NCBI GenBank assembly: GCA_002798295.1
Contig: NWQT01000014.1
Coordinates: 1 to 64,000 of the forward strand
From: Lysobacteraceae bacterium NML07-0707
Lineage (GTDB): Bacteria > Pseudomonadota > Gammaproteobacteria > Xanthomonadales > Xanthomonadaceae
DNA length: 64,000 bases
Reading direction: 5' to 3'
Part shown: piece by piece, positions 1 through 64,000 of the stretch
Layout of the letters: each line of letters begins with the position of its first letter
How positions within the stretch are numbered: position 1 is the first letter of the stretch
Position numbers and translations under genes: made by a program
The notes under the pieces: model-generated
Databases searched by the model: none
Seen by the model: the letters and a program-made list of their open reading frames with translations, nothing else
What the model was told of the DNA's origin: nothing

Positions 1-132
1 GTGCGCGAAGCCGCCTATGGATGGATGCTCGAATACAACCAGGCGCGTCCTCACGACGCACTCGGCCATCTCACCCCCACCGAATACCGCAATCACCTCG
101 CCGGAAGTTCTACTTTTGAAATGTATGCTTGA
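1..132 (+). CDS. IS3-family transposase (OrfB), C-terminal fragment cut by window edge
   Basis: The frame is open from base 1 to TGA at 130-132. The 43 residues include YNQARPHDALGHLTPTEYR, the end of the IS3-type integrase core (rve), in which 'YN..RPH..LG..TP..Y' is standard. The 5' part lies outside the window, so it cannot be said whether the element is complete. The downstream sequence before the catalase terminator shows no further gene. Confidence 0.85.
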   Translation: MREAAYGWMLEYNQARPHDALGHLTPTEYRNHLAGSSTFEMYA

Positions 133-320
133 CGGGGAAGCTTACGAGGGCAACCCGATTAACCAAGACTGCCAAAGGCGCTGATTCTCCCATGCACTGA
201 CGGGGCAAACCAGATGACGAAACCAGGATCCCTTTAACCAGTACGGCCAATCACCGCAGGCACTTACCCTCCGGATTAAAGCAGATAGCTCCAGCAGCGC
301 CCAACACAATTGCGGCTCGC
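133..320. other. Intergenic stretch without recognisable gene
   Basis: Between the transposase end and the catalase terminator I see no credible coding region, RNA gene or complete repeat. The first bases probably still belong to the 3' end of the IS3 element, but no matching terminal inverted repeat is available inside the window. Confidence 0.4.
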
Positions 321-352
321 ACAAAAAACCCGTCCGGTTACACCGGACGGGT
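321..352 (-). terminator. Rho-independent terminator of katA
   Basis: A perfect 10-bp stem (ACCCGTCCGG / CCGGACGGGT, 328-337 and 343-352) with a 5-nt loop is followed on the minus strand by a run of six T. It lies about 20 bp beyond the catalase stop codon. Confidence 0.9.
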
Positions 353-374
353 CGCGTTTCGCAGTGGTTGGCGA

Positions 375-1904
375 TTACAGCAAGCCCGGGTTGCCCTTGG
401 CCGGGTCGCTGTCTCGGGCGGCGATGGCATCGGCCACGCTCATCCCCAGCGCCTTGGCCACGCCTTCGCCATAGGCCGGGTCGCAACTATTGCAATTGCG
501 GATATGGCGGTACTTGATGAAGTCCGGCGCATCGCCCATGGCAGCGGCGGTGTTGTTGAACAGCGCCTGTTTTTGCTCGGCATTCATCAGCTGGAACAGC
601 GCACGCGGCTGGCTGAAGTAATCCGCATCGTCTTCGCGGAAACTCCAGTGCTGGGCATCGCCCGAGATGCGCAGCGGCGGTTCGGCGTACTGCGGTTGTT
701 CCTGCCACTGGCCAAAGCTGTTGGGCTCGTAATGCAGGGTGCTGCCGTAGTTGCCATCCATGCGCCCCTGGCCATCGCGGGCGTTGCTCATCACCGGGCA
801 GCGCGCGGCATTCACCGGAATCTGGTGGTGATTCACACCCAGACGATAGCGCTGTGCATCGGCGTAGTTGAACAGGCGCGCCTGCAACATGCGGTCAGGC
901 GAGGCGCCAATGCCGGGTACCAGGTTGCTGGGGGCAAAGGCCGATTGCTCGACATCGGCAAAGAAGTTTTCCGGGTTCTTGTTCAGCTCGAACTCGCCCA
1001 CTTCAATCAGCGGGTAGTCCTTCTTCGGCCACACTTTGGTGAGGTCAAACGGGTGATACGGCACTTTTTCCGCATCAGCCTCGGGCATCACCTGGATATA
1101 CATCTTCCATTTCGGGAAGTCGCCGCGCTCAATCGCCTCATACAGATCCCTCTGGTGACTTTCACGGTCATTGCCGACCATCTCGGCTGCTTCTGCATCG
1201 CTCAGGTTCTTGATGCCCTGCTGGGTGCGGAAGTGGAATTTCACCCAGAAGCGCTCGCCCGCCTCGTTCCAGAAGCTGTAGGTGTGCGAGCCGAAGCCAT
1301 GCATATGGCGATAGCTGGCCGGGATGCCGCGATCACTCATGACGATGGTGACCTGATGGAAGGCTTCGGGCAGCAGCGTCCAGAAATCCCAGTTGTTGGT
1401 GGCCGAGCGCATATTGGTGCGCGGGTCGCGCTTGACGGCCTTGTTGAGGTCGGGGAACTTGCGCGGGTCGCGCAGGAAGAACACCGGGGTATTGTTGCCG
1501 ACCATGTCCCAGTTGCCTTCTTCGGTGTAGAACTTCAGCGCAAAGCCGCGGATGTCGCGCTCGGCATCGGCCGCACCGCGCTCACCGGCTACGGTAGTGA
1601 AGCGGGCAAACATTTCGGTCTTCTTGCCGACCTGGCTGAAAATTGCCGCACGGGTGTAACGGGTAATGTCATTGGTGACAGTGAAAGTGCCGAAGGCGCC
1701 GCTGCCCTTGGCGTGCATGCGGCGCTCGGGGATCACTTCGCGCACGAAGTTGGCGAGCTTTTCGTTCAGCCACAGGTCCTGGGCCAGCAGCGGGCCGCGC
1801 GCTCCAACGGTGAGGCTGTCCTGGTTATTGGGTACCGGCGCACCATTGTTCATGGTCAGATGGGTGACGGGGCATTGCCCCTTGTTGTTTTGGCTCTCGC
1901 TCAT
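375..1904 (-). CDS. katA: Monofunctional haem catalase
   Basis: Cytoplasmic catalase (2 H2O2 to O2 and water), 509 aa, the length of small-subunit clade catalases. Visible hallmarks are the distal-haem histidine (His64 in [12 protein letters not shown]), the asparagine in [11 protein letters not shown] near residue 137, and the proximal haem-ligand tyrosine Tyr347 in [14 protein letters not shown]. The ATG at 1904 is preceded by a clear AAGGAG about 7 nt upstream. The gene follows pgi on the same strand but probably has its own promoter. An OxyR-like dyad lies about 80 bp upstream of the start and a strong terminator follows the stop. No oxyR gene is present in this window. Confidence 0.97.
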
Positions 1905-1984
1905 GGCGTGGCTCCTTGGTGGTAAGTGCAGCCACGATAGCGCCAGGCAATCAAAATATAAAATTGATTATTTTTCTTCTATTG

Positions 1985-1999
1985 ATAGCTTTTAACTAT
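1985..1999 (-). promoter_or_regulatory. OxyR-like dyad upstream of katA
   Basis: The sequence ATAGCTTTTAACTAT fits the OxyR half-operator ATAG-N-T-NNN-A-N-CTAT at every defined position on both strands. It is embedded in a longer dyad (ATTGATAG...CTATCAAT, 1981-2003) and overlaps the pgi stop codon. The adjacent half-site on the katA side (1963-1977) matches only weakly. A TATATT hexamer on the minus strand between the site and katA could serve as the -10. Binding by OxyR is inferred from pattern and gene context only. Confidence 0.5.
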
Positions 2000-3497
2000 C
2001 AATACTGCGAATCTGCCCAATCAGCGCCGCTGTCACCGCATCTTCGGCCACTGATTCGCCACGCAAAGCCGGCAGCAAGGCGCTAGCCACCTGCTTGCCC
2101 AGCTCCACGCCAAACTGGTCAAAGGCATTGATGCCCCATAACACCGCCTGCAAATACACGCTGTGCTCATACAGCGCCAGCAAATGCCCCAGCGCGAAAG
2201 CATCCAGCCTGTCCAGCATCAGCAGCGTACTGGGTCGCCCGCCGGGATATGCCCGGTGCGGGTCATCGCAGGGCTTGCCATTGGCCAGCGCCTGGCTTTG
2301 CGCCAGCAGGTTGCAAAGCAGTAATTGATGGTTTTCTGCAAAGCCATGGTCGGGACGAATCACGCCAATGAAATCGCAGGGCACGATTTCGCTGCCCTGG
2401 TGCAGCGCCTGGAAAAAACTGTGCTGGCAATCGCTGCCCACCCCGCCCCACCATACGGGCGAGGTATTGGCCTCCACCGGCTGGCCATCGCAACGCACAC
2501 ATTTGCCCAGGCTCTCCATGGTCAGCTGTTGCAGATAGGCCGGCATCAGTGCCAGGCGCTGGTCATAGGGCATTACGGCCTGGGTAGCGGCGCCCATCGC
2601 CTGCCGGTTCCAGACAGCAGTCAGCGCATGACGCATCGCCAGATTCTCGGCAACCGGTGTGCCAAGCGCATGCGCATCAAAGGCTGATGCCCCTTTGAGC
2701 AGCTCAACAAAAGCAGGCATTCCCAGCGCCAGGGCAATCGGCAAGCCCACTGCCGACCACAGCGAATAACGCCCGCCGACCCAATCCCACATTGGCAGGA
2801 TGCGCTCGGGCGCGATACCCAGCTCGTCCGCAGCGCGCGACTGATTGGCGGTGACCGCGTACAGCCGGGTGTCATCCTCCAGCCAGTCGCGCAAAATGCG
2901 CCCGTTCAGCAAAGTTTCCTGGGTGCCAAAACTCTTGGATATGACGATGCCAAGCGTGTTTTCCGGCTTCAATCCAGCCAATACCCGGCTGATCGCCGCC
3001 GCATCGGCATTGGACACAAAATGCACCCGCAGCCTGGCATGCGTTTTTTGCAGGGCATCGACCACCATCCGTGGCCCAAGGTCAGAGCCGCCAATGCCGA
3101 TACTCACTACATCGGTTATGCGCTCATCCGCATGGATGGCCGCCACCAGCGCCTGCATCCGGGCAAGCGCCGCCTGTGCTTCACGGTGCGCTGCCTGCGC
3201 CGCTTGCGCTGCTGAGATATCGCCGCGCAGTGCGGTATGCAGGGCAGCGCGCTGCTCGCTGACATTGACTGCTTCGCCATCCACCAGGCGCTGCATGGCA
3301 GCGCCAAGCTCGGCCTTGGCAGCCAGCCTGAAAAGCATATCCAACGCCTGCCGGTCGTAATGCTGACGGGCAAAATTGGCGTACAACGGCCCCACGCGCA
3401 GGGCAAAATCCTGCGCCCGCTGCGGGTCTTGCCGCATGAGCTGCTGCAATGGAATGGTTTTGAGTCTTTCGGCTTCCGCTGCCAAATGGCTGAACAT
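1992..3497 (-). CDS. pgi: Glucose-6-phosphate isomerase
   Basis: Interconverts glucose-6-phosphate and fructose-6-phosphate in glycolysis/gluconeogenesis. The 501-aa protein carries the family signatures [39 protein letters not shown], and near the C-terminus [20 protein letters not shown] with GVELGK directly following. It is about 50 residues shorter than the E. coli enzyme, as in many compact bacterial homologues. It begins 7 bp after the panD stop on the same strand, so it is probably the last gene of the pantothenate run. Its stop codon overlaps the dyad proposed as the katA operator. Confidence 0.97.
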
Positions 3498-3504
3498 GAC
3501 GGAA

Positions 3505-3885
3505 TCAGGCGGCCTGTGCGGGGATGGCGTCGTTGCTATGGGTCATGCGGTTGTGCTGATCGACATACACCAGCTTGGGACGGTGCTGCGCCGCTTCGGC
3601 AGCATCGCACTGGCCATAGGCACAGATGATGACCAAATCGCCGGGGCTGGCCTTGTGCGCGGCCGCGCCATTGACCGAAATGATGCCGCTACCGGCTTCG
3701 GCACGGATGGCATAGGTGGCAAAACGCTCACCGTTGTTGATGTTGTAAATCTCCACGCGCTCATTTTCCAAAATGCCGGAAAGCTCCAGCAAATGACTAT
3801 CAATGGCGCAGCTACCCTCATAATGCAGCTCGGCATGGGTCACGCTGGCGCGGTGGATTTTGGCTTTGAGCAAGGTCAGCAACAT
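3505..3885 (-). CDS. panD: Aspartate 1-decarboxylase precursor
   Basis: Makes beta-alanine from L-aspartate for pantothenate synthesis. It is a pyruvoyl enzyme matured by self-cleavage between Gly24 and Ser25, seen here in HYEGSCAID. The start [16 protein letters not shown] at 3885 gives 126 aa, the usual family length; a longer upstream frame exists but carries no family sequence. It lies 55 bp after panC on the same strand and just before pgi. Together with panB and panC it supplies all the dedicated pantothenate steps except ketopantoate reductase (panE), which is not in this window. Confidence 0.96.
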
Positions 3886-3940
3886 GGCTTTGTTGATCGG
3901 ACAAACAAAGCGCGCAGTGTAGTGGCTATGCCCAATTTTT

Positions 3941-4801
3941 TCACCCTTGCGGCAAAACGCCGGGCGTAAATTCCAGATTGTCAATCAAGCGGGTGTTGCC
4001 AAGCCGCGCGGCAATCAGCGCCACCAGCGGGGTGGAAGCATCCTGCGCGGTTTTGAATTCCGGGGTCAGGATGGATGCATAGTCCACCTGCATGCCAATA
4101 TCCTGCAATGCCGCGCGCGCCTGGCGCTCCACCGCATCGAGCGCCAATCCTGCTTCAACTGCCGCGCGCATCATTTGCAGGGTTTGATGGATATGCGGCG
4201 CCAGCGCGCGTTCTTCAGGCGAGAGGTACTGGTTGCGAGAGCTCATCGCAAGGCCATCGGCTTCGCGCTTGATCGGCGCGCCGATAATCTCGATGGGAAA
4301 CGCCAGCTCCTGCACCAGATGGCGAATCACCGCCAATTGTTGATAATCCTTGCGGCCAAACACGGCGACATCCGGCTGCACCTGGTTGAACAGCCGCGCC
4401 ACCACTGTCGCTACGCCATCAAAATGCCCGGGGCGATGCGCACCATCCAAAATCTCGGTAATGCCGGGCACGCGCACCGTCACCACATGCTCAAGCCCCA
4501 GCGGGTACATGCTTGCCACCGAAGGCCGCCACAACAGGTCGCAGCCGGCAGTCTCAAGCCCGTCTGCATCGGCTTGCGGGGTGCGCGGATAGCGTTCGAA
4601 ATCTTCATTGGGGCCGAACTGGGTGGGGTTGACGAACACGCTCGCCACCACCCGATCGGCGTGCTGGCGGGCCAACGCAATCAGCGAATAATGCCCATCA
4701 TGCAAATTGCCCATGGTGGGCACGAAGGCCACACGCTGCCCGGCCTGTTTCCAGGCGGCGATTTCCCGGCGTAATTCGGGCAGATTTTCAATAATTTTCA
4801 T
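3941..4801 (-). CDS. panC: Pantothenate synthetase
   Basis: ATP-dependent condensation of pantoate and beta-alanine, via a pantoyl-adenylate. Visible motifs are [10 protein letters not shown] (HIGH-like, residues 29-38), [26 protein letters not shown] and MSSRNQYL. The start [12 protein letters not shown] gives 286 aa, the normal length. Its ATG overlaps the panB stop by 4 nt (ATGA), indicating translational coupling. An in-frame extension upstream lies inside panB and is rejected as the start. Confidence 0.97.
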
Positions 4802-5613
4802 GCCTTGTAACCGTGTTCTTCTGCGGGGAAGCTGCCCGCTTGCACCGCCTCGACATAGGCCGCCACTGCGCCGGCAACCGAGCCGCCTTCGGCAAGAAAA
4901 TCGCGCACAAAGCGCGGCCTGCGATGCCCCAAATCCAGCCCCAGCATATCGTGCAACACCAGCACCTGACCGTCGCAATCCTTGCCTGCGCCAATGCCAA
5001 TGGTGGGAATGGGTGAATCATGGCTGATGCGGGCGGCAAGCGGCGCAGTCACGGCTTCAAGCACCAGCAGCGCCGCGCCCGCTTCGGCGACCTGCCGGGC
5101 TTCCTGGCATAGCTTTTGCGCCGCCGCATTGCCCCTGCCCTGCACTTTGAAGCCGCCAAAACGCAGCACCGATTGCGGCGTCAGCCCCAGATGCGCACAT
5201 ACCGGGATTTCCCGCTCAACCAGATACTCAATCACCGCCAGCTTGTGGCCGGCGCCTTCGAGCTTGACCATGCCCGCGCCTGCGCGCAGCAGGGCGGTGG
5301 CCGCATCCAAGGCACGCTCGGGCGTGGCATCGGCCTGAAACGGCAAGTCGGCGACAATCAGGGCGCGCCGGGTCGCGGCTGCCACACAGCGGGTGTGATA
5401 GGCGATGTCTTCCACCGTCACCCCTAGGGTGGAATGGCCGCCCTGCACCACCATGCCCAGCGAGTCGCCCACCAGAATCAAATCCACTCCGGCGTTATCC
5501 AGGGTGCGGGCAAAACCGGCGTCATAACAGGTCAGCATGCTGAGCTTGTGCCCGGCCTGGCGCAGGGCGAGCAAATCCGGCACGGTCACGGGTTTGCGTT
5601 GGGAATCGGTCAT
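4798..5613 (-). CDS. panB: 3-methyl-2-oxobutanoate hydroxymethyltransferase
   Basis: First committed step of pantothenate synthesis: transfers a hydroxymethyl group from methylene-tetrahydrofolate to alpha-ketoisovalerate. The 271-aa protein shows [32 protein letters not shown] (metal and substrate site), VKLEGA and the C-terminal region [20 protein letters not shown]. It lies between folK (44 bp gap) and panC (4-nt overlap). Neighbouring folK is consistent with its folate cofactor dependence. Confidence 0.97.
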
Positions 5614-5657
5614 GAGGATGAAAGCCGCAATGGGGAGCGCATTGTAGCGCCCGTGTT

Positions 5658-6122
5658 TTATGACAGGCGCATCAAGGCGTCGGCTGCCGGGCCAATGCCG
5701 GGAATCTGGATCTGCGGCGCGATTTCCAGCAATGGCTCCAGCACAAAGCGCCGCTCGGCCATGCGCGGATGCGGCACGATAAGGCCATCGACTTCGATCA
5801 CCTCATCGCCATACAGCAATAAATCAAGATCCAGGGTGCGCGGCCCCCAGCGCTGCTCGCACTGCCGGTCACGGCCATGCGCACGCTCGATGGCAAACAG
5901 CGCCTGCAACAAGTCTGCCGCAGCGAGCCCGGTTTCCAGCGCTGCCACGGCATTGCAGAAATCGGCCTGCTCGATGCCGCCTACCGGCGCAGTGCGATAC
6001 AGGCGGGAAGCTGCCAGCAGCCGGGTTTGCGGTAACCCGGCCAGTGCCGCAAGCCCTGATTGCAGCGTCGCTACCGGGTCGCCGACATTACCGCCGAGGC
6101 CAACAAAGGCGCGCTGGCTCAT
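5658..6122 (-). CDS. folK: 2-amino-4-hydroxy-6-hydroxymethyldihydropteridine pyrophosphokinase (HPPK)
   Basis: Transfers pyrophosphate from ATP to the pterin precursor of folate. The 154-aa, single-domain protein has the N-terminal [12 protein letters not shown], the YRTAPVGG loop, and the signature [16 protein letters not shown] followed by [14 protein letters not shown]. Its ATG overlaps the pcnB stop by 4 nt (ATGA). The pcnB-folK-panB-panC-panD order is a familiar gammaproteobacterial arrangement. Confidence 0.97.
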
Positions 6123-7474
6123 TGTTTTATCTTGCGCATGCCACGCCGGCGATAGCGCGGTTTTTTCGATTTTTCCAAGGTTTCAGCGGCGTGCTGGGCT
6201 TCTTCTGCAGCGATTTCATCAGGCAGCTCCACAGGCTCGGGCAGCCATTGCTGCACCGCTGCGGCCGATTGCTCCCCGCGCCAGAAAGCGATATCGGCCT
6301 CGTGCTCATCGGAGGCATGGCGGCGCAGCTGCAAAAAGTCGAATGCGGCGCGAAAGCGCGGATGCGCCAGGGTGCGCCCCACCCGCTTGCGCTGGGCAAA
6401 GCGCGGCTGCATCAGCCAGATTTCCTGCATCGGCAGGGAGAACCGGCGCGGCAGCGCAATGGTACGGGTCTGGTGCAAAGTCACCTGATCAGCGGCGCGA
6501 CGCTGCGCCTCGGCCAAATGCACGCCCCGGCTTTGCAATTTCATCAGCGCATGCGCATAGGCAGGCCACAGCAGCAGGGCAAACAGGAAAGCCGGCGATA
6601 CCGATTCATCACGCGCCACACGCGCATCGGTCGCGGCAAGCCCGGCCATCAGCATCCGCCGCAGCGCGCCGCTGCGATTGGCGGCCAGTGCAGCGGCGGT
6701 TTCCGGCAGCAGAACCGGTAGCAGGCCATGCGCCTCCAGCCCTTCAAAACTGGCGCAGGCATGGCCTGAGAGAAACAGTTTCAGGGTTTCTTCAAACAAG
6801 CGTGCGGGCGCGGCCTCGGCCAGCAACGGCGCCAGCGCCGGGATGGGCCGCGCCGTTTCCGGCTCGATAGCAAACCCGAGCTTGGCGGCCAGACGCACCG
6901 CCCGCAACATGCGTACCGGGTCTTCGCGGTAGCGCGCCTTCGGCTCGCCAATCAGGCGCAGCACACGGTTTTGCACATCGGCAAAACCGCCGCAGTAATC
7001 GCGCACCGAAAAATCCTCAATGGCGTAATACAGCGCATTGGCACTGAAATCCCGGCGCAGCGCGTCTTCTTCGATGCTGCCGTAGATATTGTCACGCAGC
7101 AGGCGGCCATCCTCATCAATCTGCCGGTCGCCGTTTTCATCACTGCCACCGGCAGCGCGGAAGGTCGCCACCTCGATGATTTCCCGGCCAAACATCACAT
7201 GCGCCAGGCGGAAACGGCGGCCAATCAGGCGGCAATTGCGGAACAGCGCCTTGACTTCTTCGGGCGTGGCATCGGTGGCGACGTCAAAATCCTTAGGAAT
7301 GACGCCAATCAGCAAATCGCGGACGGCGCCGCCCACCAGATGCGCCTGAAAACCTGCCTCGCGCAGCCGGTACAGCACCCGCAAGGCATTGGCGCTGATG
7401 TTCTTGCGCGAAATATTGTGCCCATCGCGCGGAATGTGTTGCACCCTGGCCTGGGTCTGGGAATGTTCTGCCAT
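6119..7474 (-). CDS. pcnB: Poly(A) polymerase I
   Basis: Adds 3' poly(A) tails to RNA, promoting exonucleolytic decay. The 451-aa protein has the nucleotidyltransferase core: LVGGAVRDLLIG, the metal-binding pair in DFDVATDATPEE, RRFRLAHVMFG and RRDFSANALYY. The RNA-binding and C-terminal domains follow. The Lys/Arg-rich tail ([12 protein letters not shown]) is typical of PcnB rather than of CCA-adding enzymes. It is the first gene of the minus-strand run reaching pgi; its promoter should lie in the 136-bp gap shared with divergent fdxA. Confidence 0.95.
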   Translation of the reverse strand: MAEHSQTQARVQHIPRDGHNISRKNISANALRVLYRLREAGFQAHLVGGAVRDLLIGVIPKDFDVATDATPEEVKALFRNCRLIGRRFRLAHVMFGREIIEVATFRAAGGSDENGDRQIDEDGRLLRDNIYGSIEEDALRRDFSANALYYAIEDFSVRDYCGGFADVQNRVLRLIGEPKARYREDPVRMLRAVRLAAKLGFAIEPETARPIPALAPLLAEAAPARLFEETLKLFLSGHACASFEGLEAHGLLPVLLPETAAALAANRSGALRRMLMAGLAATDARVARDESVSPAFLFALLLWPAYAHALMKLQSRGVHLAEAQRRAADQVTLHQTRTIALPRRFSLPMQEIWLMQPRFAQRKRVGRTLAHPRFRAAFDFLQLRRHASDEHEADIAFWRGEQSAAAVQQWLPEPVELPDEIAAEEAQHAAETLEKSKKPRYRRRGMRKIKQ

Positions 7475-7610
7475 TCGTCCCTGGTCGTGTCAATTTGGAT
7501 GAATGCGCCTATACTATCGCGCTTCGCGCAAGATGCGAGCACTGCCGCCCCGGCCCACATGCGCCGCACCCGCGCGGCAGCCCCCCATAGCCAGGATTAT
7601 CCAAGCCGCC

Positions 7611-7934
7611 ATGCCCTTCGTCGTCACCGACAACTGCATCAAATGCAAATACACCGACTGCGTGGAAGTCTGCCCGGTCGATTGCTTCCATGAAGGTCCG
7701 AATTTTCTGGTCATCGACCCGGACGAGTGCATCGACTGCACCCTGTGCGAGCCGGAATGTCCGGCCAATGCCATCTTCCCCGAGGATGACGTGCCCGCAG
7801 GCCAGGAGCATTTCATCGCCCTGAACGCCGAACTCACCCCGCTGTGGCCGGTCATCACCACCCGCAAAGACCCGCTGCCCGATGCCAGCGAATGGGATGG
7901 CAAACCCAACAAACTGCCCCTGCTCGAGCGCTGA
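7611..7934 (+). CDS. fdxA: Seven-iron ferredoxin (3Fe-4S + 4Fe-4S)
   Basis: Small electron-transfer protein of 107 aa. Cysteines at 9, 12, 17, 21, 25, 40, 43, 46 and 50 reproduce the Azotobacter ferredoxin I pattern of C-x2-C-x4-C-x3-CP followed by C-x2-C-x2-C-x3-CP. The start [12 protein letters not shown] is the conserved N-terminus; an in-frame upstream extension has no family sequence. The acidic C-terminal half ([19 protein letters not shown]) is also typical of the FdxA type. It is divergent from pcnB and ends in a strong bidirectional terminator shared with bamC. Confidence 0.95.
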
Positions 7935-7949
7935 AAACCGGCGCCGTAA

Positions 7950-7988
7950 CCAATAACAAAGCCCGGCGACGCCGGGCTTTGTTATTGG
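7950..7988. terminator. Bidirectional terminator between fdxA and bamC
   Basis: A perfect 18-bp inverted repeat with a 3-nt loop (7950-7967 and 7971-7988) contains the GC-rich core AGCCCGGC/GCCGGGCT. It lies between two convergent genes, 15 bp from each stop. Confidence 0.9.
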
Positions 7989-8002
7989 GGTCTACCGCAA
8001 AA

Positions 8003-8515
8003 TTACTGCCCGCCCAGCGCCTGCTTCAGGGTTGCCAAAAGCTGCGTGGCAGCAGCGCCGGTTTGCGGCACGCCACGCGGGTCGATGATGGAGACATACA
8101 CTTGCTCGCCGGTCTGCACCGCACGCACCAGGAAGTTGCTGCCCTGATAGCTGACATCGTGGCTGCCCAGCAGCTGCGCGCGGCTGGCGACCTGCACGCC
8201 TTCCACCGAGTCGAGCACCTGACCGATGCGCGCAAAGACTTCATCGCGGCTGCCAGCTACCACAAAACCGGCGGCAGGCTGGCTCGGGGCTGCCTGCGCC
8301 GCTTGCGAGGAGGCCATCACGCTCTGCCCCGGCAATGCCATCGCGCCGCTGGTATCGGGACGGCTGAATTCCGGCGGCAATTCCAGCGGACGGGCTTCGC
8401 CGCTCAGCTTGTAGCTGTCATTGTCCTTGCGGAACCAGCCACAGCCGGAAACAAGCGCCACGCTGGCGGCCAGACTGGCAAGGATAGCGATACGGCCGGG
8501 GGAAACATGCGACAT
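8003..8515 (-). CDS. bamC: Outer membrane assembly lipoprotein BamC (NlpB), short form
   Basis: Predicted lipoprotein: signal peptide ending in the lipobox LVSG|C with Cys25 as the lipidated residue. The BamC-type segment YKLSGEARPLELPPEF follows at residues 35-50, then one BamC-like domain around GSRDEVFARIGQVLDSVEGV. At 170 aa it is about half the length of E. coli BamC, so it appears to have a single C-terminal domain. It lies 33 bp downstream of dapA on the same strand, the classical dapA-nlpB pairing. The name rests on the N-terminal motif and this synteny. Confidence 0.8.
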   Translation of the reverse strand: MSHVSPGRIAILASLAASVALVSGCGWFRKDNDSYKLSGEARPLELPPEFSRPDTSGAMALPGQSVMASSQAAQAAPSQPAAGFVVAGSRDEVFARIGQVLDSVEGVQVASRAQLLGSHDVSYQGSNFLVRAVQTGEQVYVSIIDPRGVPQTGAAATQLLATLKQALGGQ

Positions 8516-8548
8516 GGGATTCTCCGTAAATGTAGGGAAGGCAGGCGC

Positions 8549-9454
8549 TTAGCCTGGCTGATTTTCGATGGACAGGATAGCCGCAAGCGTAGTTTGCAGC
8601 CATGCCTGATGCGCAGCAGAGAGCGGCATGAGCGGCAGGCGCAGCCCTTCGCCGATGCCCATCCGCTGCAAGATGGCCTTGACCGGCACCGGATTGGGCT
8701 CGCAACCGAGAAACTCGAATACCGGCTGCAAGCGCCTGTTGAGGGCTTCGGCAGCGGCGTGGTCAGCACTGCGCGAGTGCAGGCAAAGCCGTTGCATGGC
8801 GCGCGGCAGCGCATTGCTGGCCACCGACACCACGCCGTCAGCCCCCGCTAGCATGGCACGGCAAGCCGTCGGATCATCGCCGGAAAGCACCACAAAGCCC
8901 GGATTTTTCAACGCGACGAGCGCAGCCATGCGCTCGGCATCGGCCACCGCTTCCTTGATGCCGATGATGCGCGGATGTGCAGCCAGCGCCGCCACCGTTT
9001 GCGGCTGCATATCGCAGCCGGTGCGACCAGGCACGTTGTACAGCACCACCGGCAAACCACCGGCATCGGCCACCGCCTGATAATGGGCAAGCAATCCGGC
9101 CTGGGTCGGGCGCACATAGGGCGGCGTCACCACCAGTGCTGCATCCGCGCCACAATCGGCGGCGATGCGGGTAAGGGCAATGGTTTTGGCGGTATTGGCA
9201 AGCCCGCTACCGGCCAGCACCGGCACGCGCCCGGCCACCTGCTGAACGGCTGCGCGCAACAGGCTTTGGTATTCGTCATCATCAAGCGCCGCCGCTTCGC
9301 CCGTGGAGCCTGCCACCACCAGCGCCTGTGTGCCGCCCTCCAGTTGCGCCGCAATCAGGCGCTGCCAGGCCGGCATGTCCAGGGCGCCGGCTTTGTCAAA
9401 AGGGGTAATCAGTGCGGTGATGCTGCCCTGAAGTCTGTGCGCAAGTTCAGTCAA
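8549..9454 (-). CDS. dapA: 4-hydroxy-tetrahydrodipicolinate synthase
   Basis: Condenses pyruvate with aspartate semialdehyde at the entry to lysine/diaminopimelate synthesis. TIM-barrel lyase of 301 aa with [14 protein letters not shown], the catalytic tyrosine Tyr139 in [13 protein letters not shown] and the Schiff-base lysine Lys167 in RIIGIKEAV. Start [19 protein letters not shown] fits the family. It is transcribed away from gcvR and is followed by bamC. Confidence 0.96.
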
Positions 9455-9598
9455 GATGCCAAATCCGTCAAATCATCAGGCCGGTTTTGTCCGGCGCGGG
9501 CATGTTACTTGCGGGCAGAAAGGCCGGGCAAGTATCCTGATTGAAAGTGCCAGCCTCCCGCTGGCTCGTGTTCAGGCCGACCGGCCTTGGAAGCTGTC

Positions 9599-10159
9599 TT
9601 GAACAATCAATCCCCCCGCCCCGCACAGAACGAAAACCATCTTTTCATCAGTGCCTACAGCACCCATCCCAAGTCGCCGCTGCTGGCCGTCACCCGGCGC
9701 ATCGCCGACAGCGGCTGCTCCCTGGTGGATGCGCGCCTGGTGACCGTCGGGCGCGATGTCTCGGTCACGGCGCTGGCCTCGGGCGCCTGGGATGCGGTGG
9801 CCAAACTGGAAACCGCGCTGGAGCGCCTGGGACGCGATGATTCGCTGCGCCTTGTGTACTACCGCACTGCGCCCAAGCCGCTACAGTCCAATCTGATTCC
9901 GTACATGGTCGAGGCGGTCGCCGCCGACAAGCCCGGCATCCTCTACCAGCTGGCCGAATTCTTCCACCAGCAGGGCATCACCGTGGAAACGCTGCACAGC
10001 TCGCGCTACAAGGCGATGCAGACCGGGGCGGAAATGTTCACCGCGCAAGTCACCATCGGCGTGCCCGCAGACATGCACATCGCCACCTTGCGTGATGATT
10101 TCCTGGATTTTTGCGACCATCTGAATCTGGATGCCATCCTTGACCCGATGAAGTTTTGA
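9599..10159 (+). CDS. gcvR: Glycine cleavage system transcriptional repressor GcvR (two ACT domains)
   Basis: Contains two ACT domains: residues about 15-85 (FISAYSTHPKSPLLAVTRRI) and about 95-180 (YMVEAVAADKPGILYQLAEF). In E. coli, GcvR binds GcvA and prevents activation of gcvTHP. No ATG exists in the N-terminal region. I chose TTG at 9599 because GGAAG lies 5 nt upstream; an earlier TTG at 9587 would add four residues. It is 1 bp from bcp, the same pair seen in many gammaproteobacteria. Confidence 0.85.
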   Translation: MNNQSPRPAQNENHLFISAYSTHPKSPLLAVTRRIADSGCSLVDARLVTVGRDVSVTALASGAWDAVAKLETALERLGRDDSLRLVYYRTAPKPLQSNLIPYMVEAVAADKPGILYQLAEFFHQQGITVETLHSSRYKAMQTGAEMFTAQVTIGVPADMHIATLRDDFLDFCDHLNLDAILDPMKF

Positions 10160-10160
10160 G

Positions 10161-10640
10161 ATGACCCAAAGCCCTGAAAAAATCCCCGCCGCCACCCTGA
10201 AGCTGCCGCTGGCACTGGGCAGTGGCGCTTCCGCCACGCTTGCCGACTATGCAGGCCAATGGCTGGTGCTGTACTTCTACCCCAAGGACAATACCCCCGG
10301 CTGCACTACCGAAGGCCGTGATTTCAATGCGCTGCTGGGGGAGTTTGAAAGCTTGGGCGCTCGCATCCTGGGCGTGTCCAAAGACTCCGTCCGCACCCAT
10401 GCCGGCTTTGCCAGCAAACAGGGGTTTGAGTTTGACCTTATCAGCGATAGCGATGAAGCCCTCTGCCGCGCCTTTGGCGTGATCCAGATGAAAAAGCTCT
10501 ATGGCCGCGAATACGAAGGCATCGTGCGCAGCACCTTCCTGATCGACCCGCAAAGCCGCATCGTCGAATGCTGGCAACCGGTCAAGGTCGCCGGCCATGC
10601 CGCTGCGGTACTGGAGGCGCTGCGCCGCCATGCCGCATGA
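10161..10640 (+). CDS. bcp: Thioredoxin-dependent thiol peroxidase (Bcp/PrxQ)
   Basis: Peroxiredoxin reducing hydroperoxides, 159 aa. The peroxidatic cysteine is Cys48 in KDNTPGCTTEG. The usual E. coli resolving cysteine five residues later is absent (GCTTEGRDF). The remaining cysteines are Cys102 (EALCRAF) and one in IVECWQ. It may therefore be a one-cysteine type or use another partner. The gene starts 1 bp after gcvR and is followed by a strong terminator, so gcvR-bcp is probably a two-gene unit. Confidence 0.94.
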   Translation: MTQSPEKIPAATLKLPLALGSGASATLADYAGQWLVLYFYPKDNTPGCTTEGRDFNALLGEFESLGARILGVSKDSVRTHAGFASKQGFEFDLISDSDEALCRAFGVIQMKKLYGREYEGIVRSTFLIDPQSRIVECWQPVKVAGHAAAVLEALRRHAA

Positions 10641-10665
10641 TGAACGCCATGCCCTCGCCTTTTTC

Positions 10666-10710
10666 AGCGCGCCATCGCCAGGCACTGTCCGCGATGGCGC
10701 TTTCTTTTTT
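10666..10710 (+). terminator. Rho-independent terminator after bcp
   Basis: The stem AGCGCGCCATCGC (10666-10678) pairs with GCGATGGCGCT (10691-10701), with a short mismatch, and is followed by TTCTTTTTT. It lies 26 bp past the bcp stop and before phoH. Confidence 0.85.
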
Positions 10711-10736
10711 GTCCATCCACCCCGGAAGCCATTCGC

Positions 10737-12131
10737 ATGACTCACGGCAAACGCCTGTATGTGCTTGATACCAATGTGCTGATGCACGATCCGACGGCGC
10801 TGTTCAAGTTCGAGGAGCACGATATTTACCTGCCGATGCAGGTGATTGAGGAACTGGACAACGGCAAGAAAGGCAGCAGCGAAGCGGCCCGCAATGCCCG
10901 CCAGGTCAGCCGCTTCATCAACGAGCTGATTGAGGAACAGGGGGCGGACAAAATCGCCACCGGCCTGACGCTGCGCCCGCCGGGCGGCCTGTCGCTGGGC
11001 ACCGACCCGGCGCGCGGCGTGTTGCGCTTCCAGACCGAAGGCTTCGGCGGCGGCCAGCGTCTTGGCCTGTCGATGGCCGACAACCATATCCTGGCCGCGA
11101 TTCTGGCACTGCAAAACAGCGCCGAGCAGGAAGTGGTGTTCGTCTCCAAGGACATCAACCTGCGCATCAAGGCGGCGATTTCCGGCATCGCCAGCGAAGA
11201 TTACGAAAACGACCGCGCCCTGGATGATTTCAACCTGCTGTTCACCGGCGCCACGGCCTTGCCGGAAGACTTCTGGCAGCGCACCGGCAAGGCGCTGCGC
11301 TCGTGGACCGACAAGGGGCGCACCTATTACGAAGTACAGATGAGCGCGGCCGATGCCTGGTATCCGAACCAGTTTCTGTACCTGCCGGGCGATGAGCAGT
11401 CCGAGTTCCGGGTGGCACATATCCAGGGCGACAAGGCCGTGTTGCAGATTGTCGATGATTACCGCAGCCAGCAGCATTCGGTTTGGGGCATCAGCGCCCG
11501 CAACCGCGAGCAGAATTTCGCCTTGAATGCGCTGATGGACCCGGATATTGATTTTGTCACCCTGCTCGGCACTGCCGGCACCGGCAAGACCTTGCTGACC
11601 CTGGCCGCCGGCCTTGCGCAAACCATGGACGCACAACGCTACCGGGAAATCATCATGACCCGCGCCACCGTGAATGTCGGCGAGGACATCGGCTTTTTGC
11701 CCGGCACCGAAGAAGAAAAAATGACGCCGTGGATGGGCGCGCTGACCGACAATCTGGAAGTGCTGATGCCCAGCCGCAAGAGCGGCAGCTGGGAGCAACA
11801 GGCTACCCATGACCTGCTCGCCAGCCGCATCAAGATTCGCGCCATGAATTTCATGCGCGGCCGTACCTTTCTCTCGCGCTACGTGATTCTTGACGAAGCC
11901 CAGAACCTGACGCCGAAACAGGTGAAAACCCTGGTCACCCGTGCAGGCCCTGGCACCAAAATCGTCTGCCTTGGCAATGTCGAGCAAATCGACACGCCTT
12001 ATCTGACCGAAACCACCTCGGGCTTGACCTATCTGGTTGACCGCTTCAAGGGCTGGGCGCATTCGGCGCATGTCACCCTGCGCCGTGGCGAACGCTCGCG
12101 GCTGGCCGACCACGCTTCGGAGGTGCTGTGA
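10737..12131 (+). CDS. PhoH family ATPase with N-terminal PIN domain (PhoH2/YlaK type)
   Basis: A 464-aa protein. It begins with a PIN-type nuclease domain (residues 6-140; VLDTNVLMHDP with conserved Asp, then EELDNGKKG and DLNFL-like acidic positions). It continues with a PhoH P-loop ATPase: Walker A GTAGTGKT around 278-285 and Walker B-like YVILDEAQN around 381. The C-terminus contains GNVEQIDTPYL and HVTLRRGERS. Related PIN-PhoH proteins act as RNA helicase/ribonucleases; the cellular role here is unknown. The stop overlaps the next gene's ATG by 1 nt. Confidence 0.92.
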   Translation: MTHGKRLYVLDTNVLMHDPTALFKFEEHDIYLPMQVIEELDNGKKGSSEAARNARQVSRFINELIEEQGADKIATGLTLRPPGGLSLGTDPARGVLRFQTEGFGGGQRLGLSMADNHILAAILALQNSAEQEVVFVSKDINLRIKAAISGIASEDYENDRALDDFNLLFTGATALPEDFWQRTGKALRSWTDKGRTYYEVQMSAADAWYPNQFLYLPGDEQSEFRVAHIQGDKAVLQIVDDYRSQQHSVWGISARNREQNFALNALMDPDIDFVTLLGTAGTGKTLLTLAAGLAQTMDAQRYREIIMTRATVNVGEDIGFLPGTEEEKMTPWMGALTDNLEVLMPSRKSGSWEQQATHDLLASRIKIRAMNFMRGRTFLSRYVILDEAQNLTPKQVKTLVTRAGPGTKIVCLGNVEQIDTPYLTETTSGLTYLVDRFKGWAHSAHVTLRRGERSRLADHASEVL

Positions 12132-12403
12132 TGGCAGGCCGCGCCCGTACCCTCGACAAAGCCTTTCTGGTGCTGTTCATCGCCTTCGCCATCCTGCGCC
12201 TGTATGGGTTTGTGCATACCCGGGTGCTGGCCGAGGGCATCAGTGGCCTTGGCTTTGCGCTGATGGCCTTTGGCGTGTGGAATCGCGCCTTTGCCCGGCT
12301 GACCGAGGCCAATCTCGCCCAGCGCCGCCAGGCGGCAATGTTCGGCACCTATGGCGGCATGCTGCTGATCCTGGCGGCATTGGTCATGCGCTGGCTGGGC
12401 TGA
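12131..12403 (+). CDS. Small membrane protein of unknown function
   Basis: A 90-aa protein with two or three hydrophobic segments (about 12-30, 38-55 and 68-88: FLVLFIAFAILRLYGF, GISGLGFALMAFGVW, MLLILAALVMRWLG). No enzyme motif was recognised. The ATG at 12131 shares one base with the phoH stop, which suggests coupled translation; a GTG one codon earlier is also possible. It is followed 13 bp later by the DUF1275 gene. Confidence 0.7.
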   Translation: MAGRARTLDKAFLVLFIAFAILRLYGFVHTRVLAEGISGLGFALMAFGVWNRAFARLTEANLAQRRQAAMFGTYGGMLLILAALVMRWLG

Positions 12404-12416
12404 GGCAGAGCCTGCA

Positions 12417-13100
12417 ATGAAACTGCGCGAAGGCATGCCCACCTGGGTGCTGATGGGCGCCTGTGCACTGGCCTGCATTGCCGGCATGGTGAATGTGGTC
12501 GGCTATATGGGCTTCGAGCATCAGGGCATCACCCACCTGACCGGCACCACCACCCTGCTGGGCGAAGCCTTTTCCGGCGGCAACTGGCAGGCCAGCGCCC
12601 AACTTGCGGCGATGATTCTGGCCTTCATGTTCGGCGCCATGCTGAGCGGACTGATTGTGCAGGACACCCGGCTGAAACTGGGGCGTCGCTATGGTATCGC
12701 CCTGGCGCTGGAATCGGCATTGCTGGTGGCCGCAGCCAGCATGTTCAAGGAAGCCAGCATCGTCGGCCCCCTGCTCGCCGCCGTGGCCTGCGGCCTGCAA
12801 AACGCCATCGCCACCACCTATAGCGGCGCACTGGTACGCACCACGCATCTTTCCGGCCTGTTCACCGATATCGGCATCGCTATCGGCCATGCCCTGCGTG
12901 GCTGCCCGCTGCAATTTCGTCGCATCCAACTCTCGGTTTTGACCATCGGCGCATTCTTGCTCGGCTGCATGGCAGGCGCTGCGCTGTTCCGGCATTTTTC
13001 CTACGACGCGCTGTATGTACCCGCCTTGTGGACTGGCATCGTCGGCACCGGCTATGCCCTTTATCACCATTACAAATTCAGCCGCCATGAACAATATTGA
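12417..13100 (+). CDS. DUF1275 (YoaK) family integral membrane protein
   Basis: A 227-aa protein with about six transmembrane helices. Family features are the first-helix stretch AGMVNVVGYMGF, the loop GITHLTGTTTLLGEAF, and the conserved GLQNAIATTYSGALVRTTHL in which 'G.QN....T......RTTH.TG' is diagnostic. Transport function has been proposed for the family but the substrate is unknown. It overlaps thiD by 14 bp. Confidence 0.88.
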   Translation: MKLREGMPTWVLMGACALACIAGMVNVVGYMGFEHQGITHLTGTTTLLGEAFSGGNWQASAQLAAMILAFMFGAMLSGLIVQDTRLKLGRRYGIALALESALLVAAASMFKEASIVGPLLAAVACGLQNAIATTYSGALVRTTHLSGLFTDIGIAIGHALRGCPLQFRRIQLSVLTIGAFLLGCMAGAALFRHFSYDALYVPALWTGIVGTGYALYHHYKFSRHEQY

Positions 13101-13899
13101 GCGCCCAGCCTCGGTGATGACCATCGCCGGCTCCGATTCCGGCGGCGGCGCCGGTATCCAGGCCGACCTGCGCACCTTCGCCGCCCACCGGGTTCACGGG
13201 CTGTGCGCACTGGCCGCACTCACTGCACAAAACACCCAGGGCATTACCGCCGTGCATGCCGTGCCAGCGGATTTTCTGCGCGCGCAAATCGATGCCTGCT
13301 TTGCCGATTTCAATGTTGTGGCCGTGAAAATCGGCATGCTGGCAAGCGCCAAAATCGTCACCGCAGTGGCCGATGCGCTGGCGCATTACCGTCCGCGCTT
13401 TGTAGTGCTCGACCCGGTGATGGTCGCCACCTCCGGCGCCAAACTGCTGGACGATGACGCCCACCACGCCCTGCGCCAGCGCCTGATTCCACTGGCCAGC
13501 GTACTCACCCCGAATATCCCCGAAGCCCAGTGGCTGCTGGGGCAGCGCATCGCAACCGCCGGAGATGCCGACCATGCCCTGCATGGGCTGCATGCACTGG
13601 GGGCGCAGGCCGTGATGCTCAAAGGCGCGCACCTGCATGAAGGCGAGGCAGTCATCGACCGCTGGCTGGACGCATCCGGCCAGGCACGATTCACCCACCC
13701 GCGCCTGAGTGTGGAAGGCCATGGCACCGGCTGCACCCTGGCCGCGGCGATTGCCGCCAATCTCGCCCTGGGGCTTGCCCCGCGACAGGCTGCCGAAGCG
13801 GCCAGCGACTACATTGCCCACGCCTTGGCCAGCAGCTACCGACCAGGGCGCACCGAACTGCATGTACTCGACCACTTCGGCGCGATGGAAAACCCTTGA
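13087..13899 (+). CDS. thiD: Hydroxymethylpyrimidine/phosphomethylpyrimidine kinase
   Basis: Phosphorylates HMP and HMP-P in thiamine synthesis. The 270-aa ribokinase-fold protein has MTIAGSDSGGGAGIQADLRT at the N-terminus, AVKIGMLAS, VLDPVMVATSGAKLL and the anion hole/catalytic GHGTGCTLAAAIAA. The start MNNIERPAS is inside the 3' end of the preceding gene; a longer in-frame extension to 13015 lacks family sequence. No thiamine riboswitch is seen upstream. Confidence 0.95.
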   Translation: MNNIERPASVMTIAGSDSGGGAGIQADLRTFAAHRVHGLCALAALTAQNTQGITAVHAVPADFLRAQIDACFADFNVVAVKIGMLASAKIVTAVADALAHYRPRFVVLDPVMVATSGAKLLDDDAHHALRQRLIPLASVLTPNIPEAQWLLGQRIATAGDADHALHGLHALGAQAVMLKGAHLHEGEAVIDRWLDASGQARFTHPRLSVEGHGTGCTLAAAIAANLALGLAPRQAAEAASDYIAHALASSYRPGRTELHVLDHFGAMENP

Positions 13900-13957
13900 T
13901 ACCTGGCAAAGACACTACCAGACATGAACTATTGAACAACAAGCCTCGCCACGCCCC

Positions 13958-15193
13958 TCAACGAGGCCGCAGTCGCATCGCCCATTTGCGCAGGCCACCA
14001 AGCGGCATGTCCTCATCGGGGTGGGTCAGGCCGTGCATCACCAGTTGCCGGAAAGGTTTGGCAAGCCGCCCTGCCCCGAGCGCCAGTTTGCGCAGCGCTT
14101 TGGCCGGGGGGCGGTCATCGCCATAGAGGCGCGCAACCAAGGTCGTGGCCAGGTAAAGCGGGCGGGTGGCAGCACGGTGCTCGGCATCGTAATCGGCCAG
14201 AAGCCGCTCGTGCCAGATGGGCTCGCCATGCTGCAAGGCATCAAGAATACGCCGTGCCAGCGCATCGACCGACAGCAAGCCAAAGTTGAAGCCATGCGCG
14301 GTCACCGGGTGCATGCCGACGGCGGCATCGCCAATCAGCGCAAAACGGGTGCTGTAGAAGCGTTCGGGATAGACCCCCACCAGCGGGTATTGGCGGCAGG
14401 CGCTGATACGCTGCATCTGCCCGAGGCGGCCATCGAAACGGCAGGCGATATCGGCATTGAAGCTGTCCTCGTCCAGCGCCAGCAACGCATCCAGCTCGGC
14501 GCGGGTCAGGGTCAGCACCACTGACGAGGTATTGGCATCGTGCAGCGGCAACAGCGCCAGCGTCTGCCCGTAGCGGAACCATTCCCAGGACACCGAATCA
14601 TGCGGGACTTCGTGGCGCATCCGTACCAGCAACATGCTGCGGCCAAAGTCCAGGAAATCGGCGCGGATGCCAAGCGCGCGACGGCTTTCGGAAAAACGGC
14701 TGTCGGCCGCCACCAAAAGCTCGGCGGCGAACTCGCGGCCATCGGCCAGCCTGACTTTGGCACCGTGGGCGTTGGCCTCCACATGGGCAACGCGGGCATT
14801 GTCGATGATTTCCACATTGCCAGCGTTCTCGGCCTGCAAGGCCTGCCAGGCGGCACGGCGGATGGCGTGATTGGATACCAGCCAGCCCAGCTGCGACTGG
14901 CCGCTTTCGCGGTGCGAAAATAATAGCCCTTGCTCATCATCGCCATCGAGCACCACCGCATCCCGCAAGGTGGCGACATTCTCGTCGGCAATATGTGGCC
15001 ACAGGCCATAATCGTGCAGCAGGCGGTGCGAGCGATGGGTCAGCGCGATTTCGCGGCCATCGTCCTCGGGATTTTCCAGCACGCTGCCCGGTTGCTGCTC
15101 CAGCACCGCCACGCGCAGGCCACTGCCTGCCAGCGCACGCGCAAAGCACAAGCCCACAGGCCCGGCACCAATGACGACAATATCCCAAGACAT
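13958..15193 (-). CDS. ubiM: FAD-dependent ubiquinone hydroxylase, UbiM-like
   Basis: A 411-aa flavoprotein monooxygenase of the UbiH/COQ6 family. It has N-terminal dinucleotide-binding DIVVIGAGPVGLCFARAL, the REIALTHRSHRLL segment, and the second FAD motif FALIGDAAVGMHPVTAHGF. The AHGFNFGL version of this motif and the C-terminal LARLYGDDRPPAK resemble UbiM rather than the UbiH/UbiI proteins encoded near 60-62 kb. The assignment within the family is an inference. Start at 15193 is preceded by AGGAG. It is divergent from the Na/Pi transporter. Confidence 0.7.
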   Translation of the reverse strand: MSWDIVVIGAGPVGLCFARALAGSGLRVAVLEQQPGSVLENPEDDGREIALTHRSHRLLHDYGLWPHIADENVATLRDAVVLDGDDEQGLLFSHRESGQSQLGWLVSNHAIRRAAWQALQAENAGNVEIIDNARVAHVEANAHGAKVRLADGREFAAELLVAADSRFSESRRALGIRADFLDFGRSMLLVRMRHEVPHDSVSWEWFRYGQTLALLPLHDANTSSVVLTLTRAELDALLALDEDSFNADIACRFDGRLGQMQRISACRQYPLVGVYPERFYSTRFALIGDAAVGMHPVTAHGFNFGLLSVDALARRILDALQHGEPIWHERLLADYDAEHRAATRPLYLATTLVARLYGDDRPPAKALRKLALGAGRLAKPFRQLVMHGLTHPDEDMPLGGLRKWAMRLRPR

Positions 15194-15278
15194 GGCGGCT
15201 CCTGAATGTTCCTGCCTATTATCACCCGGATATGACATGCGCCTTGCATGCCGATGAAGCGAGTATGAAACTGCGCCC

Positions 15279-17084
15279 ATGAAACTGCCTGTCATCCAAG
15301 CTGCCACGCTCAAATGGTTGTCCATCGCGCTGCTGTTGGCGCTGCTCGGCTGGAGCTTTTGGTACAGCACCTCCTGGTTGCAGCTTTGCTATGGGCTGGC
15401 ATTGTTTTTGTTTGGCATGCAGTGCATTGAAGAAGGCCTGCACAACACCGCAGGCGGCATGCTGGAGCGACTGATGGCGCGCAGCACGGCCACCCCGTTG
15501 CGCGGCATGTTGTTTGGTGTCGGCGCCACTTTCCTGCTGCAATCGAGCACCCTGGTCTCACTGCTGACCATGGCCTTCCTGAGTACCGGGCTGATTACCC
15601 TTGCCGGCGGTATCGCGGTGCTGCTGGGCACCAATCTGGGCGCCACCAGTGGCATCTGGCTGCTGGCACTGGCCGGACAAAGCGTCAGCCTGTCCCCGGT
15701 AGCGATTCCGATGCTGGTGTTTGGCATCCTGGCCGGTTTCTTCAAGGGTCGCAGCAAGGCGTTTGGCCGGATTCTGGTTGGTATCGCGCTGATTTTTCTC
15801 GGCATTGATGCCATCAAGGAGGGTTTTCAGGCCGTCGGACAGATGGACTTGAGCGCCCTCAAGGTAGGTGGCCTGCTGGAAGTGCTGATGTTCTGTCTGG
15901 CCGGGCTGCTGCTCACCATCGTGCTGCAATCCTCACATGCCACACTGATTCTTACCCTGGCCGCGCTTGCGGGCGGGCAAATCACCCTGATGCAGGGCTT
16001 TGCCATCGCCATCGGCTCAAACGTCGGCAGCAGCGCCTCCACCGCCGTTGTCGGCATGCTCGGCAGTGAGCGCGGCGGCCAGCGCCTGGCGCTGGCACAT
16101 CTTCTGTTCAACTCGGTCACCGCCCTGCTCTCGCTGATTTTGTGGTGGCCGCTATCGCGGCTGGTGATGCACCTGGGCGAGCTGGCCGGCATGAGTGCGC
16201 TGCTGCAACTGGCGCTTTTTCACAGCCTGTTCAATCTGCTGGGACTGGCGCTGTTCTGGCCCTGGCAAAAGCAACTGGCCGCCAAACTGTGCCAATGGCT
16301 GCCCGCCAGCCAACAAGAAGCCCTGCTTGCCGGCAACAAGCCGCTACGCCCGCGCTATCTCCATGCCAATATGCTGCGCGCTGGCGATACCGCCCTGCAG
16401 GCTGTGCTACAGGAAGTCCGCTATCTGGGCTCGGTCAGTCTGGAAGTGCTGGCGCGGATTTTCTATATCGCCGATGACGACCTGCGGGCTACAGACGCGC
16501 CCAAAAATCTGCCCTTGCCGCCACCGCCACTGCCGGTGGATGCGCAAATCCTGTACGAATATCAAATCAAGCCGCTCTACAGCGCACTTCTGGATTTCAC
16601 CAGCAAGATGGACCTGCATGATGAGGCGCAGCAAAATCTGCTGGGCAGTGCGCACATGGCCGCCTTTCAGCTGGTGGAAGTCATCAAGCATGGCAAGCAT
16701 CTGCAAAAGAATCTGCAACTGAATCTTCAAAACCCGCAAAGCCCGAGTCACCCGGACTATCTGCGCTTGCGCCGGCATCTTTTCAAAACCCTGCGGCAGT
16801 TCCGGCAAATGACACGCCTGCCCGCCAACAGCCCGCAATGGCCCGAATGCCTGGCCGCACTGGAAGCACATATCGCCCGGCTGGAAGTATTCCGTGGGCG
16901 CGTCATGGTCAAACTGCGCAGCCAGGAGCTCGATGGCTGGCAGACTTCATCGCTGATGAATGACAGCAACTATGCACGCCGTATCGGCCAGGGGCTGGTA
17001 GACATCCTGCATATCGTGCGCATCGCCCCGCCCATTGAAAACGACAACGCACTCACCGACCGCCAAGCCGCCGGTGCCGCTTGA
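15279..17084 (+). CDS. Na+/phosphate cotransporter family protein with C-terminal PhoU-like domain
   Basis: A 601-aa inner-membrane protein. The first about 330 residues hold two repeated Na/Pi-cotransporter (NptA/YjbB) blocks: FLFGMQCIEEGLHNTAGGML, GATFLLQSSTLVSLLTMAFL and LQSSHATLILTLAALAGGQI, where the QSSxxT motifs are characteristic. The C-terminal about 220 residues are helical and PhoU-like (ILYEYQIKPLYSALLDFTSK). It probably moves phosphate. An IS5-family element now separates the gene from a downstream hairpin terminator. Confidence 0.9.
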   Translation: MKLPVIQAATLKWLSIALLLALLGWSFWYSTSWLQLCYGLALFLFGMQCIEEGLHNTAGGMLERLMARSTATPLRGMLFGVGATFLLQSSTLVSLLTMAFLSTGLITLAGGIAVLLGTNLGATSGIWLLALAGQSVSLSPVAIPMLVFGILAGFFKGRSKAFGRILVGIALIFLGIDAIKEGFQAVGQMDLSALKVGGLLEVLMFCLAGLLLTIVLQSSHATLILTLAALAGGQITLMQGFAIAIGSNVGSSASTAVVGMLGSERGGQRLALAHLLFNSVTALLSLILWWPLSRLVMHLGELAGMSALLQLALFHSLFNLLGLALFWPWQKQLAAKLCQWLPASQQEALLAGNKPLRPRYLHANMLRAGDTALQAVLQEVRYLGSVSLEVLARIFYIADDDLRATDAPKNLPLPPPPLPVDAQILYEYQIKPLYSALLDFTSKMDLHDEAQQNLLGSAHMAAFQLVEVIKHGKHLQKNLQLNLQNPQSPSHPDYLRLRRHLFKTLRQFRQMTRLPANSPQWPECLAALEAHIARLEVFRGRVMVKLRSQELDGWQTSSLMNDSNYARRIGQGLVDILHIVRIAPPIENDNALTDRQAAGAA

Positions 17085-17130
17085 GCATGTCCACACGCAC
17101 TACCCGCCTGCTGCAATTACTGGGGGCTTA

Positions 17131-18010
17131 GAGCGTTTTATGAACTTTGTGCCAATCGAATCAACGCAATAGCATTGGGCAGCATGAGAATGGCGAAGAC
17201 CACAAAGTGCAATCCCCCCAGCACGTCCGGCAATCGTTCGTAATCACGAGACAGGCACCTGAAGCGGGCAAGCCAGCCAAAGCTGTGTTCAACCACCCAG
17301 CGCCTTGGCAGCAGAACGAAACCCTTTTTCGCTTCGCGCAACTTCACCACCTCCAGGGCAATGCCGTTTTGCGCCGCCGCATCCCGGTTTTTTTGCCCTG
17401 TGTTGCCTTGATCTACCCAAGCCTTGCGCGCACGCCCTTTCCCGTTGCCTGTTACACCGCCTGGCATAGCGCATCGACTTGATCGCGCTCTTGCTCGTTA
17501 GCCGGCGTGAAATGCAAGGCCAGCAAATGCCCCAGCGTATCCACAGCCATGTGCACCTTGGAACCGTTGCGGCACTTGTAGCCGTCATAGCCAGCCCGAG
17601 TTCCACTCTCGCCACTGGATTGCAGGGTGCGGCCATCGATGGCTATAGCAGCTTGGCTGCCCCTGCCGACCTAGAGCGACCCGGATGATGGAGCGCAGGT
17701 CCGAGACGATGGTTTCGAAAAACCTGCATCCAGCCAGCGCCTGCTTTGCTGATACACAGCCTCCCACGGTGGCAGGTCATTGGGCAGCATACGCCAGGGG
17801 GGGGCGCCTGCACGTACCAACCAGCGTAGCGCATTGAACACTTCACGCAGATCGTGCTGACGCTGCGGCGCCTCTTGATCCATCAAGACAAGGTAGGGTG
17901 CGACAAAGCTACATTTTTCATCGCTGACATCACTGAGGTAAGGCTTGCGGGACATGTCAGCACTGTACCCAAGACCCAATTCATCACTCGGCAAAGTTCA
18001 TAACACGCTC
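17131..18010 (-). mobile_element. IS5-family insertion sequence (880 bp), transposase decayed
   Basis: Terminal inverted repeats are 19 bp with one mismatch: GAGCGTTTTATGAACTTTG at 17131-17149 and the complement of GAGCGTGTTATGAACTTTG at 17992-18010. TA on both flanks (17129-17130, 18011-18012) fits a 2-bp target duplication. The inside encodes an IS5-type transposase on the minus strand, broken into several frames. Joining the flanks restores TGGGGGCTTAGCCCCCA, so the element landed in a small palindrome just past the Na/Pi transporter. Confidence 0.88.
17138..17955 (-). pseudogene. IS5-family transposase, frameshifted
   Basis: The N-terminal part starts MSRKPYLSDVSDEKCSFVAP at 17955 and contains the DUF4096-like LREVFNALRWLVRAGAPPWR. 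The reading then shifts: fragments such as [10 protein letters not shown] and [20 protein letters not shown] lie in other frames. The C-terminal DDE section (RWVVEHSFGWLARFRCLSRD) is in a third frame ending at 17138. At least two frameshifts are needed to join them. IS5-type transposases can use one programmed shift, but this number suggests inactivation. Confidence 0.8.
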
Positions 18011-18016
18011 TAGCCC

Positions 18017-18056
18017 CCACAAGAGCGAGCCGCCATAACCCGCTCTTGTGGGTTTT
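18017..18056 (+). terminator. Hairpin terminator orphaned from the Na/Pi transporter gene
   Basis: CCCACAAGAGCG pairs with CGCTCTTGTGGG (18041-18052), followed by TTTT on the plus strand. It sits directly beyond the IS5 insertion and before the convergent gene at 18068. On the minus strand no T run follows, so it most likely served the transporter gene before the insertion. Confidence 0.75.
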
Positions 18057-18067
18057 GAAGCTGTCGC

Positions 18068-18652
18068 TTAGCGCTGATAGACCTTGGACAAGGTTTCTGC
18101 GTCCCCAGTCACCGAGGTCACGATGCCGTTGCCATTAAAGTTCACCTGGAACGGCGAGAAGCTCCACAGCCAGTATTTCCAGACACGCGCATTGATATCC
18201 GGGGTTTCGCTGGCAATCGGCCAGCCAATTGCCATCGTCACCTGCTCGCGGGTCATGCCATTGGTGACTTTGGCCGCTTCAATAGCGCTACGAATCCTGG
18301 CCGGAAAACGTGCTGCCTTGGCGCGCGGATCTTCAAGCACGATATAGCGCGCGGCAAATTCGTCCGGCGAAATATTGCGGCTGTAATCATTGCCAATGGA
18401 CTGACGCTTGCCCTGGATTTCGATATTGGCGCGGTTGCGCCCCAGACCGCGAAACTTCAGCGGGGTACCGTAGGGAATCATGGTTTTGATTGATTCCTCG
18501 TAGTTGGCATCAGAAATCCAGCCGCCATCGGTACGCATATTGCAGCACAAAAAGCCATCACTGCCCGGCGCCAGTTTGGATTGCGCACGTGCATCAGCGC
18601 CCATCCACAGTGCCAGCGGCAGCATTGCAACAGCAAACAAACGGATCTTCAT
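18068..18652 (-). CDS. Exported protein of unknown function with BamE/SmpA-like C-terminal segment
   Basis: A 194-aa protein with a signal peptide (MKIRLFAVAMLPLALWMGA, cleavage likely after ADARA). The mature part contains two adjacent cysteines (GFLCCNMRT) and, near the C-terminus, GMTREQVTMAIGWPIASETP followed by VWKYW. This resembles the 'G.T..QV...LG.P' repeat of SmpA/OmlA (BamE)-type proteins. I do not recognise a specific family. The start at 18652 was chosen over an in-frame upstream ATG because it begins the signal peptide. The gene is convergent with the IS5-disrupted region. Confidence 0.75.
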   Translation of the reverse strand: MKIRLFAVAMLPLALWMGADARAQSKLAPGSDGFLCCNMRTDGGWISDANYEESIKTMIPYGTPLKFRGLGRNRANIEIQGKRQSIGNDYSRNISPDEFAARYIVLEDPRAKAARFPARIRSAIEAAKVTNGMTREQVTMAIGWPIASETPDINARVWKYWLWSFSPFQVNFNGNGIVTSVTGDAETLSKVYQR

Positions 18653-18810
18653 AAGCACATCGTCCCCTTGGGTTGAAATAGGCCGCAAGGATAGCAGCCC
18701 CTCCTGATAGATGGCTGCGCCATCAGACAGGTATCGCCAGATACAGGCTGGATTTGCTCAAGTACCGTCATATCTACAACAGCCATGCCTACGATCGCGC
18801 CCAATCGGCA

Positions 18811-18830
18811 CTGCTGACAGAAACTGACAG
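18811..18830 (+). promoter_or_regulatory. Operator-like motif upstream of WYL regulator gene
   Basis: CTGCTGACAGAAACTGACAG contains two direct CTGACAG copies 10 bp apart. Ten bases later comes TATGCT, a possible -10. The same 20-mer occurs at 20799 and, with one change, at 21602, each 10 bp before TACAGT. This copy is about 156 bp before the regulator start at 18987. Conserved spacing to a -10-like hexamer suggests an activator site occupying the -35 position. The 334-bp gap around it holds no other recognisable gene. Confidence 0.6.
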
Positions 18831-18986
18831 CCATTGCCGTTATGCTGAGCCAGTCAGGGCATGCGCAAGAACGGCCGCGCACCAGCCCGGCGCGGCTTGC
18901 CCTATCGACCCCGTCACCGCCAAACGGCAGGTGGCAGTGGATACCGCCATACCACTGGCCGTTGATCATCGTCCTGCCTGCACACC

Positions 18987-19682
18987 ATGACCACCCGCGC
19001 CCACCGCCTGCTGCAACTGATCGACCTGCTGCATCAGCGCCGCCAGCCGGTGAGCGGGGCAGACTTGGCCGGGGCGCTCGGCATCAGCCTGCGCACGCTG
19101 TACCGTGACATCGCCAGCCTGCGCGCCGAAGGCGCAGCGATCGAGGGCGAGCCCGGCATCGGCTACCTGCTGCGCCCGGGCTTCACCCTGCCGCCGCTGA
19201 TGTTCAGCGCCGACGAGCTGGAAGCCCTGGTGCTGGGCGCGCGCTGGGTGGCCAGCCAGTCCGCCGACCCGGCATTGGCCGAGGCCGCCGACCAGGCGCT
19301 GCGGCGCATCACCGGCGTGCTGCCCAGCGATTTGCGGCTGCAAGTGGAAACCAGCGGCCTGTTCGTTCCCGGCCGCTGCGACGCGCCATTGCCTGAGCCG
19401 TGGCTGCCCACACTGCGCCAGGCCATTCGCCATGAACACATCCTGCAACTGGATTACCGCGATGCCGAAAACGCCCCCAGCCAGCGCCGCATCTGGCCAT
19501 TCGCCATGGCCTTCTTCAATGAAACTCGGCTGATTGCCGCCTGGTGCGAGCTGCGCCAGGGCTTTCGTCACTTCCGCGCCGACCGCGTGCAGCATCTTGC
19601 CGACACTGGCCAGCGCTACCCCGAACGCCGCCCCAGCCTGCTGCGCCGCTGGAGCATTGAGCAGGGTATTGCACTGGATTGA
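18987..19682 (+). CDS. YafY-type transcriptional regulator (HTH_11 + WYL domain)
   Basis: A 231-aa protein with an N-terminal winged helix-turn-helix (residues 5-55: LLQLIDLLHQRRQPVSGADL, then SLRTLYRDIASL, the recognition helix). A WYL-domain core follows (about 130-215: AIRHEHILQLDYRD, RRIWPFAMAFFNETRLIAAW). WYL domains sense small ligands or nucleic acids; regulators of this type often control adjacent glyoxalase or glutathione-transferase genes. Its own upstream region shares a 20-bp motif with both GST genes downstream, so autoregulation and control of the GSTs are likely but unproven. Confidence 0.9.
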   Translation: MTTRAHRLLQLIDLLHQRRQPVSGADLAGALGISLRTLYRDIASLRAEGAAIEGEPGIGYLLRPGFTLPPLMFSADELEALVLGARWVASQSADPALAEAADQALRRITGVLPSDLRLQVETSGLFVPGRCDAPLPEPWLPTLRQAIRHEHILQLDYRDAENAPSQRRIWPFAMAFFNETRLIAAWCELRQGFRHFRADRVQHLADTGQRYPERRPSLLRRWSIEQGIALD

Positions 19683-19728
19683 GTCTGCCGCGGACATCGA
19701 AACGGCTCGCGACCAGGGCAGCCACCGG

Positions 19729-20217
19729 CTAGCCCAGCGTCCGTTGCAGCACTTCGCCCGGCAGACCGTCAAAGTCCTGAAACGCCTGATGGACAAAGCC
19801 ATGCCTGACGAGAATCTTGCGCGAGGCGATGTTGGCCGGGTCGATGATGGCGAACAGGCGCTCAAGCCGGGGCGCCTGTGCATGCGCCTCTGCCAGCAAC
19901 TGCGCAGCCACGCGGTTGCCAATACCTTGCCCCCAGTATTCGGGCAGCAGCATATAGCCCAGCTCCGCCGCACGGCCATCGGCACTTTCCAGCGCCAATT
20001 TGCCCAGCCCCAGAAACGCCCCGTTTTCATCGAGCAGCTTGAAGCTGCCAAACGCCGGATGCCAGCCATTGTTTTCCAGCAGCTTGGCGTATTCGGTGCG
20101 CGCCTCATCCTCGGGCAAGGCACGCTCGGTAATCATCGCCATCACCTGGGGATTGCCCACCAGGCGAAAGTAATCGGCAAAGTCGGCCGCGCTGAATTTG
20201 TGCATGACAAGCGGCAT
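19729..20217 (-). CDS. GNAT family N-acetyltransferase
   Basis: A 162-aa RimJ/RimL-like acetyltransferase. It has the acetyl-CoA-binding loop YMLLPEYWGQGIGNRVAAQL (Q/R-x-x-G-x-G/A type) and the C-terminal ANIASRKILVRHGFVHQ ('N..S....K.GF'). The start MPLVMHKFSAADF at 20217 is favoured; a second ATG lies four codons in. It lies between the WYL regulator and ogt, on the opposite strand. A fragment with a very similar C-terminus (HQAFKDFDGLPGEI) occurs out of place at 26341-26451. Confidence 0.88.
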   Translation of the reverse strand: MPLVMHKFSAADFADYFRLVGNPQVMAMITERALPEDEARTEYAKLLENNGWHPAFGSFKLLDENGAFLGLGKLALESADGRAAELGYMLLPEYWGQGIGNRVAAQLLAEAHAQAPRLERLFAIIDPANIASRKILVRHGFVHQAFQDFDGLPGEVLQRTLG

Positions 20218-20293
20218 CACGTTCTCTTGAAACGGTGTGATGCCAAGGATGGCATGATAGCCACACCCCATTCCAGCAGCCGTAAGCACTGCC

Positions 20294-20776
20294 ATGCGCA
20301 TCTTCCACGAATCCATCGACAGCCCCGTCGGCCGCCTGTTGATTGCCGCCAGCGATAACGGCCTGCACGCCATCGAATTTCCGCAAGGTCGCCACCCGCT
20401 CAAGCGCGATGCCCGTTGGCAAGAAGGCGCACACCCCTTGCTGAGCGAGGCCGCCGGGCAACTGGCCGAATACTTTGCTGGCAAACGCCGCGAATTCAAT
20501 CTGCCACTCGCCCCGCAGGGCACGGATTTCCAGCAGCGCGTCTGGCAGGCGCTGCGCGCCATCCCCTATGGGCAAACCCGCAGCTATGCGCAACTGGCCA
20601 CCGCCATCGGCCAACCCAAGGCGATGCGCGCCGTCGGCGCCGCCAATGGCCGCAACCCGCTGTCCATCGTCGTGCCCTGCCACCGCGTTATCGGCGCTGA
20701 CGGTTCCCTGGTCGGCTTCGGTGGCGGTCTGCCGGTCAAGACCTTTTTGCTGCGGCTGGAGGGTGCGCTGGCTTAA
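20294..20776 (+). CDS. ogt: Methylated-DNA--protein-cysteine methyltransferase
   Basis: Suicidal repair of O6-alkylguanine: the alkyl group is moved to Cys129 in IVVPCHRVIGADG. The 160-aa protein has the N-terminal ribonuclease-like domain and the C-terminal DNA-binding part (FQQRVWQALRAIPYGQTRSY, the arginine finger and HTH, then AMRAVGAANGRNPL). The length and single-domain form fit Ogt rather than bifunctional Ada. It is divergent from the acetyltransferase gene. Confidence 0.95.
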   Translation: MRIFHESIDSPVGRLLIAASDNGLHAIEFPQGRHPLKRDARWQEGAHPLLSEAAGQLAEYFAGKRREFNLPLAPQGTDFQQRVWQALRAIPYGQTRSYAQLATAIGQPKAMRAVGAANGRNPLSIVVPCHRVIGADGSLVGFGGGLPVKTFLLRLEGALA

Positions 20777-20798
20777 TGTTGCTGGCAAAGCCCACACA

Positions 20799-20818
20799 CT
20801 GCTGACAGAAACTGACAG
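20799..20818 (+). promoter_or_regulatory. Operator-like motif upstream of first GST gene
   Basis: CTGCTGACAGAAACTGACAG is identical to the copy upstream of the WYL regulator gene. TACAGT follows after 10 bases as a candidate -10. The GST start codon is 65 bp beyond that hexamer. Confidence 0.65.
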
Positions 20819-20898
20819 CCGCCTGTTCTACAGTGGCTCAGGTCGGGTCGGCTAACCCCCCGCCCCGCGCAAACCTATCCACTTTTTGGAGATCGCGC

Positions 20899-21513
20899 AT
20901 GTCTGCCCAGCTCACCTTCTACACCCACCCCATGTCCCGTGGACGCGTCGTGCGCTGGATGCTGGAAGAAACCGGCCTGCCCTACAACACCGTGCTGCTG
21001 GAATACGGCACCACGATGAAAGCACCCGAATACCGCGCCATCAACCCGATGGGCAAGGTGCCCGCCATCCGCCACGGCGACACCGTGGTGACCGAAGTGG
21101 CGGCGATTTGCCTGTATCTGGCCGACCTCGTGCCCGAGAAAAAGCTCGCTCCGCCCGCGGGCAGCCCGGAGCGCGGCAGCTACTACCGCTGGATCAGCTT
21201 CATGGCGCCGCTGGAGCAGTTGATGATGGCCAAAGCCAGCGGCGGCAGCCTGCCCAAGCCGGAATCGGCCGGTTTCGGCACGGAGCAAGACCTGCTCGAC
21301 ACCCTGGAGGCCGCGCTCAAAGGCCGCGAACACCTGGCGGGAGACACCTTCACCGCCGCCGACTTGATGGTGGCCGCCTACGTGGGCTGGTATCTGCAGT
21401 TCCAACTGCTGGAGCCGCGCCCGGCCTTCGGGCAATTTGCCGAGCGTCACAGCCAGCGCCCCGCCGGACAGCGCGCCGATGAGATCGACAACGCCTTGCT
21501 GGCCGGGTCTTGA
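20899..21513 (+). CDS. Glutathione S-transferase family protein (copy 1)
   Basis: A 204-aa protein with an N-terminal thioredoxin-like domain (LTFYTHPMSRGRVVRWMLEE; the Ser in PMSRGR is the candidate catalytic position) and the cis-Pro region NPMGKVPAI. The helical C-terminal domain contains FTAADLMVAAYV. The start MSAQLTFYTHP follows a GGAG about 9 nt upstream; an in-frame extension lies across the promoter. It is paralogous to the next gene, and even the leader (CCACTTTTTGGAGATCGC) is shared. Likely regulated by the WYL protein through the shared motif. Confidence 0.93.
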   Translation: MSAQLTFYTHPMSRGRVVRWMLEETGLPYNTVLLEYGTTMKAPEYRAINPMGKVPAIRHGDTVVTEVAAICLYLADLVPEKKLAPPAGSPERGSYYRWISFMAPLEQLMMAKASGGSLPKPESAGFGTEQDLLDTLEAALKGREHLAGDTFTAADLMVAAYVGWYLQFQLLEPRPAFGQFAERHSQRPAGQRADEIDNALLAGS

Positions 21514-21601
21514 TCGCGGCGCAAGCGCCCCATGTCCGTTTGGGTAGCCCAGCAGCGGGGCTTGCGACCACTGCTGTGCCACCTTCGGTCGCGCCCACAC
21601 A

Positions 21602-21621
21602 CTGCTGACAGAACCTGACAG
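21602..21621 (+). promoter_or_regulatory. Operator-like motif upstream of second GST gene
   Basis: CTGCTGACAGAACCTGACAG differs by one base from the other two copies and is again followed after 10 bases by TACAGT. The gene start is 66 bp beyond, matching the first GST gene almost exactly. Confidence 0.65.
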
Positions 21622-21702
21622 CCGCCCGCTCTACAGTGGTGCAGGCCGAGCAAGCCACCTGACTTGCCCAACCCCGTCCCGTCCACTTTCTGGAGATCGC
21701 CC

Positions 21703-22308
21703 ATGTCCGCCAACCTCACCCTCTACACCGCCTTTCCTTCCCGCGGCAACAACGTGCTGTGGATGCTGGAAGAATGCGAGGCCCGCTATGAAGTGGTGCC
21801 GCTCGCCCTTGGCCCGGCGCTGAAAACGCCCGAGTTTCTCGCCATCAACCCGATGGGCAAGGTGCCCGCGCTCAAGCACGGCGAGGCGGTGATCACCGAA
21901 ACCGTCGCCATCCTCAGCTACCTGGCCGAGCTGCATCCGCACAAGCAGCTGATTCCCGCTGCCGCCACGCCCGAGCGCGGCGCCTATTACCGCTGGCTGT
22001 GCCTGGCCCTGCATCTGGAATACGCCGCCTTCGACCGCTGGCGCGGCGTGCACAACACGCCCGAGCAGCGCATCGCCATCGGCTATGGCGATTTCGACAC
22101 CTTGCTCGCCACGCTGAAAAACCATCTGCAAGGCCGTGACTACATCGTCGGCCAACAGTTCAGCGCGCTGGACGTGTATTACAGTGGCCTTTTGGCCTTC
22201 TTGATCCACCGCGCCCAGGCCATCCCCGCCGACCCGCTGCTGCTGGCCTATATGCAGCGCCACCTGGCCCGCCCTGCCTTCGCCCGCGCCGAACAAATGA
22301 GCGCCTGA
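21703..22308 (+). CDS. Glutathione S-transferase family protein (copy 2)
   Basis: A 201-aa paralogue of the preceding GST, with LTLYTAFPSRGNNVLWMLEE (Ser in PSRGNN at the catalytic position), NPMGKVPALKHGEAVITET and a helical C-terminal domain with FSALDVYYSGLLAF. Leader, operator-like motif and start context mirror copy 1, so a tandem duplication that included the promoter is the simplest explanation. The proteins have since diverged clearly, arguing that the duplication is not recent or that the two enzymes have different substrates. Confidence 0.93.
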   Translation: MSANLTLYTAFPSRGNNVLWMLEECEARYEVVPLALGPALKTPEFLAINPMGKVPALKHGEAVITETVAILSYLAELHPHKQLIPAAATPERGAYYRWLCLALHLEYAAFDRWRGVHNTPEQRIAIGYGDFDTLLATLKNHLQGRDYIVGQQFSALDVYYSGLLAFLIHRAQAIPADPLLLAYMQRHLARPAFARAEQMSA

Positions 22309-22325
22309 TTGATGGAGGAAAGACC

Positions 22326-23306
22326 ATGAAGATAGAAAACGTCCAAGCCTTTGTCGGCCAACACTGCGAAACCACCGCCACCGGCACCCTGCTGCGGCAA
22401 CTGGGGATTGAGCTTTCCGAGCCCATGCTTTTCGGGCTGGGAGAGGGGCTGAATTTCATGTTCTGGAAGATGAAGTCGATGGCATTCCCTTTCATCGGCG
22501 GCCGGATCAAACCCGGCATCCTGACGCAAAACATCGCCAGAAACCTCCAGCTTGAACTGATTGAAAAAGAGACTTCATCCCCGCAAAAAGCCTGGAGCCA
22601 TGTCAAACAGCTTCTGGACGATGGGCATGTCGTAGGACTGAAGCTCGATTGCTTTCATCTTGAATACTTTAAAAACGCCCCTCATTTTGCAGCGCATTAT
22701 GTGGCCATCTATGGCTATGACACGGAAAATGCCTTCCTGATTGACACCGAACCACAAGGCGTGCAGGTCAAAACCAGCCTGGACAGCCTGGCGCGGGCCA
22801 GAGCTGAAAAAGGCTTCATGGCATCCAAACACCTGTATTACACGCTCCGGCCTTCCGGCAAGCATTTCGAGCTTGAAAAAGCCATCCCGGCGGCCATCCG
22901 CAACAACGCCCGCGAATACCTGAACCCGCCCATTACCAATATTGGCCACAAAGGAATTTCAAAAGCCAGTGCGGAAATCCAAAAATGGTTCAAGACCAGC
23001 CACAACATCGAGCATGAATTCAAAACGGCGGCCATGCTGATGGAGCGCGCCGGAACCGGCGGCGCCTTGTTCAGAAACTTCTACCGGGATTTTTTGCTGG
23101 AAAGCCACCGGCTGCTGTCGCTTAAGCCGCTGAAAACCGGGCATGAAGCCTTTGTGGAAATTGCCAGCCTCTGGCAACAGGTGGCCGAGTTGTTTGAAAA
23201 AGCCGGCGCAAGCCAGGACGGTCAATACATCGCCCAAGCCTCGCAAATCTTGAAGGCGCTGTCCGGCAAAGAAAAAAGCGCCATGGAAATCCTGGCAAGG
23301 CTATAG
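22326..23306 (+). CDS. BtrH N-terminal domain-containing protein (DUF4872-like)
   Basis: A 326-aa protein. The N-terminal half resembles the BtrH/papain-like acyltransferase-cysteine-protease fold: QHCETTATGTLLRQLGIEL with Cys15 as candidate nucleophile, then HFAAHYVAIYGYDTENAFLI with the histidine. The C-terminal half (AAMLMERAGTGGALFRNFYR) matches the helical DUF4872 partner domain. BtrH acts in butirosin side-chain transfer, but BtrH-like proteins are widespread with unknown substrates. It starts 17 bp after GST copy 2, so it may be co-transcribed. There is no biosynthetic cluster nearby. Confidence 0.75.
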   Translation: MKIENVQAFVGQHCETTATGTLLRQLGIELSEPMLFGLGEGLNFMFWKMKSMAFPFIGGRIKPGILTQNIARNLQLELIEKETSSPQKAWSHVKQLLDDGHVVGLKLDCFHLEYFKNAPHFAAHYVAIYGYDTENAFLIDTEPQGVQVKTSLDSLARARAEKGFMASKHLYYTLRPSGKHFELEKAIPAAIRNNAREYLNPPITNIGHKGISKASAEIQKWFKTSHNIEHEFKTAAMLMERAGTGGALFRNFYRDFLLESHRLLSLKPLKTGHEAFVEIASLWQQVAELFEKAGASQDGQYIAQASQILKALSGKEKSAMEILARL

Positions 23307-23360
23307 CCCGCGCCCAGCCGAGGCGTACTACAAAAACCATCCCCCAAACAAGAGCCGCTC

Positions 23361-23711
23361 ATACCCATCCAACCCGACCTCGCCGCCCAAGTCCGCCGCC
23401 TGCTGGTCAAGCACCTGCCCGATGGCGTGAGCGTTGGCGACATCAGCGAGAAAAAGATGTTCGGCGGCCTGGCCTTTATGGTGCGCGGCAAGCTGTGCAT
23501 CGGCATCAGCGGCGATGGCACGGAAGTCATGCTGCGCATTGGCAAAGCCAACCACGACGCTGCGCTTGAACACGAAGGCGTGCGCACCACCGTCATGAAA
23601 GGCCGCGAATACCGGGGCTACATCGACCTCGACGAAACCGCCTTTCCTCTGCTGGATGATTTGCTGGCGCTGGCGCTGACCCATACCTTGAGCCTCACTG
23701 GCCACAAATGA
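23361..23711 (+). CDS. TfoX N-terminal domain protein (copy 1), start codon apparently lost
   Basis: The frame encodes a TfoX_N-type domain (KKMFGGLAFMVRGKLCIGIS, then GREYRGYIDLDETAFPLLDD). Compared with the intact paralogue at 26548, the expected ATG is ATA at 23361, though an AAGAG remains upstream in the same place. The only standard in-frame start is GTG at 23427, which would delete the first 22 residues and lacks a ribosome site. It could be a pseudogene or use a weak start. The stop overlaps the next gene's ATG by 4 nt. Confidence 0.65.
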   Translation: MPIQPDLAAQVRRLLVKHLPDGVSVGDISEKKMFGGLAFMVRGKLCIGISGDGTEVMLRIGKANHDAALEHEGVRTTVMKGREYRGYIDLDETAFPLLDDLLALALTHTLSLTGHK

Positions 23712-24394
23712 AAAAACCCACCATGGCCACTCAAAACATCACCGACGCCCAAACCCTCTACGCCGCATTAAGCGCCCGCGCCGCCCCCGAAGAAGCGCAG
23801 CACATGGCCGCGTATATGAAAAACCGCTTTTCCTTCTTTGGCATCCGCAAGCCTGAGCTGAATCGCCTTCTGAAACCCTTTCTCAAAGCCACACGCTGCC
23901 GTCCCGTCGATTGGGGCTTTGTCGAAGCCTGCTGGCAAGCCGAAGAACGCGAAATGCAGTACGCCGCGCTACTTTATCTGCAAGCGCGAAAAAGCGCGCT
24001 TCATGCCAAAGACCTCCCCGCGCTGCACCGCTTGATCACCCATAAATCGTGGTGGGACAGCATCGACGTACTCGATCGCATCGTCGGCGACATCGCCCTG
24101 CGCCACCCGCACCTCAACGCCACTCTGCTGGACTGGAGTACCGACGATAATTTTTGGCTGCGCCGCATCGCCATCGACCACCAACTCTTGCGCAAAGAGC
24201 GCACCGACACAGCGCTGCTCGCGCAAATTCTCATTAATAATCTGGGGCAAAAAGAATTTTTCATCAACAAAGCCATCGGCTGGGCGCTGCGCGATTACAG
24301 CAAAACCAACCCCGAATGGGTACGACAATTTATCGCCACGCACCGCGACCGCATGGCGCAGCTCAGCCTGCGCGAAGCACAAAAATATCTGTAA
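23708..24394 (+). CDS. AlkD-like DNA alkylation repair protein (HEAT-repeat)
   Basis: A 228-aa all-helical protein. Family signatures are MAAYMKNRFSFFGIRKPELN, EEREMQYAALLYL, the tract THKSWWDSIDVLDRIVG, and WLRRIAIDHQLLRKERTD followed by KEFFINKAIGWALRDYSKTN. AlkD-type glycosylases remove bulky or cationic alkyl-purines without base flipping. Here the WWDSID segment holds the expected aspartate and tryptophans. It is coupled to the TfoX-like gene by an ATGA overlap. With ogt 3 kb upstream it gives the region two alkylation-repair genes. Confidence 0.9.
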   Translation: MKKPTMATQNITDAQTLYAALSARAAPEEAQHMAAYMKNRFSFFGIRKPELNRLLKPFLKATRCRPVDWGFVEACWQAEEREMQYAALLYLQARKSALHAKDLPALHRLITHKSWWDSIDVLDRIVGDIALRHPHLNATLLDWSTDDNFWLRRIAIDHQLLRKERTDTALLAQILINNLGQKEFFINKAIGWALRDYSKTNPEWVRQFIATHRDRMAQLSLREAQKYL

Positions 24395-24432
24395 AACAAA
24401 AAAATCACCATCAATATACAAAGGACGAACAC

Positions 24433-24600
24433 ATGAAATACTGGGTCGGCACCGTCAGCAAAGAACACGTCATGCGCGGTGTGGCGGGCGGCTTTTGCCA
24501 GGTCTGCCACGGCAAAGCCGCACCCCTGCAGCGCATGCGCCAGGGGGACATGCTGCTGCACTACGGCCCGGTGCTGGGCAGGCTATATGGAAAGCTTTAA
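24433..24600 (+). pseudogene. EVE-domain protein, truncated after about 46 residues
   Basis: The first 46 codons (MKYWVGTVSKEHVMRGVAGG, then CQVCHGKAAPLQRMRQGDML) match the start of EVE-domain proteins, which bind modified bases and are normally about 145 aa. At about 24580 the frame enters the 3' part of an IS3-type transposase and stops at 24598-24600. The rest of the EVE gene is missing, so a deletion or one-ended insertion is likely. Confidence 0.8.
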
Positions 24601-24826
24601 CGCGAAATTCCGCGATGAATGCCTGAATGAGCAATGGTTCACATCGCTACAGCAAGCACGGCAAATCATTGCCCTGTGGCGGCAGGACTACAACGAAGTG
24701 CGCCCACACAGCAGCTGTGGCCGTATTCCGCCTGCCCGTTTCGCAGCCCAACATCAAACCGAAACACAACCCACAAATGCTGTAACCTTCAACCCGGACT
24801 TTGCTAGATTCGACTGGTACGGATAG
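24584..24826 (+). pseudogene. IS3-family transposase C-terminal fragment
   Basis: Reads MESFNAKFRDECLNEQWF and then YNEVRPHSSCGRIPPARFA, the end of the integrase core of IS3/IS51-type OrfB, terminating at 24826. The catalytic Asp residues lie upstream in complete enzymes and are absent here. No matching left end is found; the fragment is fused to the truncated EVE gene. It is not the same element as the fragment at the left edge of the window. Confidence 0.85.
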
Positions 24827-24841
24827 CGGGTGCAGGTCAAT

Positions 24842-24890
24842 ACAAAACTCAAATCAGGAGAAGACCATGAACCAAAAAACAAAAAATCTG
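24842..24890 (+). repeat. Duplicated gene leader, copy 1 (of 2)
   Basis: About 49 bp covering the ribosome site and first codons (CAAATCAGGAGAAGACCATG, then Asn-Gln-Lys codons and AAAAAATCTG). It recurs at 25361-25409 with only a few substitutions in front of a different gene. The shared part includes the first eight or so codons of both proteins (MNQKxKNLL). Confidence 0.8.
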
Positions 24891-25307
24891 TTAAAAATAA
24901 AAAAATTAACACCTGTTATTGCGGTGGAAAATGTACAGAAAACTGCAGAATTTTACACCAAATATTTAGGTTTCCAGTTGGCTTTTGCCGTTCCCAATCA
25001 CGAGACGGTGGAGCAATTTTTTGAAAATGACAAAGAATATCGTTATGCGATGCTGAAATCGGGAGAATTAGAGATCGCGTTTCAGCGATTAGATACTTTT
25101 CAAAACGATATTCCTTTCGCTAAAAATCAATCCATTGGGGGCTCGGTATCTTTTCATATGGATGTTGATAATATAGAAAATTTATACAATCGGTTGAAGT
25201 CTGAAAATTTGGAAGTTACCGAACTGAAAACGACTTGGTATGGCGTTCTCGAATTTTATCTAAAAGACCTAAACGGATACATATTAGAATTTACCCAATC
25301 AGCCTAA
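24867..25307 (+). CDS. VOC (glyoxalase/bleomycin-resistance-like) family protein, AT-rich
   Basis: A 146-aa vicinal-oxygen-chelate fold protein: LTPVIAVENVQKTAEFYTKY and the C-terminal GVLEFYLKDLNGYILEFTQ (metal-ligand Glu in the last strand). No specific substrate can be assigned. Codon use is strongly AT-rich, unlike all neighbours, indicating recent transfer. The start MNQKTKNLL has a strong AGGAG. Its leader and first codons are repeated before the next gene, and an 8-bp inverted repeat brackets the sequence after its stop. Confidence 0.88.
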   Translation: MNQKTKNLLKIKKLTPVIAVENVQKTAEFYTKYLGFQLAFAVPNHETVEQFFENDKEYRYAMLKSGELEIAFQRLDTFQNDIPFAKNQSIGGSVSFHMDVDNIENLYNRLKSENLEVTELKTTWYGVLEFYLKDLNGYILEFTQSA

Positions 25308-25357
25308 AATCAAGCCAATGAACTTGGTTTATGAGTTGAATTCAAGAACGGCTGATT
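25297..25357. repeat. 8-bp inverted repeat flanking the inter-cassette spacer
   Basis: AATCAGCC (25297-25304, abutting the VOC stop codon) and GGCTGATT (25350-25357, just before the second leader) are perfect inverted copies 45 bp apart. Inside lie shorter partially complementary segments (CAAG/CTTG). It resembles a recombination or hairpin site, but I could not fit it to an attC consensus. Confidence 0.4.
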
Positions 25358-25360
25358 GAC

Positions 25361-25409
25361 ACAAAACCCAAATCAGGAGAAGTCCATGAACCAAAAAGTA
25401 AAAAATCTG
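25361..25409 (+). repeat. Duplicated gene leader, copy 2 (of 2)
   Basis: Near-identical to 24842-24890: CAAATCAGGAGAAGTCCATG followed by codons for NQKVKNLL. The two downstream proteins are otherwise unrelated. Confidence 0.8.
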
Positions 25410-25736
25410 CTGGATGACTGGCAAATTACCAATCCCGCCTTGTATGAAATTGCCAATAGTGTACGCACGAAAATATTGCAACTAACCGACACAGTAGATG
25501 AAGAAGTGAAATATGGCGGCATTCTGTTTGCCGCACCTGAACCATTTTGCGGAATTTTTGTTTACAAGCAACATATATCTGTGGAATTTAGTCATGGCGC
25601 CGAGATAGCAGACCCACACGGTTTATTAGAAGGAAAAGGCAAAGGTCGCCGTCATTTGAAATTACATATGCTTGAAGACGTGGAAAATAAGCATTTGACG
25701 GATTACTTGCGATTGGCGCAAAAAGCAACAAAATAA
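25386..25736 (+). CDS. DUF1801 domain-containing protein, AT-rich
   Basis: A 116-aa protein resembling the YdhG/DUF1801 fold: EVKYGGILFAAPEPFCGIFV ('E...YG.P.F') and KGKGRRHLKLHMLEDVENKH. The function of the family is not established. Base composition is low-GC like the VOC gene before it, and the leader is duplicated from that gene, so both probably arrived together. The start MNQKVKNLL carries a strong AGGAG. Confidence 0.85.
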   Translation: MNQKVKNLLDDWQITNPALYEIANSVRTKILQLTDTVDEEVKYGGILFAAPEPFCGIFVYKQHISVEFSHGAEIADPHGLLEGKGKGRRHLKLHMLEDVENKHLTDYLRLAQKATK

Positions 25737-25973
25737 AATGCCGGTCTGGCAGATCGGCTTCTTGAAGCCGACATCACAGCCAAAGTTGCAGCCTTGTCGG
25801 ATATAGATATTCGGCTGACCTGCCCCCTCATAGGCGTACCACTTGATCCTGCAAGTCCATCAAACACGAGGATGGACATGGGGAAGAGTCTTTTTCCCAG
25901 AACAAAACATTGGTTTCTTGACGCAAGCCGAAGCCCGTGTGATCAGCATATTGCGCCCCAAGGAGGCCAGCCC
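25737..25973 (+). other. Gene-poor junction with coding remnants
   Basis: Holds a perfect 8-bp palindrome arm pair (TCGGCTTC-TT-GAAGCCGA, 25754-25771) and a coding-like stretch from 25743 (GLADRLLEADITAKVAALSD). TGACCTGCCCCC at 25816-25827 resembles an IS3-type end. A tail FLTQAEARVISILRPKEASP ends at the TGA that overlaps the RhuM ATG. RhuM genes often sit inside type I restriction operons after hsdM, so this tail may be the end of an hsdM-like gene; that is an inference. Confidence 0.35.
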
Positions 25974-26340
25974 ATGACGACACCCATCGAGATTTACCGC
26001 AGCGCCGACGGCCAGGCGCAGGTGGAAGTGCGCTTTGAGCAGGAGACGGTTTGGCTCTCGCAAGCCCAAATGGTTGAGCTGTTCGGACGCAACCAGTCCG
26101 TGATTTCACGCCACATTCGCAATGCCATCACCGAAGGCGAGATCGACGAAAAAAGCAATATGCAAAAAATGCATATTGCTTCTGCCGACCGCCCGGTGAC
26201 CTTCTACGACCTGGAAACCATCATTTCCGTCGGCTACCGCATCAAGTCGCCGCAAGGCGTGGCCTTTCGCCGCTGGGCCACCACCCGCCTGAAGGAATAC
26301 CTGCTGCAAGGCTACACGCTGGACCGCAAGCGCCTTGCGC
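25974..26340 (+). pseudogene. RhuM/virulence-associated family protein, 3'-truncated
   Basis: Starts at ATG 25974 with a strong AAGGAGG. The first about 122 residues are typical RhuM: VWLSQAQMVELFGRNQSVIS, HIRNAITEGEIDE, then VTFYDLETIISVGYRIKSPQ and FRRWATTRLKEYLLQGYTLD. Full proteins are roughly 330 aa. After RKRLAQ the sequence switches abruptly to an acetyltransferase tail in another frame, and the open frame simply runs to 26525. Many RhuM genes belong to type I restriction loci; none is present here. Confidence 0.8.
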
Positions 26341-26451
26341 AAAGTGCTCACCAACAACGGCTTTGCGCATCAGGCATTCAAGGACTTCGATGGCCTGCCC
26401 GGCGAGATTCTGGCCCTCACATTCGCCAACGCAACAGCCGCTACTTCATAA
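26341..26451 (+). pseudogene. Acetyltransferase (GNAT) C-terminal remnant
   Basis: In frame 26341-26451 the sequence reads KVLTNNGFAHQAFKDFDGLP, then GEILALTFANATAATS and TAA. This closely matches the C-terminus of the intact acetyltransferase at 19729 (HGFVHQAFQDFDGLPGEVL). Only the last about 36 codons remain, fused to the truncated RhuM gene. Between this and the next gene (26452-26547) there is no further recognisable coding sequence. Confidence 0.7.
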
Positions 26452-26547
26452 ACGTGCCACCCCTTCCCCGGCAAGCTACTACAAAGACTGGCCGCCCGCC
26501 TTTGGCGGCAGCGATACAACCGTGAATTGGTAAAGACAAGAGCCCCC

Positions 26548-26925
26548 ATGCCGATCAACCCCGACCTCGCCGCCCACGTCCGCCGCCTGCTGGTCAAGCA
26601 CTTGCCCGATGGCGTGGCGGTGAACGACATCACCGAGAAAAAGATGTTCGGCGGCCTGGCCTTCATGGTGCGCGGCAAGCTGTGCGTGGGCATCAGCGGG
26701 CGTGATGCTGTAGAAGTGATGCTGCGCATCGGCAAGGCTCATCACCACGCTGCGCTTGAGCACGAAGGCGTGCGCACCACCGTCATGAAAGGCCGCGAAT
26801 ACCTGGGCTACATCGACCTCGACGAAACCGCCTTCCCTCTGCTGGAAGATTTGCTGGCGCTGGCGCTGCGCCACAACCAGGAACTCAGCGCCGCCACGCC
26901 ACGCCGCCGCAAGCAAAAGCCATGA
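26548..26925 (+). CDS. TfoX N-terminal domain protein (copy 2, intact)
   Basis: A 125-aa protein consisting of one TfoX_N domain (KKMFGGLAFMVRGKLCVGIS, GREYLGYIDLDETAFPLLED) and a basic tail (TPRRRKQKP). It lacks the TfoX C-terminal domain, so a competence-regulator role should not be assumed; stand-alone domains of this type are of unknown function. ATG at 26548 has AAGAG upstream. It is highly similar to the copy at 23361, whose start is degraded, and both follow related sequence (TACTACAAA). Confidence 0.88.
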   Translation: MPINPDLAAHVRRLLVKHLPDGVAVNDITEKKMFGGLAFMVRGKLCVGISGRDAVEVMLRIGKAHHHAALEHEGVRTTVMKGREYLGYIDLDETAFPLLEDLLALALRHNQELSAATPRRRKQKP

Positions 26926-27000
26926 AGCATGACCCGGCGCCGTCACCGCGAACATGTGCTGTGCGGCATAGCGCCACCATTCATGCCTTTGGAGAGAAAA

Positions 27001-27765
27001 ATGAAAAACATGCTGCAAGTCATCCGCCATCTGGGCGCAACACTGCATATGACCGTGAGCGGCCGCCACGATGCGCCCGCCGTTTTGCTGCTGCATGGCG
27101 GGCTGGGGGCGATGGATGATTTCGCGCCCTTGCTGCCGCGCTTGCAGCAGGATTTCCGCGTCATCGCCCTCGACAGCCGCGGCCATGGCCGCTCCACCCT
27201 GGGCGATGCGCCGCTGAGCTATGCACAGCTCGCGGAGGATGCTCACCATGTACTGCAAACGCTGGGCGTGGCGCGTTGCACCGTGATCGGCTTCAGTGAT
27301 GGCGGCATCGCCGCCTACCGGCTGGCCGCCTGCCATCCGGACAGAGTCGCGCGCCTGGTCACCATCGGCGCGCACTGGCACAGCCGCCAACTGGCCGGGA
27401 TTCGCCCCCTGTACGAAGCGCTGGACGAGGCCTTTGCGCGCCAACACATGCCCGCACAAGTGGCCGCCTATCTGGCACACAACCCCGCCCCCGATCTGCC
27501 GCGCCTCGTGGTCGAACTCAAGCGCATGTGGCTGGATGAGAGCGCCTGCGGCTACCCGGATACGCTGATTGCGCAGATTCGTGCACCGCTGCTCAGCCTG
27601 CGCGGTGAGGACGATTTTTTACTGTCACTGCCCGATTGGGCGGCGCTCAAAACCGTGCTGCCCGGGGCGCATCTGATGCAAGTGCCTTTTGCTGCGCACG
27701 AGGCCATCGCTGAGCAGCCGGACATGGTCTGGGCAGCGCTGCAAGCCTTCATCGCAGCCTGCTGA
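27001..27765 (+). CDS. Alpha/beta hydrolase
   Basis: A 254-aa alpha/beta-hydrolase: oxyanion region LLLHGGLGAMDDF, strand RVIALDSRGHGRS, nucleophile elbow VIGFSDGG (Ser), acid in LRGEDDFLL and histidine in VPFAAHEAIAEQ. The substrate is unknown. The start MKNMLQVIRHL follows GGAGAG; an in-frame extension upstream to 26929 is weaker. It lies 75 bp after the TfoX-like gene. Confidence 0.9.
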   Translation: MKNMLQVIRHLGATLHMTVSGRHDAPAVLLLHGGLGAMDDFAPLLPRLQQDFRVIALDSRGHGRSTLGDAPLSYAQLAEDAHHVLQTLGVARCTVIGFSDGGIAAYRLAACHPDRVARLVTIGAHWHSRQLAGIRPLYEALDEAFARQHMPAQVAAYLAHNPAPDLPRLVVELKRMWLDESACGYPDTLIAQIRAPLLSLRGEDDFLLSLPDWAALKTVLPGAHLMQVPFAAHEAIAEQPDMVWAALQAFIAAC

Positions 27766-27837
27766 GCACGCGGTAGCCCCGCCGCGCCATCTGCTACACT
27801 CACAGACAACATCCTGCAACTGCAACAAGGCGTTTTC

Positions 27838-28260
27838 ATGAACCGACCCAACCCCAGCATCAGCCTGCTCTCGCACGTTTCGCTCGGCACCAACCGCTTT
27901 GCCGAGGCGGTGGCGTTTTACGATACCGTGCTGGCCACGCTCGGCATTGGCCAGGTGATGGATGTCAGCGAGCATTTCCCTGCCATTGCTTATGGCCGCA
28001 TCTACCCGGAGTTCTGGATTCAGCAGCCACACGACGGCCAGCCGGCGCAGGTCGCCAACGGAGTGCATATCGCCTTCATGGCCGCCAACCCGCAACAAGT
28101 GCATGCCTTCTATGAAGCGGCTCTGGCCGCAGGCGGCACGGGCGATGGCGAACCCGGCCCGCGCCCGCACTATGGCGAGCAGTATTACGGCTGCTTCGTG
28201 CGCGACCTGGACGGCCACAAGATTGAGGCCATGGCCTGGCTGGAGCAAACGCCTGCATGA
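27838..28260 (+). CDS. VOC (glyoxalase-like) family protein
   Basis: A 140-aa VOC-fold protein: HVSLGTNRFAEAVAFYDTVL at the first metal-ligand region, VHIAFMAANPQQVHAFYEAA, and YYGCFVRDLDGHKIEAMAW with the C-terminal ligand Glu. It is of normal chromosomal base composition, unlike the AT-rich VOC gene at 24867, and not closely similar to it. Its stop overlaps the first possible ATG of the cupin gene by 4 nt. Confidence 0.9.
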   Translation: MNRPNPSISLLSHVSLGTNRFAEAVAFYDTVLATLGIGQVMDVSEHFPAIAYGRIYPEFWIQQPHDGQPAQVANGVHIAFMAANPQQVHAFYEAALAAGGTGDGEPGPRPHYGEQYYGCFVRDLDGHKIEAMAWLEQTPA

Positions 28261-28283
28261 AACTCGACCCAGGGAGCACACCC

Positions 28284-28601
28284 ATGCAGACTCCGCTCAA
28301 CTTGAATACCGAGCTTGAAAAGCTGCACGAATACTGGAAGCCGCAGGTTTTCAGCCAAGGAGATTTTGGTTTTCGTCTGGTCAAATTTGCCGGAGATTTT
28401 GAGTGGCATCGCCATGCCGGCAGCGACAAAATCATTCTGGTGGTGAGCGGTGACATGGGCGTGCGCTTTGACGATGGCCGCCCGGAAGTGCGCATCCGCG
28501 CCGGTGAGTTGTTCGTGCTGCCCAAGGGCGTGCGTCACCAACCCCATGCCGAGCGCGAATGCGGCATCGTGCTGATTGAGCGCGCCGGACTGGGCGATTA
28601 A
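28284..28601 (+). CDS. Cupin domain protein
   Basis: A 105-aa single cupin: FEWHRHAGSDKIILVVSGDM (motif 1, metal-ligand histidines and Glu/Asp position) and FVLPKGVRHQPHAERECGIV (motif 2). The substrate is unknown. GGGAG lies about 8 nt before ATG 28284; an alternative ATG at 28257 overlaps the preceding stop (ATGA) and would add nine residues. Likely co-transcribed with the VOC gene. Confidence 0.85.
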   Translation: MQTPLNLNTELEKLHEYWKPQVFSQGDFGFRLVKFAGDFEWHRHAGSDKIILVVSGDMGVRFDDGRPEVRIRAGELFVLPKGVRHQPHAERECGIVLIERAGLGD

Positions 28602-28640
28602 GTGCCTGCTCGAGGTCTCTTCTTGGCTCCTGGCGCTTAC

Positions 28641-29159
28641 TCATTTCTTCTTCCCCAAAACCTTCGTGGCAAGCCTTTTCAACAGCCAAAACAGCGGCAA
28701 GGCGATGATGAAGGCGATGAAGCCATGCCCTACATTGCGCCAGCGAAAAGCCAGCGGCGTTATTTGCCCGCCCTCAATCCGGTAGCTCTGGGTGGTAATG
28801 AAGGTGTCGCGATCGGCATATAACTGCCAAGTATCTGAATCAAGCTGGTTGAGTCTGAAGAAGTGATCGCCCTGCCTTCCCGACAAGGCATCTTGTCGCG
28901 CTAATTGCATGTCAAACCTGTAATTGCGCAATGCCAGCAAGGCAGGCTGTCCATCTTCTTGCAGCACGAGAATCTGGAATTGCTCGTGCGGCATATCACC
29001 CGGCGCGTAACGCTCTGCCGTCAGGCGCTCGAACAAGTACAGCAAGGCGATGCTTGTCAGAAACCACAGCAGCAAAACGGCCAGTGCTTGCAGCAGGCGC
29101 CGGAGCGCCCGGCAAATGGCTTGAACGGTTGAACGCAAATCGGGCATCACTTTATCCAT
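28641..29159 (-). CDS. Membrane-anchored protein of unknown function
   Basis: About 172 aa with an N-terminal helix (ALAVLLLWFLTSIALLYLF), a roughly 85-residue middle segment, and a C-terminal helix (GFIAFIIALPLFWLLKRL) with a Lys-rich end. Topology suggests a periplasmic or cytoplasmic middle domain held by two membrane anchors. No family recognised. A GTG at 29171 would add four residues. It is divergent from uvrA and convergent with the cupin gene. Confidence 0.7.
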   Translation of the reverse strand: MDKVMPDLRSTVQAICRALRRLLQALAVLLLWFLTSIALLYLFERLTAERYAPGDMPHEQFQILVLQEDGQPALLALRNYRFDMQLARQDALSGRQGDHFFRLNQLDSDTWQLYADRDTFITTQSYRIEGGQITPLAFRWRNVGHGFIAFIIALPLFWLLKRLATKVLGKKK

Positions 29160-29219
29160 TTGCTCTTGCACGGCCTCGGCTCTAGGCTATCAGGTTCTTT
29201 TCATTGACCGGACAGCTTC

Positions 29220-32099
29220 GTGGCTCTGGACACTATTCGCATCCGTGGTGCGCGCACCCACAATCTCAAGAACTTCGACCTTGACTTGCCCCGCGACAAG
29301 CTGATTGTCATCACCGGGTTGTCCGGCTCGGGCAAGTCATCGCTGGCGTTCGACACCATCTATGCCGAGGGTCAGCGCCGTTATGTGGAATCGCTCTCGG
29401 CCTATGCACGGCAGTTCTTGAGCGTAATGGAAAAGCCCGATGTCGATCATATCGAAGGGCTGTCGCCGGCGATTTCCATCGAGCAAAAATCCACCAGCCA
29501 CAATCCGCGCTCGACGGTGGGCACCATCACCGAGGTGTATGACTATCTGCGCCTTTTGTATGCGCGCGCGGGTACGCCGCGCTGCCCGGATCATGATTTC
29601 CCGCTTCAGGCGCAGACCGTCAGCCAGATGGTCGATCAGGTGATGGCGCTGGAAGACGCGCCCGCCACCCAGGGGCAGCGCTGGATGCTGCTGGCGCCGG
29701 TGGTGCGCGATCGCAAGGGCGAGCATGTGCAGGTGTTCGAGCAGTTGCGCGCGCAGGGCTATGTGCGCGTGCGCGTGGACGGGGTGCTGTATGAAATCGA
29801 TGCGGTGCCGCCGCTGGCGCTGCGCAACAAGCACACCATCGAGGCGGTAATTGACCGCTTCAAGATCCGTGAAGACTTGCAGCAGCGTCTGGCCGAGTCA
29901 TTCGAGACCGCGCTGAAACTGGGCGAAGGCATGGCGCTGGTGCAGTCACTGGATGACGAGGCCGCTGCGCCACTGCTGTTTTCTTCGCGTTATTCCTGCC
30001 CGGTCTGCGATTACGCCCTGCCAGCGCTGGAGCCACGGCTGTTTTCGTTCAATGCGCCGATGGGCGCTTGCGAAACCTGTGACGGCATCGGTGTGGCGCA
30101 GTTTTTTGATCCCGGCCGGGTGGTCACACACCCGGAGCTGTCTCTGGCGGCCGGGGCGGTGCGCGGCTGGGATCGGCGCAATCCGTATTACTTCCAGCTG
30201 ATTCAGTCGCTCGCCAAGCATTACGGCTTCAATCTGGATACGCCCTGGCAAGATTTGCCACAGGCCATCCAGCAGGCGGTGCTGCACGGCAGTGGCGATG
30301 AGGCCATCGCCTTTACCCATATCACCGCGCAGGGCACGCGCTCACAGCGCAAGCATCCGTTCGAGGGCATCATCCCCAATCTGGAGCGCCGCTATCGGGA
30401 AACCGAATCGGGCGCAGTGCGCGAGGAGTTGTCCAAATACATCAGCGAGCGCCCCTGCCCGGACTGCGGCGGGGCACGCCTGAACCGCGCCGCGCGCCAT
30501 GTATTTGTCGGCGAGCGCCCCATCCATGCGCTGACCCAGGAGCCAATTGATGCGGCGCTGGCATTTTTTGCCAATCTGCAACTGCCGGGCTGGCGCGGAG
30601 AAATCGCCAGCAAAATCGTCAAGGAAATCAACGAGCGCCTGGGCTTTCTGGTGGACGTGGGGCTGGACTATCTGACCCTGGAGCGCAAGGCCGATACGCT
30701 CTCCGGCGGCGAGGCGCAGCGCATTCGCCTGGCCAGCCAAATTGGCGCCGGGCTAGTCGGGGTGATGTATGTGCTGGACGAGCCATCCATCGGCCTACAC
30801 CAGCGCGACAACGAACGCCTGCTGGGCACATTGACCCGCCTGCGCGATTTGGGCAATACCGTGATTGTGGTGGAGCACGATGAGGACGCCATCCGTCTGG
30901 CCGACCATGTGGTCGATATTGGCCCGGGCGCCGGCGTACATGGCGGCGAAGTGGTAGCGCAGGGCGATGTGGCGCAAATCATGGCCTCGCCGCGCTCACT
31001 GACCGGCGACTATCTCTCCGGCCGCCGCGCCATCGAAATCCCCGCCAAGCGCCATGTCCCCGACAAGAAGCGGATGCTGAAGCTCAAGGGCGCCATCGGC
31101 AACAATCTGAAAAACGTCAATCTCAATATCCCTGCGGGGCTGATGACCGCCGTGACCGGCGTCTCCGGCTCGGGCAAGTCCACGCTCATCAACGACACCC
31201 TGTACGCGCTGGCCGCCAATGAAATCAACGGCGCTTCACATACCCCGGCGGCCTACAAGGACATTCAGGGGCTGGACTTGTTCGACAAAGTGGTGGATAT
31301 CGACCAGTCGCCGATTGGCCGCACGCCACGCTCCAATCCGGCCACCTATACCGGCCTGTTCACGCCGCTGCGCGAGCTGTTTGCGCAAGTGCCCGAAGCG
31401 CGCGCGCGCGGCTATGCGCCGGGACGCTTCAGCTTCAATGTGCGCGGCGGGCGCTGCGAAGCCTGCCAGGGCGACGGGCTGATCAAGGTGGAAATGCACT
31501 TTCTGCCCGATGTGTATGTGCCCTGCGATGTTTGCGGCGGCAAACGCTACAACCGCGAAACCCTGGAGATTCTCTACAAGGGCTACAGCATCCACGACAT
31601 TCTGGAAATGACCGTGGAAGATGCCGCCAAGCTGTTCGAGAACATCCCCGCAATTGGCCGCAAGCTGGACACGCTGATGGATGTGGGACTGTCCTATATC
31701 AAGCTCGGGCAGTCGGCCACCACGCTATCGGGCGGTGAAGCGCAGCGGGTGAAACTTTCCAAGGAGCTTTCGCGCCGCGATACCGGCCGCACCCTGTATA
31801 TCCTTGATGAGCCGACCACCGGGCTGCATTTTGCCGATATCGAACAGTTGCTGGGCGTTTTGCACCGGCTGCGCGATGAAGGCAATACCGTGGTGGTCAT
31901 CGAGCACAATCTGGATGTCATCAAGACCGCCGACTGGATTGTGGACCTTGGCCCCGAGGGCGGCCATCGTGGCGGTGAAATCATTGCCGAGGGCAGCCCG
32001 GAAGAAGTCGCACAACTTTCCCATTCACATACCGGGCGTTTTCTTGCCAAGCTGATGCAGGACGACAAAGCCCGCGCCCAACACAGGAAAACCCCATGA
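29220..32099 (+). CDS. uvrA: Excinuclease ABC subunit A
   Basis: DNA-damage recognition ATPase of nucleotide excision repair, 959 aa. Two ABC modules are visible: Walker [10 protein letters not shown] at 33-41 and GVSGSGKST near 646, with signatures LSGGEAQRI (about 494) and LSGGEAQRV (about 837). Two zinc-binding sets are present, CPVC/CETC and [18 protein letters not shown]. It starts with GTG at 29220, giving the conserved [17 protein letters not shown]. The stop overlaps the thioesterase start (ATGA). Confidence 0.98.
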
Positions 32100-32512
32100 A
32101 ACCAATGCCTTTCCGCATGGAGCTGACCCCGCGCTGGGGAGATATGGATGCCATGAACCACGTCAATAACGCGGTGTATCTGCGCTATCTGGAAGAAGCC
32201 CGCATCCAGTGGCTGAACTCGCAGCAAACCGACTGGTTCGATGACAGCCATGTGCCGGTGCTGGCGCAGGCCATGCTCAATTACCGCCTGCCCATCACCT
32301 ATCCGGCCACGGTGGTCATCGAGCTGTTCACCCGCCGCATCGGCAACAGCAGCCTGACTGTCGGCCATCGCATCCAGGACAGCCAAACCGGTGCGCTGCA
32401 TTGCGACGGCGAGGTGGTGGTGGTCTGGATTGACCGCCATAGCGGGCGGCCTGCCAGCCTGCCCGATGCCATTCGCCAGGCTGCAGAAAATATCGCCGTC
32501 GTGGACGAATAA
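32096..32512 (+). CDS. Acyl-CoA thioesterase (4HBT/YbgC-like hot-dog fold)
   Basis: A 138-aa hot-dog protein with the active-site segment [20 protein letters not shown]; Asp18 and the HVNN element are in the positions used by 4-hydroxybenzoyl-CoA thioesterase relatives. The acyl substrate cannot be told. It overlaps uvrA by 4 nt and the following peptidase gene by 1 nt, so it is embedded in a coupled series. Confidence 0.88.
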
Positions 32513-34518
32513 TGTCGCGCCTTGCAGCTCTGGCGCTTGCCCTGCTCTGCCCTGTTGCTGCGCAGGCAAAACCCACAGCCGCCTGCGCCGAAATCCCGCT
32601 GGCTTCTGCCGATGCCGCTGCCGTGCTTACCCCGAGTGCGGCAGATGCCTGGGGCGGCGTGCGCACTCACGCCCGGCATGTGGCCAATTACCGCATCCAT
32701 GCCCGGCTCGATGCCCAAAAACACCGCATTCACGGCCAACAAACCCTGACCTGGCATAACCGCAGCAGCCAACCGGTTTGCGTGGTCTATCTGCATCTGT
32801 ATCTGAATGCGTTTTCCCAAGGCAGCACGTTCCTGACCGAGCGCGCCCAGGCCGGCTTTGCTTTCCGCAGTGGCTTATCCGTTGGCGAGCAGGGTCATAT
32901 CCAGCTGCAAAACATCAGCCAGAACGGCAGGCCCGCGCGCTGGCAGTTCGTGCAGCCCGATGGCGGCCCTGCCAGCGACAGAACCGTTATCCGCCTGGAA
33001 TTGCCCAGCCCGGTAGCGGCGGGCGCCAGCACCACGCTGGACATGGATTTTTCAAGCCAGTTGCCGCGCGTGATTGCCCGCACCGGCTATTTCGGCAGCT
33101 TTCATCTGGTGGCGCAATGGTTCCCCAAGATTGCCGTGCTGGAGCTGCCCGGCGAACGTGGCGCCACCGCGCCGCGCTGGAATGCCCACGAGTTTCATCT
33201 GCATAGCGAGTTCTATGCCGATTTCGGCCATTACGATGTCAGCATCGACGTACCCGCCGACTACACCGTGGGCGCAACCGGCGAGCTTGTGGAAAAGCGC
33301 AGTGCCAATGGCCGCAGCGTGTATCGCTATGTGCAGGGCGAGGTGCATGATTTTGCCTGGACGGCGGACAGGCGCACGGCCAGGCCGCTTGAAGCGCAGT
33401 GGCGCAGCCCGACAGGCGATACGGTCAAGGTGCAAGTGCTGTACCCGCCCGAATACGCCAGCCAGGCCGCCGTGGTGATGCAGGCCACACTTGATGCGCT
33501 GGAGGATTTTGCCCGCAGTCTGGCGCCCTACCCGTATCGCACCCTGACCGCGGTGATTCCGCCCTTCAACGCCGATGAAGCCGGCGGCATGGAATACCCC
33601 ACGTTTTTTACCGCGATGAGTTTTCCGGGTTTCAAGCCCGGCGGCCATGAACAGCATCTGCTGGAATTGGTCACCCTGCACGAGCTGGGGCATAGCTATT
33701 TTCAGGGCATCCTGGCTTCCAACGAGTTTGAAGAGCCGCTGCTGGACGAAGGCCTCAACCAATACTGGAACAGGCGCATCCTGCGCCAGCGCGGCCAGCA
33801 AGTGCCACTGGCGCCGGCCTGGCTGGCACGGTTTGGCTTCATGCCGAAGATCGACGGCTTTGCGCTGGAGCGGCTGGCGGCGGGCCTGCATGAAAAACAG
33901 GACCGGCTGGGCAGCAATAGCTGGCAGTGGCATTCCAGCGCCAGCTACGGCACGGTGTATTCGCGCTCGGCCACGCTGTTTGACAGCCTTGAGCGACAAC
34001 TGGGCAGCGAGGCGATGGAGCGCGCCATCGGCCTGTACTACCAGCGCTGGAAATTTCGCCATCCCTCCATCGCCGACCTGCGCCAGGCGCTGATAGACGG
34101 CACCGGCCAGCGCGAAATCATCGAGCGCAGCTTTGCCCAGCATGTTGATCAGGCCATGCAGATTGACGATGGCATCAGCGCGTTGCAAAGCGAAAAAACC
34201 GATGGGCAACACTATCGCACCACCCTCACCGTGCAGCGCCGTGGCGCGGATGTGCCGCAAACGCTGATAGTGCGCTTTGCCGATGGCAGCACTGAAACCG
34301 TGCGTTTTTCCGGCACACAGGATGAATTCCGCTTTGAGTGGCTAAAACCCGTGCCTGCCCAAACCGCGCAGCTTGACCCGCAACAGCATTACCCGCTGGA
34401 TGTATCGCTTGGCGACAACCAGCGCAGCCTCAGTCCCAGTGCCGATGCCCGCAACCAGGTGATGCAGCGCCTGCTTGGCTGGCTGCAAATCGCCCTGGCC
34501 TGGCTGCTGGGGGCATGA
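32512..34518 (+). CDS. Exported M1-family metallopeptidase-like protein
   Basis: A 668-aa protein with an N-terminal signal peptide (SRLAALALALLCPVAAQA). The zinc site is complete: HELGH at 390-394 with Glu413 eighteen residues later (H-E-x2-H-x18-E). AGGMEYP just before it corresponds to the GAMEN exopeptidase motif of M1 enzymes. The N-terminal region forms the M1-like beta-sandwich (HARLDAQKHRIHGQQTLTWH). Predicted periplasmic or secreted aminopeptidase. It overlaps both neighbours and so is probably co-expressed with uvrA and the membrane protein. Confidence 0.88.
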   Translation: MSRLAALALALLCPVAAQAKPTAACAEIPLASADAAAVLTPSAADAWGGVRTHARHVANYRIHARLDAQKHRIHGQQTLTWHNRSSQPVCVVYLHLYLNAFSQGSTFLTERAQAGFAFRSGLSVGEQGHIQLQNISQNGRPARWQFVQPDGGPASDRTVIRLELPSPVAAGASTTLDMDFSSQLPRVIARTGYFGSFHLVAQWFPKIAVLELPGERGATAPRWNAHEFHLHSEFYADFGHYDVSIDVPADYTVGATGELVEKRSANGRSVYRYVQGEVHDFAWTADRRTARPLEAQWRSPTGDTVKVQVLYPPEYASQAAVVMQATLDALEDFARSLAPYPYRTLTAVIPPFNADEAGGMEYPTFFTAMSFPGFKPGGHEQHLLELVTLHELGHSYFQGILASNEFEEPLLDEGLNQYWNRRILRQRGQQVPLAPAWLARFGFMPKIDGFALERLAAGLHEKQDRLGSNSWQWHSSASYGTVYSRSATLFDSLERQLGSEAMERAIGLYYQRWKFRHPSIADLRQALIDGTGQREIIERSFAQHVDQAMQIDDGISALQSEKTDGQHYRTTLTVQRRGADVPQTLIVRFADGSTETVRFSGTQDEFRFEWLKPVPAQTAQLDPQQHYPLDVSLGDNQRSLSPSADARNQVMQRLLGWLQIALAWLLGA

Positions 34519-35393
34519 TGGACAACGCTCGCACTTCTGCCATCAATGCCTTGTGGCAAGGCGCGCTCACCAGCCTTGTCCATTGGCGGGTATTGCTGCT
34601 GTGGTGGCTGGCCGGGCTTGTGCCTGCCTTTTGGCTCAGCCGGCAAGTGGCCAATGCCGCGTACGCCATCTTGGCCCATCACCCCGAGGCCGGACGCATC
34701 ATCGCCGAACCCGACCTGGCCGCGCTCGCCGATGCCTGGCTTGCCAATAACGAAGTCATCGCGCAACTGACGCTGGACGTGCTGCCGCCATTGCTGCTGA
34801 CCGCCCTGCTTGCCCCCTGGACAGCCGGCATTGCCGTGACGGGCCTGCGCGCCGTCACGCCCCCCGGTTTTGCAGCCCTTTGTCGGGGCGGCCTGCGCGA
34901 ATATGCACCGCAACTGCGGCTGTATCTGCTGGCCTTGCTGCCACTGCTGATAACGCTGCCCGTTTCGATGATGGCGCTGTCTTTTGCCGAAATGAAAGCC
35001 GCACAGGCCATCACTTACTCGCAGGCTGCGCCCTGGCATTACGGCGCCTGGGCGTTTTCTGCCGTGCTTGTCTTGCCGGTTTTGGCCAGCATCAGCGCAG
35101 CGCGCGCCGCCTTTGCCACCGACCCGATGCTGCGCTCGGCGCTGTTGGCGCTTGGCCGCGGCTGGCGCCTGATGGGGCAGCGTTTTTTCGCCTGGCTGGC
35201 GGTTCTGCTTGTCACCCTGCTGCCCGGTCTTGCCGCCAGCCTCCTGCTTGCCCGGCTGGGGCTGGCACATGGCGCTTCCCCCTTGCCCACACTGCTTGCC
35301 AGCCAGATCACGGTGCTGACCGTTGGCTGGAGCCGCCTGGCAAGACTCGCTGCCTTGCAACGCCTGTTCCCCAAGCCCGGTGACCGGCGTTAG
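34515..35393 (+). CDS. Multispanning membrane protein of unknown function
   Basis: A 292-aa protein with about six hydrophobic helices (for example VLLLWWLAGLVPAFWL, VLPPLLLTALLAPWTAGIAV, LYLLALLPLLITLPVSMMAL, FFAWLAVLLVTLLPGLAASL). There is no recognised catalytic motif. The ATG overlaps the stop of the peptidase gene by 4 nt; the pairing suggests a functional link, perhaps membrane anchoring or transport for the exported peptidase, but that is inference. Confidence 0.75.
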   Translation: MMDNARTSAINALWQGALTSLVHWRVLLLWWLAGLVPAFWLSRQVANAAYAILAHHPEAGRIIAEPDLAALADAWLANNEVIAQLTLDVLPPLLLTALLAPWTAGIAVTGLRAVTPPGFAALCRGGLREYAPQLRLYLLALLPLLITLPVSMMALSFAEMKAAQAITYSQAAPWHYGAWAFSAVLVLPVLASISAARAAFATDPMLRSALLALGRGWRLMGQRFFAWLAVLLVTLLPGLAASLLLARLGLAHGASPLPTLLASQITVLTVGWSRLARLAALQRLFPKPGDRR

Positions 35394-35428
35394 AATGTGC
35401 CGCATCATTTTTCGGGGAAATTTTCTGT

Positions 35429-35983
35429 ATGGCTTTGTTTGATGTTTTTCGACGTGGCGCCAAACCCCCAGCAAGCGAAAAAATAAAAACAGCCACCTAC
35501 TCCGGTAGCAGCCGCCGCAAGAATCCGCGCGCCGATCCCCGTCCCGGCACCCGCATCTTGCTGGTGGATGATTCCCCCACCATCATCGCCCGGCTGAAAA
35601 AAGAGCTGGGCGAGGAGCGCTACCTGATTACCGAGGCGCATGATGGCCGCGCCGCACTGCGGCAGATTGAGATGTTCGAGCCGGAACTGATTTTTCTGGA
35701 CGTCATCCTGCCCGATACCGACGGTTTTTCGCTGCTGCGCCTGCTTCGCGAGCTGCCGCATACCCGCGATATTCCGATTATCGTCACCAGCGGCAACCCC
35801 AAGCCCACCGAACAAATGTATGTCCAGCGCCTGGGCGCCGAGGACTTCATGAAAAAACCGTTCACCCGCGCCGAAGTTTTCCGCCGCATCCAACCGCTGC
35901 TGGATGCGCAGTACATTCCGCGCCGCGCCGCGCAACGGGTAGGCGTGCCGGTTGAACTGGCCGCCAAGACACCGGCAGGCTGA
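35429..35983 (+). CDS. Stand-alone response regulator (CheY-like receiver)
   Basis: A 184-aa protein: a basic, poorly conserved N-terminal extension (about 1-40), then one receiver domain with acidic pair Asp47-Asp48 (ILLVDDSPT), phospho-acceptor Asp91 ([13 protein letters not shown]), the Thr/Ser in IIVTSGN and the conserved Lys in MKKPF. There is no output domain. Similar proteins act in twitching/chemosensory pathways (PilG/PilH-like), but no such genes are nearby. Its stop shares one base with the copA start. Confidence 0.88.
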
Positions 35984-38424
35984 TGGCAGGCAACGGCACA
36001 GCCATCACCCTGCCTATCGAGGGCATGAGTTGTGCCGCCTGCAGCGCCCGGCTGGAGCGCGTCTTGCAAGCGGTTCCCGGCGTCACCGGCGCCTCGGTGA
36101 ACCTTGCCAGCGCACGCGCCACGGTACAGGGCAACGCCGACCCGCAATCACTGGTTGCAGCCATACAAAAAGCCGGGTTCGACGTCCCCTCATCCACGCA
36201 TGTCCTGCATATTGAAGGCATGAGCTGCGCTGCCTGCAGCACCCGGCTGGAGCGCGTCCTGCAAGCCGTCCCCGGGGTGAGTGCAGCATCAGTCAACCTT
36301 GCCAGCGCACGTGCCACGGTACAGGGGCATGCCAGCCCGCCGTCATTGCTGCAAGCCGTGGAGAAGGCTGGTTTTTCTGCCCGGCTGGCGCAAGACAGGC
36401 AAGCCGATGAAGCCGCCCAGCAGGCGCAGCAGCAACGCCAAAAGCAGCAGCTGCGACGCGATTTACTCATCGCCGCCAGCCTGACCTTGCCGGTGTTTGT
36501 GCTGGAAATGGGCGGCCATCTGCTGCCGCCTTTCCACCATTGGCTGATGGCAACATTCGGTCAGCAAAACCTGTGGTATCTGCAATGCCTGCTGACCACC
36601 CTGGTCTTGCTGATTCCCGGGCGGCATTTTTACCGGCATGGCCTGCCAGCCCTTTGGCGGGCTGCGCCGGACATGAACTCGCTGGTAGTGCTGGGCACGA
36701 CTTCGGCCTGGCTGTATTCGCTGATCGCCACTTTCTGGCCAGGCCTGCTGCCTGATGGCACGGTCAATGTCTATTACGAAGCGGCAGCGGTCATCATCAC
36801 CCTGATTTTGCTTGGCCGCTTTCTTGAAGCCCGCGCCAAAGGCCGCACTTCGCAAGCCATCAGCCGCCTGATTGGCCTGCAACCCAAGACCGCCCGCGTA
36901 TTGCGCGAGGGCAAGCTGCACGATCTTCCCGTCGCCGAAGTCGTCAGTGGCGACCTGCTGCAGGTGCGCCCCGGTGAGCGCCTGCCGGTGGATGGCGTGG
37001 TTGTGGAAGGCCAGAGCTTGGTCGATGAGTCGATGCTGAGCGGCGAGCCCGTGCCAGTGGCCAAATCCCCCGGCAGCGCCGTGATTGGCGGTACGGTCAA
37101 CCAACAGGGCGCGCTGACCCTGCGCGCCACCACCGTCGGCAGCCAAAGCGTGCTTGCGCAAATCATCGCCCTGGTGGAGCAGGCACAGGCAGGCAAGCTG
37201 CCGATTCAGGCACTGGTGGACAAGGTCACGCGCTGGTTCGTGCCTGCGGTGATATTGGCCGCAGTGCTGACTTTCTGCCTCTGGCTGTGGCTGGCGCCCG
37301 CACCGGCCTTGAGCCTGGCGCTGGTCAATGCGGTGGCCGTGTTGATTGTCGCCTGCCCCTGCGCCATGGGGCTGGCCACACCGACTTCCATCATGGTCGG
37401 AACCGGCCGCGCAGCCGAGCTTGGCCTGTTGTTTGCCAAGGGCGAAGCCCTGCAATCATTGAAAGACGCGCGCATCATCGCCCTGGACAAAACCGGCACG
37501 CTCACCCTCGGCAAGCCGGTACTGACCCATCTTGAAGTGGCCGCAGGCTTTGAAGAAACTGCCGTTTTGCAGCTGCTTGCCGCAGCGGAATCACAATCCG
37601 AGCACCCGCTGGCGCATGCCATCGTCGAAGCGGCCAGGGCGCAAAACCTTGAACTGCCCGAAGTCGAGGATTTTCAATCCATCACCGGCATGGGCATCCG
37701 TGCGCAGGTGGCAGGCCGGCAAGTGGACATCGGCGCAGACCGGCATATGCAGGCACTGGGGCTGGAAATTGGCCGCTTTGCCGACAGCAGCGCGCGTCTT
37801 GCCCGCGAAGGCCAGTCGCCGATGTATGCCGCGGTCGATGGCCAACTTGCCGCACTCATCGCCGTGGCTGACCCGATCAAACCCGATACCCCGGCAGCGA
37901 TTGCCGCCCTGCATGCCCAGGGGCTGAAAGTGGCGATGGTGACCGGCGACAACCGCCATACCGCCGAGGCTATCGCCCATCTGTTGGGAATCGAGGAAGT
38001 CATCGCCGAGGTATTGCCGCAAGGCAAGGTCGAAGCAGTCAAACAGCTCAAAGCCCGCCACGGCACCCTGGCCTTTGTCGGCGATGGCATCAACGACGCC
38101 CCGGCACTGGCCGAAGCCGATGTCGGCATCGCCATCGGCAGCGGTACCGACATCGCCATGGAAGCGGCCGACCTGGTATTGATGTCCGGCAGCCTCAAGG
38201 GCGTGCATGATGCCATCGCCCTCTCCCGCGCCACCTTGCGCAATATCCGCCAGAACCTGTTTTGGGCCTTTGCCTACAACACCGCGCTGATTCCGCTGGC
38301 TGCCGGATTGCTGTATCCAATCAACGGCCGCCTGCTCTCCCCGGTTTTTGCTGCCGGCGCGATGGCACTCTCCAGCATATTCGTGCTTGGCAACGCCCTG
38401 CGCCTGCGCCGCTTCACGCCTTGA
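35983..38424 (+). CDS. copA: Copper-exporting P1B-type ATPase
   Basis: An 813-aa inner-membrane pump for Cu(I). Two N-terminal heavy-metal-associated domains carry MSCAAC (Cys17/Cys20 and Cys82/Cys85). The two domains are strikingly similar to each other, suggesting recent internal duplication. Later come the ion-channel CPC at 458-460 ([12 protein letters not shown]), phosphorylation loop DKTGTLTLG (Asp502), SEHPLAHAI and [16 protein letters not shown]. It is convergent with copZ with one base between the stop codons. Confidence 0.97.
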
Positions 38425-38425
38425 G

Positions 38426-38620
38426 TCACAAAGCTTTGGGCGGAAAGCCCGCGTCTTGCAGCGCCTTCATGATCTGCGCTTTGTCGGCGCTTGTTTGCAC
38501 GCTGATTTGACGCGCCCCCAAATCCGCCTCAACAACCGCTTGGGCATCCACGGCCGCTATCGCCTTTTCTATGCTGCGCACACAGGCGCCACAGCTCATA
38601 TCGTCAATCTGGAATCGCAT
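38426..38620 (-). CDS. copZ: Copper chaperone (HMA domain)
   Basis: A 64-aa single heavy-metal-associated domain with MSCGAC (Cys10/Cys13), a beta-alpha-beta-beta-alpha-beta sized protein. It likely delivers Cu(I) to CopA. The start MRFQIDDMSCGAC at 38620 is preferred over a GTG-type extension. Transcribed towards copA, so the pair is convergent and has separate promoters. I see no clear CueR-type dyad in the 134 bp upstream. Confidence 0.93.
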   Translation of the reverse strand: MRFQIDDMSCGACVRSIEKAIAAVDAQAVVEADLGARQISVQTSADKAQIMKALQDAGFPPKAL

Positions 38621-38754
38621 GGCTCTTCTCCACTGTGTTGTCAGATACAAGTTTAATGGCTAGACAAAACACATCATTGCGTTCTGATTATCGCCAAGGG
38701 GCAAGCTACGCACGGTTTTTTCCATATACAGAAAAACAAGGCCTGCACACAAAG
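38621..38754. other. AT-rich boundary between copZ and the surface-polymer locus
   Basis: Must contain the copZ promoter and the transcription end of the long minus-strand operon. A run of T after short self-complementary sequence is present but no strong hairpin is seen. Composition drops here relative to the copA side. Confidence 0.35.
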
Positions 38755-39408
38755 CTATTTGGTAATACGGATAGCGACCTGTACCCATTCAGTACGCCAG
38801 AGATATTCAAATTCCCGACCATACTCTCTGCACCAATCCAACAAGGCACGATGCTCGTCGTCACTAAATTCTTTCTCCAGAATCATGAAATATTCATCGA
38901 ATAAAATGATGGTTCCTGGCACGATATGCGCATTCAGTGCATCCAGCGCATCCCGGGTGGAACTGTAAAGATCTGCATCCACATGGATAAATGCCAGCGG
39001 CTCCTGTAGCTCTTGCGCCAAAAGCGGCACCGTATCCTTGAACCAACCTGGAATCACATAAATATCTGGCGAATCAAACACCGGAATTTCATCCGGAAGC
39101 ATTGAAAATGCCCCTTTTTTCCAGATACCCACCCAGTCTTCCGGCAAGCCTTTGAAGCTATCCAGAAGATAAAGTTTCCGACCACCGAACAAAAATTTGG
39201 ACAAAAACCGGGCACAACGTCCTCTGTAAACCCCTAGCTCAATAAATGCACCTGGCAGGCTAACCTCTTCAACTGCCTTGTAAAGCGAAATCAGCTTGTA
39301 GCTGTACCAGGGATCCTTTCTGTCGTAAAGCGCAGGAACATGAATAACCCGAATATCCGGAAACAGTCGCCTCAACGCCTCTTGCCTGTATTCAGCAATT
39401 GCACTCAC
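38755..39408 (-). CDS. TylF/MycF-family SAM-dependent O-methyltransferase-like protein
   Basis: A 217-aa class I methyltransferase: FIELGVYRGRCARFLSKFL (motif I), LLDSFKGLPEDW, FIHVDADLYSSTRDALDAL (metal/catalytic Asp) and GTIILFDEYF. These are the landmarks of macrocin-O-methyltransferase-like sugar methylases. In this context it probably methylates a sugar or caps the glycan chain. It is the last gene of the seven-gene minus-strand run, 3 bp after the preceding stop. Confidence 0.85.
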   Translation of the reverse strand: MSAIAEYRQEALRRLFPDIRVIHVPALYDRKDPWYSYKLISLYKAVEEVSLPGAFIELGVYRGRCARFLSKFLFGGRKLYLLDSFKGLPEDWVGIWKKGAFSMLPDEIPVFDSPDIYVIPGWFKDTVPLLAQELQEPLAFIHVDADLYSSTRDALDALNAHIVPGTIILFDEYFMILEKEFSDDEHRALLDWCREYGREFEYLWRTEWVQVAIRITK

Positions 39409-39411
39409 AGG

Positions 39412-40443
39412 TCACATCTCATGAGAAATCAGTCTTTTCCATGGCGCCTCTGGAGCCACCCCATAAAACATGGCATTAATCAACATCGTCACCAAATTCA
39501 CAGTATTTAGTCCTACATCTGGATGACTCTTGATCCCGCGATGACGCACATTCCATAGCCCAACCCCACTTGGCACCCCTGCCGTCACAATAGAGGCAAA
39601 ACAAGGAGATTGCAGCGAAGTCAATACATATCCCCTGCTATCACCTTCTGCCGAAAGTATCAGTTTGCGAAATTTATCCATCTTTCTCACGGGAAAAGTA
39701 CCAATCGTAAAATGACTATCCCTGTGAATTGTCTCGTGATACATATCCGAAACAATTGGATCAACGGCGATAAACCCCACTCCCATTGAAACCCCATGAT
39801 AGAAAGCTCCGGTTCCCCCTTTACTTCCACCATAAAAAACAAACTTGTCAAGCCCCACACCAAGCCGATCGGAAACATGGCCAATAAGCGCACGTATTTT
39901 TCTCTCGCGATCAAGATCAAAGTTATTGTTCAGGTAAAAACTTCCAACCACCCCGCCAATATCAGAAATCCTCAAAACCGCAACATCATAGGGGATAAAT
40001 TTAGAAATGGACTTGAAGTTTCCAAAGAAGCATCTACGCTGAATACTGGCATTGTAAGGAAAATCAGCCACACTGGAAAAAACAACCAAGACCCGACCCG
40101 GCTTCACTCCCAGCGGCATCTGCAACTTGTAATACAGCCCACCAAAAAATTCACCATCAATATATTCAGAAAAAGCTTCTTCATGTCCTCCCCACAAAAA
40201 AGAAGAAACCCCATCACGATGTTTCACCATGTAATAACCAAGATTACTAAGCGCCACCACCAAAGCCTTGGCCGACACATCATTACGTGCAAGCCCATAT
40301 AAATTATGGTTCAACTTTACTTCTGAATTTGCCCCATGCGCAGACTTATCAACATCGAGGCGATCAACCCCATTAAGTCTAAACTTCAGCTCCAACTCAC
40401 TGACCCCAGCCAATTCTGAATAAGATACTCGCATAGAATCCAT
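39412..40443 (-). CDS. Alpha/beta-hydrolase-like capsule-locus protein (possibly XcbB/CpsF-like)
   Basis: A 343-aa protein. The central KFVFYGGSKGGTGAFYHGVS has the G-x-S-x-G nucleophile elbow of alpha/beta hydrolases. A preceding strand (LVVFSSVADF) and a C-terminal histidine-containing segment (VRHRGIKSHPDVG) could complete a triad. Proteins of this appearance occur in capsule loci (XcbB/CpsF-type) and in accessory Sec Asp2-like proteins, where acetyl transfer or hydrolysis has been suggested. The exact family and reaction are uncertain. AT-rich and embedded in the glycerol-phosphate polymer operon, 4 bp after the giant enzyme gene. Confidence 0.6.
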   Translation of the reverse strand: MDSMRVSYSELAGVSELELKFRLNGVDRLDVDKSAHGANSEVKLNHNLYGLARNDVSAKALVVALSNLGYYMVKHRDGVSSFLWGGHEEAFSEYIDGEFFGGLYYKLQMPLGVKPGRVLVVFSSVADFPYNASIQRRCFFGNFKSISKFIPYDVAVLRISDIGGVVGSFYLNNNFDLDRERKIRALIGHVSDRLGVGLDKFVFYGGSKGGTGAFYHGVSMGVGFIAVDPIVSDMYHETIHRDSHFTIGTFPVRKMDKFRKLILSAEGDSRGYVLTSLQSPCFASIVTAGVPSGVGLWNVRHRGIKSHPDVGLNTVNLVTMLINAMFYGVAPEAPWKRLISHEM

Positions 40444-40447
40444 GGCA

Positions 40448-43400
40448 TCACCCCAAGATCTTCATGAATGAATCAAGCGCATTCCTCTGATAGCTATCTG
40501 CATCGAACTGCCCTGCATAGAAGCCATTCTCAATGCAATCTATCATTGCATTGGCCAGTCCATCATCACTGTTTTCAACCAGCTTTCCATAACGCCCCTC
40601 CAAAACACCACGATTGCCATCAATATCAGTGGCAATAATCGCCTTACCCAAAGTCATCGCCTCCAGCAGCACCATCGGCTGCCCCTCATGGTTGGAAGAG
40701 AGCACAAAGCAATTGGCCGCCTTTACCACCGGGAATGGATTCATCCTCAAACCCGCAAAAAACACGTGATGACGCAAGCCGAGTTCATCCACAAGCATTT
40801 CAAGGTCATTTCTGAGCATCCCATCTCCCATGACAATCAGTCTTGCCTGATCATGAACCCTCACAACCTTCGAAAAGGCTCGCAGCAGTTTAGCATGATC
40901 TTTTTCAAGCGACAAACGACCAGAAATAACAAAAACAGCGCCCCCAGCCAACCAGGGTTTCATATCCTCATCTACTTCGCCATCAGCCTTCGAGTGGATA
41001 CTTGAAAAATCGATAATATTTTCGCAACCAATGAACTTCTCCTTGTCCAAGCTATAGCGCCAAGAAAGGTTTGACATGTTTACATCAGACATTCTTTCAG
41101 ACACCGAGACAAGGAAATCATATTTGTGAATGAAATTGAAAACCCCCTCAAGATAAGGAAGTTTTTTCCGATGCTCCGCCCAAAGGTCACTATGGAAATA
41201 CATCAACTTCCTGACATTCCCAGGCGCAACCCCTAGCAAATTGCATGTAACCGCATTGTAACCTTCAAAATTCACTACTGCATCGTGTTTCATGTCACCA
41301 AAAACACGACGGTACTCCCATGCATAAGCCGAAGTAAGCACATCAAGCATTTCAGGCGACTCCAGCTTGCGCTTGCTGCTAAAACGATTTGTAATCCAAA
41401 TCTCCTCCGGAGTCATTACCATTCGCCCTATTCGCGCAATTTTCTTTACACTCTCCGGCATTGCCTCAAATTTTTCCACCCTTACCGGATCAATCATCAC
41501 CTTGTCAGGCTCGAAAAGCATTGAAATTTGCAGATTTTCCTCACTCTCCAATACGGTCAACAAATTCAAGCAGGATGCCGTAATTCCATTAGCTGGAAAC
41601 AAGCCATTGTAAAAAATTACCGAGCGTCGCGCATCGTCATAACGGCTAACCAAATGTGAATTATCGTCATGAAAGAAAAACTCGACTACACGCTCAGTGG
41701 CAGCACCATCTTCGAACGAGCAAAACTTTGCATGGGCCTCTTCATAGCGCTGCCGCTGCTCGATATCCACTTCACCAGCAAGCGCTGCATTGATTTGTTC
41801 TCGAACCCCGGCAGCAGTCAACTCTATGACTCCGGGAAAACCTTCCTCACCGAAATACATGCCCCGGCCAGCGGCATATTCCTCAAAATCATAGGCATAA
41901 TGGATGATTGGGCGTCCTGTAGGGATAAAGTCGAAGAATATGCTTGAGTAGTCCGTCACCAGCACATCCACGCAAGCGAGCAGTTCGCAGGTATCAATAT
42001 GCTGTGGAACGGTGGCAACCAGCTCCTCCATTCCCTCCAGTGCCGATTCCATGAAGTGATGCCCGCGGAAAATCAGCTGATAACCGGCATCCGACATGGC
42101 CTCGATATCCGCAAAAAGCTTATCCTTGTCAACACTGGGCTTTCCATGTCCGCCTCGCCAAGTGGGCGCATACAACACAATTGGCCTGCCATCTTCCAAG
42201 CCCATCTCTTTTGCCAGCACCCTGCGTTTATCCCCGCAATCGTCAAACACTGCATCGATACGAGGATAGCCAGTCTCAGCCAGTTTTCCGGAATAAATTC
42301 CGGCAATATCGTTATCGTTGAACAGCGCATCACTGGTATGCGCATTGGGGCTGATGACATGCGTTGCATGCAAAAAATTGCGTGTTATATTGCCATGCGC
42401 CATCGGCTCATTTTGCATTCTTTTCCCAAGATACTTGAGTGGCGTGCCATGCCAAGTGTTCAAGTACTTTTGCTCCTCGCGACGACTGAACCAGTATGGG
42501 AAAGTCACATTGTTGATCAAGTACTCTGCCGTTGCCAAATAACGCCGGTAGGCATCACTTTCGCGCGGAATGAAAATCACATTCGGATGCCCCAACCATT
42601 CTTCCGGAACCCCGGAAATATCATTGATGACCCAAACATGCTGCCAGCCATCGAAACGCGAATCGGCCACAATTTTCTTGAAGATGGCATACGGGTTGCA
42701 CGACATCGAGGCGCCAAGATAGCTCTCGTAAAATACGCTATTCTTCTGCACGGGCAGCGTATCCCAATACTCGCGGTACTCCATCAACGCCTTGACCGTT
42801 TTGTCCTTTTCGTATGCCGTGAAATCTACCCCATAAGCGCGTTTCAATATTCTTGCATTGCGGAAAGACTGACAGGCAGCCTCCCACTCCCCCAGCTCCA
42901 TCAGGCAAGTTGCCAGCTGAAAATGCCAAGCGCTCACATGACTGGCACTACGTTCAATCGCATAACGATATGCCGCAATTGCCACATTCCACTTACTTTC
43001 CAACTCGTATTTCTTGGCGAATTGAACTACCGATTCCGATGAAGGCATCTTGCCTGCGATCAACCTGTAGAAAAGTTGCGGCTCATCACCAACAACTATT
43101 CCATCCGGATCATTAATTTCACAAATCTCTTCTTGTACTTCATCAGGCGACTCAATCGTTTGCGCAAGTTCCATTTCGCGCTCTCTTTTAAATTCTAGAT
43201 AACGTTGTTTTTCAGAAAGACTGTAAATTTTCGCCGCTTGCTCAAATTCACCTATTTCATGCAAGCAATATCCTGCTCGGTAAGCCCAGTAGGGCTTGTG
43301 CGCCTTGTCAATAAGCACGGCATTAAGATAAGCATCCGCTGCATCCCGCCACATCTCCTGTCTTTCAAGAACAAAGCCACGCCGGTAATGCCAATACGAA

Positions 43401-44812
43401 CTTTCAGGGTCAAGCAGCAACCCATTAGTATAGGCCTGCTCTGCTTCTTTCCATTGATAGCAGCGATCTAGCGCCATACCCATCTTAAAATATAATCCCG
43501 AGTCAAATGCCTCATGACGCAGCCTTTTTTCATAGGCCTCAGCAGCTTCTTTCCATTGACCTCGGTTCTGATGAAAAACCCCGACACCAAACTTTTCAGC
43601 TTCCAGTTTTTTTCCTTTTTTGATTGCCGCAGCATAGGCCTTTTCTGCCTTAGCGCCACGTCCTGCACGCTCCAACATGTTGCCAAACCGATATTCCCAA
43701 ACCCCATCTTTTGAGGGCTTGAGCTCAAGCGCACGCGCCATGGGTGCAATGGCCAAATCAGGATTGCCCATTCGATCCTGAAAATCTGCAAGACGGAAGT
43801 AGAAGTCCGCATTCTCAGGGTCAAGCGCAATTGCATCACTTAGCACATCAGCAGCCTGCCAAAGCCGCCCCTGCTTCTCCATCGCATTGACAAGAAAAAT
43901 TTTGTACTCAAGATTATCCGGCTCAAAACGTAGCAAGAAATTTATGGCCTCCTCAGCCGCTCCCCAGATAGCGTTTTTTACCGAATAAATATAAGCTGCA
44001 AAGACCTGCTGACGAGCATCTTCACCCAGCTGCAACAAGAGCTTGATCAGAGCGGAAGAAAATATACCGATCTCCCTGGCGGAAAGCTTCCCCACAGGAC
44101 GAATCAGCAGTTGCCTGGATTCGTCTGTCGCCAAGTTTTTGATGACACTTATTGGATCCCCCCCCTTGCTCATTACCCAGGCCCATACCATATCGATTTT
44201 TTTTGAGGGGTCACGTAACTCATGAACCCCATATTGGCAGAAATGAAGAAAGGGATTAAATTTACTGGCCTTGACATCCTGATTATTTTCAAGATAGTAG
44301 TCTGAATCGAACCATGCATTAGGACTATTCTTTGTACTCCGCCCTTGATCAAGATAATGCCTCAATGGCTCAACCTCCTCCCATTCCTCAAACTGGGATT
44401 TATAGTGAGCCTCGTCAAAAAGACCAGTCTCACTGACCACTTTCCAATCGGAACCTAAAAATTCCTCCAAAAATATAGCTGTACTACGGGACTTTTCTTC
44501 ATTAATTTCTTTTTGCTTCCTGCAAAAATGAATAAAGGGATGCTCCCCCGTATCTGCAATTTCCGGATTAGCCTCAACATAAGCAGCCGAATCGAACTCT
44601 GGGATCGGACTTCTCCCCTCTGCATATCCATATCGAACATAATGCTCCACTGGATCCATTTTGCTCTTTGCCACATCCGGGTATCGCGAAAGGTAATCCT
44701 GCTCATCAAAAAAACCAAAGAATTTTATTTTTTCAACTTCCGCATTGATATTCTTTCCGGCCATTCCAGCAAAACCATCCATGCCAGCAATTTTCTTAAA
44801 AATACCTTTCAT
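40448..44812 (-). CDS. Giant multidomain enzyme: repeats + TPR + TagF-like CDP-glycerol phosphotransferase + GT4 glycosyltransferase
   Basis: A 1454-aa, apparently cytosolic or membrane-associated protein. Residues about 30-215 hold four copies of the FD..YL...YPDV...P..HY...G repeat. About 250-570 is a TPR superhelix (WEYRFGNMLERAGRGAKAEK, YWHYRRGFVLERQEMWRDAA). About 690-1020 is a TagF-type domain (NTWHGTPLKYLGKRM near 784; VLVTDYSSIFFDFIPTGRP near 952). About 1065-1454 is a GT4 glycosyltransferase (FVISGRLSLEKDHAKLLRAF, LSSNHEGQPMVLLEAMTLGK). Probably alternates glycerol-phosphate and sugar addition to a surface polymer. Confidence 0.88.
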   Translation of the reverse strand: MKGIFKKIAGMDGFAGMAGKNINAEVEKIKFFGFFDEQDYLSRYPDVAKSKMDPVEHYVRYGYAEGRSPIPEFDSAAYVEANPEIADTGEHPFIHFCRKQKEINEEKSRSTAIFLEEFLGSDWKVVSETGLFDEAHYKSQFEEWEEVEPLRHYLDQGRSTKNSPNAWFDSDYYLENNQDVKASKFNPFLHFCQYGVHELRDPSKKIDMVWAWVMSKGGDPISVIKNLATDESRQLLIRPVGKLSAREIGIFSSALIKLLLQLGEDARQQVFAAYIYSVKNAIWGAAEEAINFLLRFEPDNLEYKIFLVNAMEKQGRLWQAADVLSDAIALDPENADFYFRLADFQDRMGNPDLAIAPMARALELKPSKDGVWEYRFGNMLERAGRGAKAEKAYAAAIKKGKKLEAEKFGVGVFHQNRGQWKEAAEAYEKRLRHEAFDSGLYFKMGMALDRCYQWKEAEQAYTNGLLLDPESSYWHYRRGFVLERQEMWRDAADAYLNAVLIDKAHKPYWAYRAGYCLHEIGEFEQAAKIYSLSEKQRYLEFKREREMELAQTIESPDEVQEEICEINDPDGIVVGDEPQLFYRLIAGKMPSSESVVQFAKKYELESKWNVAIAAYRYAIERSASHVSAWHFQLATCLMELGEWEAACQSFRNARILKRAYGVDFTAYEKDKTVKALMEYREYWDTLPVQKNSVFYESYLGASMSCNPYAIFKKIVADSRFDGWQHVWVINDISGVPEEWLGHPNVIFIPRESDAYRRYLATAEYLINNVTFPYWFSRREEQKYLNTWHGTPLKYLGKRMQNEPMAHGNITRNFLHATHVISPNAHTSDALFNDNDIAGIYSGKLAETGYPRIDAVFDDCGDKRRVLAKEMGLEDGRPIVLYAPTWRGGHGKPSVDKDKLFADIEAMSDAGYQLIFRGHHFMESALEGMEELVATVPQHIDTCELLACVDVLVTDYSSIFFDFIPTGRPIIHYAYDFEEYAAGRGMYFGEEGFPGVIELTAAGVREQINAALAGEVDIEQRQRYEEAHAKFCSFEDGAATERVVEFFFHDDNSHLVSRYDDARRSVIFYNGLFPANGITASCLNLLTVLESEENLQISMLFEPDKVMIDPVRVEKFEAMPESVKKIARIGRMVMTPEEIWITNRFSSKRKLESPEMLDVLTSAYAWEYRRVFGDMKHDAVVNFEGYNAVTCNLLGVAPGNVRKLMYFHSDLWAEHRKKLPYLEGVFNFIHKYDFLVSVSERMSDVNMSNLSWRYSLDKEKFIGCENIIDFSSIHSKADGEVDEDMKPWLAGGAVFVISGRLSLEKDHAKLLRAFSKVVRVHDQARLIVMGDGMLRNDLEMLVDELGLRHHVFFAGLRMNPFPVVKAANCFVLSSNHEGQPMVLLEAMTLGKAIIATDIDGNRGVLEGRYGKLVENSDDGLANAMIDCIENGFYAGQFDADSYQRNALDSFMKILG

Positions 44813-44830
44813 TTAAAAAATCCACCAATT

Positions 44831-45217
44831 TTAATTACCAAGCGTCTGCTTTATTTCCGTCGTCGAAATGCCTTCTGTTCGACTCAAATAAACAACTTCA
44901 CAATACTCTGAAATAAAATCAAACTTTCCTTTCCAGTCATCACCCATCACAAATATCGACGCTCCGTATTTGGCAATATCCGATATTTTTTGTTCCCAGT
45001 TATTCTCTGGAAACACCTCATCCACATAGCGAATAGCCTCAAGCACCACTTTCCTGTTTGCATAGTTCAGCAGGGAAGACTTGTGCTTACCCCTGTTGAA
45101 TTCATCAGACGACAACCCTACAACCAACCGATCTCCCAATGCTCTGGCTCGACGCAACAAATTGATATGCCCGAAATGCAAAATATCAAAAGTTCCATAT
45201 GTAATTACAGTTTTCAT
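44831..45217 (-). CDS. tagD: Glycerol-3-phosphate cytidylyltransferase
   Basis: Forms CDP-glycerol from CTP and sn-glycerol-3-phosphate. The 128-aa nucleotidyltransferase has GTFDILHFGHINLLRRA with His14/His17 (HxGH) and the C-terminal RTEGISTTEIK, the RTEGISTT signature of TagD/GCT. Start MKTVITYGTFD overlaps the stop of the upstream giant gene by 4 nt (ATGA). Its presence between the two TagF-domain proteins is the best evidence that the polymer contains glycerol phosphate. Confidence 0.93.
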   Translation of the reverse strand: MKTVITYGTFDILHFGHINLLRRARALGDRLVVGLSSDEFNRGKHKSSLLNYANRKVVLEAIRYVDEVFPENNWEQKISDIAKYGASIFVMGDDWKGKFDFISEYCEVVYLSRTEGISTTEIKQTLGN

Positions 45218-48200
45218 CCGACCATTCCTCCAATCCAACCCGTTGCAACCCTATTAATACCAAAAGTATCTTTTACCCTTCTCACCACTCTTGCCGAGCT
45301 CAAATCATCCTTATAGTCAAAAAAGAGCCTTTTTTTCCATTCAAGCTGCAATGCCGATTCTCCACTGTCCTCCTTGAAAAGCTCAAGCAATGCTGCCTTC
45401 AGAGAAGCGAAGTCATAGCAAACCCTGCCCGGGAAAACCATCTCCAAGTCATAGTAGGAGCCCCTTTCCATCTCGATGTAGCTCGTATAATCATAGGCAA
45501 AGCTCAATGCCGGCTTGCCAGTAAGCATGTAGTCGATGAAGCAGCTCGAATAATCCGTGATCAGTGCATCAGACTGGCGATACAGCATTTCCACATTGGG
45601 CCAGTCTTCTTCACAAAGCGAAACCACGCCTGGCATACCCGAAAACTGTGAACTGTAGCTCCTGGCACGATCCGCCATATGCTCCCTGATCCCTAGCAGC
45701 AAATCATTCTGTGCCAACCAATCAGCAATCCAGGCAAGCTCCTCCGCACTGAAAATGTAATAACCTCCAAGTTCCTGCCTGTTCCTGAAGGTCGGCATGA
45801 ACAAGATCAGTTTCTTCCCATCTTTCAGTCCAGCCAATCTCTCCAATTCTTCCTTCATGTCCTCAGGAAGCCAGCTCGCATCCCGCATTATGAAATCGTT
45901 CCTTGGGAGCCCGGTATTCCATATATCATTATAGCTCATCGGATAGAAGGATGAGGCCATTGCCATCATATCTATCTTGGAAGACGAAATGACCGCACGA
46001 CATGCCGCATGCTCCAGAGAGATTGCCCCGAGATTACCCTTCATGTCCTCCGACGCATAACCAATCCGTTTAAACGGAATGCCGTGCCACAGATTTATGA
46101 TATTATGCAAATCTGGAGCGACAGGATAGCCTATATTTCTGCTTGGGCTATGCCTTATGAATATGTTTGAACAGCGCATCATGAATTGCTGACCCGCAGC
46201 ACTCCGTAATGGAACACGCTCGACATTAACGCCATCCACACCCACATCTTTCTCAAGATAGAAAACGACTTTTTTGATCAGAGGATCATTCTTGACCTCC
46301 TCAAAAACCGCCCTTTCGTTCCCTGAAAAATTTCCGGTAAAACCGCAAACAGGAAACCCCCACCAGTCGGAATGTTTCGGAACATCCCTGTCAGTCACGG
46401 CAAACTCTTCGTTACTCATGAACTCTGCATTGATGAAACTTTCCATGTCGTCATCCGCAGCAAATAACTCGCCAACATGGAGATTTTTATCCAGAAGATC
46501 CGCATCGACAACCCTTTCGAGATTGCTTTGAATCATCCTCGTATCAGCTTCGGGAAAGGCCGACTTGACTCGAGTTTCCCAGGCATGCAAGCCGGGAACC
46601 CGGTAGTGATTTATCGCGAACAGGTTTCTCTTCAACAGCGGAAATCCATCTTCCAGCATTTTGAAGTATGAAGCTCCGTAAACCGGATGAAGTGGGTAAA
46701 GATGATCCATATACGTTGCAAAACCATAACCCCAGGAGAGCAAATTTCTGGTAATGCCTACCTCATACTTCCTTATCAAAACCAGCTTTTCTTCATCATT
46801 TCCTGCAGAAGAAAGAACCCTCCTGAAACGATCATCTGCAATTACATTCTTTCTGAAGGAAAGAAAATATGACCCCACCATAAAATCATAGGGATAATCA
46901 AATTCAAACCCACCAATCAACTGCTCCTTGACCGCTGCCATCGGAATGGGGTCTTTAAATCTGTTGACCAGCTTGTCCTTAGTCATATACAGACCTTTGG
47001 TTGCCTGCATTCCCCACCAGTCCAGAGTTTGGCCATCCATCTTGGCAAAGACCGGATCAAGAGAGCCTAGAAGATAACAGCTGTCATTTATCAGCAACAA
47101 CTCGTCATATTCCTCCACCTTACTCCAACCAATGCGCTTCAACAATTTTGCATAAGATCCAAAATCATACCCGCCGTGCGGCTTTGCCCACGCACCCTTT
47201 ACCCATGGCTGCAACTTGAGCAGCTCTTCATTCGAAATATCACAATCAGCAAAATAATAGATGTCCGCAAACCGCGACAATTCCTCAAGGTACTTGAGGA
47301 CATATTCATCAACAATACCACCCTTATCATAGCCTGCAAAAAAGCAAATCCTTTTTGGCTTTTTTCCAACCCCGTAACTTACCCCTTCTCCATACGGCTT
47401 CTTTAGCGGAGGAGTCGGCAGAAGCCCATCAGACTGCCCCACAGACAAGTAGTGATTCAATGGATTAATTTCATTGCAGGCAGGATCAAGATAGCTACTC
47501 CAGTACCACCACAAATCAAAATTCTTCGATGGATTTTTAAGCTCTTTCCACCCCTTTTTAGCAAAGTGCAAAAGCGGACTCTCATCCGGCAACAGTTCGT
47601 CTCTATTTTGTTCAACATAGAATGCAGTATCAAAAAATCGGTTTGGATTCCTTTTTTCATTCTCCCCATATCTAATAAAGTGCTCTACAGGATCCACTCC
47701 CGCCACATCCGGATAATTTTCTATATAGTATTCAGAGTCAAAAAGACCACTATTCAAAATCTCATTTTTATCACTTTCAATCTGGGATTGAGCATACCCC
47801 GCAGCTCGACCGACATTAACATAGTGGAAAATCGGATTCTCCCCCATGTCCACCATGTAATTTTCACGGTACCAGGCAGCATCAAACCCTGCACTCGGCT
47901 GACGATCTTCTTTCCATCCATGTTGCAAATAGTGCGCTACCGGATCATTTCCGCCGATATCTGGATATTTATCTAGGTAGTAATCCGGATCAAAAACCCC
48001 GCTCCCCATAAGCACCCGTCTATCCTTGTCAAATTTGGACAGGAAATGCTGATTGGAGCCTGCTGCCTTATAATGTGAAAGAGGGTTGCCTTGTTGCCCA
48101 GCCATGTAGTTTTTTTGATACCAAACAGGATCGAAATCCTTGCTTGGCAGCCGCCCCTCTTTCCAGCCAAAAAGACAGTAGTGGGACAAGGCGTTCCCAG

Positions 48201-48819
48201 GAACAATATCCGGATATTGTTTCAGATAGAATACAGAATCAAACAACTCTGATGGCGAGACCCCCTCATACTCACCAACACGCAAATAATGCCTCAGCGC
48301 CCCACCTGGATAATCAGCAGCATCGGGCATTAATTTTACATAAAAAGCTTCATCAAAAAGACCGGAGTCTCGAATAATTTCGAATGACAGCTTCTCGCTC
48401 TCATTTCTGAAAAACCCAGACTTAAGCCCTTCCGAAAAATAATGCCGCAATGGATCCTTTCCTGCTACCGAATAACTTGACGAATACCATTTTGAGTCAA
48501 AATTCACCGATGGATTTCTTCCCTCCCGCCACCCTATACAACAATAATGAGCAAACGGATCCCATCCAGACTTCGAAACATCTGCATTCGACGTTACATA
48601 GTATTCACTATCGAATTCCTCACACGGAACAAATCGCTGCTCCGGTGCCAGCAAAAAATAGTGCTCCACAGCATCCTGCAATGAAAATTTTTCCCCCGGA
48701 TAGTGCCTTGAGTAGCTATCCAGATCAAACAGGCCAGACTCGAGCAGTGATTTTACTTGTTGACGTTTTACCCGCCCCGACCACCACTTACTGATCCAGG
48801 AAGTCAATTTTCCACTCAT
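45214..48819 (-). CDS. Giant multidomain enzyme: eleven-unit repeat + RgpF-like + TagF-like domain
   Basis: About 1201 aa. Residues 25-480 are about eleven degenerate repeats (FDPDYYLDKYPDIGGNDPVA is the clearest), many ending in EGR.P. About 488-790 resembles rhamnan-synthesis RgpF glycosyltransferases (RICFFAGYDKGGIVDEYVLK, KPHGGYDFGSYAKLLKRIGW). About 820-1190 is a TagF-type domain (INLWHGIPFKRIGY near 910; ITDYSSCFIDYMLTGKPALS near 1093). ATG 48819 has GGTGA upstream; a GTG at 48828 overlapping the ATPase stop is an alternative. Likely primes or elongates the polymer. Confidence 0.86.
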   Translation of the reverse strand: MSGKLTSWISKWWSGRVKRQQVKSLLESGLFDLDSYSRHYPGEKFSLQDAVEHYFLLAPEQRFVPCEEFDSEYYVTSNADVSKSGWDPFAHYCCIGWREGRNPSVNFDSKWYSSSYSVAGKDPLRHYFSEGLKSGFFRNESEKLSFEIIRDSGLFDEAFYVKLMPDAADYPGGALRHYLRVGEYEGVSPSELFDSVFYLKQYPDIVPGNALSHYCLFGWKEGRLPSKDFDPVWYQKNYMAGQQGNPLSHYKAAGSNQHFLSKFDKDRRVLMGSGVFDPDYYLDKYPDIGGNDPVAHYLQHGWKEDRQPSAGFDAAWYRENYMVDMGENPIFHYVNVGRAAGYAQSQIESDKNEILNSGLFDSEYYIENYPDVAGVDPVEHFIRYGENEKRNPNRFFDTAFYVEQNRDELLPDESPLLHFAKKGWKELKNPSKNFDLWWYWSSYLDPACNEINPLNHYLSVGQSDGLLPTPPLKKPYGEGVSYGVGKKPKRICFFAGYDKGGIVDEYVLKYLEELSRFADIYYFADCDISNEELLKLQPWVKGAWAKPHGGYDFGSYAKLLKRIGWSKVEEYDELLLINDSCYLLGSLDPVFAKMDGQTLDWWGMQATKGLYMTKDKLVNRFKDPIPMAAVKEQLIGGFEFDYPYDFMVGSYFLSFRKNVIADDRFRRVLSSAGNDEEKLVLIRKYEVGITRNLLSWGYGFATYMDHLYPLHPVYGASYFKMLEDGFPLLKRNLFAINHYRVPGLHAWETRVKSAFPEADTRMIQSNLERVVDADLLDKNLHVGELFAADDDMESFINAEFMSNEEFAVTDRDVPKHSDWWGFPVCGFTGNFSGNERAVFEEVKNDPLIKKVVFYLEKDVGVDGVNVERVPLRSAAGQQFMMRCSNIFIRHSPSRNIGYPVAPDLHNIINLWHGIPFKRIGYASEDMKGNLGAISLEHAACRAVISSSKIDMMAMASSFYPMSYNDIWNTGLPRNDFIMRDASWLPEDMKEELERLAGLKDGKKLILFMPTFRNRQELGGYYIFSAEELAWIADWLAQNDLLLGIREHMADRARSYSSQFSGMPGVVSLCEEDWPNVEMLYRQSDALITDYSSCFIDYMLTGKPALSFAYDYTSYIEMERGSYYDLEMVFPGRVCYDFASLKAALLELFKEDSGESALQLEWKKRLFFDYKDDLSSARVVRRVKDTFGINRVATGWIGGMVG
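47395..48745 (-). repeat. Array of about eleven FD-x-x-Y-Y protein repeats (coding)
   Basis: Within the 1201-aa protein, units of about 36-50 residues start at FD and follow FD..YY...YPD....P..HY...G..EGR.P. They fall into a higher order: units preceded by (S)G-L/V-FD start groups of three, three, two and three, and the third unit of a group has WY..NY instead of YY..YPD and lacks EGR. DNA identity between units is low, so the array is old. Related units occur four times in the 1454-aa protein. Confidence 0.7.
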
Positions 48820-48824
48820 ATACG

Positions 48825-49958
48825 TCACCGGATTTCAATGGCCAGCGATCTTACTGTAGGCAAAACCCCACCAAGATCATTCTCGTTTGCTCCTGCATAC
48901 ACGAAAACTTTTGATGAAAAATCAGCACTATTGAAATCCAGAAATCCACAGGGGACAAAGATCCTGAACCCGTAATCACCTGAAGATTTCCCCAGGTAAT
49001 CATTAACGTCCTGCCGCTCCAGTCGTTGAAAAGAACTAATTTCAAACTTGCCGGCCGGCGTATCAATAAAAATATAATTTGCCATGCTTTTCTTTTGAGT
49101 GGCCGCCCAACCAGTTATCTCAATGCCGGCTTTACCAACAACAACTTTTTCAATTGCCCCCATTGTGTCACCAAAAAGCAATGGATCAGAAGCATGAACA
49201 TCTGCAAGATTTTTCCCACCAACTTTCGTTACCAGCGCCTTGTAGAAGCCAAGACCGTCATCCATCCCTCCGTAAAAAACAATGCGCCCCTTGTCCAGAA
49301 CTATTGCTTTGTTGCACAACGACTTCATGATGTTCGAACTATGGCTGGCAATAATGGAAATACGGCTACCATTGAAGCGGCTGAGCATGCGATTTTTAGC
49401 CTTCTCCACGAAAGCGGAGTCGCCTGTTCCGATCCACTCATCCATCAACAAAATATCCGGCTGAATTGACGTGGAAATGGCAAAACCAAGACGCATCCTC
49501 TGACCGGCGGAAAGTGTATGCAATTGCCGACCAGCCATATCGGATAGGCCTGAAAAATCCAGAATCTCGTCCATTGCACGCGTCGCTTGTTGATAGCGAA
49601 GCCCCATGGCTGTTCCGCGCAGAACAATGTTTTCAGACACAGTGGCATATTCATTAAAGCCCAGCATGGTGCTGATCAGCGACTGCAAGCTGCCATGGCG
49701 GTTTATGCTACCACTGGTTGGGCAAATCGCACCGTTGAGCACGCGAAGCAATGTAGTTTTTCCTGCTCCATTCAATCCCATGATGCCGACACGATCACCC
49801 TCCTCAGCGCGAAAGTTGATATTTGAAAGCACTGTAGCGAAATTGGTTCGCGTCAATGCCAAAGCAGAAAGCCAGCCCTCACTTTTAGTATAAGCTTCTC
49901 CCTGCGTCTCGTAAGGAAGCTCCAAGTACACACCCTTGGCTTCAATAAATGATTTCAT
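48825..49958 (-). CDS. ABC transporter ATP-binding protein for polysaccharide export (Wzt/TagH type) with C-terminal extension
   Basis: A 377-aa protein. Walker A GLNGAGKTT at 61-69, Q-loop region with GFNEYATVSENIVLRG, signature LSAGQRMRLGFA and Walker B ILLMDEWIGTGD are typical of the KpsT/Wzt/TagH subfamily. The last about 130 residues form an extension (VVVGKAGIEITGWAATQKKS ... YGFRIFVP) that looks like a small beta-sandwich. In Wzt such extensions bind the finished glycan end; the same role is inferred here. It starts 1 bp after the permease stop. Confidence 0.92.
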   Translation of the reverse strand: MKSFIEAKGVYLELPYETQGEAYTKSEGWLSALALTRTNFATVLSNINFRAEEGDRVGIMGLNGAGKTTLLRVLNGAICPTSGSINRHGSLQSLISTMLGFNEYATVSENIVLRGTAMGLRYQQATRAMDEILDFSGLSDMAGRQLHTLSAGQRMRLGFAISTSIQPDILLMDEWIGTGDSAFVEKAKNRMLSRFNGSRISIIASHSSNIMKSLCNKAIVLDKGRIVFYGGMDDGLGFYKALVTKVGGKNLADVHASDPLLFGDTMGAIEKVVVGKAGIEITGWAATQKKSMANYIFIDTPAGKFEISSFQRLERQDVNDYLGKSSGDYGFRIFVPCGFLDFNSADFSSKVFVYAGANENDLGGVLPTVRSLAIEIR

Positions 49959-49959
49959 C

Positions 49960-50748
49960 TTAGATCCACACTGGAATACGCTTAGAAAAGTTCTTGTAGC
50001 TAAAAACAGCCGCAAACATTCCCAAAACTGTCATAATAGCAACATAAATCCATGTTAGCGGCTCAATAGCCACATCCACCAGCGGATCCCTGACTATGGC
50101 AATTAAGTGATGCAGTGGATTAGCCTTCATAAACAGGTTTTGCATACTACCCTCTGGCACCGAACTCGGATACCAGACAATAGGCGTCAGCAAAAACAAC
50201 ATCATGGTGAGATTAGCCAGAAACTCACTAAAATCTGGCAACTTTGCCCCGAGAATACTGATTGCCACCCCCCATGAATAAACATTAAAAATAACTATCA
50301 GCAAGCCAGCAAATGCCATCGGAATTCCGACTGGGTCAAATTGTTCAGACATTAATAGTGCCACGAATAAAACAGGCACCGCAAACAAAAAGAGTATCAA
50401 TGACTTAACCAAAGTCGAAAGAACATAATCGGTATATATCACCTTGCCATCATTGATATACGGCGCATGTACTCGATAGGTAGACGCGCAATCATTGGCA
50501 ACGGTAACGATCAACCTAAAAAGAACAAAGCTCACACCTACGTGCGCCATGAATGGTCGCAATCGCCCCGGATTCAGCATACCAAGAAACCAGCCAACCC
50601 CCCACACATAGACAATTGGCGGAAAAATAACCCAAAAAATACCAAGCAAGTTTTTTCTTGCTCCTGTCACAATCGACAACCATGCGGCGTACAACCAATG
50701 GTCCGGCCGACGCAAACTATCGCGCGTATCCCTGATCAAAGACAACAT
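49960..50748 (-). CDS. ABC-2 type polysaccharide export permease (Wzm/KpsM/TagG type)
   Basis: A 262-aa inner-membrane protein with six predicted helices (LLGIFWVIFPPIVYVWGVGW, LILFLFAVPVLFVALLM, FLANLTMMLFLLTPIVWYPS, MTVLGMFAAVFSY). It has the ABC-2 segment NPLHHLIAIVRDPL near the C-terminus. It is the first gene of the seven-gene minus-strand run and pairs with the ATPase that follows. No outer-membrane export protein, KpsE/KpsD or KpsC/KpsS homologue is found next to it. Confidence 0.92.
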   Translation of the reverse strand: MLSLIRDTRDSLRRPDHWLYAAWLSIVTGARKNLLGIFWVIFPPIVYVWGVGWFLGMLNPGRLRPFMAHVGVSFVLFRLIVTVANDCASTYRVHAPYINDGKVIYTDYVLSTLVKSLILFLFAVPVLFVALLMSEQFDPVGIPMAFAGLLIVIFNVYSWGVAISILGAKLPDFSEFLANLTMMLFLLTPIVWYPSSVPEGSMQNLFMKANPLHHLIAIVRDPLVDVAIEPLTWIYVAIMTVLGMFAAVFSYKNFSKRIPVWI

Positions 50749-50772
50749 TTAATACCTTCCGTTTGTGCTCTT

Positions 50773-50831
50773 ATCCGTACCGAACACAATACGTTGATAT
50801 CTAACATCATTGCACTGCATCAGGTACGGAT
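50773..50831. promoter_or_regulatory. 9-bp inverted repeat in the leader of the surface-polymer operon
   Basis: ATCCGTACC (50773-50781) and GGTACGGAT (50823-50831) are perfect inverted copies 41 bp apart in the 90-bp gap between the EamA gene and the ABC permease. The gap must contain the operon promoter. A regulator site or a recombination scar are both possible. Confidence 0.35.
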
Positions 50832-50838
50832 CTTGATT

Positions 50839-51789
50839 CTAACCGGATTGTAGGCGGCTACGCTCAACTTTAGTTTTGGACATTGAGCGCAAACGGGGCT
50901 TGAGGCCGGCAATAAAGATGCCGAGCAGGGTCAGCGCCAGTCCCGCCCATTGCCGTGACCCGGGATTGGCCAGTCCCAGTAACACGTCCAGCACATAAGC
51001 CACGGTCGGCTGTACCAGTAGCAGCAAGCCTACCAGCGCCACCGGCAATACGGCAATGGCTCTGGAAATCAGCCCCCAGCTGAGGCAATGGCCAAATGCC
51101 GCCAACGCCAGCAAGATGGCAAAGCTCTGCCAATCAGGCAGCGCCAGCGAAGTGCCTTCGGCCTGCGCCATCAGTGCCAGGGCCGCAGCCGAGCCGAAAG
51201 CCGCCAGACACAGGATCTGCTCCACCGGCATCCGTGTCAGCGTCTTGGCGCTTTCACTCTGCACACGCTTGATGCTGATGTTGTAGAGCGCATAGGCAAG
51301 TCCGGTGCCAAGGCCAAATATCACGCCCCAGCGATAATCACTGCCCTGCTGCTGCCAGTCACCAGCCAGCAGCAGCCATAGTCCGAGCATCGCCAGCAAG
51401 ACCCCGGCAAGAAAACGCGGGGAAATCCGCTCACCGAAGAACAGTGCTCCGGCCAGCACCATGAAAAACACCTGGGCATTGCCCAGCAAGGTGGACAGGC
51501 CGGGGCCCACCAGCAGGATGCTGCGATGCCACATCCAAAGATCCATCGCAAATGCCAGCGCCGCTGCCGCGATCCAACCCCAGGCCGCACGCGGCAGGCG
51601 TTGCCAGCCATGCCGCCACTGCACCAGTGCCGCCAGCAGCAAGGCAGCCAGAAACATCCGCCAGAACGCCGACACGGTGGCGCCCACCCCGGCAAAGCGC
51701 ACCATCAGGCCATTAGTGCCAAGGATCACCGCCCCGGCCAGCATTTGTATCAATGCCAACTGCCGCATGGCACTTGTCTGTGTACTCAT
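50839..51789 (-). CDS. EamA/DMT-family transporter
   Basis: A 316-aa protein with ten predicted transmembrane helices in two EamA repeats (MLAGAVILGTNGLMVRFAGV; GVIFGLGTGLAYALYNISIK). Conserved features include LAGALFFGERISP and its second-half counterpart with LVQPTVAYVLDVLLG. It probably exports a small metabolite; the substrate is unknown. The start MSTQTSAMRQL overlaps the DUF2007 gene stop by 4 nt (ATGA), so the two are coupled. Composition returns to the high-GC background here. Confidence 0.9.
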   Translation of the reverse strand: MSTQTSAMRQLALIQMLAGAVILGTNGLMVRFAGVGATVSAFWRMFLAALLLAALVQWRHGWQRLPRAAWGWIAAAALAFAMDLWMWHRSILLVGPGLSTLLGNAQVFFMVLAGALFFGERISPRFLAGVLLAMLGLWLLLAGDWQQQGSDYRWGVIFGLGTGLAYALYNISIKRVQSESAKTLTRMPVEQILCLAAFGSAAALALMAQAEGTSLALPDWQSFAILLALAAFGHCLSWGLISRAIAVLPVALVGLLLLVQPTVAYVLDVLLGLANPGSRQWAGLALTLLGIFIAGLKPRLRSMSKTKVERSRLQSG

Positions 51790-52049
51790 GCAGACAATCC
51801 CTCTTGCGCAATCGCCTCCTCTACCTGTGCCAACGCTTCCTCCTTTATTTCCCATTCAGCCAACACCAATGCCGCCGCTTCAGCAAATGCTTCAGGCACG
51901 CGCACTTCGATAAAGCCGCCGGCCAAAAGTTCGCCAGCGCCGCCCATCAGCGCCTCGCCCAGCACAAATGCCGGGATGCCCTCAGCCTCCAGTGCGTGCT
52001 TCACCAGATGGGCGTCGATAGGGTTGATGGCCTGGTAAACCCTGTACAT
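51786..52049 (-). CDS. DUF2007 domain-containing protein
   Basis: An 87-aa protein with the DUF2007 pattern MYRVYQAINPIDAHLVKHAL and AEGIPAFVLGEALMGGAGEL, followed by VRVPEAFAEAAALVLAEWE. Domains of this type are proposed to be signal-transduction or protein-binding modules, without experimental function. The gene has a nearly perfect AGGAGGTGAT ribosome site. It is divergent from glnS and coupled to the EamA transporter gene. Confidence 0.85.
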   Translation of the reverse strand: MYRVYQAINPIDAHLVKHALEAEGIPAFVLGEALMGGAGELLAGGFIEVRVPEAFAEAAALVLAEWEIKEEALAQVEEAIAQEGLSA

Positions 52050-52118
52050 ATCACCTCCTGCGCAGATGCCGCCAGCATAACGGTAAAATCATGCCGTTTT
52101 TTATCTGCCCACATTGCA

Positions 52119-53852
52119 ATGACCGATACCGTTGACAGCGCCGCCGAGCGCACCGATTTCATCCGCAACATCGTCCGCGAGGACTTGGCAAGCGGCAAGC
52201 ACAGCGCCATCAAGACGCGCTTTCCGCCCGAGCCCAATGGCTATCTGCACCTGGGACATGTGCGCGCCATCGCTACCGATTTTGGCATCGCCCGCGAGTT
52301 TGGCGGGGTCTGCAATCTGCGCTTTGACGATACCAATCCGGCCAAGGAAGACCCCGAATACGTGCAGGCCATCCAGGACGATGTGCGCTGGCTGGGCTTT
52401 GACTGGCACGATCTGCGCCATGCTTCGGATTACTTCGGCGTGTACTACCTGGCAGCCGAAAAGCTGATCCGTGATGGCAAGGCATTTGTCTGCGACCTCT
52501 CGGCAGACGAAGTGCGCGCCACCCGCGGCAATCTGAAGGAGCCGGGCACGCCCTCGCCGTACCGTGAGCGCAGCGTCGAGGAAAACCTGGATCTGTTCCG
52601 GCGCATGCGCGCCGGCGAATTTCCCGATGGCGCCCGCACCCTGCGCGCCAAGATCGACATGGCCTCGCCCAATATCAATATGCGCGACCCGGCGATCTAC
52701 CGCATCAAGCATGTCGAGCACCAGAACACCGGCAATGCCTGGCCGATTTACCCGATGTATGACTATGCGCATGCGCTGGGCGATGCCATTGAGGGCATTA
52801 CCCATTCGCTGTGTACGCTGGAGTTTGAAGACCACCGCCCGCTGTATGACTGGTGCGTGGACAATGTCTGCCTGCACGAAAACCCCGAACTGCTCGCCCC
52901 GCTGCTGGAGAAAGGCCTGCCCAACGAGGCCGCCAAGCCGCGCCAGATCGAATTCTCGCGCCTGAATCTTGATTACACGGTGATGAGCAAGCGCAAACTG
53001 ATGGCGCTGGTGCAGGAAGGGCTAGTGGATGGCTGGGACGACCCGCGGATGCCCACCCTGCAAGGCATCCGCCGCCGTGGCTACAGCCCGGAAGCGCTGA
53101 AGCTGTTCATCTCGCGCCTTGGGCTGTCCAAGCAAAACTCTCTGATTGACTACACCGTGCTGGAAAACACCCTGCGCGAAGACCTGGACAGCCGCGCCGA
53201 ACGGCGCATGGCGGTGATTGCCCCGCTGAAGCTCGTGCTCACCAATCTGCCCGAAGGCCACCGCGAAGTGCTGCGCTTTGCCAATCACCCCAAGGATGAA
53301 AGCCGGGGCGCGCGTGAAATCGGCTTCTCCCGCGAGCTGTGGATTGAGCGCGAGGACTTTGCCGAAGTGCCGCCCAAAGGCTGGAAGCGGCTGGTGCCGG
53401 GCGGCGAAGTGCGCCTGCGCGGCGCCGGCATCGTGCAATGCGATGAAGTCATCAAAAACGAGGCGGGCGAGATCATCGAGCTGCGCGGCACGCTGGATTT
53501 GCAGTCGCGCCCGGGCATGGAGGGCGCCAACCGCAAGGTCAAGGGCACCATTCACTGGGTCGATGCCGCAACTGCCGTACCTGCCGAGTTCCGGCTGTAT
53601 GACCGGCTGTTCACCGTGCCGAACCCGGACGACGAGAGCGAGGGCAAAACCTACCGTGACTATCTCAACCCCGAATCACGCCAGGTAGTGCAAGGTTATG
53701 TGGAAGCGGCCGCCGCAGTGGCCACGCCAGAAGACAAGTTCCAGTTCGAGCGTATCGGCTATTTCGTCGCCGACCGCCATGACCATCAACCGGACAAGCC
53801 AGTATTCAACCGCGCCGTGACCCTGCGCGATACCTGGGCGCAGAAAGCCTGA
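52119..53852 (+). CDS. glnS: Glutaminyl-tRNA synthetase
   Basis: Class I synthetase charging tRNA-Gln, 577 aa. Motifs: PPEPNGYLHLGHVRAIATDF (HIGH region, near residue 34), FDDTNPAKE, PTLQGIRRRGYSPEAL and VMSKRKLM (KMSKS equivalent, near 288), with the beta-barrel anticodon domain in the last third. Start MTDTVDSAAERTDFIRNIV; the in-frame extension upstream crosses the DUF2007 promoter and is rejected. A direct GlnRS fits beta/gammaproteobacteria. Confidence 0.98.
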   Translation: MTDTVDSAAERTDFIRNIVREDLASGKHSAIKTRFPPEPNGYLHLGHVRAIATDFGIAREFGGVCNLRFDDTNPAKEDPEYVQAIQDDVRWLGFDWHDLRHASDYFGVYYLAAEKLIRDGKAFVCDLSADEVRATRGNLKEPGTPSPYRERSVEENLDLFRRMRAGEFPDGARTLRAKIDMASPNINMRDPAIYRIKHVEHQNTGNAWPIYPMYDYAHALGDAIEGITHSLCTLEFEDHRPLYDWCVDNVCLHENPELLAPLLEKGLPNEAAKPRQIEFSRLNLDYTVMSKRKLMALVQEGLVDGWDDPRMPTLQGIRRRGYSPEALKLFISRLGLSKQNSLIDYTVLENTLREDLDSRAERRMAVIAPLKLVLTNLPEGHREVLRFANHPKDESRGAREIGFSRELWIEREDFAEVPPKGWKRLVPGGEVRLRGAGIVQCDEVIKNEAGEIIELRGTLDLQSRPGMEGANRKVKGTIHWVDAATAVPAEFRLYDRLFTVPNPDDESEGKTYRDYLNPESRQVVQGYVEAAAAVATPEDKFQFERIGYFVADRHDHQPDKPVFNRAVTLRDTWAQKA

Positions 53853-53863
53853 AACACGGCGCG

Positions 53864-54244
53864 ATGGCTGCACGCTGTCACTGGCTGTTATTGAGGCTGG
53901 CATTGCTGGCAGCACTGCTGCTGGCAATGTTGCCGACGCTCGGGCGGCTGGCGCAGGCCGCCTCAAGCACGGCCAGCGAGTCGATTGCCGTCTGTACGGT
54001 CAACGGCGTGCAACTCATTACAGCCGCCAGCCAGCCGCCAGATGGCTCGCTTCCCGCCGGCCAATCCACACCGCATGATTGCGCCTATTGCCCGCTGCTG
54101 GCCGGGCTGCTGATTCTTGCTGCGCTCATACTGCGACTGCTACAGCGTCCGCGGGCGTCATGCCCCAGCATCCCGGCTCCACCTGTTGCAAATCACTATC
54201 GCCTCGCCGGACTTGGACCGCGCGGCCCGCCCGCATCACTCTGA
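53864..54244 (+). CDS. DUF2946 family small exported/membrane protein
   Basis: A 126-aa protein with an N-terminal hydrophobic segment (LLLRLALLAALLLAMLP), the hallmark HDCAYCPLLAGLL (C-x-x-C followed by a membrane helix) and a short tail. DUF2946 genes are frequently found beside TonB-dependent copper receptors, as here: the receptor starts 37 bp downstream. A role in copper handling through the CxxC is plausible. The function is not established. Confidence 0.8.
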   Translation: MAARCHWLLLRLALLAALLLAMLPTLGRLAQAASSTASESIAVCTVNGVQLITAASQPPDGSLPAGQSTPHDCAYCPLLAGLLILAALILRLLQRPRASCPSIPAPPVANHYRLAGLGPRGPPASL

Positions 54245-54280
54245 AACCCGCCCCCATCTTCATCAAGTTTCGGAGCTCTC

Positions 54281-56575
54281 ATGAAATCTTCTTCCCTGAC
54301 TGTCGCCATCGCGGCAGCGCTGGCCTGTGCCTGCGCCAGCGCTCAAACCCCTCCCTCTCCCGCCCCGGCCAAGGAAAAGCCCGCCGATCCGCAGTTGCTC
54401 GACCGCACCCAGGTATTGGCCAGCACGCCATTGCCGGCCGACAGCAGCGCGCTGGCCGGCTCGGCGCTGCAAGCGGCGCGCGCCCGGCAGCGTGATACCG
54501 CGGGGCTTCTCAGGCAGTTTGCCGGTGCCGAAGTACAGGCCGCCGGCGGTCTCTCCGGCCTGCCGCTGATTCACGGCATGGCGGGCGACCGCAACCGTGT
54601 GCAGATTGATGGCATGGATCTCATCGCCAGTTGCCCCAACCATATGAACCCGCCACTGTCCTATATCGACCCGGCCAATGTCAGTCTCATCCGCGTATTC
54701 AGCGCGATCAGCCCAGTCAGTGTTGGCGGCGATAGCATCGGCGGCAGCGTTGCGGTCGAATCACGTCCGCCTGAGTTTGCCGCAAACCCTGATGACTGGC
54801 AGTTCGGCGGCCATTTTGGCCTGCGCTATCACAGCAACGGCCATGCTCGCCATGCCGATGCTAGCCTGTGGCTTGCCAATGGACGCTGGCATTTGCGCTA
54901 TGAAGGCAACTACAACCAGGCCGAAAACTACCGCGCCGCCAAGCCGTTCCGTAACTTTACCGCCAGCGGCCGCGAAGGCCATGAAATCCGCCGCGATGAA
55001 GTCGCCTCCAGCGCCTATCGCTCACGCCAGCACGGCCTGCATGCGGCCTTCCGCCACGGCGCGCATCTATGGCAAGGGCATTACGCAGTGCAAACCATCC
55101 CGCTGCAAAACTATCCCAATCAGCGCATGGACATGCTCGATAACCGCCAGTACCGCTGGCAGCTCGGCTATCAGGGCGAAGCCGAATGGGGTAGAGTCGA
55201 AGCCCGTCTATGGCAAGAGCGCGTCCAGCATGTGATGGGCTTTGGCGAAGATCGCCAATACTGGTACGGAGCAGACAGCATGCAGCCCGGACAGGCTGGC
55301 CACAGCCGCGCCTGCGCCCCGATTGGCCCGCGCTGCGCCGCCGACATGCCGATGCACACCGCCAGCCGCACCCGTGCCGCCCGCTTCCAGCTCAATCTGG
55401 CGCTTGGTGACGAGGACTTGTTACGACTCGGCCAGGAGTGGCAGCAATATCGGCTGGATGATGACTGGCCGCCCTCCGGCGGCATGATGTGGCCGGGCAC
55501 CTTCTGGAACATCCACCAGGGTCGCCGCGACCGCGCCAGCCTGTTTGCCGAATGGGAAGGCCGGCTTGGCCGGAACTGGCAGGCGCTGCTCGGCCTTCGT
55601 CATACCCGCATCCATACTGATGCCGGGGAAGTGCGCGGCTACGACATTGACCCGCGCCCTCCCGGCAGCTACGCCATGACCGCCGCCGATGCGGCCGCCT
55701 TCAATGTCCGCCAGCGCCATCGCCGCGACCGTCATCTCGATGCCACGGCGCTGCTGCGCTGGACGCCCTCGGCGCAGCTTGACCTTGAAGCCGGCATCGC
55801 CCTCAAGACGCGCTCGCCAAACCTCTACGAGCGCTACGCCTGGTCGAGCTGGGCCATGGCGGCGATGATGAACAATACCCACGGCGATGGCAATGGCTAT
55901 GTCGGCAGCCCCGGCCTTGCCCCGGAAAAGGCGCGCACCCTGGCGCTGACCCTCGACTGGCATGCCGCTCCCGGCAGCAGCGCGGTGTGGCGGCTGCGGC
56001 TGACCCCCTGGCATACCCGGGTGCGCGACTATATCGATGCCACGCCAATCCAAACGCATCAACCCGGCAAGTTCCAGGTACTGCGCTATGCCAACCAGTC
56101 TGCGCGCCTGTACGGGCTGGACATAAGTGGCGAGCTGCCACTGGCGACTGGCGCGTTCGGCAGCTTCAGCCTGCAAGGCAATGCGCAATGGCAGCGTGGC
56201 AAGAATCTCGACAGCGGCCATCCGCTATACCAGCAAATGCCTGCCCATGCCCGGCTCAGCCTGCAACACCAGCATCAGGGCTGGCAAAGCGCGCTGGAAT
56301 GGCAGCTGGTGGCCGCCAAGACCCGGACTTCGCCATTGCGCAATGAGCTTGCCACCGGCGGTTATGGGCTGCTGAACCTGCGCCTTGCGCGCGAATTTGG
56401 CCAATGGCGCGTCGATGCCGGGGTGGATAACCTGCTGAACCGCCTGTATGCCCACCCCGCCGCCGGGATTTACCTGGGGCAGGGACGCAGCATGGCGATC
56501 AACGGCCTGCCGCATGGCATCCCGGTTCCGGGCATGGGGCGCTCGTTCCATCTGGCACTGCGCCGCGACTGGTAA
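54281..56575 (+). CDS. oprC: TonB-dependent copper receptor (OprC/NosA-like)
   Basis: Outer-membrane beta-barrel of 764 aa with a signal peptide (SSLTVAIAAALACACASA), plug domain (GLPLIHGMAGDRNRVQIDGM) and C-terminal strand ending in aromatic residues (SFHLALRRDW). ASCPNHMNPPLSYIDPA gives Cys118 and Met122, matching the C-x3-M copper ligands known for Pseudomonas OprC; MPMH at 356-359 could supply the His/Met partners. Predicted to import copper, with the DUF2946 gene as partner. A hairpin follows the stop. Confidence 0.88.
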   Translation: MKSSSLTVAIAAALACACASAQTPPSPAPAKEKPADPQLLDRTQVLASTPLPADSSALAGSALQAARARQRDTAGLLRQFAGAEVQAAGGLSGLPLIHGMAGDRNRVQIDGMDLIASCPNHMNPPLSYIDPANVSLIRVFSAISPVSVGGDSIGGSVAVESRPPEFAANPDDWQFGGHFGLRYHSNGHARHADASLWLANGRWHLRYEGNYNQAENYRAAKPFRNFTASGREGHEIRRDEVASSAYRSRQHGLHAAFRHGAHLWQGHYAVQTIPLQNYPNQRMDMLDNRQYRWQLGYQGEAEWGRVEARLWQERVQHVMGFGEDRQYWYGADSMQPGQAGHSRACAPIGPRCAADMPMHTASRTRAARFQLNLALGDEDLLRLGQEWQQYRLDDDWPPSGGMMWPGTFWNIHQGRRDRASLFAEWEGRLGRNWQALLGLRHTRIHTDAGEVRGYDIDPRPPGSYAMTAADAAAFNVRQRHRRDRHLDATALLRWTPSAQLDLEAGIALKTRSPNLYERYAWSSWAMAAMMNNTHGDGNGYVGSPGLAPEKARTLALTLDWHAAPGSSAVWRLRLTPWHTRVRDYIDATPIQTHQPGKFQVLRYANQSARLYGLDISGELPLATGAFGSFSLQGNAQWQRGKNLDSGHPLYQQMPAHARLSLQHQHQGWQSALEWQLVAAKTRTSPLRNELATGGYGLLNLRLAREFGQWRVDAGVDNLLNRLYAHPAAGIYLGQGRSMAINGLPHGIPVPGMGRSFHLALRRDW

Positions 56576-56583
56576 ATCCCCTC

Positions 56584-56611
56584 GCCGATACCCCAGCAAT
56601 GGGGTATCGGC
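56584..56611 (+). terminator. Probable terminator after the copper receptor gene
   Basis: A perfect 11-bp stem GCCGATACCCC / GGGGTATCGGC with a 6-nt loop lies 8 bp after the stop codon. The following T content is modest (CTCTTG). Confidence 0.65.
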
Positions 56612-56734
56612 TCTTGCCCGGCCGATTTACCCTTAAAATCCGCCCATGCACCTCACCTTACTGCTCCCACCATGCCAGCGCGATGGCCGCACTTACCACC
56701 GCAGGCATTCCCCTGGCCTGCTGGCGGTATCGCC

Positions 56735-57313
56735 ATGATGATGCCGCTCCTGCAACTGCATCTGACCCTGCCGGCCTGGGTGCATGATTTCCCCCTTGAA
56801 AACCAGTATCCGGGCGATGAGGCCAAGATGGCGCTGGCGATAGCGCTATCGCGCCAGAACGTCCAGGCGCGCAGCGGCGGGCCGTTTGCTGCAGCCATTT
56901 TCGGCGCCGATGACCGGCTGATTGCCATTGGCGTCAACCGGGTGGTGCCGATGAACTGCTCGGTCGCCCATGCCGAAATGATGGCTTTCATGCTGGCACA
57001 ACAACGCTTGCAACGCCCGCGCCTCAACCGTAATGACGATGGTAGCGCCTATGGGCCGGTCACCCTGGCCACCTCCGCCCAGCCTTGCTGCCAGTGTTTC
57101 GGTGCTTCGATCTGGGCGGGCATCGACCGGCTGCTGATGGCCGCGCGCAGCGAGGATGTGGAAGCCCTCACCGCTTTTGACGAAGGCCCGCTGCCGCAGG
57201 ACTGGATGGGGGCACTCAGCGATCGTGGCATCGAAGTCGTGCGCGATCTGCAACGCGAAGCCGCCTGCGAAGTGCTGCGCAGCTATAGTGCCGGGCAAGG
57301 CGCGAGCTATTGA
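56735..57313 (+). CDS. CMP/dCMP-type nucleoside deaminase family protein
   Basis: A 192-aa zinc deaminase fold: HAE at 79-81 (SVAHAEMMAF) and P-C-x-x-C at 117-121 (AQPCCQCFGASIWAG) form the catalytic set, with GGPFAAAIFGADD as the upstream strand typical of guanine deaminase/TadA-like members. The substrate is unclear; the strand pattern fits nucleobase rather than tRNA deaminases. Three consecutive ATG codons make the exact start uncertain. It is followed after 1 bp by rlmM. Confidence 0.82.
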   Translation: MMMPLLQLHLTLPAWVHDFPLENQYPGDEAKMALAIALSRQNVQARSGGPFAAAIFGADDRLIAIGVNRVVPMNCSVAHAEMMAFMLAQQRLQRPRLNRNDDGSAYGPVTLATSAQPCCQCFGASIWAGIDRLLMAARSEDVEALTAFDEGPLPQDWMGALSDRGIEVVRDLQREAACEVLRSYSAGQGASY

Positions 57314-57314
57314 G

Positions 57315-58361
57315 ATGCGTGGACTGTTTTGCTGGTGCCGTGCCGGGTTCGAGCCTGACCTTGCCGCCGAACTGACCGAGCGCGCCGCTGACTCCGGCTT
57401 TGCCGGCTATGCCCGCACCGAGCGCGGCAGCGGCTACGTCATCTTTCATTGTGAAGACGCTGCGGCGCTGGATGCCGCCCTGCCCTGGCGCGAGCTGATC
57501 TTTGCCCGGCAAAAACTGCGCCTTGTGGCTGAACTGCGCGGTATCGACACCCAGGACCGCATCAGCCCGGTGCTTGCTGCACTCACGGCCAACGGGCAGC
57601 ACTTTGGCGAGCTTTGGCTGGAGCATCCAGATTCTGACACCGGCAAACCACTGGCCGGGCTTGCACGCAGCTTTGGCAATGCCCTGCGCCCGGCACTGCG
57701 CAAACAGGGGCTGCTCACAGCCAACCCGAACCCGCATCTGCCGCGCCTGCATATCGCCGTACTGGCCAGCGACCACCTGCTGCTTGCCTGTGCCCAGCCA
57801 CAGGACAGCGCCCCCTGGCCGCTGGGTATCCCGCGCCTGAAAATGCACCCGGACGCGCCCTCACGCAGCGCCCTGAAGCTCGAAGAAGCCCTGCTTGGCC
57901 TGCTTGATGACACAGAGCGGAGCCGCTTGCTGCATCCGGGCATGCGCGCCGCCGACCTCGGCGCCGCCCCCGGTGGCTGGACCTGGGTGCTGACCCGACA
58001 TGGCCTGCATGTACACGCCATCGACAACGGCCCGCTGCGGCAGCATGTACTGGATACCGGCCTTGTCACCCACCTGCGCGAGGACGGCTTCCGCTGGTAT
58101 CCGGCCAGGCCACTGGACTGGATGGTCTGCGACATGGTGGAACAACCCATCCGCGTGGCAGCCCGCATGGCCGAATGGTTCGCCAACGGCTGGTGCCAGC
58201 ATGCGATATTCAACCTGAAACTGCCGATGAAAAAACGCTGGGCAGAAGCGCTCCGCTGCCTGGAGCTGTTCCGGCGCGATGCCGGGCTACTGACCACCCT
58301 GCGCGCCAAACAGCTCTACCACGACCGCGAAGAAATCACCGTGTTTGCCAGCAGACGCTGA
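57315..58361 (+). CDS. rlmM: 23S rRNA 2'-O-ribose methyltransferase (C2498)
   Basis: A 348-aa protein with an N-terminal THUMP-like region and a C-terminal RrmJ-fold methyltransferase: ADLGAAPGGWTWVLTRHGLH (SAM site), DWMVCDMVEQPIRVA and FNLKLPMKKRWAEAL (catalytic K-D-K-E series). The N-terminus MRGLFCWCRAGFEPDLAAEL is characteristic of RlmM (YgdE) from gammaproteobacteria. ATG at 57315 lies 1 bp after the deaminase stop. Confidence 0.95.
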   Translation: MRGLFCWCRAGFEPDLAAELTERAADSGFAGYARTERGSGYVIFHCEDAAALDAALPWRELIFARQKLRLVAELRGIDTQDRISPVLAALTANGQHFGELWLEHPDSDTGKPLAGLARSFGNALRPALRKQGLLTANPNPHLPRLHIAVLASDHLLLACAQPQDSAPWPLGIPRLKMHPDAPSRSALKLEEALLGLLDDTERSRLLHPGMRAADLGAAPGGWTWVLTRHGLHVHAIDNGPLRQHVLDTGLVTHLREDGFRWYPARPLDWMVCDMVEQPIRVAARMAEWFANGWCQHAIFNLKLPMKKRWAEALRCLELFRRDAGLLTTLRAKQLYHDREEITVFASRR

Positions 58362-58401
58362 GCACTTGCCTGGCGAGTGCACTTTAGCCTGCCCAGAAAC
58401 A

Positions 58402-58566
58402 TCAAACGTATGAGTGAAGCAGCTCAATCACGGCGGCTTGCAGACCTTGAATTTCTTTTGCTTCCAATACTCCCGGCAGCCCCCATAGCGCATCGGGCGG
58501 CCATGCAGGCGAGGCCGCAATCTGCCGGTAGAGTTTTCTGCTGCGCAGGAAAAAACCATTCTTCAG
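58402..58566 (-). other. Possible small reading frame or gene remnant after metA
   Basis: On the minus strand a 54-codon frame runs through the metA stop and reads NGFFLRSRKLYRQIAASPAW, then GVLEAKEIQGLQAAVIELLH, ending at TGA 58402-58404. The amino-acid make-up looks coding, but no ATG, GTG or TTG lies at its start (a CTG overlaps the metA stop). It may be the tail of a lost gene or a non-AUG coupled peptide. The rest of the 200-bp gap shows nothing. Confidence 0.3.
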
Positions 58567-59624
58567 CCTTGAGCACTACCCAGTATCCCGATGGGATTGG
58601 CTGGGTCAACACCGTCCATATATTGCCGGGTACGGTCGTGGTGGGTGAGCTGGTAAATCAGTCCCAGCCAGTTGGCGAAAATCGCCTTGGCAGTATCGCG
58701 CCAGGTGTTATCAATCAACTCCGACAATTCCGGATACGGAAAGGGCATATCAGGAAAGCCGTTCTGGATATAGTCATCCAGCAGCGCCTGCGCCTCATCG
58801 GAAAGGTAATTTGCAGGCAGATGCGGCTTCTGCACACTTTCACCACGGGCATAGGCCAGTAAATCGCGCTTGTACTCTTTCAAAAGGCTGAGCTGGTCGT
58901 ATTCGGGGTGGCCTTGCAGATAGACATGGCGGAAGCCGTCTTTCGAAGTTGCCAGCGCCACGCTGCCATCGATACCTGCCACCAGTACCGGCAGGCCATG
59001 CGCCTGCAAAGTCGCCGCCGACACCTCATTGCGACGTGAATGCGGCATATCAAAGCGGGTATTGATGTTTGATAGCAATGGGTGCTTGCGATCAAGCACA
59101 CGATGCGGGAATACGCCAAAACACTTCTGCGTCAACGGCTCACGCGCGATGCCATAAAAATGCTGGAAGGCGGCATGCGAAGCCAAACACGAGCACAGTA
59201 CCGAAGCCACATTTTTGTCTGCCCAGGCAAATACACGCAGCATTTCTTGCAAATACGGCTCATCGCGCAAATCGGCATGGATGGGATTGGTGCCGGTGAT
59301 GATCAGGCCATCCAGGCCGTGTGCCGCCACATCGTCAAAGCGCTCGTAATACTGCCCGACATACGCGCGCGTTGCTTCGCTGCGCGGGATGCCATCAATG
59401 CTGAAGATATGTACATAAAACTGTGCAATCCGGTTGCAGCTACCAATCAACCGCAGGAATTGCCGCTCGGTAGCACGCAGCGCGCCATCGGGCATCATGT
59501 TCAAAAGACCGATATGCAGCTCGCGGATGTCCTGATGCTCGGCGCGCCCAACCTCCAACACTTCCTGCCCTTCGGCACGAATGCGCTCAAGTGATTCAAG
59601 TGGGCGGTGGGCAACCAGGGGCAT
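58563..59624 (-). CDS. metA: Homoserine O-succinyltransferase/acyltransferase (MetA family)
   Basis: First step of methionine synthesis from homoserine. A 353-aa protein with the MetA landmarks LHIGLLNMMPDGALRATERQ, catalytic cysteine Cys146 (VLCSCLASHAAFQHF), the FDMPHSRRNEV segment and YLQGHPEYD with the catalytic His and Glu. MetA-family enzymes use succinyl- or acetyl-CoA, and I cannot settle which from the sequence. Start MPLVAHRPLESLERIR fits the family; a TTG at 59666 would add 14 residues. Confidence 0.93.
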   Translation of the reverse strand: MPLVAHRPLESLERIRAEGQEVLEVGRAEHQDIRELHIGLLNMMPDGALRATERQFLRLIGSCNRIAQFYVHIFSIDGIPRSEATRAYVGQYYERFDDVAAHGLDGLIITGTNPIHADLRDEPYLQEMLRVFAWADKNVASVLCSCLASHAAFQHFYGIAREPLTQKCFGVFPHRVLDRKHPLLSNINTRFDMPHSRRNEVSAATLQAHGLPVLVAGIDGSVALATSKDGFRHVYLQGHPEYDQLSLLKEYKRDLLAYARGESVQKPHLPANYLSDEAQALLDDYIQNGFPDMPFPYPELSELIDNTWRDTAKAIFANWLGLIYQLTHHDRTRQYMDGVDPANPIGILGSAQG

Positions 59625-59749
59625 TGCAAGATTCGCAGCCAAAAAACAGGGAGCATTATCGGGCAAGAGCCGGTAAGCAGCGATGCCAAGAGCCGCCCAA
59701 GAAAATGAACTATCCCGTCAAGTTAAACAATGACATCATCAGGCACACA

Positions 59750-60937
59750 TCAAACCGCGATCCCGGCAGCATGTCGCCACAGGGCATGCCGCAGCGGCGC
59801 AATCGCATCGGCGATGCCCAGCGCGCGTCCGCGCAGCAAGGTCAGTGGCAGGCTGTCGTTGGAGTACACCCGGTTGATGGCTTCAAAGGCGTAGCTGGAA
59901 AGCACATTGTCGCTGCGGCGCTCGCGTGCCCAACGTTGCAGGCGGGCGCTGGAAGCAAAGTCGGCGCCTTTTGCCCGGGCACGCTTGACGCTTTGATAAA
60001 ACGCAGCCACATCGCGCAACCCCAGGTTCACGCCCTGCCCGGCCAGCGGATGCACGGCATGTGCGGCATCGCCCATCAGCAACAAGCGCCCCTGGCATTG
60101 CTGCCTGGCCAGCCGCCGCTTGAGCGGAAACGCCACCCGCCTGGAGGCGAGGCGGATGCCGCCAAAGCGGCCAGCAAAAGCATGGGCAAGCTCCAGGGCA
60201 AAGGCATCTTCATCCAGTGCCAGGACGCGCTCGGCCTCGTCATTGGGCAGGCTCCAGACGATGGAGCACAGCCGCTCATCATCGCAAGGCAAAAAGGCCA
60301 GCGGACCGGTCGGCAAAAAGCGTTGCCAGGCGGTGTGCTGATGCGGCTTTTCAAGCTGCACATAAGCCACCACGCCCTGCTGCCGGTAGTCGTGTTCGGA
60401 TACAGGGATACCGGCGAGCTCGCGCAATCGGGAATTGGCGCCATCAGCCGCCACCACCAGGCGCGCTTCCAGCGCTTCGCCGCCCTCAAGCGTCAACCGG
60501 ATGCCATCGGCCAGCGGCTCGAAACCGCCGATGCAGGCACCGCTCAAGGTTTCCACCCCGGCTGCTTGCGCCCCCTGCCAGAGCCGATCGGCCAGCAAAT
60601 TGTTTTCCACAATCCAGCCCAGTTCCCGGCGGGCAAAATCATCGGCAGAAAAAACCAGCGTATCCGGGCGTGCCGCATCGCTGACCCACATCTTGCGATA
60701 GGGCTGCGCGCGCGTTTTGCAAATGTCCTGCCATACGCCTATTTCATCCAGCAAGGCGGCATTATCCGGCGCCAGCGCATAGACTCGCAGGTCACGGTCT
60801 TGCACGGAAAAGCGCGCCGCTGTCCGCGCCTCGACCAACGCCACCTCAAGCCCTGCACGGGCGAGCGCAAGCGCGCAGGCAGCGCCCACCACGCCCGCGC
60901 CCACAACGATGACATCACGCCTCATGCGACGGCTCAT
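59750..60937 (-). CDS. ubiI: UbiI/VisC-like FAD-dependent ubiquinone hydroxylase
   Basis: A 395-aa UbiH/COQ6-family flavoprotein: DVIVVGAGVVGAACALALAR, RVYALAPDNAALLDEIG, VVAADGANSRLRELAGI and LLMGDAAHAVHPLAGQGVNL (FAD ribityl site). It probably hydroxylates the aromatic ring during ubiquinone synthesis, at C5 if it is UbiI. The start at 60937 overlaps the ubiH stop by 4 nt; a much longer in-frame extension lies inside ubiH and is rejected. Confidence 0.85.
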   Translation of the reverse strand: MSRRMRRDVIVVGAGVVGAACALALARAGLEVALVEARTAARFSVQDRDLRVYALAPDNAALLDEIGVWQDICKTRAQPYRKMWVSDAARPDTLVFSADDFARRELGWIVENNLLADRLWQGAQAAGVETLSGACIGGFEPLADGIRLTLEGGEALEARLVVAADGANSRLRELAGIPVSEHDYRQQGVVAYVQLEKPHQHTAWQRFLPTGPLAFLPCDDERLCSIVWSLPNDEAERVLALDEDAFALELAHAFAGRFGGIRLASRRVAFPLKRRLARQQCQGRLLLMGDAAHAVHPLAGQGVNLGLRDVAAFYQSVKRARAKGADFASSARLQRWARERRSDNVLSSYAFEAINRVYSNDSLPLTLLRGRALGIADAIAPLRHALWRHAAGIAV

Positions 60938-62136
60938 TGCATCACCTCCCGGCACAGTTCCGGCAAATCGCCGCGATAGCCCATACCGCCTGCCGCCAGT
61001 TGGCCACGCAGCCCGGGCGTATTGGCCAAAACGCCCATGCCGATGCTGCGCATCAGGCTCACCCCCAGCCCCGGATTGGCGCTGATTTTTGCCATGCCGT
61101 CGGAAAAAGACAGGGTACGCTCGCGGTCTTGCCGGCGGCGCTCGGCATACGTCTCCAGCAACTGCGGCGTATCCAAGCCGTGCTGGCGGATTTCTTCCAC
61201 CAGGGTCAGCGCATCGCGCAGGCCAAGATTGAAGCCTTGCGCCCCCAGCGGATGAATACTCTGCGCCGCATTGCCCAGCAGCACTGCACGCGGCGCCATC
61301 AGGCGCTCGGCGACCACGCGCTGCATGGGATAACGGCTGCGCTCGCCGGAGGCGAGAAAACGCCCGGCGCGCCAACCAAAGGCTTCTTGCAGGCGGGCAA
61401 GCCAGGCGGCCTCATCCAGCGCTGCGACCGCATCGGCGTCATCGGCGGCCACGCCATGCACCAGCCCATAATGACGGTCAAGACGCGGCAGCAGCGCCGT
61501 GGGGCCATGTTCGCCCAAACGTTCCCAGGCAGTGCCATCGGGCGGGCGTGAAGTGCGCACCCGGCAAACAAACAATATCTGCTGATAATCATGCTGCTCG
61601 GCGGCGATGCCCAGCGCCTGCCGCACTGCGCTTTGCATGCCATCGGCGCCGACCAGAAGACGCGCCTGCACACGCTGCCGCTCGCCGCCCGATTCGATTT
61701 CCAGCTGCCGCAGGCCGTTTGCAGCAAGCCAGGTACCCACAAAGCGCGCCGGACGGTAGCGCTGAAGGTTGCCGACTTGCACGATGCGTGTTTCCAGCGC
61801 CTGACCAAAATCGCTGGCGGTCACCACATGACCGAAGGCTTCGCGCCGATACTCGCGCGCTGCCATCACCACCTTGCCAAAATCTCCACGGCGCGTGGTG
61901 TGGATGCGGCGAATAGGCGAAGCACTGCGCAAATGCTGCCAGATACCAAGCCGCGCCAACGCCTGGCAGGTGGTTTCGGCAAAGCTCAAATTGCGCTCGT
62001 CAAATACCGGCGGCAGCTCGCCCGCAGGCGCGGCCTCGACAAGGGCGACATCAAGACCGCTGGACTCCAGTGCGATGGCAAGGCTCGAACCCACCAGCCC
62101 GCCACCGACAATCACCACATCATGCTGTTTTTCCAT
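60934..62136 (-). CDS. ubiH: 2-octaprenyl-6-methoxyphenol hydroxylase (UbiH)
   Basis: A 400-aa FAD monooxygenase of ubiquinone synthesis (C4 hydroxylation in E. coli). Motifs: DVVIVGGGLVGSSLAIALES, VFDERNLSFAETTCQAL near the N-terminus, LVGADGMQSAVRQALGI and LLGNAAQSIHPLGAQGFNL; GNAAQ in place of GDAAH is the usual UbiH variant. It precedes and overlaps the ubiI-like gene (ATGA), so both are made from one transcript. A third member of the family lies at 13958. Confidence 0.9.
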   Translation of the reverse strand: MEKQHDVVIVGGGLVGSSLAIALESSGLDVALVEAAPAGELPPVFDERNLSFAETTCQALARLGIWQHLRSASPIRRIHTTRRGDFGKVVMAAREYRREAFGHVVTASDFGQALETRIVQVGNLQRYRPARFVGTWLAANGLRQLEIESGGERQRVQARLLVGADGMQSAVRQALGIAAEQHDYQQILFVCRVRTSRPPDGTAWERLGEHGPTALLPRLDRHYGLVHGVAADDADAVAALDEAAWLARLQEAFGWRAGRFLASGERSRYPMQRVVAERLMAPRAVLLGNAAQSIHPLGAQGFNLGLRDALTLVEEIRQHGLDTPQLLETYAERRRQDRERTLSFSDGMAKISANPGLGVSLMRSIGMGVLANTPGLRGQLAAGGMGYRGDLPELCREVMQ

Positions 62137-62219
62137 GCGCTGATTTTAAGCCCCCCAGCGCCTGTTCACAGGCGCTCACGCTAAGATTGCGCAACAACCT
62201 GCTTTTCGGAAATTGGCAA

Positions 62220-62789
62220 ATGGGCAACCGGCTTTCCAAAATCTATACCCGCACCGGCGATGATGGCAGCACCGGCCTTGGCGATGGCAGCCGGGTGCCC
62301 AAAGAATCCCTGCGCGTGGAGGCTTACGGCACGGTGGACGAGGCCAATGCCTGCATCGGCCTGATTCTTGCCTGTGATTTCCCTGATGATGGCGCCAGCC
62401 TCGGCGTGCGCCCGCTGCTGGTTTCCATCCAGCATCAATTGTTCGATTTAGGAGGAGAGCTGTGCATTCCCGGCCACGCTGCCATCTTCGATGCCGACAT
62501 CGAGCAACTGGAGCAGCAGCTTGACCACTACAACGACAGCCTGCCGCCGCTCAAGGACTTCATCCTGCCCGGTGGTGGCGAAGCGGCCGCCCGCTGTCAT
62601 CTGGCGCGTACCGTGGTGCGCCGCGCCGAACGGCTTTGCGTGGCGCTTTCACGAATGGAAAACATCCGCCCGCAAGCACTGCGCTATCTGAACCGCCTCT
62701 CCGACCTGATGTTCGTGCTCTCCCGCATCCTGGCGCGCGCCAGCGGCCATGGCGAAGTGCTCTGGAACCATCAGCGCCGTCATGGCTGA
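62220..62789 (+). CDS. ATP:cob(I)alamin adenosyltransferase (PduO type)
   Basis: Makes adenosylcobalamin from cob(I)alamin and ATP. The 189-aa trimeric-bundle protein has the N-terminal KIYTRTGDDGSTGLGDGSRV, the DEANACIGL helix, FILPGGGEAAARCHLARTVV and RYLNRLSDLMFVLSRILARA with the conserved Arg and Asp residues. ATG 62220 begins the conserved part; an upstream extension crosses the ubiH promoter region. No cobalamin riboswitch is seen. It overlaps the next gene by 8 bp. Confidence 0.94.
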   Translation: MGNRLSKIYTRTGDDGSTGLGDGSRVPKESLRVEAYGTVDEANACIGLILACDFPDDGASLGVRPLLVSIQHQLFDLGGELCIPGHAAIFDADIEQLEQQLDHYNDSLPPLKDFILPGGGEAAARCHLARTVVRRAERLCVALSRMENIRPQALRYLNRLSDLMFVLSRILARASGHGEVLWNHQRRHG

Positions 62790-63705
62790 ATTGCGCATCT
62801 ACAGCCACCCCGCCTGCCTTGAGCACATTCCAGGCAACGGACACCCGGAAAACCCCATCCGCCTGCAATGCGTCCTGGATGCCTTGCATCAGGCGTTTCC
62901 CGAACACCTCTGGCGGCAAGCACCACGTGCATTGCGCGAAGACCTGCTGCGTGTGCATGACGAGGCGCTGGTTGAGCGTATTTTTTCAGCCGATCAAAAC
63001 GATGCATGTCATTGGTTGGATGCAGACACAGCCTGCATGGCAGCCACGCCTGAAGCCGTGCTGCGTGCCGCAGGTGCCGGTATCGGCGCAGTGGAATGGG
63101 TACTGGAAGGCACCGCCAACCGTGCATTCTGTGCCGTACGTCCTCCCGGTCATCATGCCGATGCAGCCCATGCTGCTGGCTTTTGCCTGGTCAACAATAT
63201 CGCCATCGCCGCTGCCCATGCATTAAGCAACAAACTGGTCAGACGCTTGGCCATCGTCGATTTCGACGCGCATCATGGTGACGGTACTGAAGCCATATTT
63301 CGCCTCGACCCACGGATACTGTATGTCAGCAGCCACCAGCAAGGACTTTACCCCTTCACAGGCGAAAGCCCGGATACCGATCCGCCGCATATCCTCAACC
63401 GCACCCTGCCTGCCGAAAGCGACAGCGCAGCCTTCCGCCAACTCTGGCAAAACGAGCTTCTGCCCCACATTGAAACATTTGCACCCGACTTGCTGCTGAT
63501 TTCTGCCGGTTTTGATGCCCACCGTGCCGACCCGATGGCCTCCCTTCAATTGCAAAGCGAAGATTTTGCCTGGTTGACTGAACGCCTGGTGGCCATTGCC
63601 GACCATTACGCTCAAGGTCGCGTGGTTTCCATGCTTGAAGGCGGCTATGCCCTTGAAGCATTGGCAGAGTCCACTCTGGCGCATGTCCGCGCATTGGCAA
63701 CCTAG
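62782..63705 (+). CDS. Histone deacetylase/acetoin-utilisation (AcuC)-family amidohydrolase
   Basis: A 307-aa arginase/deacetylase-fold zinc hydrolase. Catalytic features are AVRPPGHHADAAHAAGFCLV (tandem histidines), IVDFDAHHGDGTEAIF (zinc-ligand Asp and His) and LLISAGFDAHRADPM (second Asp ligand), with EGGYALEALA at the end. Bacterial members act on acetyl-lysine, acetylpolyamines or similar amides; the substrate here is unknown. Start MAELRIYSHPACLEH at 62782 overlaps the adenosyltransferase gene. Confidence 0.92.
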   Translation: MAELRIYSHPACLEHIPGNGHPENPIRLQCVLDALHQAFPEHLWRQAPRALREDLLRVHDEALVERIFSADQNDACHWLDADTACMAATPEAVLRAAGAGIGAVEWVLEGTANRAFCAVRPPGHHADAAHAAGFCLVNNIAIAAAHALSNKLVRRLAIVDFDAHHGDGTEAIFRLDPRILYVSSHQQGLYPFTGESPDTDPPHILNRTLPAESDSAAFRQLWQNELLPHIETFAPDLLLISAGFDAHRADPMASLQLQSEDFAWLTERLVAIADHYAQGRVVSMLEGGYALEALAESTLAHVRALAT

Positions 63706-63756
63706 CCAGCACAATGATTTTCTTAAGGGTCTTAGGAAGTTAAGAATTTAGATAGG

Positions 63757-64000
63757 CTACTCAAGCAGCATTTTCATCGAGAGTTTGTAGAGATTATCGC
63801 GTCGATGGTTGAAGCGGAACTCGGTTTCTTTGGGGTGCAGGTAAAACATGTCTTTGCGGATACCCTTCATCTTGGCCAAGCGTAGCTTGGCATATGCCCA
63901 GAACGACTCAATACCGTTGATATGCGTCTGGTCGTTGGCAAACGCGTTGCTCTGGTGATTGACCCGCAAGTGCTTGGCATAGCCCACATCCACCAGCCCG
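63757..64000 (-). CDS. IS1595-family transposase, C-terminal part (cut by window edge)
   Basis: The minus-strand frame is open to the window end and reads LVDVGYAKHLRVNHQSNAFA, then HINGIESFWAYAKLRLAKMK and KETEFRFNHRRDNLYKLSMK before its stop. N-G-I-E-S-F-W and the final HRRD/FN pattern are the end of the DDE domain in IS1595/ISXO2-type transposases. The left end of the element probably lies in the AT-rich 63,720-63,757 stretch, but its terminal repeat cannot be confirmed without the other end. Confidence 0.85.
   Translation of the reverse strand, partial: GLVDVGYAKHLRVNHQSNAFANDQTHINGIESFWAYAKLRLAKMKGIRKDMFYLHPKETEFRFNHRRDNLYKLSMKMLLE

Follow-up and report, generated by a model that had tools for sequence, protein, structure and literature searches.

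A seven-gene island in the Lysobacteraceae bacterium NML07-0707 very probably serves to make, decorate and export a teichoic-acid-like glycerol-phosphate surface polymer, as judged from its gene families, and export apparently follows the lipopolysaccharide (LPS) O-chain route, not a known capsule route. The island lies in a window of 64,000 nucleotides, by which we mean the whole stretch of DNA analysed. With moderate confidence, we regard it as a serotype-type cassette for a poly(glycosyl-glycerol-phosphate) that carries O-acetyl and methyl groups, leaves the cell through an ABC exporter and is probably linked to LPS; an RgpF-TagF fusion would act as its primer. What is new is the setting, and not the packing of the Cps3D-like polymerase. 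A first-pass annotation had proposed that the locus builds, decorates and exports such a polymer. Protein families and motifs support this well, as do the conserved gene order and a Cps3D match of 750 bits; the polymer itself is predicted.

Layout and base composition of the locus

All seven minus-strand ORFs claimed between positions 38755 and 50748 were found when the ORFs were rechecked (Table 1). They lie close together or overlap, as had been described, with gaps between neighbours of 3, 4, 18, −25, −4 and −56 bases at the listed starts. From our reading of the sequence, two starts are probably better placed downstream. Wzt would then be 377 instead of 396 amino acids long and begin 1 base past the Wzm stop, and the start of TagD would overlap the stop of RgpF-TagF by 4 bases. 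The shift towards AT also holds: GC content is 0.458 (45.8%) in the locus, compared with 0.584–0.629 across 57 overlapping 12-kb segments of the window outside it and 0.569–0.639 in five stretches from elsewhere in the genome. The seven locus genes have a GC3 of 0.40–0.48 vs 0.70–0.76 in five neighbouring genes. In the Pfam profile search, the claimed domains (PF04464 twice, RgpF, TylF, ABC_tran and ABC2_membrane) all scored above their cut-offs.

Table 1. Genes of the predicted glycerol-phosphate polymer locus (positions in the window).
Feature	Length	Coordinates	Strand	Family or structure match
Wzm-type ABC-2 permease	262 aa	49960..50748	-	PF01061
Wzt-type ATPase with C-terminal extension of ~115 aa	377 aa (from ATG 49958)	48825..49958	-	PF00005
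RgpF-TagF fusion	1204 aa	45214..48828	-	PF05045, PF04464
TagD, predicted glycerol-3-phosphate cytidylyltransferase	128 aa (from ATG 45217)	44831..45217	-	TIGR01518
Cps3D-like polymerase (predicted), TPR-TagF-GT4	1454 aa	40448..44812	-	PF04464, PF00534, TPR families, PDB 8qoy
XcbB/CpsF-family protein	343 aa	39412..40443	-	NF033892
TylF-type methyltransferase	217 aa (GTG start)	38755..39408	-	PF05711

Chain synthesis and decoration

TagD passes the TIGR01518 equivalog cut-off (182.2 vs 165.4 bits) and carries the motifs HFGH and RTEGIS; it would produce CDP-glycerol. The 1454-aa giant matches PF04464 (253.8 bits, cut-off 22.1), PF00534 (89.7 bits) and TPR families. Its N-terminal repeats are followed by the TPR families (residues ~306–659), a TagF-like domain (686–1047) and a GT4/GT-B domain (PF00534, ~1290–1430), and it has the motifs WHGTP, YAPTWR, RGHH, TDYSS and EGQPMVLLE. 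It thus combines the features of the TagF/GT-B subgroup: a TagF-like domain with active-site motifs, a C-terminal GT-B domain and TPRs. The loss of TagD catalytic residues or TagF domains in profile searches, named beforehand as evidence against the proposal, did not occur. By sequence comparison, the giant is clearly homologous to Cps3D, a capsule polymerase of solved structure (PDB 8qoy; E 3.2e-224, 750 bits), with aligned stretches that span the TPR, TagF and GT-B parts. Cps3D and Cps7D produce galactosyl-glycerol-phosphate polymers in vitro (PMC5974469, PMC11666461). The giant would accordingly be expected to alternate glycerol-3-phosphate, added by the TagF-like domain, with a sugar, added by the GT4 domain, yielding poly(glycosyl-glycerol-phosphate). 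The packing of polymerase activities into repeat-bearing giants had been called unusual. For the 1454-aa protein it is not: owing to its homology to Cps3D, its domain packing is already known as the TagF/GT-B architecture (PMC5974469, PMC11666461).

Two further genes point to chain decoration. The protein initially described as alpha/beta-hydrolase-like is present, but its family is XcbB/CpsF (NF033892, 211.5 bits, above the curated cut-off of 125). It matches PDB 9hvz at 222 bits, and one molecule name for that sequence ends in 'ACoA'. Ser207 of its GxSKG motif and His307 of its HPD motif are invariant in five aligned rows, the window's included. It is a probable O-acetyltransferase and would probably O-acetylate the chain; the open-access matches listed for XcbB included no title on its enzyme activity. 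The TylF-type methyltransferase (PF05711, 71.3 bits, cut-off 23) has homologues of 56–59% identity in three other loci (G026, G378 and G324). It would methylate the chain, perhaps as an end cap recognised by the C-terminal domain of Wzt.

The RgpF-TagF fusion

Of the two giants, RgpF-TagF has the less common architecture, and it bears helical repeats of its own. Ten helical repeats (~25–480) precede an RgpF domain (528–790) and a TagF-like domain (~800–1193). The RgpF match (PF05045, 76.3 bits, cut-off 25) covers only profile positions 6–255 of 503, and PF04464 scores 179.7 bits (cut-off 22.1). A predicted model of residues 481–1195 has a mean pLDDT of 88.1 and gives TagF structural matches with Z 34.7–35.7. 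In this comparison with PDB structures, aligned rows go back only to model residue 297 and do not settle what fold the RgpF domain has on its own. Among 50 listed matches in a viral structure library, two are named rhamnan synthesis F, with 227 and 233 columns matched. The motifs WHG (H915) and REH (H1050) are kept in 18 of 21 rows. The pattern count that gives 10 helical repeats here gives 0–8 in 20 homologues. At E 5 the repeat region matched no PDB sequence, and Pfam yielded no credible match. Its best Foldseek match had E 1.0 on a model with a pTM of just 0.52, so the missing fold match is weak evidence. Open-access literature matches for RgpF with TagF or related terms all concern Gram-positive cell walls, by title.

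RgpF-TagF would most likely act first. Its RgpF domain would put rhamnose from dTDP-L-rhamnose onto a lipid-linked primer, to which its TagF domain would then add glycerol phosphate, a job that we liken to that of CpsA/CpsC acting on poly(Kdo) in Actinobacillus. The genome encodes the full dTDP-rhamnose pathway (rmlBACD), each gene scoring above a TIGR equivalog cut-off. In a search of 21 stretches, which included eight Lysobacteraceae loci and 12 others, rml genes adjoin RgpF-TagF in 6 of the 12 and in none of the eight.

Relatives bear on this primer role. The seven genes were sought across 44 loci, and Wzm, Wzt, RgpF-TagF and TagD occur together in all eight complete Lysobacteraceae loci (L077/L021, on a 5.6-kb contig, and L098/G386, at a contig end, were left out). 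The giant behind TagD varies: it is a Cps3D-like TagF-GT4 protein in four loci and a TPR-TagF protein with no GT4 match in L079, while L076, L083 and G362 have GT2/GT4 giants that lack PF04464 (two giants checked behind TagD). A constant RgpF-TagF beside changing polymerases fits a primer. The same distribution could also be read differently: 3 of the 8 loci have RgpF-TagF but no Cps3D-like giant, and there it is the sole glycerophosphotransferase seen, so the polymerase that adds phosphate may be RgpF-TagF. It would then be the main polymerase, building a backbone of rhamnosyl-glycerol-phosphate, with a second block or side chain made by the Cps3D-like giant. Its order of an N-terminal sugar transferase and TagF resembles that of GT-A/TagF capsule polymerases (PMC5974469). 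We nevertheless think this somewhat unlikely. RgpF-TagF is more conserved than the TagF-GT4 giant in L074, L075 and L078 (47–54% vs 36–41% identity), as expected for a common primer; the App3 and App7 primers are given as 93% and 96% identical and the polymerases as 38% (PMC11666461).

Export and attachment

Wzm matches PF01061 (ABC2_membrane) at 29 bits (cut-off 26.9) and Wzt matches PF00005 (ABC_tran) at 76.7 bits (cut-off 25). The pair is thus of the permease and ATPase kind seen in Wzm/Wzt O-antigen loci by Pfam, while the NCBIfam equivalog cut-offs were missed. Wzm scores 98.6 bits against galactan Wzm (cut-off 380), and Wzt scores 162.8 bits against galactan Wzt and 140.6 bits against the TagH type, both under cut-off. 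The nearest NCBIfam relatives of the exporter are galactan Wzm/Wzt and TagH. No Pfam model matched the C-terminal extension of Wzt. We also considered whether it corresponds to the domain at the N terminus of a Cps3D-like protein from Pseudomonas, and set this aside when BLASTP gave no match.

The genome, given as 100% complete, has no match to KpsC/KpsS (PF05159), to Wza/KpsD/CtrA-type outer-membrane export (PF02563, Poly_export) or to TagA/WecG (PF03808). Among 14 control genomes, PF05159 was found in two (Escherichia coli and Bacillus subtilis), PF02563 in four (including E. coli) and PF03808 in seven, so the searches were able to detect the first two families. A group 2 capsule with KpsC/S was set aside on the zero PF05159 and PF02563 matches, and a complete wall-teichoic-acid pathway on the zero PF03808 matches. 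At the family level, the genome carries one WaaL-like ligase gene (PF04932) and one WecA-like initiator gene (PF00953) besides that read as MraY; no NCBIfam model matched either protein at E 1e-20. Both genes sit on other contigs, so we infer their tie to the locus. Wzm/Wzt would export the chain, once complete, on undecaprenyl diphosphate, for a WaaL-type ligase to attach to the LPS core. The product had been left as a capsule or an O-chain. With PF05159 and Poly_export unmatched and a Wzm/Wzt pair, a WaaL-like and a WecA-like gene present, an O-chain fits better and a capsule less well.

A true capsule, in which the same polymer has another lipid anchor, passes the outer membrane through a porin that escaped recognition and is not joined to LPS, is in our view unlikely. 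Cps3D, the closest polymerase to have been characterised, works for a group 2 capsule (PMC11666461), and NCBIfam names XcbB/CpsF as a capsular polysaccharide biosynthesis family; set against this are the lack of PF05159 and Poly_export matches in the genome and the galactan Wzm/Wzt and TagH affinities of the exporter. PF05159 was likewise absent from the four Wzm/Wzt-type relatives tested (G156, G214, G362 and G378) and present in one of ten relatives tested, the flagellar-type G180. In G009, where this exporter occupies the site too, RgpF is fused to a PF05159 domain, so the site is not closed to Kdo-type chemistry.

Cassette swapping and flagellar relatives

Within the genus, the site next to EamA holds no cassette in 11 of 15 relatives and is filled in 3 (15 of 16 examined and 14 informative; G008 ends at a contig end and G015 was left out). 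The three refilled sites (G001, G012 and G009) have the same exporter with other synthesis genes. Their Wzm proteins are 62–63% identical to that of the window, and Wzt identity is 67–71% in the core and 35–39% in the C-terminal part. Site content is exchanged in the manner of serotype loci, and the locus is a swappable cassette. The divergence of the Wzt C-terminal part between cassettes counts for our main reading, though polymer specificity need not follow.

Homologues of TagD and of the TagF domain also occur in flagellar clusters alongside FleQ and RpoN genes, as seen in 5 of 5 type-2 loci retrieved, from five relatives that have TagF but not the whole fusion. In Pseudomonas fulva, the neighbourhood of the set includes a DUF4214/RTX protein and an ABC gene that we read as of the type I secretion kind. 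Judging from the relatives, flagellar clusters too seem to have acquired a similar set of enzymes. Both observations would suit enzymes that glycosylate a protein, flagellin or a secreted one, in the cytoplasm, which we consider very improbable for the window. Here the set forms one run with Wzm/Wzt, whereas the 20-kb stretches of the flagellar-type loci gave no Wzm/Wzt match at E 1e-5, and the 64-kb window gave no FliF, FleQ or RpoN match at E 1e-20. Flagellin glycosylation was set aside for the window locus on this lack of flagellar gene matches.

Significance and comparison with known systems

The Gram-negative teichoic-acid-like polymers described in PMC5974469 and PMC11666461 were studied in group 2 capsules, where the Kdo anchor and its exporter are fixed. 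We found no open-access paper that joins Wzm, Wzt, glycerol phosphate, teichoic acid and O antigen. If our O-chain reading is true, a Cps3D-class polymerase coupled to Wzm/Wzt would be portable between capsule and O-antigen routes. TagD, RgpF-TagF and the Cps3D-like protein would be a ready enzyme set for studying priming without poly(Kdo), and could also show if chain length is governed by the unannotated helical repeats. More tentatively, there might be a second, Kdo-independent route: RgpF-TagF would prime with rhamnose and glycerol phosphate, a Cps3D-type or other giant extend, Wzm/Wzt export and WaaL join the chain to LPS, with the helical repeats as a new chain-length ruler or docking scaffold.

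Like Cps3D and Cps7D of Actinobacillus pleuropneumoniae, the window giant has the order TPR, TagF-like, GT-B and a cytidylyltransferase gene in its cluster; unlike them, it has extra N-terminal repeats, a Wzm/Wzt-type exporter and a genome without PF05159 or Poly_export matches. PF04464 matches only RgpF-TagF and the 1454-aa giant in the whole genome, so a separate CpsA-type protein is absent. The CpsA/CpsC transition transferases (PMC11666461) are likewise PF04464 enzymes beside TagD and a polymerase, more conserved than the polymerase, whereas the window's PF04464 domain is fused to RgpF and helical repeats. Gram-positive wall teichoic acid loci share TagD, TagF-type transferases and TagGH-kind ABC export; in contrast, the window genome has no TagA/WecG match and its enzymes are fused into giants. 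Wzm/Wzt O-antigen loci share the leading exporter pair, the Wzt C-terminal extension, a methyltransferase and cassette swapping at one site, but the polymer predicted here is teichoic-acid-like and the Wzt extension has no Pfam match. A polyol phosphate has likewise been predicted in a Gram-negative O-antigen for the Haemophilus parainfluenzae strain 17 locus, which carries CDP-ribitol genes (PMC3989065).

Locus layout and proposed product

The seven minus-strand ORFs described in the first-pass annotation are all present. Along the direction of transcription they encode Wzm, Wzt, RgpF-TagF, TagD, a 1454-aa giant, an XcbB/CpsF protein and a methyltransferase of the TylF type (family match), and, with the starts of Wzt and TagD adjusted, neighbouring genes are separated by gaps or overlaps of no more than 18 bases. 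The AT-rich shift noted in the same annotation is borne out, with a GC content of 0.458 in the run against 0.584–0.629 outside it (57 overlapping 12-kb segments of the window) and 0.569–0.639 in five other stretches of the same genome, which comprises 2.39 Mb in 54 contigs with completeness given as 100%. A second AT-rich dip (GC 0.471) lies outside the run (see table). The family name Xanthomonadaceae is a synonym of Lysobacteraceae.

Our best reading is that the locus directs the synthesis of a poly(glycosyl-glycerol-phosphate), O-acetylated and methylated, in which RgpF-TagF would prime the chain and the ABC exporter would carry it, the product probably being joined to LPS. The presence of glycerol phosphate is very likely because of the enzymes encoded; the primer role, the donor sugars and the anchor we infer. 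TagD contains the HFGH and RTEGIS motifs and scores above its equivalog cut-off. The XcbB/CpsF protein is above the curated family cut-off and matches PDB entry 9hvz, with its sister entries, at E 7.1e-65. Among the molecule names of the 9hvz group is one ending in "ACoA", which was taken as acetyl-CoA, judging from the names alone, and Ser207 (GxSKG) and His307 (HPD) are invariant in all five aligned rows; O-acetylation of the polymer by this protein is therefore likely.

Coordinates of features in the window and in related loci
Feature	Sequence	Position	Strand	Remarks
Seven-gene run	window	38755-50748	-	
1454-aa giant	window	40448-44812	-	Cps3D-like polymerase
RgpF-TagF	window	45214-48828	-	1204 aa
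Helical repeat region of RgpF-TagF	window	47389-48756 (residues 25-480)	-	unannotated; repeat unit 36-48 residues
Second AT-rich dip	window	24001-26000		
1430-aa protein beside TagF giant	L079	17195-21484		second PF04464 match and C-terminal GDPD (glycerophosphodiesterase) domain
PF05159+RgpF fusion	L146 (G009)	12905-15538		DAHP-synthetase-family gene nearby; same EamA site
Rhs-like ORFs near Wzm/Wzt cassette	L144 (G012)	2-4012		
RgpF-TagF, TagD and Cps3D-like giant	L080 (Pseudomonas fulva)	159-17114		

The RgpF-TagF fusion

The less usual of the two giants is the 1204-aa RgpF-TagF, which combines an RgpF domain, covering roughly half of the PF05045 profile, with a TagF-like domain, preceded on the N-terminal side by ten FDxxYY/DPxxHY units of 36–48 residues each. 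An AlphaFold model of residues 481–1195 has a mean pLDDT of 88.1, and residues ~800–1193 superpose on TagF with Z scores of 34.7–35.7 and an rmsd of 3.2–3.8 over 365–373 aligned residues. Of 21 RgpF-TagF rows, 18 keep both His-containing motifs, WHG and REH, intact; the window is one of these, with His915 and His1050 as the respective residues. The other three (L091, L093 and L097), in which these motifs are lost, all come from Nocardioides, and their TagF halves are possibly inactive or changed in activity. The repeat region is predicted to form helix pairs (pLDDT 86.9, with a pTM of only 0.52) and gave no credible Pfam or PDB match. By one simple pattern, 10 repeats are counted in the window protein and 0–8 in the 20 other rows. 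Matches to the repeats only were seen in six genomes other than its own (G009, G027, G028, G030, G031 and G044).

Conservation and gene order

The 714-aa core of RgpF-TagF was matched in 27 of 398 genomes of the order, its own included, and a scan of named genomes yielded 44 loci, spread over Lysobacteraceae, Pseudomonas, Alphaproteobacteria, Actinomycetota and further groups. The eight complete Lysobacteraceae loci (the window, L074, L075, L076, L078, L079, L083 and G362) share Wzm, Wzt, RgpF-TagF and TagD and differ in the genes after TagD. The window, L074 and L078 have a TagF-GT4 giant after TagD, and L075 has two copies of one; in L079 a TPR-TagF protein with no GT4 match is followed by the 1430-aa protein of the table, and the giants of L076, L083 and G362 contain GT2 and/or GT4 domains without any PF04464 (TagF-type) match. 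Identities to the window are 45–54% for RgpF-TagF and 36–41% for the TagF-GT4 giants. RgpF-TagF thus looks like a primer, since it is constant while the polymerases change, but it may instead be a polymerase that adds phosphate. The putative primer has rml genes as neighbours in 6 of 12 loci tested outside Lysobacteraceae (a partial RmlA only in L087) and in none of the eight inside, which points, only indirectly, to rhamnose as the RgpF donor. The 1430-aa protein of L079, a predicted fusion of glycerophosphotransferase and glycerophosphodiesterase, perhaps trims the chain.

Each of the seven genes has a homologue in the locus of Pseudoxanthomonas sp. PXM01, where the methyltransferase is encoded on the opposite strand. 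Lysobacter sp. A03, likewise an environmental relative, has homologues of most of these genes. In the RgpF-TagF tree, in which several forks are open and the window branch is long, Isoptericola and Demequina share a group (support 98/95) with six Proteobacteria rows, the window among them, and G362 and L083 fall outside this supported group, which suggests that RgpF-TagF has moved between phyla.

Export and anchoring

Both exporter proteins show similarity to galactan Wzm/Wzt and to TagH-type proteins, yet score under those curated cut-offs. The genome contains no match to PF05159 (KpsC/KpsS), PF02563 (Poly_export) or PF03808 (TagA/WecG). PF05159 is also absent from four relatives of the Wzm/Wzt type (G156, G214, G362 and G378), and was found in one of ten genomes tested, the flagellar-type G180. 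The genome has one PF04932 (WaaL-like) gene and two PF00953 (WecA-/MraY-like) genes, the first of which we take to be MraY, adjoining a presumed MurF, and the second adjoins a TPR protein that is presumably LapB. It also carries rmlB, A, C and D consecutively, each over its TIGR equivalog cut-off.

In published models, the Wzt C-terminal domain is described as recognising a terminally modified chain, the length of which is set by a terminating enzyme (PMC6286764), and chains carried by the Wzt group lacking this extension are described as typically without terminal modification (PMC3989065). Because the Wzt here has the extension and a methyltransferase is encoded in the same run, a methyl cap at the end of the polymer would be plausible.

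A variable island beside EamA

The island lies next to an EamA gene; every one of the 17 genomes in the genus, its own included, has an EamA homologue. The EamA region was examined in 15 relatives of the same genus; the contig of G008 ends too soon. In 11 of the 15, a gap of 147–2538 bases separates EamA from a LysR-family gene that we interpret as OxyR, and three (G001, G012 and G009) have Wzm/Wzt at this site, with 62–63% (Wzm) and 56–60% (Wzt) identity to the window. The synthesis genes of all three are unlike those of the window: G001 has a GT2 and a pyruvyltransferase, and G009 a PF05159+RgpF protein and one of the DAHP-synthetase family. The Wzt proteins of these three relatives are 67–71% identical to that of the window in their core and 35–39% in their C-terminal part. 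From its gene content, the G009 cassette perhaps delivers a Kdo-capped chain through the same exporter. The Rhs-like ORFs of G012 were recognised by reading. In the window, the island is bordered on its far side by an ORF interpreted as a P-type ATPase, and OxyR was not matched anywhere in the 64 kb, so the window and its relatives have just one island junction in common. A site that is empty, filled or refilled is the pattern of serotype loci.

Homologues in other settings

TagD and TagF-domain genes also occur in flagellar clusters, in five genomes of the family besides that of the window: G026 (loci L022/L023), G180 (L070), G281 (L071), G324 (L072) and G194 (L073). They adjoin FleQ and RpoN in all five, FliF lies inside the stretch in four, and XcbB and methyltransferase homologues accompany them in two (G026 and G324). 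No Wzm/Wzt match at E 1e-5 was found in the 20-kb stretches of these loci. Such sets are likely to modify flagellin, and Lysobacteraceae may possibly have glycerol-phosphate flagellin glycans. In the Pseudomonas fulva locus, the RgpF-TagF set lies near an ABC gene read as of the type I secretion kind, a DUF4214/RTX protein and rml genes; L087 and L106 are similar in layout. Sets of this type could possibly glycosylate a secreted protein.

Comparison with known systems

The first-pass annotation regarded the packing of polymerase activities into giants as unusual. For the 1454-aa protein this does not hold: it is of a known kind, because it matches Cps3D of Actinobacillus pleuropneumoniae (PDB 8qoy; 750 bits), with aligned stretches spanning the TPR, TagF and GT-B parts, and TagF-like capsule polymerases, including those of TagF/GT-B architecture and mostly with TPRs, were defined by Litschko et al. 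2018 (PMC5974469). The Cps3D structure was solved by Litschko et al. 2024, where its TPR domain is described as required for primer extension and processivity and CpsA/CpsC are identified as primers (PMC11666461). The same pair of activities has also been characterised in a protein of Campylobacter HS:1 (PMC11924219). No published description of a Cps3D-type polymerase together with Wzm/Wzt was found among the matches listed in the open-access literature. There is some precedent for teichoic-like polyols in O-antigens: the O-antigen locus of H. parainfluenzae strain 17, described as Wzy-type, contains CDP-ribitol genes (PMC3989065).
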